Assembly (NCBI RefSeq): GCF_030463535.1
Contig: NC_132879.1
Coordinates: 37,561,425 to 37,625,424, forward strand
Length of the DNA stretch: 64,000 bases
Reading direction: 5' to 3'
From: Salminus brasiliensis
Lineage: Eukaryota > Chordata > Actinopteri > Characiformes > Bryconidae
Part shown: positions 1 through 64,000 of the stretch, piece after piece
Layout: the number at the start of each line of letters is the position of its first letter
How positions within the stretch are numbered: position 1 is the stretch's first letter
Translations under genes and position numbers: made by a program
Notes under the pieces: model-generated
The model's input: the letters and a program-made list of their open reading frames with translations, nothing else
What the model was told of the DNA's origin: nothing
Database searches by the model: none

Positions 1-195
1 GCTTGTGGGCCTCGGCAGGTGGAAGGAAAGATGCAATCCATCACGGTGGACTGGCAGGCTGCAGTCCTGAAGGGGTGCGTTGACACATCTGTCATGGAGC
101 GGCAACGCCACAGGAACTCAGCGACTGAGCACATCCAGAGTTCAGACCAACACCTGTCTGCTAGAGGTTCCACCATTTGGTTCAACTCAGGTTAA
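1..195 (+). other. possible 3'-terminal exon of an unidentified gene
   Basis: Frame 1 is open from the first base of the window to a TAA at 193-195, about 64 codons, with ordinary mixed composition (it reads RQVEGKMQSITVDWQ near the start). It could be the last coding exon of a plus-strand gene lying to the left, cut by the window edge. I do not recognise the protein. An open stretch of this length can occur by chance, so this is only a candidate. Confidence 0.25.
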
Positions 196-2690
196 TGAGA
201 ATGTAAGCGAGGTTATTACAGGCAATAGTTAGGCAGCAGTCAAGATACAAATATACAGCATATACCTATATGTGAGGTGACTGATTTCACATGGAAATAC
301 TTTTGTGTGTGTGTTATGTTCTTGATTTCACATTTGACTTCACCCAATTCGCTCAATAATCCAAACGGCCCTTGTGGTGTCATGTGAATAGTAGCATTTG
401 GATCTGTTTTACTGGAATCTGCCTGACCCGGTGGTCATTTGCACAAGCAATTCTTGGGATGGGTTTACAACTGTAATACTTGACAGTGAGTTACAGTCCC
501 TACTACAGCTACTATACATCTAGATTGATTACCTTTCTTGACGCAACCTTTTTTTATGTGTCACCTAGTTCTTTAATTACACAGCTATACAAAAACTCTG
601 TCACTGTTACATACAAACCTTCTATCTCAAAAAGGGCAACTTTTCAGGGAGAGGAAAAAAACTTTATACCACTTAATACAGAAATGGCTTATTAAACACT
701 AAGGTGTGTTATTCAGTAACTAAAAGGACTTCAGTACTACCTGATGGAGCTATTCTTTAGTAAGTGAACTTTGTAATAACACTTTTGGCCCACCAACGGG
801 CCTAAGCTTGGGGTTAAATTGCATGGAAGTCAAAGTAAAGATTTAATTCCACTGAAGAAAAATTCTGGAGCATTTGTATTGGCCCATTCTTCTTGAAAAT
901 GTGACATTATATAAAGAACAACTGTCAGATTTAAATGATATCAAAAAGTAAGGGCTTTGCCCAGCAGCAGCGATAAAAACTAAATCGGAGACGCACACAC
1001 TCACGAATGTTGGATTGAAAACCCCCAAACCCACCTATACAGATATCTACTGAAACAATTCTCAATAATAGAGTATATACTTGCCAATAGTGAAGTATAG
1101 AGGCAGCACATTGTCTCTTTCTAATATGCTGCTTAAAAGGACTTTACAGTCTAATTCTGCTGCTGCTAAAGAGACGTCTGTAATGCAAACCACTTAAATG
1201 TTCAAACTTGGGTTTTCTTCTTCAGTTATGCAACTGGAGATGTTTTAATACACATCCTCCTTCATTAGCTGATTAAAGCAATTGCTTGAAGCACATTTGT
1301 GTGGCTGTGTGCTTGTGCATGCTCACCCTCAGTAAAATATTCACATACACATAGTGCACCCAACCCCTTCCTTTCTCTTCATTAAGCAGCCTGCCTCCAT
1401 TCGGCCTAAAAGAAGATGCCTACCAATTAGAGAACTAACCCAGAGTGCCGCACAAGTCAATCACCCCCATTGTTCCAAACGTCTGAGGGGGGATTGTTTG
1501 TTAATTATGTAACCCGGCTCTGTCCAGCAAATCATTCTGCAAAATATTCTTCAGCTTCATTGATAGTGGCTTGGAAGCCAATGGTGGCCCGGGGACGCAC
1601 ATAGCGAGAGTGGAGGGTAGCGTGAATATGTTTGTGTGTGTGTGTGTTGTGTCCAAATGTGTCAGGTTTCTAGTCACGGTCAGCTGAGCAGAAAAAAACT
1701 GTAACAAGGCCTTGCCAAGTCTGTGGCGACACAACTCCAAAAGTGACGTAGGGTACTGACCGAACAGTAGCGGCCACATCACACAGGATGCTTAATTAGA
1801 CTTCAAAGTGCACGTAAAAGCGTTATGAAGAGCCCAGGAAGTACGTACTTTTTAAAATAACATATTTACAATGTCAGTCATTACATTAGAAGTGAACTAC
1901 TGTATATTATGAGGACCTAACTGATGGGTTTACATCAGTCATATTTACAGAAATAATTCATATCTTAATTTCTCACCTAAGACAAGACTTGTTCGGATTA
2001 AAATAGGAAAATGAAAAATGAAAAAGTATATCAGTATATCAGAAGTCTTCAGAATCCTTTGTTAGAAAATATGATTGTTCCCTTTTCTGTCATGTTTTTT
2101 GACATTGCATTGACTTTGCACACCCAGACTGTACAAATATGCAATTTTCCTTGGTAAAGCGAATGCAGTAAACCTCTAACACTGACTATAGGGGGACCAT
2201 GTTGTTGCACATTTAAGGGCCTCATTTACTTTTGTGTACTGCTTGTACACAAATGTACCCATACTGTGTCTTTTGTCCATGTTTACTAACAGAAATATAT
2301 GAAGCATTGTCACTTTGGGCTTTATACAGTATCTAAAGTATGGTCGCTATGACTAGTACCGTCTACAGAAAAGAACCCAAGTTCTGAAAGGGAGCATTAT
2401 GGCTCCCTCTAGAGTTGGGTCACTGCCACATGCTGACTCAATTGGCAAACAAATCTTAGCAAGTGAAATTATGTTTTTTTGTCTTACAAAGCACTGCAAG
2501 TGTAAGTGTTAATTTTAGGACCAATTACCTTGATCAGCCTCATCTATAATATAACCTTATTTTAAGTAATGTAGGGCTCAATCAGCACACAAAGTCACTG
2601 CAAGTTTTAAAGACCTTTGAAACTTTTGCTGGTGGCTGGTTAAAGATGGCCTAAGCTGGTCTTTGTCATGCTGGTCAGTCAATATTGTCA
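196..2690. other. unique left flank, no gene seen
   Basis: AT-rich sequence not repeated elsewhere in the window. Short open frames here have no splice context or recognisable domain. Bases 2627-2683 hold several GCTGGT-type words, the same family of simple repeat found inside each array unit near 12.4 kb. There is a small TG tract at 1630-1650. Nothing else is supportable. Confidence 0.6.
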
Positions 2691-2699
2691 GCTTTGGTC

Positions 2700-2702
<3 letters not shown>

Positions 2703-2740
<38 letters not shown>
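2703..2740. repeat. (TA)n microsatellite
   Basis: Uninterrupted TA repeat of about 19 units abutting a dispersed transposon end. Read on the minus strand it yields the Tyr-Ile run that closes a spurious extension of the neighbouring transposase frame. Confidence 0.95.
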
Positions 2741-2742
<2 letters not shown>

Positions 2743-2825
2743 AACCGGATTCCAAAAAAGTTGGGACACCAAACAAATTGTGAATAAAAACTGAATGCAA
2801 TGATGTGGAGATGGCAAATGAGAAC
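2741..2825 (-). repeat. end of a dispersed fish DNA-transposon-like repeat
   Basis: Contains TTCCAAAAAAGTTGGGACAC followed by an A-rich stretch. I remember this as the end of a very common teleost interspersed repeat, but I do not assert a family name. It lies directly against the truncated Tc1-like transposase, so one element has inserted into or recombined with the other. Confidence 0.5.
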
Positions 2826-3158
2826 AGTCTTCCATTTTGCCACACTCCATTTTAAAAGACCCCTGGCCCAGTGCAAACGTCTGAGCTTGTGGAGCTTGCT
2901 TAGAAATGGCTTCCTCTTTGCACTGTAGAGTTTCAGCTGGCAACGGCGGATGGCACAGTGGATTGTGTTCACTGACAATGATTTCTGGAAGTATTCCTGA
3001 GCCCATTCTGTTATTTCCTTGACAGTGGCATTCCTGTTTGAGGTGCAGTGACGTTTAAGGGCCCGGAGATCACGAGCATCCAGTAGAGTTTTACGGCCTT
3101 GACCCTTACGCACGGCGATCGTTCCTGATTCTCTGAATCTTTTGATGATGTTAAGCAC
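2826..3158 (-). pseudogene. truncated Tc1/mariner-like transposase (N-terminal part)
   Basis: The minus-strand frame starting at 3158 encodes about 110 residues typical of the DNA-binding N-terminus of fish Tc1-like transposases: a helix-turn-helix segment (IIKRFRESGTIAVRKGQGR), then a second one ending in the motif LYSAKRKPFLS, then a W-x-x-A-K-W-K-type segment that should lead into the first catalytic Asp. The catalytic domain is missing because the frame runs into the unrelated repeat at 2741-2825 and the TA tract. This is a dead fragment outside the array, immediately left of its first unit. Confidence 0.8.
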
Positions 3159-3200
3159 GGTTGATGATGATAACTTAAAAGTCTACAGGTACAGGTACAG

Positions 3201-3609
3201 GTGGGGACACTAATGAACAGGAGGGGCTAGGACAGACAAGAAACAAACAGAGCAAAAAAGAAGCAGAACCCACACCTCGTTTATTAGTGATCCCACCTGT
3301 GCCAACTCTGTAGCCACGCCCCTTGTTAGTCCCAGGTGTTGCTCGTTTGCCCCTGTGTATACGTACCCCTTTGTTCCAGCCTTCTTTTGTCTGGTCTTGT
3401 GATCTTGTTGATTCGTGTTCATGTTGGTTCACAGTGTATTAGTTTAGTTTAGCTTAGCTTTTCTGTTCAGTTTCTATTTGTTTCTTTTGTTAGTTTTAGC
3501 CTCTGGTTTGTTCCCTTGTTTATATTTCTTTGTGTTCTGTTTAGTTTTCTTTGCATTAAAAACCTGTGTTTACGTCCACCTCTGCCTACAAGCTCTACAC
3601 ACCATGACA
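3201..3609. repeat. retroelement-like repeat, left arm of inverted repeat missing
   Basis: Left end of unit 1. It holds the spacer and the right arm (3310-3381) of the inverted repeat seen complete at later junctions, followed by a T-rich stretch ending TACAAGCTCTACACACCATG then ACA. A TTAAAA run just before the end and the terminal CA look like an LTR or retroelement 3' end, but I cannot name a family. The left arm is absent here. Confidence 0.6.
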
Positions 3610-4094
3610 TATTAAATTTGGGTGTTTAAAGTTCATGTTACTACCTTTATGTTCATAATTGTCAGTAAACAAACAGTAAAATTATTAATAGCTAACTAAA
3701 ATAATCTACAGAACGCAGAGCGCTCTTCCTGGATACTTTACTAGGCCAGTTTATCCATTATAACCCAGAGTAAGGGCGCTAAATAAGACATTAAACCATT
3801 ATTTATTACATTTTGTGATCTGTTCATGAACTGCAACATCAACAGTCTTTTCCCAGTAATCTTTAACTGTCTTAAAAGCTTGAAGTGGTTTAGGGGTGAC
3901 ACTGGTGATCACTGAAGTACACTGTTCATTTTCTTCTTGTCTTTTCTGGATCTACTTATTATTACTATTTCAAAGAAAACAGCATGTACAGAGAAGCAGT
4001 GGAAGGTCACTTTATTTCATGGTGAAGTGAGTCATGTACAGTGGCATGCAAAAGTTTCTGTTACTGTGCATAACTTTACAGAGATCCAGTTCCA
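3610..4094. other. intergenic stretch, no gene seen
   Basis: AT-rich sequence between two dispersed repeats, repeated at the same place in units 2-4. The minus strand has CCATGAAATAAAGTG near 4020, a possible polyadenylation signal for the channel gene, but it lies about 1.9 kb beyond the stop codon and inside repeats. Nothing else is recognisable. Confidence 0.5.
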
Positions 4095-4226
4095 AGCCCC
4101 AAGTGAGCAAGCCAATGGCAACAGTGGCAAGGAAAAACTCCCTAAGAACAGGAGGAAGAAACCTTGAGAGGAACCAAGACTCAACAGGGGAACCCATCCT
4201 CCTCTGGTCGACACCGGATAACCACT
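4095..4226 (+). repeat. dispersed repeat (AGGAAGAAACCTTGAGAGG family), unit 1
   Basis: Contains AGGAGGAAGAAACCTTGAGA and AACAGGGGAACCCATCCTCC, words I know as a high-copy dispersed repeat of otophysan fish genomes. The short open frames across it on both strands are not genes. Confidence 0.6.
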
Positions 4227-4379
4227 GAAAAGTTATGTGAGATTCCTGGGCCTTATCTTACATGCACTGCTCTTTTGAGGTCATCAGTATGATCTTATGA
4301 TCTGATTAGTCTATTGCAGGGTAGCGGTAGCAATAGGGCAAGAAAAGAAGCCCAGGCGCCCACTATGGGATGCCCAGAG

Positions 4380-5800
4380 CTTCTCCCAGATATCAGAGCT
4401 TCTCATTTGATTGTCGAGAGTGAGCACGGCTACTCAACAGAGAAAACTCATTTGGCCATTACCCAGGGTTCCTGACCAAGGTGTTCCGTCCAGCACCCGA
4501 CATATTAAGAGTTCAGAGCTCCACCTCCTTTACTGAGCACAATTTGGAGAGTGTCCCTCCTTTCCCTTACGAGCTGTCGAGTGTTTTCCAGAACGTCCTT
4601 AAGGAACTACCCTAAAGTAATTTTCCATGGTCTCTCCAAACTCCATACATGCCCTAGATTTCACTTCAGCTTCTGCCAAAGCTGCAGACTTATTGCTTGT
4701 TGGAACCTGTCAGTGGAATATGGGGTACCCTGAGTGAGCCAAGCTCAGAAAGCCTCCTTCTTCCACATGACGGCATCCTTTACCGCCATAACAGCCACCA
4801 ACAAGCTTTTAGCCACAGCTATGTACAGCAGTTTCCATGACAGAGGTCTTGAACAGGGTTCATTTGGACTCCATGTCCCAACCTCTTCCAGAACATCTAT
4901 GGAGTTCTCTTGGAGATGGAAGTTGAGATCAGTTTGGACAGAGTCCACTGCCAGCCTTTCACAGAAGACCTTCACTTCTCGTTTGGGCCTACCGGGGCCG
5001 TCTGGCAGGTTTCCCCATTGCCCTGATCCACCACCCACCAGAAGTGATCAGTTTACGGACCAGAACCTCTCTTTACCCAGGTGTCCGAAACATGGCCTTA
5101 GGTCAAATGACAGAAACCCAAATTGTCTATTGACCTTTGGCCCAAGGTGCCATTTCTGAGCAACCTTGTGTTCGAACATGGTGTTTGTTATGGTCAAACT
5201 GTGACAAGCACAGAAGTCCAATAACATCCCACCACTCGAGTTAAGATCAGGCAGGCTGTTCCCCTCTGATCACTCCTCCCCTGGTTTCCCAGTCGTTGCC
5301 TACATGAGCGTTGAAGTCACCCAGCAGAAGAATGGAGGCAGTGAATGGAAACCTGTTGCGAACTCCACCCACTTTATCCAAACAGGGCCGAATACTCTAA
5401 ACTGCTGTGGAGCAGAACAGACACACAACAGTCAGAGCTTTCCTCTCTGCAACAGGAAGTCACACTGAGGCGACCCTCTCATCTACTGGGATAAACTCCA
5501 ACGATGCAGCTGCCAGCTGGGGACTTGTGTGTATCCCCACACCTGACTGCCACCTCTCATCCTGGCCAACTCTTAGACCATCTACTTTAAAGATGGTTGG
5601 TCCCAGGGTCACCAAGGTCTATGAGACCAAGGGCCTCTCTGAACTTGCCCTTTGCCTGATGGGAATTTGCACAGCACCCCAAAGGTGGACCTTGCGTGTG
5701 TTGGGTCCACGCAGTCCTCCTGCATTATCTGTTCTAGGCAGAGCCCAAACAGAGTATGTGGGGTGCCTGTACACCTGATGCTTGCCTGCTGACATTACCT
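4380..5800 (-). pseudogene. degenerate non-LTR retrotransposon (endonuclease region), unit 1
   Basis: On the minus strand, broken frames read in order: LEFIPVDERVAS, the endonuclease core NAHVGNDWETRGGVI, LLDFCACHSLTITNTMFEHK, then a linker with LPDGPGRPKREVKVFCERLA. This order is that of the apurinic-like endonuclease and following linker of common teleost LINEs. Stops and frameshifts occur throughout and no reverse-transcriptase core is evident, so it is inactive. It begins less than 100 bp after the stop of the CatSper1-like gene and may supply or disrupt its 3' UTR. Plus-strand open frames here are antisense shadows. Confidence 0.75.
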
Positions 5801-5885
5801 CACAAAAGAGTCCAAACCTTTACATGCCACTAAATAAAGTGTTTGCACTTTTCCACATCATCAACAGCTGGGTGTAGATCAGATC

Positions 5886-8800
5886 TCAACTGCTGTCAGT
5901 CTCTACTTCCTCTCCCTAAAAGAAAAAAGAAAAACCTCAGTAACTCCTTTATAAGGATAAATACAGTTTTTACAGTTTTAATGAACTGCCTTACGGATAT
6001 TTACACTTCTTGTTATTTTAACAGGAACGTTACTGTTTTGAATTTTATTCTTTTATAGAGTTTTTTTACTTTTATAAAGTTGAAAAATATTTCTATTATA
6101 ACTGTTAGTGTTGTTCTCACAATATTTAATATCAGAAGGAACTTTACTTTTTTTTTTTGGTATTGTAATTGAAATGGCATGAATATGAAAAAGCTCCTTA
6201 CCTTAAAGCTGCATTCCACCAGTTTCTCCATTAAAAAAGCTTCTGACCCGATTGAGAACTGGGTCTGCTCCATGTTGGTCAATACGCTCAGGTAGTTCAT
6301 CATGAGCTCCGTCTTCCTATAAACACAACAAACAGCAGTCCTTCAGAGAAAAGCAGTGTGAGCTTGAGGCAGTGTGACTTAATGATCATCCACTATAGTT
6401 GGGTTTTTCTACATTTTCTAAGAATATGATGTCATATCCCGATCCTATTACTACGCTTGAGGCAACAGCATATGGGTATTACTGAAACAGTGTCTCTCAC
6501 CTCTTGCTGTATTTCTTATCAATGAAAGATTGTCTGAGAGCCTCCTGGTACGACTCCTCCTCTGACTGAGGCTCACTCAGCTCCAGTTCTGTTGAAGTGA
6601 CAGAGAACCATAAATCACAGAATCAGTAAAGAACATTAAAGAACAAGCTAATTTAAGCCTTTTTAAGAACTTAAGACCAAGATGGTGTCGAGCATGATTG
6701 CTGTGTTGCGAGCTCCCTCTAGGCTTAGTATGTATAATGTATGTATGTATAGTGTAAGTTAATGTCCAGATATTCTGTATTTTTATAAGTTAGCAGAAAC
6801 CTCCAGGGAGGATCATCCATGGGTTATTTATGTGGGTTATTTATTATTAAAACACTGCAGTAAACTTGTTGAATTTACTTGTGGTCTTATGGTCTGTTAA
6901 CTCCTTCTATTGAACAGAGAGTATTTATCAATCAATCGTTTATTACCAAAAAGTAGTAGTCATTGTTTTACCAGCCAGCCCTTCTGTCAGGTAAGCCATG
7001 CTGTCTTACACACTTACCGATCTTCTTGATATACTCGTCTTCATCCACTTGAGTATGTTGGATCTGAAATCAGAGGTTAGTTAGAATACTGAACCATTAC
7101 ACATCTAGGACTTATTCTACATTGCAGGAGTCTGAACTCTGTGTACCTGCTGATTGGTGGTGTTGATTGTGAGTCCTAAGTTGTCCACTAATACTGCAAG
7201 GATGATGCTTGAAGAACAGGGAAAAAGAAGTGAATAAAGAAACATTAACATGAACTGAGTAGAGATAATCAACACCATCTGACTGGTGATGTGAGAGGTT
7301 TTGCTGCTCATTGATGGTCTTGAGTTTAACAGTGTGGTGGGATGACTGGCTAAATGCTTTATAGATCTCACTGCCTTGACTTTCGACTATTATAAATAAG
7401 AGCCAGATGAGGAAATGCCTTTGTAGACATCATTTTGTACTGTAATGGTCACAGAATAGGAAACTGGGAACACTGAGAGGTTATTCCAGGTAACTTACTT
7501 GAGGAGAATTAGGTTCTCCACTAAGATGTACAGCACAAGGAAGACCATGATGTGAGAAGCTCCTGTTAGATGTAGAAAACAAAATAGAGGACAAATATAT
7601 ATTTGTTTAAAATTCTAGAAAATAGACAGCAGTTACAAGTTATAAATATTTTATTAATATTGTTTAATATTCAAATTATTAGAAAAGGGGGAAGGTGAGC
7701 CAATCAACAGTCCCTTAAGCTACATTTACTCTGAATCGTCACAAATTAATTCAACTGAACTATTGCAAGATCTGATGCATTGAATCATTTCCTGAATCAA
7801 AACAGAATCAGACCTATTCTATTTGATTCTTTTTTCATGACTTTAGTGAGTTTCTCATGTGACTTGTTGACTACTAGAAAGACATGAGCCCTCACCTTTG
7901 GAATTGCTGGTGCTGAAGACCAGGGACCAGTCATCCAGTGTCAGCACCTGGAACAAGGTGGTGATGGTGCTCATCACGCTTCCAAACCTCTCCGGGTCAG
8001 ACTCACTGTACAGCACCCGGAGAAAAATGGCAAACATGGATATAATCATAAGCATGATGAACGCCGTGGAGCCGATGGACCGGAGAGACTTCACAGCAGT
8101 TGTCAGGATCACATGCAGCGTATGGAAGGAGCTAGAAGAAGAGAGAGAGTCCTCGAGTTAATATATGGGAGGAACTGAACACCCCTTTTGGTACATTGAC
8201 CAAAGCTTTACCAGTTAGTGATTCAAAGTGAAAGCCACAGATATGGACACCCGTAACTGCCTGATTGACAACATCAACAAAGCTGTCATTTTTCTTACTG
8301 GATGGCTTTCAGCAAACGGAAAGCCCTGATTGCACGCGCTCCTTTCATGACCTTCAGCATGCGGAAGACGCTGGAAGTCTGCTTGCTGCCAAAGAGTCCT
8401 GAGGACTGAAGCAGTGGCAGTGTAAAGTCCACCAAGCTCATCACAACAATGATGAAGTCTGAAAGAAAAATAGGAACAGAGAAAAAATCAAGACTCTGAA
8501 GAAGTTCTAACATGCTATCATATAAAAACTCGCTCCATGAGATTTCAAAATCATCTGTACATGAATTTCAGTTTGCAGAACCTGGCTGTTATTTTAAGAC
8601 CATGTCGACTACTCTTATAAGAGACAGATCAGCTCACCCATGTCATTCCAGGGGTCCAGGAAGTACTTGTGCCCCAAAACCACCAGCTTCAGCAAGAACT
8701 CCATGAGGTAGATGCCCAGGAAACAGGCATCCACAGCTGAGAACACCCAACCTATTACATCCACACAAAACAACATGTAGAAATAAGCCCTTTAACAATC

Positions 8801-9001
8801 CAGATGTGTAGTATCCTCTGCACTGTGTGTGTGTGTCTGTGTGTGTGTATCCATCCACATGACATAGCAGTCAAAATAATATTTTTTACTTTTATCATCT
8901 TTTTACACTGTGCTGTACTAGAAATCACTAAGTGTGTATGATAATGTTGCTATACTGAACTACTGAATCCCAGCACATGTCTAGAGTGTATTCATATTAG
9001 T

Positions 9002-9037
<36 letters not shown>

Positions 9038-10718
9038 GTGCGTGTGTTTGTGTGTGTGTTTATATATCAAACTAATAGCTGAAATGTGACCATGTGACAG
9101 AGTGAACATGAGCTCTAGATAGTGTTTGACCACACCTGCTCTCACACTGACAGTGGGGAAGGCCTGGATGATCAGCATCACAGTATCCAGCAGAACCACC
9201 AACAGAATGAAGCCACTGAAAAGAGGATTCTGGGTGAAGGCCAGAATGAGGCGGTAGATCTGCTCGACCTTCGTCCACGAATCCTTCACTGACAGACCAT
9301 CGACCTCAGACTCCTCATACACACTGCACTGATCCTCTACAGAGAGACAGAGAGAGACGGACAGCGAATGATGAGTGTGTTCAGAAGTGTGTGTTAGACA
9401 GAGAGTATAGGTGTGTATGTGTGTGTTAGACAGGGAGTATAGGTGTGTATTAGACAGGGAGTATAGGTGTGTATGTGTGTGTTAGACAGGGAGTATAGGT
9501 GTGTATGTGTGTGTTAGACAGAGAGTATAGGTGTGTATGTGTGTGTTAGACAGAGAGTATAGGTGTGTATGTGTGTGTTAGACAGGGAGTATAGGTGTGT
9601 ATGTGTGTGTTAGACAGGGAGTATAGGTGTGTATGTGTGTGTTAGACAGGGAGTATAGGTGTGTATGTGTGTGTTAGACAGAGAGTATAGGTGTGTATGT
9701 GTGTGTTAGACAGGGAGTATAGGTGTGTATCTGTGTGTGTTAGACAGAGAGTATAGGTGTGTATCTGTGTGTGTTAGACAGGGAGTATAGGTGTGTATCT
9801 GTGTGTGTTAGACAGGGAGTATAGGTGTGTATGTGTGTGCTAGACATAGAGTATAGGTGTGTAACTGTGAGTTACCTTCTTCTACAGGGCTCTCATGTTC
9901 TACAGTGCAGTGGTTCTGTTGTCTCGACCCACAGCACTTGTAAAGGATGTAGAAGATCAGGATGCTCACAATGGTGATCATGGTCATCTACAAACACAGA
10001 GAGCGTCTTTAAGGGTTTGGTCTGTAATGAGTGTGTTGACTGTTCTTCTAAATGTTCAGCTCTTCTACTAAAACATGTTATTCTAATCCATTATATTGTG
10101 TAAAATGTCTGAAGAAGTCCCTCACCCCCACGTAGAACAGGGCTCTCAGTGGCATCATAGGAAGTCCATGAACATGCAGCTCAAACAGGGCAGTATGTTC
10201 ACAGGATGTGCTCCTGTCAACTCCCCTACAAACACACACACACACAAATAAGCAGTACAGAGAAACTGATGCATAGCTCTTTTTCACCACTGGGGGGCAC
10301 ACTCTCATCACAATCTTATACCTGTGATGTTCAAATAAAGTACACAGTGGGGCGAGGGGGCGGGGCTTGGTAGGTAAAGTTAACTCAGATAGCTCTAGTG
10401 ACCAAACTGCATAAATCCTATCTGTTGTTAAAACTCCTGTTTCTCTTCAGACCTCCATTAAAAAGCAGCTTCTTTTTCTACAGCGTCATTTTCTATCAAT
10501 TAAAATCAAGAGGACGTACTTGTTGGAGACCTCAATGAGGAAGAAGAAATCTGGATCCAGCAGACCCTGAGGAGTTAGATCCCCACAGGGAGAGTTTCTC
10601 TGACACACCCATCTGCACACACACACACACACACACACACAGTTCATTATTGTAGAATAACAGAAGAGGGAGCTGTTGATGTAACTCCACTCAAAGTCAA
10701 ACAGTCAAAAGTTTTCTC

Positions 10719-10773
<55 letters not shown>

Positions 10774-11408
10774 AGTTCGTTTTAAACAGAATCAGCAGTG
10801 GGAGCTCTCACCTGACCCAGTTGAAGGAGTTACGCATTACAATGAAGCCCTCTTTGGTCACGTTAACAGAGTCTGGAATGTTCTGTAACGTCCAAATAAG
10901 AGTCTCCTCGAGGCTTGCACTGACACACACACACACACACACAGGGCAGTAGTTAATATTGATCATAGCAGTTAGACAGACTGTTGTAGTTGGTAAGTCA
11001 GTGGTTTGGAATCTGAACTGTCACATTCAGTCTATCTGATGTAGAAACCTGTCATTGAAGCTGTTGTAGTGCTGGATCTCCTCCTCACTGTATGCACGGA
11101 TGTTGTCTCTGGAATATGGACCCCCACCTACTACCTTAAAGGTGTAGCTGTGAAGAAACACACACACACACACAGAGGAATAAAGTTTGGGATTGAGGTT
11201 AAAGTGTGGTTTGTTTGATAAGAGGATGAAAATGAAGGAGATTTATTTATTTTAATGGTTAAAAGTTTTGAGACTTTTACACCCAGATGATGCGTAAGAG
11301 CAGTAATATGAGAAATCTATGGAATAATGATTATAATTCTTACCTGCCCAGGAACCTGACCAGTTCTCCAGAGACATTCTCCTTCACACCAAAGACTGGA
11401 TAGAAGAC

Positions 11409-11462
<54 letters not shown>

Positions 11463-12166
11463 TAGATAAACTTAGATAACTAGCACACTTTGTAGAGGGG
11501 ATGAGGGAAGTCTGCAGTACGAGTGGGGTCTTACGGTCTTTGTAGAAGAAGCAGGGCACGCCTTGCACTGGTTTTGGGCAGTCGAAGTAGCGGCGGTTCA
11601 GGTGTTTACTCTCCTGAAGAGTGGCGTTGAGGTCGAACACCAGCTGGCTGCCCAGCAGACACTGAGAAACGCTCTGAAAGACAGAAGCAGTTCATGATCA
11701 ACGCTGGCATTATTGATGGATATTCTCATGATGCTTATTTTATGGTTCAACATTAAGAACATGATTATGAAGACTCATAGACACACACACACACACACTA
11801 ATATCCCAGTCAAACACAGTTTGAAGAGCTCCCTGCTGTAACACACCTAGCAGTAACCAGTGCAGTTATGTGTAGAATGTGTGTAAACTGTGCTGGACTC
11901 CAACCTTCCAGCACTAGGCTCGGGCTCCCCTGCACTAGTGTGTGTTCTGGGTTCTGGATTGTAAACATATGGGTGTAAAGTCATGGTTTCAGAGAGGAGA
12001 AGTAGAAGGAGATACACACAGTGTTACTGTTAACACGCTGCTCCTCAGTGATGTCCACCACGCCGCGCCTATCTACTCCGCTGCACGCTGACCTCTGTGG
12101 GGCTTCAAGGCCACAGGAGACCACCAGGGCCACAGCAAACAACACGGTCAGTATTTTGACCATCAT
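5886..12166 (-). CDS. catsper1: CatSper1-like channel fused to auxiliary-subunit-like ectodomain, unit 1
   Basis: Predicted pore subunit of the sperm Ca2+ channel CatSper in the flagellar membrane. Coding exons by GT/AG sites, 5' to 3': 12166-12020, 11673-11535, 11407-11344, 11147-11049, 10919-10812, 10612-10520, 10225-10126, 9987-9876, 9336-9136, 8751-8638, 8458-8299, 8131-7896, 7562-7499, 7207-7147, 7063-7018, 6588-6501, 6316-6202, 5915-5886. Sum 1977 nt, 658 aa, all phases consistent. Residues 1-20 signal peptide; 21-250 Cys-rich ectodomain with sequons NTS, NAT, NVS and NVT and motifs VVGGGP, NSPCGD and HVHGLP; 251-270 transmembrane helix; 271-327 acidic cytosolic linker; S1 328-347; S2 357-381; S3 394-409; S4 R425 to K443 with seven basic residues every third position; pore TLDDW 510-514; S6 about 526-556. 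Pore, S4 and DPERF after S5 fit CatSper1 better than CatSper2-4. The ectodomain looks like the C-terminus of a CatSper auxiliary subunit, gamma being my best guess. Mammalian CatSper1 instead has a His-rich cytosolic N-terminus. Confidence 0.8.
9001..9060. repeat. (TG)n microsatellite in channel intron 9
   Basis: Interrupted TG tract, also at 26898-26952, 44914-44968 and 62678-62731 with different lengths. It lies just downstream of the S1 exon donor on the minus strand. The Thr-His runs read across it are not coding. Confidence 0.9.
9387..9870. repeat. minisatellite in channel intron 8, unit 1
   Basis: Tandem repeat of about 30 bp with core TTAGACAGGGAGTATAGGTG, alternating GACAGGG and GACAGAG variants. 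I count 15 copies of the AGTATAGG core. It lies between the exon for the extra transmembrane helix and the exon for S1. Confidence 0.95.
10720..10774. repeat. (CT)n(CA)n compound microsatellite in channel intron 5
   Basis: A CT run passes into a CA run. It is much longer in unit 2 (about 28566-28661) and unit 3 (about 46461-46543). On the minus strand it is a TG then AG tract, not coding. Confidence 0.9.
11410..11456. repeat. (GA)n microsatellite in channel intron 2
   Basis: GA repeat that on the minus strand forms the pyrimidine tract directly before the exon 3 acceptor at 11407. Corresponding tracts are at about 29301-29355 and 47185-47230. Confidence 0.9.
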
Positions 12167-12395
12167 TGCTGTTGAAAAAAGAATACATATTTGAATAAAT
12201 ATTTAAAATATTATTAATCTTTTGGAAAGTTCTTATTTTCCTCATCATCTAATATTTATTGGTGTCTAATTTCTGAAATTTTCATCCACATTATTATATT
12301 ACATAAAATGCACTAATTATTCATATGACATGTTTTTATTCTGCAGATTTAGAGCATAGCCTTAGTTTCCCTGATGAAAAAATCAGTTACTGGTT

Positions 12396-12690
12396 TCTGA
12401 TAGTCTGAACTGGTCCTTGATGGTCAAAGTGGTGGAAAAGCTGGTCATCCAGGTGAAAACACAGCCTATGCTGGTAAACTAGCTGGTTAAGCTGGTTGAC
12501 CAGTTTATCTGTTGACCAGCATGTTTTATTTAGAGTTGAGGGTTTAGCTGGTTTATGAGCTACTGGCTTGGACTAGCTGGTCGACTAGCTTGGTCAGCGT
12601 TATCATGCTGGTAAACCAGTTAAACCATCAAACTCAAACACACGTTACGCTGGTAAAGAGCTAAACTGCTCCAGTTTGAGCTGGTCAGGC
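12396..12690. repeat. GCTGGT/ACCAGC-rich simple repeat, unit 1
   Basis: Many direct and inverted occurrences of GCTGGT and ACCAGC words with loose spacing (for example AAGCTGGTTGACCAG), so the tract can fold on itself. It lies in the intron between the non-coding first exon and the first coding exon of the channel gene. A smaller stretch of the same family lies outside the array at 2627-2683. Confidence 0.8.
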
Positions 12691-12895
12691 TGTTTTTTCA
12701 GCAGAATTAGATTAGGTTTTTAACTTCTTCAGCACCAGCTCTCATTTCAACAAAGCTAAAGCACTGATATTTCACTTCCTAACATTTGTAGAACCAGGAT
12801 CCAGTGAGGAATTTCAGTCAGTCCTAACTAAAGCATGGCTAAATGGATGGAGTGGAAGTGTGAGGACTGTGGGAACTAGTTCAGTCTGTTATTCA

Positions 12896-12931
<36 letters not shown>
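12896..12931. repeat. (AAT)n microsatellite
   Basis: Trinucleotide repeat in the first intron of the channel gene; about 12 units here, fewer in unit 2 (about 30809-30835), about 11 in unit 3 (about 48686-48720). Confidence 0.9.
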
Positions 12932-13003
12932 TCAGCACACAGTCTTTAACCTCCACCATACATCCCCTACTATCTCTCTCCTACATGTAGATCTAACACT
13001 TAC

Positions 13004-13125
13004 CTAATCCCGCTGATTCCACTCTCAGCTCATCTGATCAGCTTATGAACTAAACGTCTTCACTGACTATGACGTAATCACATGTACGTTCTCATTCCGT
13101 TGCTATGGAACAACAAACGACGTCA
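13004..13125 (-). promoter_or_regulatory. channel-gene promoter with X-box and CRE-like motifs, unit 1
   Basis: A consensus donor on the minus strand (exon end at 13004, then GTAAGTGTTAG) implies a non-coding first exon that splices to an acceptor TTTTTTCAACAG two bases before the ATG at 12166. Just upstream are GTTGCTATGGAAC at 13099-13111, which fits an RFX X-box, TGACGTAA at 13070-13077 and GACGTCA at 13119-13125, both CRE-like. RFX and CREM sites are common at ciliary and spermatid genes. The start site itself is inferred. Confidence 0.6.
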
Positions 13126-13554
13126 TAATCACATGATTACATTACTTTCTTCAGGGAGTGATTACATGTGTTGCATTTAAGGTGTCTTTATATGGTTGTT
13201 TTTTTATCTTGTCTTCAACAGGAGCTCTTCATGTGTTCTTTATGCATTTGTTATAGCAGTCTGATTAAAGACAATGTGGGTCTTTTCTGATGCCTGACAT
13301 TTTTTTATTTTATGAAAATGACTTGATAAAACATATTTGATCAAAAATATATATATAGCCTTAATTCTAAATAATTGTAAAGTAGCATCTACCCATCCTG
13401 CCTTTCAGTTAAGGACCCCACATTCTTACCAAAGCAGTGCCCGATGGCTTATTTTTATATACACAGTACATTAGATTCATGTACCCTATTAAAAGTATAA
13501 GATCCCTGAGGAACCTTTGGAAGTTCTTCAGTTTGTAACGGCGAAGAAACCTCT

Positions 13555-13765
13555 TAAGAAAAAGGACCTTAATAGAGGTTCTTCTTCCAGGTTCCTTAAT
13601 CCTATTGAAAACATGTGGACTGTCCTCAAAAGTTGGGTCTGTTCCAGGAAATCAACAACTTGAACTGAACTCTACTCCAACTCTTGACAGAAGTGTGATC
13701 AGATATTCAAACAGAATCATGAGCTTGATGATGGGTACCAAAAGTATCTGCTCAGGGTGTGACTT
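13555..13765 (+). pseudogene. DDE transposase C-terminal remnant, unit 1
   Basis: Plus-strand reading gives NPIENMWTVLKSWVCSRKS from 13598 and, after stops, DDGYQKYLLRV near 13728-13762. The NPIE-N-x-W-x-x-LK signature is the catalytic-Glu end of Tc1/mariner-type transposases. It is a dead fragment between the two divergent promoters. Confidence 0.6.
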
Positions 13766-13873
13766 GCTTATATCCTGACCCTGACTGTAAAGCTAACTAG
13801 CATTAGCTGCTAAAGCCGATAGCTTTAAGCTTATTGAGCTTCTAGTGTTTGAACTTGGCAGTCCAGGAGTCCA

Positions 13874-14133
13874 TTGTGTGTGTGTGTGTGTGTGTGTGAG
13901 TGTGTGTGTGTGTTCATGCTGTCGAGCAGTGATTGAGTGTGGGTGTGGTTTCTATGGAAACGGGACCTGCTCGGACAGCGCAGGAAGTGCGGGAGTAGGC
14001 TTTTAGTTTTAGCCACCGCGTCTTACAGCTAAACCTCTGTGCGGACAAAAGCCAGTTGGATTATTTTTATTTGAGTTTTTCGGAGTTTTATTTTTCCTGT
14101 GAGAGAAGCAGCTTTCCTGCAAAGGCTTCTGAG
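13874..14133 (+). promoter_or_regulatory. CCDC87 promoter and non-coding first exon, unit 1
   Basis: GTTTCTATGGAAAC at 13948-13961 is a perfect 14-bp palindrome-like RFX X-box. It follows a TG microsatellite (13876-13912). Downstream GC-rich sequence leads to a plausible first-exon donor GAG|GTAGCT after 14133 (other donors are possible). The first coding Met lies in the next exon at 14749. The short frame from ATG 14188 (MAMDQQGRSS) ends in TAA without a good donor and is probably not used. Confidence 0.5.
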
Positions 14134-15574
14134 GTAGCTAGCTACAGATCTGCGAGGTCAAGTGAAGCGCATTACAGTGCTACAGTAATGGCGATGGACC
14201 AACAGGGGAGAAGTTCCCCGGGAAGTGGACGATATTACCACCTTTAACGTTCATTTGTTGTTATTTATAGACCAGAACATTTTTAGGATCTTATTACGAG
14301 GGGGAATAAACACGAGAATATGTCATTTAGACTAAAGTACAGATCTGATTTAGACGTTTTAAGCACCAATAAAGAGGAGTGTAGTACAAAACTGGCGCCA
14401 CCTTCGGTAGCTATGTAGTCCTGCTGGTATAGCTCCCTGTCTGAAGAATAAAAGTGGCTCATGGGATAATAAAAGTAGCTACATTTAAATACTTTATGCA
14501 GGTTTTCTGTACTTACTGTTATTTTTTTATATTTTTTAATCTTTTTAAAAAATTACGAACGTTTAAAAGCAGTATACTCTGGGACACCTGTTTATGCTTT
14601 ATACACTGGTGCATCTTCTAGACCTTTCAGCAATTTACACTGCATTTCTAAAATAAACAATACATATTTATTTATTTGTTTATAATATAAAAATATAAAA
14701 ATGTTCATTTTTTTTTCATTCAGGTCTGTTTTGCCAGCATGTGTGAGAATGAGCAGAGGAGTGATGAATAGACGCAGTGCTGCCACAGACACAAGCTGCC
14801 GGCTGAAATCGGAGCACAAGGGCATGACACTCTCCATGACCCAGATCCTGACCCACACACGCGACACTCAGAAGTATTTCCAGGATGCTCTAGGCTCCCT
14901 CTCACTTTTTGGTAACACAGACATGAATGAAATGAAGGCGACAGGTTTGTGTTTTTTCCCTCCTTTTTTTTTAGAGGACATTCCTTTTACTCTCTGTGCT
15001 GGACATAGCATGATGTTTAGCCTCACATTGCCATTAAAAATACAGGATGCTTAGCTTGGGGTGCAGAAAACTGTAGAAACACTTCAACTGCAAAGGAGAC
15101 CATGTCTCTCAACATCAGTGCCCAACCCTACCTCAGCTCTTTTTCCAAAGCAATGTTTCAAAATATATAAAAGAATATAAGTTGTTACCAGTATAAAAAG
15201 AAGCACACCGTCCATAGAACCATAGTTGTGTGATGCATGGGTGTCCATATGTAATGTTTATAAAATAAATGTAATAATATCATATAGAAAGGTTTACAAT
15301 GTAAGTGTATAGTGTAATACAAATATAATGTAATCCTATGACAAATAAGTCCTTTTCTTATGTTTCTTAGGCAGGGTCCAGGAAGAGAGAACAGAGTCTT
15401 CAACCTTTAAAGATCTAACAAACGTTCCAGCCTCTCTGTCAGAATTCTGCCAGCAGTTGAGGAACAAAATCACACAGCAGACCGTCCACACCATCTCCTC
15501 TGAAGACCGGGAAACACTGGTCAGTCTTTCATTATTCTGAATGAATGACGACTACGCTGGAAGTAAGTTTGCCC

Positions 15575-15973
15575 TTGTGGGTGAAGTGAAAAACATTGAT
15601 TCTCTTCATCTACAATGGTATCTGTCAAAGGATGGGAAGTATTAGGCAGAAAGTGAACAGTCAGTTCTTGAAGTTGATTTGTTAAAAGCAGGAAAAATGG
15701 ACACTTTGACAAGGACCAAATTGCAATGGCTAGATGGGTCAGAACATCTCCAAAACATCAGGTAGGTCTTGTAGGGTTTTTCTGGTATGCAGTGGTCAGT
15801 ACCTACCAAAAGTGCTCCAAAGGACTTAAAGGATCTACTGCTAACATCTTGCTGCCAGATACCACAGGATGCCTTCAGAGGTATTGTGGAGACATAGTTC
15901 AATCTGTTGTGGTGGCACAAGGGGGGGGGCAACTCAGTATTAGGCAGGTGGTAGTAATGTTATGACTGATCAA
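15575..15973 (+). mobile_element. internally deleted Tc1-like transposon in CCDC87 intron, unit 1
   Basis: The left part reads GTGAACAGTCAGTTCTTGAA then AATTGCAATGGCTAGATGGG, the beginning of a very common fish Tc1-like transposase gene. The right part reads TGCCAGATACCACAGGATGC and ends GTGGTAGTAATGTTATGACTG, its 3' end. The central part, including most of the catalytic domain, is deleted. The open frames here are residual. Confidence 0.7.
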
Positions 15974-16358
15974 TGTATTTCATATGTGTGTGACAGTGAC
16001 TCAAGCAGATTCAGTGCGTACTGCTGTTTGTACGCAGGAAGAAGTAATGATGGCAGAATTGAGTCTAATTTGGGGGGACCTGCGTGGGCTTCCAGCTGAC
16101 CCCACACTGACCTCAGAGGAGAATAAGGAGATGCGCAGCCAGATGTTTGCTGAGGTCCTGTGCATCTGTGAGCAGCTCTACCTGCATTACCTACACATGT
16201 TAAAGAGGCTGGGGAAGTGTGCTGTCTTCAGCCACCAGGTCAACTGCAGTCGCCTAGCCTCTCACTTGGCCATGGACCTCAGCAGATTGTAAGAGGCATT
16301 TTTATATCTACATTAGCCTCTAGATAATTAGATATTGTGATTATATTTTTTTCTGTGT

Positions 16359-17580
16359 TAACTGTCACGTTTGACAGTTGATACACTTCCAGAAAGTGTA
16401 CAAAGTGTACAACTGAGCTGGAGTACGCAATTAAGCAAATGAGCTAAAAAGCTATTTATGTTAATCTGATGGAGTGCTAGTAGTACAAATGCACCTGCTC
16501 CCGTGTCCTCACTCTGCACCCTTACGCCAACAGAACTGGCCACATAACTGACTGTACTCCTGTTGTTGGTGCAGTATTGCCGTTCCTTAGCCAAGAGCAA
16601 ATTCTCCTGCATCTAGCAATGCTTGTGTTGACTTTATGGACACCTCAGGGCTTTCAACAATGTAGTAATTAGAATAGGGAAAACAAGGTCGTGCCCTGAT
16701 CAGTTCGGAATCCCATGACAGGGCGACTCCTGGCTGGAGTATTTAATCATTAAGTGCTCTCACTTTGTCAAATGCATGCTTTAGACTGCCATCCTGAGAC
16801 TGTTCCTTGGGGAAATACCCAAAGGGGAAACCCAAGGTGGGTTGGGGGTCGAGCTCCTGGGGTGTGGCTCTTGATCTGACACAGTACCCAACACAGCTTG
16901 TCGCTTGACAGTCGCACGTTCACTCATCATCTTGCAGTGCAGGACACCTTTTTAACTCCAGCAAAATTTGTACACAAAATTGAAGAGCTTCTTGAGTGCT
17001 TCTGTAGCATCTTGTAGAGTCATCCTTGAGTCTACCACTACTCCAGGTGCAGTAGTCAAGTTCCAGACCATCCGCCAATCCTTTTCCTGCCCATTGGCCT
17101 TGGCTTGTCGTTCCTGGTGCAGGTTGAAAAGGGTCAGGTGAGAACATCTGCTGGAGGGCAGTGCAGGGGGTTTTGGTAGATCCTGGAATATGGGTGTTGA
17201 GTAAGGAGACAGGGAAGCAGGAATAAAGGCCGTGAACGCAGTGCGTTATTCTGTATTAATTATACCAGAACGCTACTTCTCAGCCAGGCTGTGACATGGG
17301 CTACACATAGACTCGCGGTACTAGAAGCGGTTCTTCTAGTATAAAAAAAATAAGCCTGAACCAATGGTTGTCTGTAGCTGCACACCCACCTTTTCAAATA
17401 AGATTGGAGCCCCAAGGCTTATAGTGAACTGTGAGGCTGTCTGATAGGTGGCGAAGACAGGGGGTGTTTAATAAATGTTTGAGGGGCTTGTGCTGTTCCT
17501 TAATTACAATTAATGCATTTTCTCTGTACCTGTTAATGGCTGGAGGTGGGATATATGGCAAAAATGTTAAGGTAAATAAT
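16359..17580. other. large CCDC87 intron with conserved antisense open frame, unit 1
   Basis: A 1.3-kb intron with no CCDC87 exon. On the minus strand 17147-16920 is open (75 codons, Trp/Gly/Cys-rich in the middle, ending in RCPALQDDE) and continues open upstream of its Met. It is kept without stops in all three units. I do not recognise it; a transposon-derived fragment is the likeliest explanation. Confidence 0.4.
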
Positions 17581-18063
17581 CTCTCTCTGTATCTGTTTGC
17601 AGTTTGAATGCTCACTCAATCCAGCGCAATGTTGCCATGGGGATCAAGGCTACGCGAGGTGCTGTGAAGTCAAGAGACGGAGAGCACGGAGAGAGACTGG
17701 GTTCTCCACAGATGCACACCAAAGTTGTTCCTCACAGATTAGACAGCCGCCCACACAGTAAACCTAAGAAACACATGGCAAGCAGGCAACAGAAGAGGAA
17801 GGTAGATACAGACCTAACAGAGGTTGTTGTGCGTTCCTGTAAGCTAGTGGATATTGGGGTGTGTGTGTGTGAACGAGAGAAAGATGTTTTAAAGATCGGC
17901 ATAGATCGGTGAAATATTACTCCCTATTACTCACTAAATATTTTCTCCCTTCAGATCCAAGAAAAAATTAAACCACTGGATCTGGCGCAGGTGTATGACC
18001 TCATGCAATCACATCCAGAGCTGACAGCCAGCAGTATGGAGACGCGCAGTATGATGAGCCTGT

Positions 18064-18690
18064 GTTAGCATACACATACAGTACACTACCACTCCAAAGT
18101 CTGATCTTCAGGGGTCTCCAAAATCATTTGTCTTGTTAAATGTTTTTGTTATTTTTCATGACAATTATGATAGTATTATTATATTATTAATATCATTATT
18201 AAAGTAAAAAAAAGTGGTGCAGTTTTATTTTAGAGATTCATATATTCAAAGAACTGTTTGCTTAGAGTGACAGTATGGATTAAGCTAAATTAGGCATGAT
18301 GCATTGTCTAAATCTTGTATAAATGGTGATATATGTTTGCAGTCATTTTGTCAAATAATCTGCTGCAAGATTTGACCACCATTTTTGACAAATAAAGCAT
18401 TCTGGATACTACTTTTATTATAGCTTCAGTCTTTATGCTGTATAGCTTTCTTAATCATTATAATAACATGTACGGTCTTCCTGCTAATGATTTGAACAAC
18501 TGAAAGCAGCCCAGGTCTAGCCAATAAGCTGCATTTTGAACATACCCCAAACCCACCACAAATTGGTTTTGCTAAAAATACAAATTCCAAGCTTTTGAAA
18601 AAAAAAACCTCACTGTCATTCTTTGTGCCCCTGTACATCTCTATGTTTCTCTCTTTCAGTTTTTCACACTGTGTATGATGTGTGTTTTAG
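18064..18690. other. CCDC87 intron 6, nothing else seen
   Basis: AT-rich intron between exons 6 and 7. The donor GTTAGC overlaps a TGTTAG that would otherwise read as a stop. The acceptor is GTGTTTTAG. Copies lie in units 2 and 3. Confidence 0.5.
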
Positions 18691-20690
18691 GCAGCACTGC
18701 CATTGTACCTACAAAGCTAGAAGAAGAACATTGCCCTGTTACCAGGCTGAAGGTAACCAAATTTACCATTAACCTTGACTAACCTAAGCTTCTAGCTGTT
18801 GTCTTAGTTTCAGTCCTGAAGGGCTTCAACACACCCACTTTGGCTGGTAATTACCTCATGAGTGCAATCAGGTGTGTCTGAGTAGGGAAACCACCAGCTT
18901 TCCAACTTGGCTGGAGACTGGCCCTTTAGTACCCATGCTGAATACACTGTTCCTCAGAGGAACAGTAAATGTTTGTGCTTTTCTGGTAAATCTCTCAGGG
19001 ATGCAATTCCATGCCAGACCTGCAGAGGGAAACACTGCTAGAAGAGCTAGAGATGGCATCACTGCCAGCAAGGCCTCTGTCACCTTCAGTTCTTCTGTCA
19101 GCAGACCCCTGCTACAGCCTGTAGAAAGATAGAAACCCTTCTGAGGACCTGAAGAGGTCAGATATGCACACACACATGTGAAATTAAGAGCCTTGATGTA
19201 TAGTGATGCCATTATTTGAAGCTGACAATTTAACTACATTGATTTTGGAATCTTATAATTGATCAGTAATAGTAATTACGTTACTTTTTTGTGTTTTCAG
19301 ACTTGTGTATTCAGAATTGTGTATTCAGTGTGTTTATACAGATGATTCTCAATCCAAATCAAAACAATCAGATCATATATTTCTTTGGTACAATTCAGAT
19401 TTGATAGAAATTTGGTCAAATTCTTTGGTACGATTTGAGGATTCACAATGCTTTGAATAGTTTTTAAAAGAAACCTAAACAAATTAAATCTTTCTTCTCT
19501 GAGATTTACACCAATGATTCAGTGCATGGGTGTAGAATAAATGAATAGGATCGTTTAATATTTGTCTTGTTGTAATTTAATCTTATGTCTGTTGTAATAT
19601 CACATCACCAGCACATCTCTAAAATGTATCAGCGGTTTTATGCAGACTGTTACATGACACAGATTCCATGGATGAGTCCACACCAACTGATTCTGAGACA
19701 GATGTTCCTTCTCTAATTCGAGCTTTGGCGAGCCGTGGCTCCAGCAGACTGAAAGAGCTGAAACATGTGCTGCAGGTCTCTCTCTTTTTATCTGTCTCTC
19801 TCTCTCTCTCTCTCTGCCTTATAGTCTGTTACCAGACCTTTTTTTAAAGGCTGAAAGAAAAGGTAAAATGTTTGACATGAGGAAAGTGCTGTTGCGATGA
19901 TTTCTATAGAGTTATTTTTAAACTTTTGCTACTACTGGCCTCCTTAGTGCTGATCTGTGCCCGAGAGATCAAGAGAGCATTACTGGCCTTGCTCTTTGAT
20001 TGAGACCATAGACCTGGTAGTTTGGTGTACAATGTAATACACAGTAATATGGTCTGTAAGGTAAATGGAATTGTGGATAATTCTCGTCTGCACAGAGACT
20101 GGAGGAAGAAGAACAGCAGCGAATGACGAAGACTCAGCTTAAGGCGGCGAGGCCGCAGCATCCGCAGGCAGCAGTGGAAAGTGTAAATGTGTCCACTCTG
20201 GGCATTACACGTATAGCAGCGGCCCGAGTGACTGACAGGGTTTTGTCTGAGACAGTCAATATCAGCAATATTCAACAATCCTAAAATGCATTTGCAGGAT
20301 CTACAGGTAGCACAGTTTATGTCAAAGTACAGCATCTACCATCAGAAAGAGAGCCCACAGGTTGGATTTCCATTTGAGGTGTACAAGCAGGAAAAAATAC
20401 CAGGGTTTTCATTGGGTGTCCTATTTTTTTCATGACTGTACATTTACTTAGATAGAGTTTTAGGAAGTTAAACACAATGACAAGCTAAAACAGTAGAAGA
20501 CCGTTCAATAAGTTATGATTCTGCACCAAAAAAAAAAATCTAACTCCTCAATGAATGTGTACATTTGTTTCAGATTGAGCCTTCATCTGTCGCACTGCTG
20601 GATCAGAACCTGTTTAGCACAACTGAAATAAAAGAAGTCTACAAAGTTTTATCGGAGAGTCTTTCAGCTGAGTACTTAAACTTTGATGAG

Positions 20691-21025
20691 GTCAGTTACA
20701 TGCCTATGTGTGTAATAACTCAAGGTTGAGCTTTTCTTTCAGTTGTGTTGATTGTTATATGAGCATGTGCACTCTATGCCCATATGTTTGCAGACATCGC
20801 TTAGCCAGTGTTTCTTCTAAAATTAAAGATATTAACTTTGCTCCAGTAACAGTATTTAGATTTCTAAGGAGGGTTTGCACTAGATGTAGGTACATTAGTG
20901 AAGTCTGCTGAATGCTAGGTTCAATACCTCTTATTTTGGACATGTTAAACCCTCTCTTTATATACAGTCATGCCTTTGTTTTGTGTAAACATATGCTTGT
21001 TTCTTGTCTTGTTTATAGTGTTATA
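20691..21025. other. truncated CCDC87 intron before the junction, unit 1
   Basis: Sequence after the last recognisable CCDC87 exon up to the inverted repeat. An acceptor-like ATATGTTTGCAG at about 20783-20794 is followed by a frame with an early TAA, so I do not call an exon. Equivalent tails are at 38698-39032 and 56480-56814. Confidence 0.5.
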
Positions 21026-21521
21026 GGCTGAAACAAAGGGGTACTTATACACGGGGGCAAACGAACACCTGGGACTAACAAGGGGGTGTGGCTACAGAGG
21101 AGGTACAGGTGGGGACACTAATGAACAGGAGGGGCTAGGACAGACAAGAAACAAACAGAGCAAAAAAGAAGCAGAACCCACACCTCGTTTATTAGTGATC
21201 CCACCTGTGCCAACTCTGTAGCCACGCCCCTTGTTAGTCCCTGGTGTTCCTCGTTTGCCCCTGTGTATACGTACCCCTTTGTTCCAGCCTTCCTTTGTCT
21301 GGTCTTGTATGTGATCTTGTTGATTCGTGTTCATGTTGGTTCACAGTGTGTTAGTTTAGTTTAGCTTAGCTTTTCTGTTCAGTTTCTGTTTGTTTCTTTT
21401 GTTAGTTTCAGTCTCTGGTTTGTTCCCTTGTTTATATTTCTTTGTGTTCTGTTTAGTTTTCTTTGCATTAAAAACCTGTGTTTACGTCCACCTCTGCCTA
21501 CAAGCTCTACACACCATGACA
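21026..21521. repeat. inverted repeat and retroelement-like sequence at unit 1/2 junction
   Basis: Left arm 21026-21095 and right arm 21218-21289 are near-perfect reverse complements of about 70 bp around a spacer of about 120 bp. The left arm joins the truncated CCDC87 intron; the right arm continues into the same T-rich repeat found at 3382-3609. This is the junction sequence of the tandem duplication. Confidence 0.8.
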
Positions 21522-22006
21522 TATTAAATTTGGGTGTTTAAAGTTCATGTTACTACCTTTATGTTCATAATTGTCAGTAAACAAACAGTAAAATTATTAA
21601 TAGCTAACTAAAATAATCTACAGAACGCAGAGCGCTCTTCCTGGATACTTTACTAGGCCAGTTTATCCATTATAACCCAGAGTAAGGGCGCTAAATAAGA
21701 CATTAAACCATTATTTATTACATTTTGTGATCTGTTCATGAACTGCAACATCAACAGTCTTTTCCCAGTAATCTTTAACTGTCTTAAAAGCTTGAAGTGG
21801 TTTAGGGGTGACACTGGTGATCACTGAAGTACACTGTTCATTTTCTTCTTGTCTTTTCTGGATCTACTTATTATTACTATTTCAAAGAAAACAGCATGTA
21901 CAGAGAAGCAGTGGAAGGTCACTTTATTTCATGGTGAAGTGAGTCATGTACAGTGGCATGCAAAAGTTTCTGTTACTGTGCATAACTTTACAGAGATCCG
22001 GTTCCA

Positions 22007-22138
22007 AGCCCCAAGTGAGCAAGCCAATGGCAACAGTGGCAAGGAAAAACTCCCTAAGAACAGGAGGAAGAAACCTTGAGAGGAACCAAGACTCAACAGG
22101 GGAACCCATCCTCCTCTGGTCGACACCGGATAACCACT
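22007..22138 (+). repeat. dispersed repeat, unit 2
   Basis: Copy of the repeat at 4095-4226, with GATCCGG in place of GATCCAG just upstream, as in units 3 and 4. Confidence 0.6.
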
Positions 22139-22291
22139 GAAAAGTTATGTGAGATTCCTGGGCCTTATCTTACATGCACTGCTCTTTTGAGGTCATCAGT
22201 ATGATCTTATGATCTGATTAGTCTATTGCAGGGTAGCGGTAGCAATAGGGCAAGAAAAGAAGCCCAGGCGCCCACTATGGGATGCCCAGAG

Positions 22292-23702
22292 CTTCTCCCA
22301 GATATCAGAGCTTCTCATTTGATTGTCGAGAGTGAGCACGGCTACTCAACAGAGAAAACTCATTTGGCCATTACCCAGGGTTCCTGACCAAGGTGTTCTG
22401 TCCAGCACCCGACATATTAAGAGTTCAGAGCTTCACCTCCTTTACTGAGCACAATTTGGAGAGTGTCCCTCCTTTCCCTTACGAGCTGTCGAGTTTTTTC
22501 CAGAACGTCCTTAAGGAACTACCCTAAAGTAATTTTCCATGGTCTCTCCAAACTCCATACATGCCCTAGATTTCACTTCAGCTTCTGCCAAAGCTGCAGA
22601 CTTATTGCTTGTTGGAACCTGTCAGTGGAATATGGGGTACCCTGAGTGAGCCAAGCTCAGAAAGCCTCCTTCTTCCACATGACGGCATCCTTTACCGCCA
22701 TAACAAGCTTTTAGCCACAGCTATGTACAGCAGTTTCCATGACAGAGGTCTTGAACAGGGTTCATTTGGACTCCATGTCCCAACCTCTTCCAGAACATCT
22801 ATGGAGTTCTCTTGGAGATGGAAGTTGAGATCAGTTTGGACAGAGTCCACTGCCAGCCTTTCACAGAAGACCTTCACTTCTCGTTTGGGCCTACCGGGGC
22901 CGTCTGGCAGGTTTCCCCATTGCCCTGATCCACCACCCACCAGAAGTGATCAGTTTACAGACCAGAACCTCTCTTTACCCAGGTGTCCGAAACATGGCCT
23001 TAGGTCAAATGACAGAAACCCAAATTGTCTATTGACCTTTGGCCCAAGGTGCCATTTCTGAGCAACCTTGTTTTCGAACATGGTGTTTGTTATGGTCAAA
23101 CTGTGACAAGCACAGAAGTCCAATAACATCCCACCACTCGAGTTAAGATCAGGCAGGCTGTTCCCCTCTGATCACTCCTCCCCTGGTTTCCCAGTCGTTG
23201 CCTACATGAGCGTTGAAGTCACCCAGCAGAAGAATGGAGGCAGTGAATGGAAACCTGTTGCGAACTCCACCCACTTTCTCCAAACAGGGCCGAATACTCT
23301 GAACTGCTGTGGAGCAGAACAGACACACAACAGTCAGAGCTTTCCTCTCTGCAACAGGAAGTCACACTGAGGCGACCCTCTCATCTACTGGGATAAACTC
23401 CAACGATGCAGCTGCCAGCTGGGGACTTGTGTGTATCCCCACACCTGACTGCCACCTCTCATCCTGGCCAACTCTTAGACCATCTACTTTAAAGATGGTT
23501 GGTCCCAGGGTCACCAAGGTCTATGAGACCAAGGGCCTCTCTGAACTTGCCCTTTGCCTGATGGAAATTTGCACAGCACCCCAAAGGTGGACCTTGCGTG
23601 TGTTGGGTCCACGCAGTCCTCCTGCATTATCTGTTCTAGGCTGAGCCCGAACAGAGTATGTGGGGTGCCTGTACACCTGATGCTTGCCTGCGGACATTAC
23701 CT
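22292..23702 (-). pseudogene. degenerate non-LTR retrotransposon, unit 2
   Basis: Copy of the element at 4380-5800. Lacks 9 bases near 22700 (ATAACAAGC where units 1 and 3 read ATAACAGCCACCAACAAGC), a deletion shared only with unit 4. Confidence 0.75.
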
Positions 23703-23787
23703 CACAAAAGAGTCCAAACCTTTACATGCCACTAAATAAAGTGTTTGCACTTTTCCACATCATCAACAGCTGGGTGTAGATCAGATC

Positions 23788-26700
23788 TCAACTGCTGTCA
23801 GTCTCTACTTCCTCTCCCTAAAAGAAAAAAGAAAAACCTCAGTAACTCCTTTATAAGGATAAATACAGTTTTTACAGTTTTAATGAAGTGCCTTACGGAT
23901 ATTTACACTTCTTGTTATTTTAACAGGAACGTTACTGTGTTGAATTTTATTCTTTTATAGAGTTTTTTTACTTTTATAAAGTTGAAAAATATTTCTATTA
24001 TAACTGTTAGTGTTGTTCTCACAATATTCAATATCAGAAGGAACTTTACTTTTTTTTTTGGTATTGTAATTGAAATGGCATGAATATGAAAAAGCTCCTT
24101 ACCTTAAAGCTGCATTCCACCAGTTTCTCCATTAAAAAAGCTTCTGACCCGATTGAGAACTGGGTCTGCTCCATGTTGGACAATACGCTCAGGTAGTTCA
24201 TCATGAGCTCCGTCTTCCTATAAACACAACAAACAGCAGTCCTTCAGAGAAAAGCAGTGTGAGCTTGAGGCAGTGTGACTTAATGATCATCCACTATAGT
24301 TGGGTTTTTCTACATTTTCTAAGAATATGATGTCATATCCCGATCCTATTACTACGCTTGAGGCAACAGCATATGGATATTACTGAAACAGTGTCTCTCA
24401 CCTCTTGCTGTATTTCTTATCAATGAAAGATTGTCTGAGAGCCTCCTGGTACGACTCCTCCTCTGACTGAGGCTCACTCAGCTCCAGTTCTGTTGAAGTG
24501 ACAGAGAACCATAAATCACAGAATCAGTAAAGAACATTAAAGAACAAGCTAATTTAAGCCTTTTTAAGAACTTAAGACCAAGATGGTGTCGAGCATGATT
24601 GCTGTGTTGCGAGCTCCCTCTAGGCTTAGTATGTATAATGTATGTATGTATGGTGTAAGTTAATGTCCAGATATTCTGTATTTTTATAAGTTAGCAGAAA
24701 CCTCCAGGGAGGATCATCCATGGGTTATTTATGTGGGTTATTTATTATTAAAACACTGCAGTAAACTTGTTGAATTTACTTGTGGTCTTATGGTCTGTTA
24801 ACTCCTTCTATTGAACAGAGAGTATTTATCAATCAATCGTTTACTACCAAAAAGTAGTAGTCATTGTTTTACCAGCCAGCCCTTCTGTCAGGTAAGCCAT
24901 GCTGTCTTACACACTTACCGATCTTCTTGATATACTCGTCTTCATCCACTTGAGTATGTTGGATCTGAAATCAGAGGTTAGTTAGAATACTGAACCATTA
25001 CACATCTAGGACTTATTCTACATTGCAGGAGTCTGAACTCTGTGTACCTGCTGATTGGTGGTGTTGATTGTGAGTCCTAAGTTGTCCACTAATACTGCAA
25101 GGATGATGCTTGAAGAACAGGGAAAAAGAAGTGAATAAAGAAACATTAACATGAACTGAGTAGAGATAATCAACACCATCTGACTGGTGATGTGAGAGGT
25201 TTTGCTGCTCATTGATGGTCTTGAGTTTAACAGTGTGGTGGGATGACTGGCTAAATGCTTTATAGATCTCACTGCCTTGACTTTCGACTATTATAAATAA
25301 GAGCCAGATGAGGAAATGCCTTTGTAGACATCATTTTGTACTGTAATGGTCACAGAATAGGAAACTGGGAACACTGAGAGGTTATTCCAGGTAACTTACT
25401 TGAGGAGAATTAGGTTCTCCACTAAGATGTACAGCACAAGGAAGACCATGATGTGAGAAGCTCCTGTTAGATGTAGAAAACAAAATAGAGGACAAATATA
25501 TATTTGTTTAAAATTCTAGAAAATAGACAGCAGTTACAAGTTATAAATATTTTATTAATATTGTTTAATATTCAAATTATTAGAAAAGGGGGAAGGTGAG
25601 CCAATCAACAGTCCCTTAAGCTACATTTACTCTGAATCGTCACAAATTAATTCAACTGAACTGTTGCAAGATCTGATGCATTGAATCATTTCCTGAATCA
25701 AAACAGAATCAGACCTATTCTATTTGATTCTTTTTTCATGACTTTAGTGAGTTTCTCATGTGACTTGTTGACTACTAGAAAGACATGAGCCCTCACCTTT
25801 GGAATTGCTGGTGCTGAAGACCAGGGACCAGTCATCCAGTGTCAGCACCTGGAACAAGGTGGTGATGGTGCTCATCACGCTTCCAAACCTCTCCGGGTCA
25901 GACTCACTGTACAGCACCCGGAGAAAAATAGCAAACATGGATATAATCATAAGCATGATGAACGCCGTGGAGCCGATGGACCGGAGAGACTTCACAGCAG
26001 TTGTCAGGATCACATGCAGCGTATGGAAGGAGCTAGAAGAAGAGAGAGAGTCCTCGAGTTAATATATGGGAGGAACTGAACACCCCTTTTGGTACATTGA
26101 CCAAAGCTTTACCAGTTAGTGATTCAAAGTGAAAGCCACAGATATGGACACCCGTAACTGCCTGATTGACAACATCAACAAAGCTGTCATTTTTCTTACT
26201 GGATGGCTTTCAGCAAACGGAAAGCCCTGATTGCACGCGCTCCTTTCATGACCTTCAGCATGCGGAAGACGCTGGAAGTCTGCTTGCTGCCAAAGAGTCC
26301 TGAGGACTGAAGCAGTGGCAGTGTAAAGTCCACCACGCTCATCACAACAATGATGAAGTCTGAAAGAAAAATAGGAACAGAGAAAAAATCAAGACTCTGA
26401 AGAAGTTCTAACATGCTATCATATAAAAACTCGCTCCATGAGATTTCAAAATCATCTGTACATGAATTTCAGTTTGCAGAACCTGGCTGTTATTTTAAGA
26501 CCATGTCGACTACTCTTATAAGAGACAGATCAGCTCACCCATGTCATTCCAGGGGTCCAGGAAGTACTTGTGCCCCAAAACCACCAGCTTCAGCAAGAAC
26601 TCCATGAGGTAGATGCCCAGGAAACAGGCATCCACAGCTGAGAACACCCAACCTATTACATCCACACAAAACAACATGTAGAAATAAGCCCTTTAACAAT

Positions 26701-26900
26701 CCAGATGTGTAGTATCCTCTGCACTGTGTGTGTGTCTGTGTGTGTGTATCCATCCACATGACATAGCAGTCAAAATAATATTTTTTACTTTTATCATCTT
26801 TTTACACTGTGCTGTACTAGAAATCACTAAGTGTGTATGATAATGTTGCTATACTGAACTACTGAATCCCAGCACATGTCTAGAGTGTATTCATATTAGT

Positions 26901-26938
<38 letters not shown>

Positions 26939-28457
26939 GTTTGTGTGTGTGTTTATATATCAAACTAATAGCTGAAATGTGACCATGTGACAGAGTGAAC
27001 ATGAGCTCTAGATAGTGTTTGACCACACCTGCTCTAACACTGACAGTGGGGAAGGCCTGGATGATCAGCATCACAGTATCCAGCAGAACCACCAACAGAA
27101 TGAAGCCACTGAAAAGAGGATTCTGGGTGAAGGCCAGGATGAGGCGGTAGATCTGCTCGACCTTCGTCCACGAATCCTTCACTGACAGACCATCGACCTC
27201 AGACTCCTCATACACACTGCACTGATCCTCTACAGAGAGACAGAGAGAGACGGACAGCGAATGATGAGTGTGTTCAGAAGTGTGTGTTAGACAGAGAGTA
27301 TAGGTGTGTATGTGTGTGTTAGACAGGGAGTATAGGTGTGTATTAGACAGGGAGTATAGGTGTGTATGTGTGTGTTAGACAGGGAGTATAGGTGTGTATG
27401 TGTGTGTTAGACAGGGAGTATAGGTGTGTATGTGTGTGTTAGACAGAGAGTATAGGTGTGTATGTGTGTGTTAGACAGGGAGTATAGGTGTGTATCTGTG
27501 TGTGTTAGACAGAGAGTATAGGTGTGTATCTGTGTGTGTTAGACAGGGAGTATAGGTGTGTATCTGTGTGTGTTAGACAGAGAGTATAGGTGTGTATCTG
27601 TGTGTGTTAGACAGGGAGTATAGGTGTGTATCTGTGTGTGTTAGACAGGGAGTATAGGTGTGTATCTGTGTGCTAGACATAGAGTATAGGTGTGTAACTG
27701 TGAGTTACCTTCTTCTACAGGGCTCTCATGTTCTACAGTGCAGTGGTTCTGTTGTCTCGACCCACAGCACTTGTAAAGGATGTAGAAGATCAGGATGCTC
27801 ACAATGGTGATCATGGTCATCTACAAACACAGAGAGCGTCTTTAAGGGTTTGGTCTGTAATGAGTGTGTTGACTGTTCTTCTAAATGTTCAGCTCTTCTA
27901 CTAAAACATGTTTTTCTAATCCATTATATTGTGTAAAATGTCTGAAGAAGTCTCTCACCCCCACGTAGAACAGGGCTCTCAGTGGCATCATAGGAAGTCC
28001 ATGAACATGCAGCTCAAACAGGGCAGTATGTTCACAGGATGTGCTCCTGTCAACTCCCCTACAAACACACACACACACAAATAAGCAGTACAGAGAAACT
28101 GAGAGAGAAACTGATGCATAGCTCTTTTTCACCACTGGGGGGCACACTCTCATCACAATCTTATACCTGTGATGTTCAAATAAAGTACACAGTGGGGCGA
28201 GGGTGAGGGGCTTGGTAGGTAAAGTTAACTCAGATAGCTCTAGTGACCAAACTGCATAAATCCTATCTGTTGTTAAAACTCCTGTTTCTCTTCAGACCTC
28301 CATTAAAAAGCAGCTTCTTTTTCTACAGCGTCATTTTCTATCAATCAAAATCAAGAGGACGTACTTGTTGGAGACCTCAATGAGGAAGAAGAAATCTGGA
28401 TCCAGCAGACCCTGAGGAGTTAGATCCCCACAGGGAGAGTTTCTCTGACACACCCAT

Positions 28458-28493
<36 letters not shown>

Positions 28494-28578
28494 CATTATT
28501 GTAGAATAACAGAAGAGGGAGCTGTTGATGTAACTCCACTCAAAGTCAAACAGTCAAAAGTTTTCTCTTCTCTCTTTC

Positions 28579-28664
<86 letters not shown>

Positions 28665-29299
28665 CGTTTTAAACAGAATCAGCAGTGGGAGCTCTCACCT
28701 GACCCAGTTGAAGGAGTTACGCATTACAATGAAGCCCTCTTTGGTCACGTTAACAGAGTCTGGAATGTTCTGTAACGTCCAAATAAGAGTCTCCTCGAGG
28801 CTTGCACTGACACACACACACACACACACACACAGGGCAGTAGTTAATATTGATCATAGCAGTTAGACAGACTGTTGTAGTTGGTAAGTCAGTGGTGTGG
28901 AATCTGAACTGTCACATTCAGTCTATCTGATGTAGAAACCTGTCATTGAAGCTGTTGTAGTGCTGGATCTCCTCCTCACTGTATCCACGGATGTTGTCTC
29001 TGGAATATGGACCCCCACCTACTACCTTAAAGGTGTAGCTGTGAAGAAACACACACACACACACAGAGGAATAAAGTTTGGGATTGAGGTTAAAGTGTGG
29101 TTTGTTTGATAAGAGGATGAAAATGAAGGAGATTTATTTATTTTAATGGTTAAAAGTTTTGAGACTTTTACACCCAGATGACGCGAAAGAGCAGTAATAT
29201 GAGAAATCTATGGAATAATGATTATAATTCTTACCTGCCCAGGAACCTGACCAGTTCTCCAGAGACATTCTCCTTCACACCAAAGACTGGATAGAAGAC

Positions 29300-29363
<64 letters not shown>

Positions 29364-29681
29364 TAGATAAACTTAGATCACTAGCACACTTTGTAGAGGG
29401 GATGAGGGAAGTCTGCAGTATGAGTGGGGTCTTACGGTCTTTGTAGAAGAAGCAGGGCACGCCTTGCTCTGGTTTTGGGCAGTCGAAGTAGCGGCGGTTC
29501 AGGTGTTTGCTCTCCTGAAGAGTGGCGTTGAGATCGAACACCAGCTGGCTGCCCAGCAGACACTGAGAAACGCTCTGAAAGACAGAAGCAGTTCATGATC
29601 AACGCTGGCATTACTGATGGATATTCTCATGATGCTTATTTTATGGTTCAACATTAAGAACATGATTATGAAGACTCATAG

Positions 29682-29712
<31 letters not shown>

Positions 29713-30077
29713 TATCCCAGTCAAACACAGTTTGAAGAGCTCCCTGCTGTAACACACCTAGCAGTAACCAGTGCAGTTATGTGTAGAATGTGTGTAAACT
29801 GTGCTGGACTCCAACCTTCCAGCACTAGGCTCGGGCTCCCCTGCACTAGTGTGTGTTCTGGGTTCTGGATTGTAAACATATGGGTGTAAAGTCATGGTTT
29901 CAGAGAGGAGAAGTAGAAGGAGATACACACAGTGTTACTGTTAACACGCTGCTCCTCAGTGATGTCCACCACGCCGCGCCTATCTACTCCGCTGCACGCT
30001 GACCTCTGTGGGGCTTCAAGGCCACAGGAGACCACCAGGGCCACAGCAAACAACACGGTCAGTATTTTGACCATCAT
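23788..30077 (-). CDS. catsper1: CatSper1-like fusion channel, unit 2
   Basis: Second complete copy. Exons 5' to 3': 30077-29931, 29574-29436, 29298-29235, 29038-28940, 28806-28699, 28457-28365, 28058-27959, 27820-27709, 27229-27029, 26652-26539, 26359-26200, 26032-25797, 25463-25400, 25108-25048, 24964-24919, 24489-24402, 24217-24103, 23817-23788. Same lengths and phases as unit 1, no stop seen. Differences from unit 1: Glu for Val in the exon 2 motif KPVQG, Gly for Ala in IRAYS (exon 4), Val for Leu at position 401 in S3, and Ser for Thr in VLTNM (exon 17). The pore TLDDW and all S4 charges are kept, so a second functional protein is plausible. Confidence 0.8.
27281..27702. repeat. minisatellite in channel intron 8, unit 2
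   Basis: Same repeat family, 13 core copies by my count. Confidence 0.95.
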
Positions 30078-30306
30078 TGCTGTTGAAAAAAGAATACATA
30101 TTTGAATAAATATTTAAAATATTATTAATCTTTTGGAAAGTTCTTATTTTCCTCATCATCTAATATTTATTGGTGTCTAATTTCTGAAATTTTCATCCAC
30201 ATTATTATATTACATAAAATGCACTAATTATTCATATGACATGTTTTTATTCTGCAGATTTAGAGCATAGCCTTAGTTTCCCTGATGAAAAAATCAGTTA
30301 CTGGTT

Positions 30307-30601
30307 TCTGATAGTCTGAACTGGTCCTTGATGGTCAAAGTGGTGGAAAAGCTGGTCATCCAGGTGAAAACACAGCCTATGCTGGTAAACTAGCTGGTTA
30401 AGCTGGTTGACCAGTTTATCTGTTGACCAGCATGTTTTATTTAGAGTTGAGGGTTTAGCTGGTTTATGAGCTACTGGCTTGGACTAGCTGGTCGACTAGC
30501 TTGGTCAGCGTTATCATGCTGGTAAACCAGTTAAACCATCAAACTCAAACACACGTTACGCTGGTAAAGAGCTAAACTGCTCCAGTTTGAGCTGGTCAGG
30601 C
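30307..30601. repeat. GCTGGT/ACCAGC-rich simple repeat, unit 2
   Basis: Copy of the tract at 12396-12690. Confidence 0.8.
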
Positions 30602-30908
30602 TGTTTTTTCAGCAGAATTAGATTAGGTTTTTAGCTTCTTCAGCACCAGCTCTCATTTCAACAAAGCTAAAGCACTGATATTTCACTTCCTAACATTTGT
30701 AGAACCAGGATCCAGTGAGGAATTTCAGTCAGTCCTAACTAAAGCATGGCTAAATGGATGGAGTGGAAGTGTGAGGACTGTGGGAACTAGTTCAGTCTGT
30801 TATTCAGTAATAATAATAATAATAATAATAATAATATCAGCACACAGTCTTTAACCTCCACCATACATCCCCTACTATCTCTCTCCTACATGTAGATCTA
30901 ACACTTAC

Positions 30909-31030
30909 CTAATCCCGCTGATTCCACTCTCAGCTCATCTGATCAGTTTATGAACTAAACGTCTTCACTGACTATGACGTAATCACATGTACGTTCTCAT
31001 TCCGTTGCTATGGAACAACAAACGACGTCA
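30909..31030 (-). promoter_or_regulatory. channel-gene promoter, unit 2
   Basis: Same elements as unit 1: first-exon donor after 30909, X-box-like GTTGCTATGGAAC at 31004-31016, and two CRE-like motifs beside it. Confidence 0.6.
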
Positions 31031-31461
31031 TAATCACATGATTACATTACTTTCTTCAGGGAGTGATTACATGTGTTGCATTTAAGGTGTCTTTATATGG
31101 TTGTTTTTTTTATCTTGTCTTCAACAGGAGCTCTTCATGTGTTCTTTATGCATTTGTTATAGCAGTCTGATTAAAGACAATGTGGGTCTTTTCTGATGCC
31201 TGACATTTTTTTATTTTATGAAAATGACTTGATAAAACATATTTGATCAAAAATATATATATATAGCCTTAATTCTAAATAATTGTAAAGTAGCATCTAC
31301 CCATCCTGCCTTTCAGTTAAGGACCCCACATTCTTACCAAAGCAGTGCCCGATGGCTTATTTTTATATACACAGTACATTAGATTCATGTACCCTATTAA
31401 AAGTATAAGATCCCTGAGGAACCTTTGGAAGTTCTTCAGTTTGTAACGGCGAAGAAACCTC

Positions 31462-31672
31462 TTAAGAAAAAGGACCTTAATAGAGGTTCTTCTTCCAGGT
31501 TCCTTAACCCTATTGAAAACATGTGGACTGTCCTCAAAAGTTGGGTCTGTTCCAGGAAATCAACAACTTGAACTGAACTCTACTCCAACTCTTGACAGAA
31601 GTGTGATCAGATATTCAAACAGAATCATGAGCTTGATGATGGGTACCAAAAGTATCTGCTCAGGGTGTGACT
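31462..31672 (+). pseudogene. DDE transposase C-terminal remnant, unit 2
   Basis: Copy of the fragment at 13555-13765, with a silent AAC for AAT at the Asn of the NPIEN motif. Confidence 0.6.
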
Positions 31673-31782
31673 TGCTTATATCCTGACCCTGACTGTAAAG
31701 CTAACTAGCATTAGCTGCTAAAGCCGATAGCTTTAAGCTTATTGAGCTTCTAGTGTTTGAACTTGGCAGTCCAGGAGTCCAT

Positions 31783-31795
31783 TGTGTGTGTTTGT

Positions 31796-31844
<49 letters not shown>

Positions 31845-32079
31845 TGTGTGTGTGTGTTCATGCTGTCGAGCAGTGATTGAGTGTGGGTGTGGTTTCTATG
31901 GAAACGGGACCTGCTCGGACAGCGCAGGAAGTGCGGGAGTAGGCTTTTAGTTTTAGCCACCGCGTCTTACAGCTAAACCTCTGTGCGGACAAAAGCCAGT
32001 TGGATTATTTTTATTTGAGTTTTTCGGAGTTTTATTTTTCCTGTGAGAGAAGCAGCTTTCCTGCAAAGGCTTCTGAGGT
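31783..32079 (+). promoter_or_regulatory. CCDC87 promoter, unit 2
   Basis: X-box-like palindrome at 31892-31905, preceded by a TG tract expanded to about 70 bases. The same first-exon donor context follows. Confidence 0.5.
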
Positions 32080-33514
32080 AGCTAGCTACAGATCTGCGAG
32101 GTCAAGTGAAGCGCATTACAGTGCTACAGTAATGGCGATGGACCAACAGGGGAGAAGTTCCCCGGGAAGTGGACGATATTACCACCTTTAACGTTCATTT
32201 GTTGTTATTTATAGACCAGAACATTTTTAGGATCTTATTACGAGGGGGAATAAACACGAGAATATGTCATTTAGACTAAAGTACAGATCTGATTTAGACG
32301 TTTTAAGCACCAATAAAGAGGAGTGTAGTACAAAACTGGCGCCACCTTCGGTAGCTATGTAGTCCTGCTGGTATAGCTCCCTGTCTGAAGAATAAAAGTG
32401 GCTCATGGGATAATAAAAGTAGCTACATTTAAATACTTTATGCAGGTTTTCTGTACTTACTGTTATTTTTTTATATTTTTTAATCTTTTAAAAAAATTAC
32501 GAACGTTTAAAAGCAGTATACTCTGGGACACCTGTTTATGCTTTATACACTGGTGCATCTTCTAGACCTTTCAGCAATTTACACTGCATTTCTAAAATAA
32601 ACAATACATATTTATTTATTTGTTTATAATATAAAAATATAAAAATGTTGTTCATTTTTTTTTCATTCAGGTCTGTTTTGCCAGCATGTGTGAGAATGAG
32701 CAGAGGAGTGATGAATAGACGCAGTGCTGCCACAGACACAAGCTGCCGGCTGAAATCGGAGCACAAGGGCATGACACTCTCCATGACCCAGATCCTGACC
32801 CACACACGCGACACTCAGAAGTATTTCCAGGATGCTCTAGGCTCCCTCTCACTTTTTGGTAACACAGACATGAATGAAATGAAGGCGACAGGTTTGTGTT
32901 TTTTCCCTCCTTTTTTTTTAGAGGACATTCCTTTTACTCTCTGTGCTGGGCATAGCATGATGTTTAGCCTCACATTGCCATTAAAAATACAGGATGCTTA
33001 GCTTGGGGTGCAGAAAACTGTAGAAACACTTCAACTGCAAAGGAGACCATGTCTCCCAACATCAGTGCCCAACCCTACCTCAGCTCTTTTTCCAAAGCAA
33101 TGTTTCAAAATATATAAAAGAATATAAGTTGTTACCAGTATAAAAAGAAGCACACCGTCCATAGAACCATAGTTGTGTGATGCATGGGTGTCCATATGTA
33201 ATGTTTATAAAATAAATGTAATAATATCATATAGAAAGGTTTACAATGTAAGTGTATAGTGTAATACAAATATAATGTAATCCTATGACAAATAAGTCCA
33301 TTTCTTATGTTTCTTAGGCAGGGTCCAGGAGGAGAGAACAGAGTCTTCAACCTTTAAAGATCTAACAAACGTTCCAGCCTCTCTGTCAGAATTCTGCCAG
33401 CAGTTGAGGAACAAAATCACACAGCAGACCGTCCACACCATCTCCTCTGAAGACCGGGAAACACTGGTCAGTCTTTCATTATTCTGAATGAATGACGACT
33501 ACGCTGGAAGTAAG

Positions 33515-33937
33515 TTTGCCCTTGTGGGTGTTAGTACCACTAATGGGTGAAGTGAAAAACATTGATTCTCTTCATCTACAATGGTATCTGTCAAAGGATG
33601 GGAAGTATTAGGCAGAAAGTGAACAGTCAGTTCTTGAAGTTGATTTGTTAAAAGCTGGAAAAATGGACACTTTGACAAGGACCAAATTGCAATGGCTAGA
33701 TGGGTCAGAACATCTCCAAAACATCAGGTAGGTCTTGTAGGGTTTTTCTGGTATGCAGTGGTCAGTACCTACCAAAAGTGCTCCAAAGGACTTAAAGGAT
33801 CTACTGCTAACATCTTGCTGCCAGATACCACAGGATGCCTTCAGTGGTATTGTGGAGACATAGTTCAATCTGTTGTGGTGGCACAAGGGGGGCCAACTCA
33901 GTATTAGGCAGGTGGTAGTAATGTTATGACTGATCAA
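33515..33937 (+). mobile_element. internally deleted Tc1-like transposon, unit 2
   Basis: Copy of the element at 15575-15973. It keeps 21 bases near 33530 (GTTAGTACCACTAATGG) that are missing in units 1 and 3. Confidence 0.7.
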
Positions 33938-34322
33938 TGTATTTCATATGTGTGTGACAGTGACTCAAGCAGATTCAGTGCGTACTGCTGTTTGTACGCA
34001 GGAAGAAGTAATGATGGCAGAATTGAGTCTAATTTGGGGGGACCTGCGTGGGCTTCCAGCTGACCCCACACTGACCTCAGAGGAGAATAAGGAGATGTGT
34101 AGCCAGACGTTTGCTGAGGTCCTGTGCATCTGTGAGCAGCTCTACCTGCATTACCTACACATGTTAAAGAGGCTGGGGAAGCGTGCTGTCTTCAGCCACC
34201 AGGTCAACTGCAGCCGCCTAGCCTCTCACTTGGCCATGGACCTCAGCAGATTGTAAGAGGCATTTTTATATCTACATTAGCCTCTAGATAATTAGATATT
34301 TTGATTATATTTTTTTCTGTGT

Positions 34323-35560
34323 TAACTGTCACGTTTGACAGTTGATACACTTCCAGAAAGTGTACAAAGTGTACAACTGAGCTGGAGTATGCAATTAAGC
34401 AAATGAGCTAAAAAGCTATTTATGTTAATCTGATGGAGTGCTAGTAGTACAAATGCACCTGCTCCCGTGTCCTCACTCTGCACCCTTACGCCAACAGAAC
34501 TGGCCACATAACTGACTGTACTCCTGTTGTTGGTGAAGTATTGCCGTTCCTTAGCCAAGAGCAAATTCTCCTGCATCTAGCAATGCTTGTGTTGACTTTA
34601 TGGACACCTCAGGGCTTTCAACAATGTAGTAATAAGAATAGGGAAAACAAGGTCGTGCCTTGATCAGTTCGGGATCCCATGACAGGGCGACTCCTGGCTG
34701 GAGTATTTAATCATTAAGTGCTCTCACTTTGTCAAATGCATGCTTTAGACTGCCATCCTGAGACTGTTCCTTGGGGAAATACCCAAAGGGGAAACCCAAG
34801 GTGGGTTGGGGGTCGAGCTCCTGGGGTGTGGCTCTCGATCTGACACAGTACCCAACACAGCTTGTCGCTTGACAGTCGCACGTTCACTCATCATCTTGCA
34901 GTGCAGGACACCTTTTTAACTCCAGCAAAATTTGTACACAAAATTGAAGAGCTTCTTGAGTGCTTCTGTAGCATCTTGTAGAGTCATCCTTGAGTCTACC
35001 ACTACTCCAGGTGCAGTAGTCAAGTTCCAGACCATCCGCCAATCCTTTTCCTGCCCATTGGCCTTGGCTTGTTGTTCCTGGTGCAGGCTGAAAAGGGTCA
35101 GGTGAGAACATCTGCTGGAGGGCAGTGCAGGGGGTTTTGGTAGATCCTGGAATATGGGTGTTGAGTAAGGAGACAGGGAAGCAGGAATAAAGGCAGTGAA
35201 CGCAGAGCGTTATTCTGTATTAATTATACCAGAACGCTACTTCTCAGCCAGGCTGTGACATGGGCTACACATAGAATCGCGATACTAGAAGCGGTTCTTC
35301 TAGTATAAAAAAAATAAGCCTGAACCAATGGTTGTCTATAGCTCCAAAAATTGTAGCTGCACACCCACCTTTTCAAATAAGATTGGAGCCCCAAGGCTTA
35401 TAGTGAACTGTGAGGCTGTCTGATAGGTGGCGAAGACAGGGGGTGTTTAATAAATGTTTGAGGGGCTTGTGCTGTTCCTTAATTACAATTAATGCATTTT
35501 CTCTGTACCTGTTAATGGCTGGAGGTGGGATATATGGCAAAAATGTTAAGGTAAATAATC
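34323..35560. other. large CCDC87 intron, unit 2
   Basis: Copy of the intron described in unit 1. The antisense open frame is at 35111-34884. Confidence 0.4.
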
Positions 35561-37763
35561 TCTCTCTGTATCTGTTTGCAGTTTGAATGCTCACTCAATC
35601 CAGCGCAATTTTGCCATGGGGATCAAGGCTACGCGAGGTGCTGTGAAGTCGAGAGACGGAGAGCACGGAGAGAGACTGGGTTCTCCACAGATGCACACCA
35701 AAGTTGTTCCTCACAGATTAGACAGCCACCCACACAGTAAACCTAAGAAACACATGGCAAGCAGGCAACAGAAGAGGAAGGTAGATACAGACCTAACAGA
35801 GGTTGTTGTGCGTTCCTGTAAGCTAGTGGATATTGGGGTGTGTGTGTGTGAACGAGAGAAAGATGTTTTAAAGATCGGCATAGATCGGTGAAATATTACT
35901 CTTATTATTTTCTCCCTTCAGATCCAAGAAAAAATTAAACCACTGGATCTGGCGCAGGTGTATGACCTCATGCAATCACATCCAGAGCTGACAGCCAGCA
36001 GTATGGAGACGCGCAGTATGATGAGCCTGTGTTAGCATACACATACAGTACACTACCACTCCAAAGTCTGATCTTCAGGGGTCTCCAAAATCATTTGTCT
36101 TGTTAAATGTTTTTGTTATTTTTCATGACAATTATGATAGTATTATTATATTATTAATATCATTATTAAAGTAAAAAAAAGTGGTGCAGTTTTATTTTAG
36201 AGATTCATATATTCAAAGAACTGTTTGCTTAGAGTGACAGTATGGATTAAGCTAAATTAGGCATGATGCATTGTCTAAATCTTGTATAAATGGTGATATA
36301 TGTTTGCAGTCATTTTGTCAAATAATCTGCTGCAAGATTTGACCACCATTTTTGACAAATAAAGCATTCTGGGTACTACTTTTATTATAGCTTCAGTCTT
36401 TATGCTGTATAGCTTTCTTAATCATTATAATAACATGTACGGTCTTCCTGCTAATGATTTGAACAACTGAAAGCAGCCCAGGTCTAGCCAATAAGCTGCA
36501 TTTTGAACATACCCCAAACCCACCACAAATTGGTTTTGCTAAAAATACAAATTCCAAGCTTTTGAAAAAAAAAACCTCACTGTCATTCTTTGTGCCCCTG
36601 TACATCTCTATGTTTCTCTCTTTCAGTTTTTCACACTGTGTATGATGTGTGTTTTAGGCAGCACTGCCATTGTACCTACAAAGCTAGAAGAAGAACATTG
36701 CCCTGTTACCAGGCTGAAGGTAACCAAATTTACCATTAACCTTGACTAACCTAAGCTTCTAGCTGTTGTCTTAGTTTCAGTCCTGAAGGGCTTCAACACA
36801 CCCACTTTGGCTGGTAATTACCTCATGAGTGCAATCAGGTGTGTCTGAGTAGGGAAACCACCAGCTTTCCAACTTGGCTGGAGACTGGCCCTTTAGTACC
36901 CATGCTGAATACACTGTTCCTCAGAGGAACAGTAAATGTTTGTGCTTTTCTGGTAAATCTCTCAGGGATGCAATTCCATGCCAGACCTGCAGAGGGAAAC
37001 ACTGCTAGAAGAGCTAGAGATGGCATCACTGCCAGGAAGGCCTCTGTCACCTTCAGTTCTTCTGTCAGCAGACCCCTGCTACAGCCTGTAGAAAGATAGA
37101 AACCCTTCTGAGGACCTGAAGAGGTCAGATATGCACACACACATGTGAAATTAAGAGCCTTGATGTATAGTGATGCCATTATTTGAAGCTGACAATTTAA
37201 CTACATTGATTTTGGAATCTTATAATTGATCAGTAATAGTAATTACGTTACTTTTTTGTGTTTTCAGACTTGTGTATTCAGAATTGTGTATTCAGTGTGT
37301 TTATACAGATGATTCTCAAACCAAATCAAAACAATCAGATCATATATTTCTTTGGTACAATTCAGATTTGATAGAACTTTGGTCAAATTCTTTGGTACGA
37401 TTTGAGGATTCACAATGCTTTGAATAGTTTTTAAAAGAAACCTAAACAAATTAAATCTTTCTTCTCTGAGATTTACACCAATGATTCAGTGCATGGATGT
37501 AGAATAAATGAATAGGATCGTATAATATTTGTCTTGTTGTAATTGTAATTTAATCTTATGTCTGTTGTAATATCACATCACCAGCACATCTCTAAAATGT
37601 ATCAGCGGTTTTATGCAGATTGTTACATGACACAGATTCCATGGATGAGTCCACACCAACTGATTCTGAGACAGATGTTCCTTCTCTAATTCGAGCTTTG
37701 GCGAGCCGTGGCTCCAGCAGACTGAAAGAGCTGAAACATGTGCTGCAGGTCTCTCTCTTTTTA

Positions 37764-37815
<52 letters not shown>

Positions 37816-39032
37816 TCTCTCTGCCTTATAGTCTGTTACCAGACCTTTTTTTAAAGGCTGAAAGAAAAGGTAAAATGTTTGACATGAGGAAAGTGCTGTT
37901 GCGATGATTGCTATAGAGTTATTTTTAAACTTTTGCTACTACTGGCCTCCTTAGTGCTGATCTGTGCCCGAGAGATCAAGAGAGCATTACTGGCCTTGCT
38001 CTTTGATTGAGACCATAGACCTGATAGTTTGGTGTACAATGTAATACACAGTAATATGGTCTGTAAGTTAAATGGAATTGTGGATAATTCTCGTCTGCAC
38101 AGAGACTGGAGGAAGAAGAACAGCAGCGAATGACAAAGACTCAGCTTAAGGCGGCGATGCCGCAGCATCCGCAGGCAGCAGTGGAAAGTGTAAATGTGTC
38201 CACTCTGGGCATTACACGTATAGCAGCGGCCCGAGTGACTGACAGGGTTTTGTCTGAGACAGTCAATATCAGCAATATTCAACAATCCTAAAATGCATTT
38301 GCAGGATCTACAGGTAGCACAATTTATGTCAAAGTACAGCATCTACCATCAGAAAGAGAGCCCACAGGTTGGATTTCCATTTGAGGTGTACAAGCAGGAA
38401 AAAATACCAGGGTTTTCATTGGGTGTCCTATTTTTTTCATGACTGTACATTTACTTAGATAGAGTTTTAGGAAGTTAAACACAATGACAAGCTAAAACAG
38501 TAGAAGACCGTTCAATAAGTTATGATTCTGCACCAAAAAAAAAAATCTAACTCCTCAATGAATGTGTACATTTGTTTCAGATTGAGCCTTCATCTGTCGC
38601 ACTGCTGGATCAGAACCTGTTTAGCACAACTGAAATAAAAGAAGTCTACAAAGTTTTATCGGAGAGTCTTTCAGCTGAGTACTTAAACTTTGATGAGGTC
38701 AGTTACATGCCTATGTGTGTAATAACTCAAGGTTGAGCTTTTCTTTCAGTTGTGTTGATTGTTATATGAGCATGTGCACTCTATGCCCATATGTTTGCAG
38801 ACATCGCTTAGCCAGTGTTTCTTCTAAAATTAAAGATATTAACTTTGCTCCAGTAACAGTATTTAGATTTCTAAGGAGGGTTTGCATTAGATGTAAGTAC
38901 ATTAGTGAAGTCTGCTGAATGCTAGGTTCAATACCTCTTATTTTGGACATGTTAAACCCTCTCTTTATATACAGTCATGCCTTTGTTTTGTGTAAACATA
39001 TGCTTGTTTCTTGTCTTGTTTATAGTGTTATA

Positions 39033-39528
39033 GGCTGAAACAAAGGGGTACTTATACACGGGGGCAAACGAACACCTGGGACTAACAAGGGGGTGTGGCT
39101 ACAGAGGAGGTACAGGTGGGGACACTAATGAACAGGAGGGGCTAGGACAGACAAGAAACAAACAGAGCAAAAAAGAAGCAGAACCCACACCTCGTTTATT
39201 AGTGATCCCACCTGTGCCAACTCTGTAGCCACGCCCCTTGTTAGTCCCTGGTGTTCCTCGTTTGCCCCTGTGTATACGTACCCCTTTGTTCCAGCCTTCC
39301 TTTGTCTGGTCTTGTATGTGATCTTGTTGATTCGTGTTCATGTTGGTTCACAGTGTGTTAGTTTAGTTTAGCTTAGCTTTTCTGTTCAGTTTCTGTTTGT
39401 TTCTTTTGTTAGTTTCAGTCTCTGGTTTGTTCCCTTGTTTATATTTCTTTGTGTTCTGTTTAGTTTTCTTTGCATTAAAAACCTGTGTTTACGTCCACCT
39501 CTGCCTACAAGCTCTACACACTATGACA
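39033..39528. repeat. inverted repeat and retroelement-like sequence at unit 2/3 junction
   Basis: Same arrangement as at the unit 1/2 junction: arms 39033-39102 and 39225-39296. The terminal motif is CTATGACA instead of CCATGACA. Confidence 0.8.
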
Positions 39529-40012
39529 TATTAAATTTGGGTGTTTAAAGTTCATGTTACTACCTTTATGTTCATAATTGTCAGTAAACAAACAGTAAAA
39601 TGATTAATAGCTAACTAAAATAATCTACAGAACGCAGAGCGCTCTTCCTGGATACTTTACTAGGCCAGTTTATCCATTATAACCCAGAGTAAGGGCGCTA
39701 AATAAGACTTAAACCATTATTTATTACATTTTGTGATCTGTTCATGAACTGCAACATCAACAGTCTTTTCCCAGTAATCTTTAACTGTCTTAAAAGCTTG
39801 AAGTGGTTTAGGGGTGACACTGGTGATCACTGAAGTACACTGTTCATTTTCTTCTTGTCTTTTCTGGATCTACTTATTATTACTATTTCAAAGAAAACAG
39901 CATGTACAGAGAAGCAGTGGAAGGTCACTTTATTTCATGGTGAAGTGAGTCATGTACAGTGGCATGCAAAAGTTTCTGTTACTGTGCATAACTTTACAGA
40001 GATCCGGTTCCA

Positions 40013-40144
40013 AGCCCCAAGTGAGCAAGCCAATGGCAACAGTGGCAAGGAAAAACTCCCTAAGAACAGGAGGAAGAAACCTTGAGAGGAACCCAGACTC
40101 AACAGGGGAACCCATCCTCCTCTGGTCGACACCGGATAACCACT
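40013..40144 (+). repeat. dispersed repeat, unit 3
   Basis: Same repeat, with GAACCCAGAC instead of GAACCAAGAC, a variant shared only with unit 4. Confidence 0.6.
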
Positions 40145-40295
40145 GAAAAGTTATGTGAGATTCCTGGGCCATCTTACATGCACTGCTCTTTTGAGGTCAT
40201 CAGTATGATCTTATGATCTGATTAGTCTATTGCAGGGTAGCGGTAGCAATAGGGCAAGAAAAGAAGCCCAGGCGCCCACTATGGGATGCCCAGAG

Positions 40296-41716
40296 CTTCT
40301 CCCAGATATCAGAGCTTCTCATTTGATTGTCGAGAGTGAGCACGGCTACTCAACAGAGAAAACTCATTTGGCCATTACCCAGGGTTCCTGACCAAGGTGT
40401 TCCGTCCAGCACCCGACATATTAAGAGTTCAGAGCTCCACCTCCTTTACTGAGCACAATTTGGAGAGTGTCCCTCCTTTCCCTTACGAGCTGTCGAGTGT
40501 TTTCCAGAACGTCCTTAAGGAACTACCCTAAAGTAATTTTCCATGGTCTCTCCAAACTCCATACATGCCCTAGATTTCACTTCAGCTCCTGCCAAAGCTG
40601 CAGACTTATTGCTTGTTGGAACCTGTCAGTGGAATATGGGGTACCCTGAGTGAGCCAAGCTCAGAAAGCCTCCTTCTTCCACATGACGGCATCCTTTACC
40701 GCCATAACAGCCACCAACAAGCTTTTAGCCACAGCTATGTACAGCAGTTTCCATGACAGAGGTCTTGAACAGGGTTCATTTGGACTCCATGTCCCAACCT
40801 CTTCCAGAACATCTATGGAGTTCTCTTGGAGATGGAAGTTGAGATCAGTTTGGACAGAGTCCACTGCCAGCCTTTCACAGAAGACCTTCACTTCTCGTTT
40901 GGGCCTACCGGGGCCGTCTGGCAGGTTTCCCCATTGCCCTGATCCAACACCCACCAGAAGTGATCAGTTTACAGACCAGAACCTCTCTTTACCCAGGTGT
41001 CCAAAACATGGCCTTAGGTCAAATGACAGAAACCCAAATTGTCTATTGACCTTTGGCCCAAGGTGCCATTTCTGAGCAACCTTGTGTTCAAACATGGTGT
41101 TTGTTATGGTCAAACTGTGACAAGCACAGAAGTCCAATAACATCCCACCACTCGAGTTAAGATCAGGCAGGCTGTTCCCCTCTGATCACTCCTCCCCTGG
41201 TTTCCCAGTCGTTGCCTACATGAGCGTTGAAGTCACCCAGCAGAAGAATGGAGGCAGTGAATGGAAACCTGTTGCGAACTCCACCCACTTTCTCCAAACA
41301 GGGCCGAATACTCTGAACTGCTGTGGAGCAGAACAGACACACAACAGTCAGAGCTTTCCTCTCTGCAACAGGAAGTCACACTGAGGCGACCCTCTCATCT
41401 ACTGGGATAAACTCCAACGATGCAGCTGCCAGCTGGGGACTTGTGTGTATCCCCACACTTGACTGCCACCTCTCATCCTGGCCAACTCTTAGACCATCTA
41501 CTTTTAAGATGGTTGGTTCCAGGGTCGCCAAGGTCAGTGAGACCAAGGGCCTCTCTGAACTTGCCCTTTGCCTGATGGGAATTTGCACAGCACCCCAAAG
41601 GTGGACCTTGCGTGTGTTGGGTCCACGCAGTCCTCCTGCATTATCTGTTCTAGGCTGAGCCCGAACAGAGTATGTGGGGTGCCTGTACACCTGATGCTTG
41701 CCTGCAGACATTACCT
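40296..41716 (-). pseudogene. degenerate non-LTR retrotransposon, unit 3
   Basis: Copy of the same dead element. In this unit a minus-strand frame of about 111 codons (41711 down to 41376) stays open across the segment just before the endonuclease core, because changes near 41520 remove a stop present in the other units. Confidence 0.75.
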
Positions 41717-41801
41717 CACAAAAGAGTCCAAACCTTTACATGCCACTAAATAAAGTGTTTGCACTTTTCCACATCATCAACAGCTGGGTGTAGATCAGAT
41801 C

Positions 41802-44800
41802 TCAACTGCTGTCAGTCTCTACTTCCTCTCCCTAAAAGAAAAAAGAAAAACCTCAGTAACTCCTTTATAAGGATAAATACAGTTTTTACAGTTTTAATGA
41901 ACTGCCTTACGGATATTTACACTTCTTGTTATTTTAACAGGAACGTTACTGTGTTGAATTTTATTCTTTTATAGAGTTTTTTTACTTTTATAAAGTTGAA
42001 AAATATTTCTATTATAACTGTTAGTGTTGTTCTCACAATATTCAATATCAGAAGGAACTTTACTTTTTTTTTTGGTATTGTAATTGAAATGGCATGAATA
42101 TGAAAAAGCTCCTTACCTTAAAGCTGCATTCCACCAGTTTCTCCATTAAAAAAGCTTCTGACCCGATTGAGAACTGGGTCTGCTCCATGTTGGTCAATAC
42201 GCTCAGGTAGTTCATCATGAGCTCCGTCTTCCTATAAACACAACAAACAGCAGTCCTTCAGAGAAAAGCAGTGTGAGCTTGAGGCAGTGTGACTTAATGA
42301 TCATCCACTATAGTTGGGTTTTTCTACATTTTCTAAGAATATGATGTCATATCCCGATCCTATTACTACGCTTGAGGCAACAGCATATGGGTATTACTGA
42401 AACAGTGTCTCTCACCTCTTGCTGTATTTCTTATCAATGAAAGATTGTCTGAGAGCCTCCTGGTACGACTCCTCCTCTGACTGAGGCTCACTCAGCTCCA
42501 GTTCTGTTGAAGTGACAGAGAACCATAAATCACAGAATCAGTAAAGAACATTAAAGAACAAGCTAATTTAAGCCTTTTTAAGAACTTAAGACCAAGATGG
42601 TGTCGAGCATGATTGCTGTGTTGCGAGCTCCCTCTAGGCTTAGTATGTATAATGTATGTATGTATGGTGTAAGTTAATGTCCAGATATTCTGTATTTTTA
42701 TAAGTTAGCAGAAACCTCCAGGGAGGATCATCCATGGGTTATTTATGTGGGTTATTTATTATTAAAACACTGCAGTAAACTTGTTGAATTTACTTGTGGT
42801 CTTATGGTCTGTTAACTCCTTCTATTGAACAGAGAGTATTTATCAATCAATCGTTTACTACCAAAAAGTAGTAGTCATTGTTTTACCAGCCAGCCCTTCT
42901 GTCAGGTAAGCCATGCTGTCTTACACACTTACCGATCTTCTTGATATACTCGTCTTCATCCACTTGAGTATGTTGGATCTGAAATCAGAGGTTAGTTAGA
43001 ATACTGAACCATTACACATCTAGGACTTATTCTACATTGCAGGAGTCTGAACTCTGTGTACCTGCTGATTGGTGGTGTTGATTGTGAGTCCTAAGTTGTC
43101 CACTAATACTGCAAGGATGATGCTTGAGGAACAGGGAAAAGGAAGTGAATAAAGAAACATTAACATGAACTGAGTAGAGATAATCAACACCATCTGACTG
43201 GTGATGTGAGAGGTTTTGCTGCTCATTGATGGTCTTGAGTTTAACAGTGTGGTGGGATGACTGGCTAAATGCTTTATAGATCTCACTGCCTTGACTTTCG
43301 ACTATTATAAATAAGAGCCAGATGAGAAAATGCCTTCGTAGACATCATTTTGTACTGTAATGGTCACAGAATAGGAAACTGGGAACACTGAGAGGTTATT
43401 CCAGGTAACTTACTTGAGGAGAATTAGGTTCTCCACTAAGATGTACAGCACAAGGAAGACCATGATGTGAGAAGCTCCTGTTAGATGTAGAAAACTAAAT
43501 AGAGGACAAATATATATTTGTTTAAAATTCTAGAAAATAGACAGCAGTTACAAGTTATAATTATTTTATTAATATTGTTTAATATTCAAATTATTAGAAA
43601 AGGGGGAAGGTGAGCCAATCAACAGTCCCTTAAGCTACATTTACTCTGAATCGTCACAAATTAATTCAACTGAACTGTTGCAAGATCTGATGCATTGAAT
43701 CATTTCCTGAATCAAAACAGAATCAGACCTATTCTATTTGATTCTTTTTTCATGACTTTAGTGAGTTTCTCATGTGACTTGTTGACTACTAGAAAGACAT
43801 GAGCCCTCACCTTTGGAATTGCTGGTGCTGAAGACCAGGGACCAGTCATCCAGTGTCAGCACCTGGAACAAGGTGGTGATGGTGCTCATCACGCTTCCAA
43901 ACCTCTCCGGGTCAGACTCACTGTACAGCACCCGGAGAAAAATGGCAAACATGGATATAATCATAAGCATGATGAACGCCGTGGAGCCGATGGACCGGAG
44001 AGACTTCACAGCAGTTGTCAGGATCACATGCAGCGTATGGAAGGAGCTAGAAGAAGAGAGAGAGTCCTCGAGTTAATATATGGGAGGAACTGAACACCCC
44101 TTTTGGTACATTGACCAAAGCTTTACCAGTTAGTGATTCAAAGTGAAAGCCACAGATATGGACACCCGTAACTGCCTGATTGACAACATCAACAAAGCTG
44201 TCATTTTTCTTACTGGATGGCTTTCAGCAAACGGAAAGCCCTGATTGCACGCGCTCCTTTCATGACCTTCAGCATGCGGAAGACGCTGGAAGTCTGCTTG
44301 CTGCCAAAGAGTCCTGAGGACTGAAGCAGTGGCAGTGTAAAGTCCACCACGCTCATCACAACAATGATGAAGTCTGAAAGAAAAATAGGAACAGAGAAAA
44401 AATCAAGACTCTGAAGAAGTTCTAACATGCTATCATATAAAAACTCGCTCCATGAGATTTCAAAATCATCTGTACATGAATTTCAGTTTGCAGAACCTGG
44501 CTGTTATTTTAAGACCATGTCGACTACTCTTATAAGAGACAGATCAGCTCACCCATGTCATTCCAGGGGTCCAGGAAGTACTTGTGCCCCAAAACCACCA
44601 GCTTCAGCAAGAACTCCATGAGGTAGATGCCCAGGAAACAGGCATCCACAGCTGAGAACACCCAACCTATTACATCCACACAAAACAACATGTAGAAATA
44701 AGCCCTTTAACAATCCAGATGTGTAGTATCCTCTGCACTGTGTGTGTGTCTGTGTGTGTGTATCCATCCACATGACATAGCAGTCAAAATAATATTTTTT

Positions 44801-44909
44801 ACTTTTATCATCTTTTTACACTGTGCTGTACTAGAAATCACTAAGTGTGTATGATAATGTTGCTATACTGAACTACTGAATCCCAGCACATGTCTAGAGT
44901 GTATTCATA

Positions 44910-44954
<45 letters not shown>

Positions 44955-46353
44955 GTTTGTGTGTGTGTTTATATATCAAACTAATAGCTGAAATGTGACC
45001 ATGTGACAGAGTGAACATGAGCTCTAGATAGTGTTTGACCGCACCTGCTCTCACACTGACAGTGGGGAAGGCCTGGATTATCAGCATCACAGTATCCAGC
45101 AGAACCACCAACAGAATGAAGCCACTGAAAAGAGGATTCTGGGTGAAGGCCAGGATGAGGCGGTAGATCTGCTCGACCTTCGTCCACGAATCCTTAACTG
45201 ACAGACCATCGACCTCAGACTCCTCATACACACTGCACTGATCCTCTACAGAGAGACAGAGAGAGACGGACAGCGAATGATGAGTGTGTTCAGAAGTGTG
45301 TGTTAGACAGAGAGTATAGGTGTGTATGTGTGTGTTAGACAGGGAGTATAGGTGTGTGTGTGTGTGTTAGACAGGGAGTATAGGTGTGTATGTGTGTGTT
45401 AGACAGAGAGTATAGGTGTGTATGTGTGTGTTAGACAGGGAGTATAGGTGTGTATCTGTGTGTGTTAGACAGAGAGTATAGGTGTGTATTTGTGTGTGTT
45501 AGACAGGGAGTATAGGTGTGTATCTGTGTGTGTTAGACAGGGAGTATAGGTGTGTATGTGTGTGCTAGACATAGAGTATAGGTGTGTAACTGTGAGTTAC
45601 CTTCTTCTACAGGGCTCTCATGTTCTACAGTGCAGTGGTTCTGTTGTCTCGACCCACAGCACTTGTAAAGGATGTAGAAGATCAGGATGCTCACAATGGT
45701 GATCATGGTCATCTACAAACACAGAGAGCGTCTTTAAGGGTTTGGTCTGTAATGAGTGTGTTGACTGTTCTTCTAAATGTTCAGCTCTTCTACTAAAACA
45801 TGTTTTTCTAATCCATTATATTGTGTAAAATGTCTGAAGAAGTCCCTCACCCCCACGTAGAACAGGGCTCTCAGTGGCATCATAGGAAGTCCATGAACAT
45901 GCAGCTCAAACAGGGCAGTATGTTCACAGGATGTGCTCCTGTCAACTCCCCTACAAACACACACACACACACACAAATAAGCAGTACAGAGAAACTGAGA
46001 GAGAAACTGATGCATAGCTCTTTTTCACCACTGGGGGGCACACTCTCATCACAATCTTATACCTGTGATGTTCAAATAAAGGACACAGTGGGGCGAGGGG
46101 GCGGGGCTTGGTAGGTAAAGTTAACTCAGATAGCTCTAGTGACCAAACTGCATAAATCCTATCTGTTGTTAAAACTCCTGTTTCTCTTCAGACCTCCATT
46201 AAAAAGCAGCTTCTTTTTCTACAGCGTCATTTTCTATCAATTAAAATCAAGAGGACGTACTTGTTGGAGACCTCAATGAGGAAGAAGAAATCTGGATCCA
46301 GCAGACCCTGAGGAGTTAGATCCCCACAGGGAGAGTTTCTCTGACACACCCAT

Positions 46354-46387
<34 letters not shown>

Positions 46388-46461
46388 CATTATTGTAGAA
46401 TAACAGAAGAGGGAGCTGTTGATGTAACTCCACTCAAAGTCAAACAGTCAAAAGTTTTCTC

Positions 46462-46542
<81 letters not shown>

Positions 46543-47183
46543 AGTTCGTTTTAAACAGAATCAGCAGTGGGAGCTCTCACCTGACCCAGTTGAAGGAGTT
46601 ACGCATCACAATGAAGCCCTCTTTGGTCACGTTAACAGAGTCTGGAATGTTCTGTAACGTCCAAATAAGAGTCTCCTCAAGGCTTGCACTGACACACACA
46701 CACACACACACACACACAGGGCAGTAGTTAATATTGATCATAGCAGTTAGACAGACTGTTGTAGTTGGTAAGTCAGTGGTGTGGAATCTGAACTGTCACA
46801 TTCAGTCTATCTGATGTAGAAACCTGTCATTGAAGCTGTTGTAGTGCTGGATCTCCTCCTCACTGTATCCACGGATGTTGTCTCTGGAATATGGACCCCC
46901 ACCTACTACCTTAAAGGTGTAGCTGTGAAGAAACACACACACACACACAGAGGAATAAAGTTTGGGATTGAGGTTAAAGTGTGGTTTGTTTGATAAGAGG
47001 ATGAAAATGAAGGAGATTTATTTATTTTAATGGTTAAAAGTTTTGAGACTTTTACACCCAGATGATGCGAAAGAGCAGTAATATGAGAAATCTATGGAAT
47101 AATGATTATAATCCTTACCTGCCCAGGAACCTGACCAGTTCTCCAGAGACATTCTCCTTCACACCAAAGACTGGATAGAAGAC

Positions 47184-47237
<54 letters not shown>

Positions 47238-47955
47238 TAGATAAACTTAGATAACTAGCACACTTTGTAGAGGGGATGAGGGAAGTCTGCAGTACGAGGG
47301 GGGTCTTACGGTCTTTGTAGAAGAAGCAGGGCACGCCTTGCTCTGGTTTTGGGCAGTCGAAGTAGCGGCGGTTCAGGAGTTTGCTCTCCTGAAGAGTGGC
47401 GTTGAGGTCGAACACCAGCTGGCTGCCCAGCAGACACTGAGAAACGCTCTGAAAGACAGAAGCAGTTCATGATCAACGCTGGCATTATTGATGGATATTC
47501 TCATGATGCTTATTTTATGGTTCAACATTAAGAACATGATTATGAAGACTGATAGACACACACACACACACACACACACTACAACTCTAATATCCCAGTC
47601 AAACACAGTTTGAAGAGCTCCCTGCTGTAACACACCTAGCAGTAACCAGTGCAGTTATGTGTAGAATGTGTGTAAACTGTGCTGGACTCCAACCTTCCAG
47701 CACTAGGCTCGGGCTCCCCTGCACTAGTGTGTGTTCTGGGTTCTGGATTGTAAACATATGGGTGTAAAGTCATGGTTTCAGAGAGGAGAAGTAGAAGGAG
47801 ATACACACAGTGTTACTGTTAACACGCTGCTCCTCAGTGATGTCCACCACGCCACGCCTATCCACTCCGCTGCACGCTGACCTCTGTGGGGCTTCAAGGC
47901 CACAGGAGACCACCAGGGCCACAGCAAACAACACGGTCAGTATTTTGACCATCAT
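41802..47955 (-). CDS. catsper1: CatSper1-like fusion channel, unit 3
   Basis: Third complete copy. Start Met at 47955, first coding exon 47955-47809, pore exon 44046-43811, last exon 41831-41802. Other exons lie about 35.9 kb from those of unit 1 with the same splice sites. It shares Gly in exon 4 and Val401 with unit 2 but keeps Thr in the exon 17 VLTNM motif as in unit 1. A private change gives Leu for His in exon 2 (ESKHLNRR becomes ESKLLNRR). The exon 14 acceptor reads TTCCTCAAG instead of TTCTTCAAG and still ends in AG. No disabling change seen. Confidence 0.8.
45299..45593. repeat. minisatellite in channel intron 8, unit 3
   Basis: Same repeat family, only 9 core copies, the shortest of the four units. 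Confidence 0.95.
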
Positions 47956-48187
47956 TGCTGTTGAAAAAAGAATACATATTTGAATAAATATTTAAAATAT
48001 TATTAATCCTTTGGAAAGTTCTTATTTTCCTCATCATCTAATATTTATTGGTGTCTAATTTCTGAAATTTTCATCCACATTATTATATTACATAAAATGC
48101 ACTAATTATTCATATGACACATTTTTATTCTGCAGATTTAGAGCATAGCCTTAGTTCCCCTGATGAAAAAATCAGTTACTGGTTTCT

Positions 48188-48480
48188 GATAGTCTGAACT
48201 GGTCCTTGATGGTCAAAGTGGTGGAAAAGCTGGTCATCCAGGTGAAACCACAGCCTATGCTGGTAAAGTAGCTGGTTAAGCTGGTTGACCAGTTTATCTG
48301 TTGACCAGCATGTTTTATTTAGAGTTGAGGGTTTAGCTGGTTTATGAGCTACTGGCTTGGACTAGCTGGTCGACTAGCTTGGTCAGCGTTATCATGCTGG
48401 TAAACCAGTTAAACCATCAAACTCAAACACACGTTATGCTGGTAAAGAGCTAAACTGCTCCAGTTTGAGCTGGTCAGGCT
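48188..48480. repeat. GCTGGT/ACCAGC-rich simple repeat, unit 3
   Basis: Copy of the same tract with small substitutions (for example GGTAAAGTAGC where units 1 and 2 read GGTAAACTAGC). Confidence 0.8.
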
Positions 48481-48684
48481 GTTTTTTCAGCAGAATTAGA
48501 TTAGGTTTTTAGCTTCTTCAGCACCAGCTCTCATTTCAACAAAGCTAAAGCACTGATATTTCACTTCCTAACATTTGTAGAACCAGGATCCAGTGAGGAA
48601 TTTCAGTCAGTCCTAACTAAAGCATGGCTAAATGGATGGAGTGGAAGTGTGAGGACTGTGGGAACTAGTTCAGTCTGTTATTCA

Positions 48685-48720
<36 letters not shown>

Positions 48721-48792
48721 TCAGCACACAGTCTTTAACCTCCACCATACATCCCCTACTATCTCTCTCCTACATGTAGATCTAACACTTAC

Positions 48793-48914
48793 CTAATCCC
48801 GCTGATTCCACTCTCAGCTCATCTGATCAGCTTATGAACTAAACGTCTTCACTGACTATGACGTAATCACATGTACGTTCTCATTCCGTTGCTATGGAAC
48901 AACAAACGACGTCA
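48793..48914 (-). promoter_or_regulatory. channel-gene promoter, unit 3
   Basis: Same elements: first-exon donor after 48793, X-box-like motif 48888-48900, and CRE-like TGACGTAA and GACGTCA on either side. Confidence 0.6.
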
Positions 48915-49342
48915 TAATCACATGATTACATTACTTTCTTCAGGGAGTGATTACATGTGTTGCATTTAAGGTGTCTTTATATGGTTGTTTTTTTATCTTG
49001 TCTTCAACAGGAGCTCTTCATGTGTTCTTTATGCATTTGTTATAGCAGTCTGATTAAAGACAATGTGGGTCTTTTCTGATGCCTGACATTTTTTTTTTTA
49101 TGAAAATGACTTGATAAAACATATTTGGTCAAAAATATATATAGCCTTAATTCTAAATAATTGTAAAGTAGCATCTACCCATCCTGCCTTTCAGTTAAGG
49201 ACCCCACATTCTTACCAAAGCAGTGCCCGATGGCTTATTTTTATATACACAGTACATTAGATTCATGTACCCTATTAAAAGTATAAGATCCCTGAGGAAC
49301 CTTTGGAAGTTCTTCAGTTTGTAACGGCGAAGAAACCTCTTA

Positions 49343-49553
49343 AGAAAAAGGACCTTAATAGAGGTTCTTCTTCCAGGTTCCTTAACCCTATTGAAAACAT
49401 GTGGACTGTCCTCAAAAGTTGGGTCTGTTCCAGGAAATCAACAACTTGAACTGAACTCTACTCCAACTCTTGACAGAAGTGTGATCAGATATTCAAACAG
49501 AATCATGAGCTTGATGATGGGTACCAAAAGTATCTGCTCAGGGTGTGACTTGC
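49343..49553 (+). pseudogene. DDE transposase C-terminal remnant, unit 3
   Basis: Copy of the same fragment, again with the AAC codon. Confidence 0.6.
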
Positions 49554-49659
49554 TTATATCCTGACCCTGACTGTAAAGCTAACTAGCATTAGCTGCTAAA
49601 GCCGATAGCTTTAAGCTTATTGAGCTTCTAGTGTTTGAACTTGGCAGTCCAGGAGTCCA

Positions 49660-49867
49660 TTGTGTGTGTGTGAGAGTGTGTTTCTATGGAAACGGGACCT
49701 GCTCGGACAGCGCAGGAAGTGCGGGAGTAGGCTTTTAGTTTTAGCCACCGCGTCTTACAGCTAAACCTCTGTGCGGACAAAAGCCAGTTGGATTATTTTT
49801 ATTTGAGTTTTTCGGAGTTTTATTTTTCCTGTGAGAGAAGCAGCTTTCCTGCAAAGGCTTCTGAGGT
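49660..49867 (+). promoter_or_regulatory. CCDC87 promoter with deletion, unit 3
   Basis: The X-box-like palindrome is kept at 49680-49693. The 40 bp that precede it in units 1 and 2, together with most of the TG tract, are deleted, and the deletion ends exactly at the edge of the motif. Confidence 0.5.
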
Positions 49868-50498
49868 AGCTAGCTACAGATCTGCGAGGTCAAGTGAAGC
49901 GCATTACAGTGCTACAGTAATGGCGATGGACCAACAGGGGAGAAGTTCCCCGGGAAGTGGACGATATTACCACCTTTAACGTTCATTTGTTGTTATTTAT
50001 AGACCGAAACATTTTTAGGATCTTATTACGAGGGGGAATAAACACGAGAATATGTCATTTAGACTAAAGTACAGATCTGATTTAGACGTTTTAAGCACCA
50101 ATAAAGAGGAGTGTAGTACAAAACTGGCGCCACCTTCGGTAGCTATGTAGTCCTGCTGGTATAGCTCCCTGTCTGAAGAATAAAAGTGGCTCATGGGATA
50201 ATAAAAGTAGCTACATTTAAATACTTTATGCAGGTTTTCTGTACTTATTTTTTCTGTACTTACTGTTATTTTTTTATATATTTTAATCTTTTAAAAAAAT
50301 TACGAACGTTTAAAAGCAGTATACTCTGGGACACCTGTTTATGCTTTATACACTGGTGCATCTTCTAGACCTTTCAGCAATTTACACTGCATTTCTAAAA
50401 TAAACAATACATATTTATTTATTTGTTTATAATATAAAAATATAAAAATGTTGTTCATTTTTTTTTCATTTAGGTCTGTTTTGCCAGCATGTGTGAGA

Positions 50499-53400
50499 AT
50501 GAGCAGAGGAGTGATGAATAGACGCAGTGCTGCCACAGACACAAGCTGCCGGCTGAAATCGGAGCACAAGGGCATGACACTCTCCATGACCCAGATCCTG
50601 ACCCACACACGCGACACTCAGAAGTATTTCCAGGATGCTCTAGGCTCCCTCTCACTTTTTGGTAACACAGACATGAATGAAATGAAGGCGACAGGTTTGT
50701 GTTTTTTCCCTCCTTTTTTTTTAGAGGACTTTCCTTTTACTCTCTGTGCTGGGCATAGCATGATGTTTAGCCTCACATTGCCATTAAAAATACAGGATGC
50801 TTAGCTTGGGGTGCAGAAAACTGTAGAAACACTTCAACTGTAAAGGAGACCATGTCTCCCAACATCAGTGCCCAACCCTACCTCAGCTCTTTTTCCAAAG
50901 CAATGTTTCAAAATATATAAAAGAATATAAGTTGTTACCAGTATAAAAAGAAGCACACCGTCCATAGAACCATAGTTGTGTGATGCATGGGTGTCCATAT
51001 GTAATGTTTATAAAATAAATGTAATAATATCATATAGAAAGGTTTACAATGTAAGTGTATAGTGTAATACAAATATAATGTAATCCTATGACAAATAAGT
51101 CCATTTCGTATGTTTCTTAGGCAGGGTCCAGGAAGAGAGAACAGAGTCTTCAACCTTTAAAGATCTAACAAACGTTCCAGCCTCTCTGTCAGAATTCTGC
51201 CAGCAGTTGAGGAACAAAATCACACAGCAGACCGTCCACACCATCTCCTTTGAAGACCGGGAAACACTGGTCAGTCTTTCATTATTCTGAATGAATGACG
51301 ACTACGCTGGAAGTAAGTTTGCCCTTGTGGGTGAAGTGAAAAACATTGATTCTCTTCATCTACAATGGTATCTGTCAAAGGATGGGAAGTATTAGGCAGA
51401 AAGTGAACAGTCAGTTCTTGAAGTTGATTTGTTAAAAGCAGGAAAAATGGACACTTTGACAAGGACCAAATTGCAATGGCTAGATGGGTCAGAACATCTC
51501 CAAAACATCAGGTAGGTCTTGTAGGGTTTTTCTGGTATGCAGTGGTCAGTACCTACCAAAAGTGCTCCAAAGGACTTAAAGGATCTACTGCTAACATCTT
51601 GCTGCCAGATACCACAGGATGCCTTCAGAGGTATTGTGGTGACATAGTTCAATCTGTTGTGGTGGCACAAGGGGGGGCAACTCAGTATTAGGCAGGTGGT
51701 AGTAATGTTATGACTGATCAATGTATTTCATATGTGTGTGACAGTGACTCAAGCAGATTCAGTGCGTACTGCTGTTTGTACGCAGGAAGAAGTAATGATG
51801 GCAGAATTGAGTCTAATTTGGGGGGACCTGCGTGGGCTTCCAGCTGACCCCACACTGACCTCAGAGGAGAATAAGGAGATGCGTAGCCAGACGTTTGCTG
51901 AGGTCCTGTGCATCTGTGAGCAGCTCTACCTGCATTACCTACACATGTTAAAGAGGCGGGGGAAGCGTGCTGTCTTCAGCCACCAGGTCAACTGCAGCCG
52001 CCTAGCCTCTCACTTGGCCATGGACCTCAGCAGATTGTAAGAGGCATTTTTATATCTACATTAGCCTCTAAATAATTAGATATTTTGATTATATATTTTT
52101 CTGTGTTAACTGTCACGTTTGACAGTTGATACACTTCCAGAAAGTGTACAAAGTGTACAACTGAGCTGGAGTATGCAATTAAGCAAATCAGCTAAAAAGC
52201 TATTTATGTTAATCTGATGGAGTGCTAGTAGTACAAATGCACCTGCTCCCGTGTCCTCACTCTGCACCCTTACGCCAACAGAACCGGCCACATAACTGAC
52301 TGTACTCCTGTTGTTGGTGCAGTATTGCCGTTCCTTAGCCAAGAGCAAATTCTCCTGCATCTAGCAATGCTTGTGTTGACTTTATGGACACCTCAGGGCT
52401 TTCAACAATGTAGTAATAAGAATAGGGAAAACAAGGTCGTGCCCTGATCAGTTCGGGATCCCATGACAGGGCGACTCCTGGCTGGAGTATTTAATCATTA
52501 AGTGCTCTCACTTTGTCAAATGCATGCTTTAGACTGCCATCCTGAGACTGTTCCTTGGGGAAATACCCAAAGGGGAAACCCAAGGTGGGTTGGGGGTCGA
52601 GCTCCTGGGGTGTGGCTCTTGATCTGACACAGTACCCAACACAGCTTGTCGCTTGACAGTCGCACGTTCACTCATCATCTTGCAGTGCAGGACACCTTTT
52701 TAACTCCAGCAAAATTTGTACACAAAATTGAAGAGCTTCTTGAGTGCTTCTGTAGCATCTTGTAGAGTCATCCTTGAGTCTACCACTACTCCAGGTGCAG
52801 TAGTCAAGTTCCAGACCATCCGCCAATCCTTTTCCTGCCCATTGGCCTTGGCTTGTCGTTCCTGGTGCAGGTTGAAAAGGGTCAGGTGAGAACATCTGCT
52901 GGAGGGCAGTGCAGGGGGTTTTGGTAGATCCTGGAATATGGGTGTTGAGTAAGGAGACAGGGAAGCAGGAATAAAGGCAGTGAACGCAGAGCGTTATTCT
53001 GTATTAATTATACCAGAACGCTACTTCTCAGCCAGGCTGTGACTTGGGCTACACATAGAATCGCGGTACTAGAAGCGGTTCTTCTAGTATAAAAAAAATA
53101 AGCCTGAACCAATGGTTGTCTGTAGCTGCACACCCACCTTTTCAAATAAGATTGGAGCCCCAAGGCTTATAGTGAACTGTGAGGCTGTCTGATAGGTGGC
53201 GAAGACAGGGGGTGTTTAATAAATGTTTGAGGGGCTTGTGCTGTTCCTTAATTACAATTAATGCATTTTCTCTGTACCTGTTAATGGCTGGAGGTGGGAT
53301 ATATAGCAAAAATGTTAAGGTAAATAATCTCTCTCTGTATCTGTTTGCAGTTTGAATGCTCACTCAATCCAGCGCAATTTTGCCACGGGGATCAAGGCTA

Positions 53401-55531
53401 CGCGAGGTGCTGTAAAGTCAAGAGACGGAGAGCACGGAGAGAGACTGGGTTCTCCACAGATGCACACCAAAGTTGTTCCTCACAGATTAGACAGCCGCCC
53501 ACACAGTAAACCTAAGAAACACATGGCAAGCAGGCAACAGAAGAGGAAGGTAGATACAGACCTAACAGAGGTTGTTGTGCGTTCCTGTAAGCTAGTGGAT
53601 ATTGGGGTGTGTGTGTGTGAACGAGAGAAAGATGTTTTAAAGATCGGCATAGATCGGTGAAATATTACTCTTATTATTTTCTCCCTTCAGATCCAAGAAA
53701 AAATTAAACCACTGGATCTGGCGCAGGTGTATGACCTCATGCCATCACATCCAGAGCTGACAGCCAGCAGTATGGAGACGCGCAGTATGATGAGCCTGTG
53801 TTAGCATACACATACAGTACACTACCACTCCAAAGTCTGATCTTCAGGGGTCTCCAAAATCATTTGTCTTGTTAAATGTTTTTGTTATTTTTCATGACAA
53901 TTATGATAGTATTATTATATTATTAATATCATTATTAAAGTAAAAAAAAGTGGTGCAGTTTTATTTTAGAGATTCATATATTCAAAGAACTGTTTGCTTA
54001 GAGTGACAGTATGGATTAAGCTAAATTAGGCATGATGCATTGTCTAAATCTTGTATAAATGGTGATATATGTTTGCAGTCATTTTGTCAAATAATCTGCT
54101 GCAAGATTTGACCACCATTTTTGACAAATGAAGCATTCTTGATACTACTTTTATTATAGCTTCAGTCTTTATGCTGTATAGCTTTCTTAATCATTATAAT
54201 AACATGTACGGTCTTCCTGCTAATGATTTGAACAACTGAAACAGCCCAGGTCTAGCCAATAAGCTGCATTTTGAACATACCCCAAACCCACCACAAATTG
54301 GTTTTGCTAAAAATACAAATTCCAAGCTTTTGAAAAAAAAAAACTCACTGTCATTCTTTGTGCCCCTGTACATCTCTATGTTTCTCTCTTTCAGTTTTTC
54401 ACACTGTGTATGATGTGTGTTTTAGGCAGCACTGCCATTGTACCTACAAAGCTAGAAGAAGAACATTGCCCTGTTACCAGGCTGAAGGTAACCAAATTTA
54501 CCATTAACCTTGACTAACCTAAGCTTCTAGCTGTTGTCTTAGTTTCAGTCCTGAAGGGCTTCAACACACCCACTTTGGCTGGTAATTACCTCATGAGTGC
54601 AATCAGGTGTGTCTGAGTAGGGAAACCACCAGCTTTCCAACTTGGCTGGAGACTGGCCCTTTAGTACCCATGCTGAATACACTGTTCCTCAGAGGAACAG
54701 TAAATGTTTGTGCTTTTCTGGTAAATCTCTCAGGGATGCAATTCCATGCCAGACCTGCAGAGGGAAACACTGCTAGAAGAGCTAGAGATGGCATCACTGC
54801 CAGCAAGGCCTCTGTCACCTTCAGTTCTTCTGTCAGCAGACCCCTGCTACAGCCTGGAGAAAGATAGAAACCCTTCTGAGGACCTGAAGAGGTCAGATAT
54901 GCACACACACATGTGAAATTAAGAGCCTTGATGTATAGTGATGCAATTATTTGAAGCTGACAATTTAACTACATTGATTTTGGAATCTTATAATTGATCA
55001 GTAATAGTAATTACGTTACTTTTTTGTGTTTTCAGACTTGTGTATTCAGAATTGTGTATTCAGTGTGTTTATACAGATGATTCTCAAACCAAATCAAAAC
55101 AATCAGATCATATATTTCTTTGGTACAATTCAGATTTGATAGAACTTTGGTCAAATGCTTTGGTACGATTTGAGGATTCACAATGCTTTGAATAGTTTTT
55201 AAAAGAAACCTAAACAAATTAAATCTTTCTTCTCTGAGATTTACACCAATGATTCAGTGCATGGATGTAGAATAAATGAATAGGATCGTATAATATTTGT
55301 CTTGTTGTAATTGTAATTTAATCTTATGTCTGTTGTAATATCACATCACCAGCACATCTCTAAAATGTATCAGCGGTTTTATGCAGATTGTTACAGGAAA
55401 CAGATTCCATGGATGAGTCCACACCAACTGATTCTGAGACAGATGTTCCTTCTCTAATTCGAGCTTTGGCGAGCCGTGGCTCCAGCAGACTGAAAGAGCT
55501 GAAACATGTGCTGCAGGTCTCTCTCTTTTTA

Positions 55532-55568
<37 letters not shown>

Positions 55569-56479
55569 ATCTCTCTCTCTCTCTCTGCCTTATAGTCTGT
55601 TACCAGACCTTTTTTTAAAGGCTGAAAGAAAAGGTAAAATGTTTGACATGAGGGAAGTGCTGTTGCGATGATTGCTATAGAGTTATTTTTAAACTTTTGC
55701 TACTACTGGCCTCCTTAGTGCTGATCTGTGCCCGAGAGATCAAGAGAGCATTACTGGCCTTGCTCTTTGATTGAGACCATAGACCTGGTAGTTTGGTGTA
55801 CAATGTAATACACAGTAATATGGTCTGTAAGGTAAATGGAATTGTGGATAATTCTCGTCTGCACAGAGACTGGAGGAAGAAGAACAGCAGCGAATGACGA
55901 AGACTCAGCTTAAGGCGGCGAGGCCGCAGCATCCGCAGGCAGCAGTGGAAAGTGTAAATGTGTCCACTCTGGGCATTACACGTATAGCAGCGGCCCGAGT
56001 GACTGACAGGGTTTTGTCTGAGACAGTCAATATCAGCAATATTCAACAATCCTAAAATGCATTTGCAGGATCTACAGGTAGCACAGTTTATGTCAAAGTA
56101 CAGCATCTACCATCAGAAAGAGAGCCCACAGGTTGGATTTCCATTTGAGGTGTACAAGCAGGAAAAAATACCAGGGTTTTCATTGGGTGTCCTATTTTTT
56201 TTCATGACTGTACATTTACTTAGATAGAGTTTTAGGAAGTTAAACACAATGACAAGCTAAAACAGTAGAAGACCGTTCAATAAGTTATGATTCTGCACCA
56301 AAAAAAAAAATCTAACTCCTTATAAAATCTAACTCCTCAATGAATGTGTACATTTGTTTCAGATTGAGCCTTCATCTGTAGCACTGCTGGATCAGAACCT
56401 GTTTAGCACAACTGAAATAAAAGAAGTCTACAAAGTTTTATCGGAGAGTCTTTCAGCTGAGTACTTAAACTTTGATGAG
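50499..56479 (+). CDS. ccdc87: CCDC87, unit 3: open through exon 8 but 3'-truncated
   Basis: Same exon set (first ATG 50499, last recognisable exon ending 56479). At the site of the TAG in units 1 and 2 this copy reads GAG (54857-54859), so exon 8 continues as SLEKDRNPSEDLKR and joins exon 9 (LLQETDSMDES) in frame. This recovers the EDLK motif I recall in human CCDC87, showing that GAG is the ancestral state. The 515-codon frame is open, but exons for the C-terminal third or more are absent before the junction at 56815, so the product would still be truncated unless downstream sequence supplies an ending. Confidence 0.75.
51325..51719 (+). mobile_element. internally deleted Tc1-like transposon, unit 3
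   Basis: Copy of the same element, with the G-run near 51672 one of several lengths seen between units. Confidence 0.7.
52107..53330. other. large CCDC87 intron, unit 3
   Basis: Copy of the same intron. The antisense open frame is at 52895-52668. Confidence 0.4.
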
Positions 56480-56814
56480 GTCAGTTACATGCCTATATGT
56501 GTAATAACTCAAGGTTGAGCTTTTCTTTCAGTTGTGTTGATTGTTATATGAGCATGTGCACTCTATGCCCATATGTTTGCAGACATCGCTTAGCCAGTGT
56601 TTCTTCTAAAATTAAAGATATTAACTTTGCTCCAGTAACAGTATTTAGATTTCTAAGGAGGGTTTGCACTAGATGTAGGTACATTAGTGAAGTCTGCTGA
56701 ATGCTAGGTTCAATACCTCTTATTTTGGACATGTTAAACCCTCTCTTTATATACAGTCATGCCTTTGTTTTGTGTAAATATATGCTTGTTTCTTGTCTTG
56801 TTTATAGTGTTATA

Positions 56815-57307
56815 GGCTGAAACAAAGGGGTACTTATACACGGGGGCAAACGAACACCTGGGACTAACAAGGGGGTGTGGCTACAGAGGAGGTACAGGTG
56901 GGGACACAATGAACAGGAGGGGCTAGGACAGACAAGAAACAAACAGCAAAAAAGAAGCAGAACCCACACCTCGTTTATTAGTGATCCCACCTGTGCCAAC
57001 TCTGTAGCCACGCCCCTTGTTAGTCCCAGGTGTTCCTCGTTTGCCCCTGTGTATACGTACCCCTTTGTTTCAGCCTTCCTTTGTCTGGTCTTGTATGTGA
57101 TCTTGTTGATTCGTGTTCATGTTGGTTCACAGTGTGTTAGTTTAGTTTAGCTTAGCTTTTCTGTTCAGTTTCTGTTTGTTTCTTTTGTTAGTTTCAGTCT
57201 CTGGTTTGTTCCCTTGTTTATATTTCTTTGTGTTCTGTTTAGTTTTCTTTGCATTAAAAACCTGTGTTTACGTCCACCTCTGCCTACAAGCTCTACACAC
57301 CATGACA
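56815..57307. repeat. inverted repeat and retroelement-like sequence at unit 3/4 junction
   Basis: Arms 56815-56884 and 57004-57075. The spacer lacks three bases present in units 1-3 (one T at about 56908 and GA at about 56946). Confidence 0.8.
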
Positions 57308-57788
57308 TATTAAATTTGGGTGTTTAAAGTTCATGTTACTACCTTTATGTTCATAATTGTCAGTAAACAAACAGTAAAATTATTAATAGCTAACTAAAAT
57401 AATCTACAGAACGCAGAGCGCTCTTCCTGGATACTTTACTAGGCCAGTTTATCCATTATAACCCAGAGTAAGGGCGCTAAATAAGACTTAAACCATTATT
57501 TATTACATTTTGTGATCTGTTCATGAATTGCAACATCAACAGTCTTTTCCCAGTAATCTTTAACTGTCTTAAAAGCTTGAAGTGGTTTAGGGGTGACACT
57601 GGTGATCACTGAAGTACACTGTTCATTTTCTTGTCTTTTCTGGATCTACTTATTATTACTATTTCAAAGAAAACAGCATGTACAGAGAAGCAGTGGAAGG
57701 TCACTTTATTTCATGGTGAAGTGAGTCATGTACAGTGGCATGCAAAAGTTTCTGTTACTGTGCATAACTTTACAGAGATCCGGTTCCA

Positions 57789-57920
57789 AGCCCCAAGTGA
57801 GCAAGCCAATGGCAACAGTGGCAAGGAAAAACTCCCTAAGAACAGGAGGAAGAAACCTTGAGAGGAACCCAGACTCAACAGGGGAACCCATCCTCCTCTG
57901 GTCGACACCGGATAACCACT
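57789..57920 (+). repeat. dispersed repeat, unit 4
   Basis: Same repeat, carrying the unit-3-type GAACCCAGAC variant. Confidence 0.6.
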
Positions 57921-58071
57921 GAAAAGTTATGTGAGATTCCTGGGCCATCTTACATGCACTGCTCTTTTGAGGTCATCAGTATGATCTTATGATCTGATTA
58001 GTCTATTGCAGGGTAGCGGTAGCAATAGGGCAAGGAAAGAAGCCCAGGCGCCCACTATGGGATGCCCAGAG

Positions 58072-59482
58072 CTTCTCCCAGATATCAGAGCTTCTCATTT
58101 GATTGTCGAGAGTGAGCACGGCTACTCAACAGAGAAAACTCATTTGGCCATTACCCAGGGTTCCTGACCAAGGTGTTCTGTCCAGCACCCGACATATTAA
58201 GAGTTCAGAGCTTCACCTCCTTTACTGAGCACAATTTGGAGAGTGTCCCTCCTTTCCCTTACGAGCTGTCGAGTTTTTTCCAGAACGTCCTTAAGGAACT
58301 ACCCTAAAGTAATTTTCCATGGTCTCTCCAAACTCCATACATGCCCTAGATTTCACTTCAGCTTCTGCCAAAGCTGCAGACTTATTGCTTGTTGGAACCT
58401 GTCAGTGGAATATGGGGTACCCTGAGTGAGCCAAGCTCAGAAAGCCTCCTTCTTCCACATGACGGCATCCTTTACCGCCATAACAAGCTTTTAGCCACAG
58501 CTATGTACAGCAGTTTCCATGACAGAGGTCTTGAACAGGGTTCATTTGGACTCCATGTCCCAACCTCTTCCAGAACATCTATGGAGTTCTCTTGGAGATG
58601 GAAGTTGAGATCAGTTTGGACAGAGTCCACTGCCAGCCTTTCACAGAAGACCTTCACTTCTCGTTTGGGCCTACCGGGGCCGTCTGGCAGGTTTCCCCAT
58701 TGCCCTGATCCACCACCCACCAGAAGTGATCAGTTTACAGACCAGAACCTCTCTTTACCCAGGTGTCCGAAACATGGCCTTAGGTCAAATGACAGAAACC
58801 CAAATTGTCTATTGACCTTTGGCCCAAGGTGCCATTTCTGAGCAACCTTGTTTTCGAACATGGTGTTTGTTATGGTCAAACTGTGACAAGCACAGAAGTC
58901 CAATAACATCCCACCACTCGAGTTAAGATCAGGCAGGCTGTTCCCCTCTGATCACTCCTCCCCTGGTTTCCCAGTCGTTGCCTACATGAGCGTTGAAGTC
59001 ACCCAGCAGAAGAATGGAGGCAGTGAATGGAAACCTGTTGCGAACTCCACCCACTTTCTCCAAACAGGGCCGAATACTCTGAACTGCTGTGGAGCAGAAC
59101 AGACACACAACAGTCAGAGCTTTCCTCTCTGCAACAGGAAGTCACACTGAGGCGACCCTCTCATCTACTGGGATAAACTCCAACGATGCAGCTGCCAGCT
59201 GGGGACTTGTGTGTATCCCCACACCTGACTGCCACCTCTCATCCTGGCCAACTCTTAGACCATCTACTTTAAAGATGGTTGGTCCCAGGGTCACCAAGGT
59301 CTATGAGACCAAGGGCCTCTCTGAACTTGCCCTTTGCCTGATGGAAATTTGCACAGCACCCCAAAGGTGGACCTTGCGTGTGTTGGGTCCACGCAGTCCT
59401 CCTGCATTATCTGTTCTAGGCTGAGCCCGAACAGAGTATGTGGGGTGCCTGTACACCTGATGCTTGCCTGCGGACATTACCT
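58072..59482 (-). pseudogene. degenerate non-LTR retrotransposon, unit 4
   Basis: Copy of the same element, nearly identical to the unit 2 copy including the 9-base deletion near 58480. Confidence 0.75.
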
Positions 59483-59567
59483 CACAAAAGAGTCCAAACC
59501 TTTACATGCCACTAAATAAAGTGTTTGCACTTTTCCACATCATCAACAGCTGGGTGTAGATCAGATC

Positions 59568-62500
59568 TCAACTGCTGTCAGTCTCTACTTCCTCTCCCTA
59601 AAAGAAAAAAGAAAAACCTCAGTAACTCCTTTATAAGGATAAATACAGTTTTTACAGTTTTAATGAAGTGCCTTACGGATATTTACACTTCTTGTTATTT
59701 TAACAGGAACGTTACTGTGTTGAATTTTATTCTTTTATAGAGTTTTTTTACTTTTATAAAGTTGAAAAATATTTCTATTATAACTGTTAGTGTTGTTCTC
59801 ACAATATTCAATATCAGAAGGAACTTTACTTTTTTTTTTGGTATTGTAATTGAAATGGCATGAATATGAAAAAGCTCCTTACCTTAAAGCTGCATTCCAC
59901 CAGTTTCTCCATTAAAAAAGCTTCTGACCCGATTGAGAACTGGGTCTGCTCCATGTTGGACAATACGCTCAGGTAGTTCATCATGAGCTCCGTCTTCCTA
60001 TAAACACAACAAACAGCAGTCCTTCAGAGAAAAGCAGTGTGAGCTTGAGGCAGTGTGACTTAATGATCATCCACTATAGTTGGGTTTTTCTACATTTTCT
60101 AAGAATATGATGTCATATCCCGATCCTATTACTACGCTTGAGGCAACAGCATATGGATATTACTGAAACAGTGTCTCTCACCTCTTGCTGTATTTCTTAT
60201 CAATGAAAGATTGTCTGAGAGCCTCCTGGTACGACTCCTCCTCTGACTGAGGCTCACTCAGCTCCAGTTCTGTTGAAGTGACAGAGAACCATAAATCACA
60301 GAATCAGTAAAGAACATTAAAGAACAAGCTAATTTAAGCCTTTTTAAGAACTTAAGACCAAGATGGTGTCGAGCATGATTGCTGTGTTGCGAGCTCCCTC
60401 TAGGCTTAGTATGTATAATGTATGTATGTATGGTGTAAGTTAATGTCCAGATATTCTGTATTTTTATAAGTTAGCAGAAACCTCCAGGGAGGATCATCCA
60501 TGGGTTATTTATGTGGGTTATTTATTATTAAAACACTGCAGTAAACTTGTTGAATTTACTTGTGGTCTTATGGTCTGTTAACTCCTTCTATTGAACAGAG
60601 AGTATTTATCAATCAATCGTTTACTACCAAAAAGTAGTAGTCATTGTTTTACCAGCCAGCCCTTCTGTCAGGTAAGCCATGCTGTCTTACACACTTACCG
60701 ATCTTCTTGATATACTCGTCTTCATCCACTTGAGTATGTTGGATCTGAAATCAGAGGTTAGTTAGAATACTGAACCATTACACATCTAGGACTTATTCTA
60801 CATTGCAGGAGTCTGAACTCTGTGTACCTGCTGATTGGTGGTGTTGATTGTGAGTCCTAAGTTGTCCACTAATACTGCAAGGATGATGCTTGAAGAACAG
60901 GGAAAAAGAAGTGAATAAAGAAACATTAACATGAACTGAGTAGAGATAATCAACACCATCTGACTGGTGATGTGAGAGGTTTTGCTGCTCATTGATGGTC
61001 TTGAGTTTAACAGTGTGGTGGGATGACTGGCTAAATGCTTTATAGATCTCACTGCCTTGACTTTCGACTATTATAAATAAGAGCCAGATGAGGAAATGCC
61101 TTTGTAGACATCATTTTGTACTGTAATGGTCACAGAATAGGAAACTGGGAACACTGAGAGGTTATTCCAGGTAACTTACTTGAGGAGAATTAGGTTCTCC
61201 ACTAAGATGTACAGCACAAGGAAGACCATGATGTGAGAAGCTCCTGTTAGATGTAGAAAACAAAATAGAGGACAAATATATATTTGTTTAAAATTCTAGA
61301 AAATAGACAGCAGTTACAAGTTATAAATATTTTATTAATATTGTTTAATATTCAAATTATTAGAAAAGGGGGAAGGTGAGCCAATCAACAGTCCCTTAAG
61401 CTACATTTACTCTGAATCGTCACAAATTAATTCAACTGAACTGTTGCAAGATCTGATGCATTGAATCATTTCCTGAATCAAAACAGAATCAGACCTATTC
61501 TATTTGATTCTTTTTTCATGACTTTAGTGAGTTTCTCATGTGACTTGTTGACTACTAGAAAGACATGAGCCCTCACCTTTGGAATTGCTGGTGCTGAAGA
61601 CCAGGGACCAGTCATCCAGTGTCAGCACCTGGAACAAGGTGGTGATGGTGCTCATCACGCTTCCAAACCTCTCCGGGTCAGACTCACTGTACAGCACCCG
61701 GAGAAAAATAGCAAACATGGATATAATCATAAGCATGATGAACGCCGTGGAGCCGATGGACCGGAGAGACTTCACAGCAGTTGTCAGGATCACATGCAGC
61801 GTATGGAAGGAGCTAGAAGAAGAGAGAGAGTCCTCGAGTTAATATATGGGAGGAACTGAACACCCCTTTTGGTACATTGACCAAAGCTTTACCAGTTAGT
61901 GATTCAAAGTGAAAGCCACAGATATGGACACCCGTAACTGCCTGATTGACAACATCAACAAAGCTGTCATTTTTCTTACTGGATGGCTTTCAGCAAACGG
62001 AAAGCCCTGATTGCACGCGCTCCTTTCATGACCTTCAGCATGCGGAAGACGCTGGAAGTCTGCTTGCTGCCAAAGAGTCCTGAGGACTGAAGCAGTGGCA
62101 GTGTAAAGTCCACCACGCTCATCACAACAATGATGAAGTCTGAAAGAAAAATAGGAACAGAGAAAAAATCAAGACTCTGAAGAAGTTCTAACATGCTATC
62201 ATATAAAAACTCGCTCCATGAGATTTCAAAATCATCTGTACATGAATTTCAGTTTGCAGAACCTGGCTGTTATTTTAAGACCATGTCGACTACTCTTATA
62301 AGAGACAGATCAGCTCACCCATGTCATTCCAGGGGTCCAGGAAGTACTTGTGCCCCAAAACCACCAGCTTCAGCAAGAACTCCATGAGGTAGATGCCCAG
62401 GAAACAGGCATCCACAGCTGAGAACACCCAACCTATTACATCCACACAAAACAACATGTAGAAATAAGCCCTTTAACAATCCAGATGTGTAGTATCCTCT

Positions 62501-62680
62501 GCACTGTGTGTGTGTCTGTGTGTGTGTATCCATCCACATGACATAGCAGTCAAAATAATATTTTTTACTTTTATCATCTTTTTACACTGTGCTGTACTAG
62601 AAATCACTAAGTGTGTATGATAATGTTGCTATACTGAACTACTGAATCCCAGCACATGTCTAGAGTGTATTCATATTAGT

Positions 62681-62716
<36 letters not shown>

Positions 62717-63924
62717 GTTTGTGTGTGTGTTTATATATCAAACTAATAGCTGAAATGTGACCATGTGACAGAGTGAACATGAGCTCTAGATAGTGTTTGA
62801 CCACACCTGCTCTAACACTGACAGTGGGGAAGGCCTGGATGATCAGCATCACAGTATCCAGCAGAACCACCAACAGAATGAAGCCACTGAAAAGAGGATT
62901 CTGGGTGAAGGCCAGGATGAGGCGGTAGATCTGCTCGACCTTCGTCCACGAATCCTTCACTGACAGACCATCGACCTCAGACTCCTCATACACACTGCAC
63001 TGATCCTCTACAGAGAGACAGAGAGAGACGGACAGCGAATGATGAGTGTGTTCAGAAGTGTGTGTTAGACAGAGAGTATAGGTGTGTATGTGTGTGTTAG
63101 ACAGGGAGTATAGGTGTGTATTAGACAGGGAGTATAGGTGTGTATGTGTGTGTTAGACAGGGAGTATAGGTGTGTATGTGTGTGTTAGACAGGGAGTATA
63201 GGTGTGTATTAGACAGGGAGTATAGGTGTGTATGTGTGTGTTAGACAGGGAGTATAGGTGTGTATGTGTGTGTTAGACAGGGAGTATAGGTGTGTATGTG
63301 TGTGTTAGACAGAGAGTATAGGTGTGTATGTGTGTGTTAGACAGGGAGTATAGGTGTGTATCTGTGTGTGTTAGACAGAGAGTATAGGTGTGTATCTGTG
63401 TGTGTTAGACAGGGAGTATAGGTGTGTATCTGTGTGTGTTAGACAGAGAGTATAGGTGTGTATCTGTGTGTGTTAGACAGGGAGTATAGGTGTGTATCTG
63501 TGTGTGTTAGACAGGGAGTATAGGTGTGTATCTGTGTGCTAGACATAGAGTATAGGTGTGTAACTGTGAGTTACCTTCTTCTACAGGGCTCTCATGTTCT
63601 ACAGTGCAGTGGTTCTGTTGTCTCGACCCACAGCACTTGTAAAGGATGTAGAAGATCAGGATGCTCACAATGGTGATCATGGTCATCTACAAACACAGAG
63701 AGCGTCTTTAAGGGTTTGGTCTGTAATGAGTGTGTTGACTGTTCTTCTAAATGTTCAGCTCTTCTACTAAAACATGTTTTTCTAATCCATTATATTGTGT
63801 AAAATGTCTGAAGAAGTCTCTCACCCCCACGTAGAACAGGGCTCTCAGTGGCATCATAGGAAGTCCATGAACATGCAGCTCAAACAGGGCAGTATGTTCA
63901 CAGGATGTGCTCCTGTCAACTCCC
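59568..63924 (-). CDS. catsper1: CatSper1-like fusion channel, unit 4, partial
   Basis: Fourth copy, cut by the window end. Coding exons 7 to 18 are present (exon 7 63924-63825, pore exon 61812-61577, last exon 59597-59568). Exons 1-6, with the signal peptide and most of the ectodomain, lie beyond 64000. It matches the unit 2 version in coding variants (Val401, Ser in exon 17) and in silent changes, so it is probably a recent duplicate or conversion product of unit 2. No stop or frameshift seen in the part present. Confidence 0.78.
63058..63568. repeat. minisatellite in channel intron 8, unit 4
   Basis: Same repeat family, 16 core copies. It has an extra short TATTAGACAGG repeat near 63208 compared with unit 2. 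Confidence 0.95.
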
Positions 63925-64000
63925 CTACAAACACACACACACACAAATAAGCAGTACAGAGAAACTGAGAGAGAAACTGATGCATAGCTCTTTTTCACCA

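Follow-up and report, generated by a model that had tools for sequence, protein, structure and literature searches.

A predicted fusion of the CatSper-gamma stem with the CatSper1 channel, tandemly arrayed in Salminus brasiliensis and recurrent in characiform fishes

In the mouse CatSper complex, auxiliary and pore subunits come in pairs: passages of the structural papers place beta with CATSPER4, gamma with CATSPER1, delta with CATSPER3 and epsilon with CATSPER2 (PMC10055175; PMC11514763). Gamma and CatSper1 are separate proteins in the other vertebrates that we compared. As to fish, passages in older papers state that bony fish, or fish in general, lack CatSper (PMC2572835; PMC4749565). According to a part of a 2024 paper, CatSper1 was collected from 13 fishes, and its main text names none of Astyanax, Pygocentrus and Salminus (PMC11289002). 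In contrast to the older claims of absence, CatSper in the fish studied here is present, remodelled and amplified.

The window that we analysed is the whole stretch of 64,000 nucleotides from Salminus brasiliensis, and its first fused gene, copy 1, occupies positions 5886-12166 on the minus strand. By rebuilding the exons from sequence we reproduced the 18-exon model of the preliminary description, including its spliced sum of 1977 nt (658 codons and a stop, with no internal stops) and its consistent splice phases; introns are GT-AG throughout. The gene coordinates, the exon 8 donor after 9876, the exon 9 acceptor before 9336 and the phase 1 junction, which is phase 1 on both sides, all proved exact. 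Exon 1 (12020..12166, minus strand, 147 nt) carries the start codon and a signal-peptide-like stretch, seen in the hydropathy profile as a hydrophobic stretch of residues 1-24, and its donor, after 12020 (ACT/gtgtgt), is the weakest splice site of copy 1. Exons 2-8 (9876..11673, minus strand) correspond to the CatSper-gamma C-terminal stem domain, the transmembrane helix and the start of a cytosolic linker, and exons 9-18 (5886..9336, minus strand) to the CatSper1 six-transmembrane channel and its C-terminus. Between them lies intron 8 (9337..9875, minus strand, 539 nt), 488 nt of which (9387-9874) are a 32-bp VNTR. The database protein P0001 of the same species is 99% identical to copy 1 over the full P0001 length (5 residues differ) and spans the exon 1-2 and exon 8-9 junctions just as our model does. 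The two-part gene is real. A chance chain of exons is excluded, as both halves match Pfam families with E below 1e-30, and it is also contradicted by the recurrence of the same model, intact, in four copies.

The stem half can be assigned to a particular auxiliary subunit. Residues 78-266 match Pfam family CATSPERG_C (PF22846, E 1.7e-50), that is, the C-terminal domain and helix of gamma, and in a PDB sequence search the stem from residue 54 aligns with residues 878-1083 of mouse CatSper-gamma (7eeb_F, E 5e-48). Two mouse CatSper-gamma sequences are the only meaningful PDB relatives of the stem. Beta, delta and epsilon were rejected as sources of the ectodomain, since the PDB matches up to E 10 comprised gamma chains and, besides these, a single weak and unrelated sequence (E 1.9). 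The proposal of an auxiliary-subunit-like ectodomain is therefore borne out in terms of sequence, and the subunit to which it is similar is CatSper-gamma. How much of gamma is present can be seen by comparison with a full-length cyprinid gamma, P0048, in which the N-terminal domain lies at residues 52-163, the propeller at 182-588, the Ig-like domain at 700-821 and the C-domain at 849-1032. A domain scan of the fused proteins P0001, P0002, P0004, P0006 and P0022 detected none of the gamma N-terminal, beta-propeller and Ig-like domains, only the C-domain, which is partial in P0022. In a local alignment the fused stem begins to match P0048 at residue 824 of the latter, which places the gamma cut point directly after the Ig-like domain. 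We also searched the array unit by tblastn with 38 queries (36 gamma proteins, one fused protein and one environmental channel), considering matches starting at 3000-21200. The 36 gamma queries gave no significant match outside the stem exons that would indicate residual gamma N-terminal exons, and the matches outside the gene, near 16.4-16.6 kb, were insignificant (E 0.08-0.71). In other words, the fused protein has the stem domain and the transmembrane helix in common with CatSper-gamma (mouse 7eeb chain F; fish P0048) but is without its N-terminal, beta-propeller and Ig-like domains, and whereas gamma is a separate single-pass protein, the predicted fused chain runs in frame into CatSper1. 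These comparisons support CatSper-gamma as the auxiliary subunit joined to the pore, with its C-terminal stem and helix alone apparently kept.

The second half (residues 288-658) matches Ion_trans (PF00520, E 1e-34). Among the best 60 of 150 PDB sequences its top match is mouse CATSPER1 (7eeb_A, E 6.1e-63), about 77 bits above the best voltage-gated calcium channel, in agreement with the CatSper1-type six-transmembrane channel that had been proposed. The filter motif of CatSper channels is TxDxW, and the TLDDW in the pore of the fused protein aligns with the TLDDW of mouse CATSPER1. With the latter (7eeb chain A) the fused protein shares the six-transmembrane channel, the repeated positive residues of S4, the TLDDWS pore stretch and the C-terminal region, but mouse CATSPER1 lacks the signal peptide, gamma stem, extra helix and linker that stand before S1 here. 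A free cytosolic N-terminus before S1 is absent from the fused protein, its place being taken by the predicted signal peptide, stem and extra helix. Hydropathy flags S1, S2, S3, S5 and S6 but not S4; it places the gamma-derived helix at about residues 241-271 and the start of S1 at about 323. The linker between that helix and the channel, of about 50 residues, is cytosolic in the predicted topology, and five of the six sequons precede the extra helix. The topology is thus consistent, with a signal-peptide-like stretch, the stem outside, the helix, the linker inside and then S1. NCBIfam gave no match for the three proteins searched.

Copy 1 belongs to a tandem array (3193..64000) with units of about 17.9 kb beginning near 3193, 21101, 39108 and 56890 and continuing beyond the window end; no self-alignment longer than 300 nt begins left of 3193. 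Copy 2 (23788..30077) and copy 3 (41802..47955), both on the minus strand, are complete with 18 exons each, and copy 4 (59568..63924, minus strand) comprises exons 7-18, its 5' exons falling beyond the window end. Self-alignments show 98.4-99.2% identity if over 5 kb and 96.5-99.9% if shorter. Five of the 22 listed ORFs were scanned for other genes in the spacers and none reached the Pfam cut-off; Rfam gave no match at gathering threshold in 1-24000. Neither the array nor the intron 8 VNTR figures in the preliminary description.

Outside the window, a whole-protein search (8000 candidates scored, those sharing most words, with one name per cluster) matched 53 clusters. Both domains are found in 31 of them, whose named sources are Salminus, Astyanax, Serrasalmus, Acnodon, Pygocentrus, Metynnis and Colossoma; Salminus (Bryconidae) belongs to the Characiformes, and all seven genera presumably do. 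The preliminary description had suggested looking for the same exon order in other fish; at the level of protein domain order, the arrangement recurs in seven genera. Of the remaining clusters, eight have the stem with no recognised channel domain (Serrasalmus, Acnodon), 13 are gamma of other vertebrates and one is an environmental channel. Serrasalmus is the named source of 28 clusters out of the 53, and seven of these 28 lie on contigs of a single length (356,005); Salminus is therefore not alone in showing amplification. The fused protein is already present in databases, where it is named CatSper1-like after its channel half: Salminus P0001 and P0002, Astyanax P0004 and Colossoma P0022 are the same two-domain protein and relatives of the window gene. 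A second Salminus protein, from another locus on a contig of different length, has a stem that is 83% identical and a channel that is 77% identical. All other fused proteins are predicted sequences, some of them imperfect; P0003 is a double model, and P0002 has additional linker residues that resemble the end of intron 8. A gamma-profile search, also of 8000 candidates, yielded 35 clusters; not one of them has a channel domain or bears the name of a characiform. The channel-half search (length range 204-649 aa) returned 11 matches, namely fused Astyanax, CatSper1 of Esox, Osmerus and Latimeria (two records), three proteins from zoosporic fungi and three environmental ones. Because known fused proteins of serrasalmids (P0006 and P0010, for example) escaped it although their lengths fall within that range, this search says little about whether separate genes are absent. 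The standalone Esox CatSper1 is likewise absent from the 53 clusters of the whole-protein search. That characiforms have no separate gamma and CatSper1 genes is possible.

The joint between exons 8 and 9 is where a fusion has to be distinguished from two adjacent genes, a truncated gamma stem with its helix and a CatSper1, which would be expressed apart and joined only by exon chaining. Retention of intron 8 would yield, in all four copies, a predicted stem-helix protein ending after 22 intron-coded residues, and the eight stem-only clusters also fit such an arrangement. However, intron 8 varies in length (539, 479, 355 and 567 nt in copies 1-4), and outside the 32-bp VNTR it has 51 nt in each of them, which leaves little room for a promoter. 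Moreover, reading on from exon 8, the first in-frame ATG in each of the four copies lies within S1 and none before it, the junction is in phase in every copy, and the source annotations of seven genera contain the joined proteins. We consider two separately expressed genes quite improbable. An even smaller chance attaches to the array consisting of recently amplified, decaying pseudogenes. The copies are near-identical (copies 2 and 4 are the same over their 1327 common coding nt), exons and introns have diverged to about the same extent, and the Serrasalmus and Acnodon matches include fragmentary models, all as expected of pseudogenes. Between-copy dN is 0.0013-0.0026 and dS 0.011-0.021, with 9-12 changes per pair; since introns have diverged about as much as exons, the low dN/dS depends on these few changes and is weak evidence for constraint. 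Against decay, the three complete copies and partial copy 4 have no stops or frameshifts and their splice sites are intact, and both domains are retained across genera, the pairs compared being 46-89% identical.

Whether the fusion arose once, or twice, in Salminus/Astyanax and in the piranha family, was addressed with trees of the two halves. In the stem tree, from which four of 29 rows were dropped as having 150 aa or fewer (Colossoma, two Serrasalmus and Chanos), the nine fused rows group together with support of 70/0. The channel tree, in which all 18 rows were kept, does not hold its twelve fused rows together, and a single clade is not rejected (AU p 0.42). A joint tree including rows of Catenaria, dog and Coregonus needs two changes, with the fungal Catenaria falling among the fused rows; one change is found in 19% of 200 bootstraps and again is not rejected (AU p 0.33). 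Two origins would agree with the split of the fused proteins in these last two trees, and also with the Acnodon channel being 52% identical to that of Esox versus 47% to that of Salminus. On the other side, once the rows of Catenaria, dog and Coregonus are left out, the joint tree recovers the fused proteins as one clade with support of 100/99, a result which depends on the rows included, comes from an alignment where 7 of 19 rows have under half of the columns filled and was accompanied by a program warning about the meeting of two long branches, those of Mobula and Vipera. In both groups the gamma part begins at the same place and is joined to the same partner. This common cut point favours a single origin, which is the more likely course, and we regard two origins as unlikely. 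We similarly see little chance that the fused protein dispenses with a CatSper1-4 complex and forms a four-fold channel by itself, bearing four gamma stems. The loss of the outer gamma domains and the high copy number would fit such a channel, but part of one report describes catsper3 transcripts together with those of catsper1 in skin of Colossoma, an unexpected tissue (PMC6388931). These transcripts indicate some expression in a characiform; they bear on catsper1 and catsper3 and not on the exon 8-9 joint.

The reading that we prefer, with a probability of roughly 0.84, is that the characiform fusion gene encodes one membrane protein, predicted to consist of a signal peptide, the gamma stem, its helix, a linker and the CatSper1 channel. 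At the level of sequence, this reading has behind it the structure of the gene, the assignment of its two halves, the lost gamma domains, the recurrence in seven genera and the tandem array. Because gamma pairs with CATSPER1 in mouse cryo-EM, the fusion would join gamma to its own, touching partner. The fused protein may be made as a single chain in sperm, its gamma helix packing on the CatSper1 part in the way known from mouse. Such a chain would fix gamma and CatSper1 at 1:1, would leave the extracellular canopy without the portion due to gamma and could carry calcium together with other CatSper subunits. As to its history, the fusion may have arisen once, before the divergence of Salminus, Astyanax and the piranha family, and have been amplified afterwards. 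It is tempting to go further and to suppose that characiforms are without a separate CatSper1 or full-length gamma, that their sperm calcium channel is now built around a covalent chain of gamma and CatSper1 and is missing the gamma part of the canopy, and that tandem amplification has exposed the dose and sequence of this chain to sperm competition or drive. We hold this larger picture only tentatively and consider it rather less probable than not.

Among the best-ranked open-licence papers on CatSper in fish and on fusion, judged by title and abstract start, we found no description of a gamma-CatSper1 fusion. As far as our searches show, the fusion is recurrent, tandemly amplified and undescribed; its parts and likely mechanism are of known kinds, and the arrangement is new. 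If our reading is true, the fusion would be an evolutionary confirmation of the contact seen by cryo-EM, since of the four auxiliary subunits it is the structural partner of CatSper1, gamma, that has been fused. It would also provide a natural test of the role of the large extracellular canopy of CatSper, since the fused chain is without the gamma propeller. More speculatively, a fused chain could make the expression of CatSper outside sperm easier.

The fused gene, in which a CatSper-gamma stem and helix are joined to the CatSper1 channel, lies together with a spacer in 17.9-kb units that are arranged in tandem at 3193-64000, so that about 3.4 units fall inside the window. The array is absent from the preliminary description. 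Its left edge is 35 bp beyond the end of a Tc1/mariner-type transposase fragment (2688-3158, minus strand; PF01498, E = 3.9e-11). A stretch that we judged LINE-like by eye only is found 3' of every fused-gene copy in the window (4734-5778, with repeats near 22609-23641, 40650-41075 and 58389-58841); it had no match in a Pfam query that was itself unreliable.

Intron 8, at the stem/channel joint, carries a 32-bp VNTR whose length differs among the four successive units in the window (9387-9874, 27280-27707, 45296-45599 and 63058-63573), and which could serve as a marker of individual copies. Among the database proteins P0003-P0043, Serrasalmus rhombeus is the named source of 28 of the 53 protein clusters matched by the whole fused protein, either fused or fragmentary. 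Many of these proteins come from small contigs and several from contigs of identical size; the assembly may conceal the true copy number.

The spacer also contains an ORF (15966-16289, plus strand) without a match in the Pfam scan. It is reminiscent of CCDC87, a coiled-coil protein of testis, and is possibly a second testis gene of each unit.
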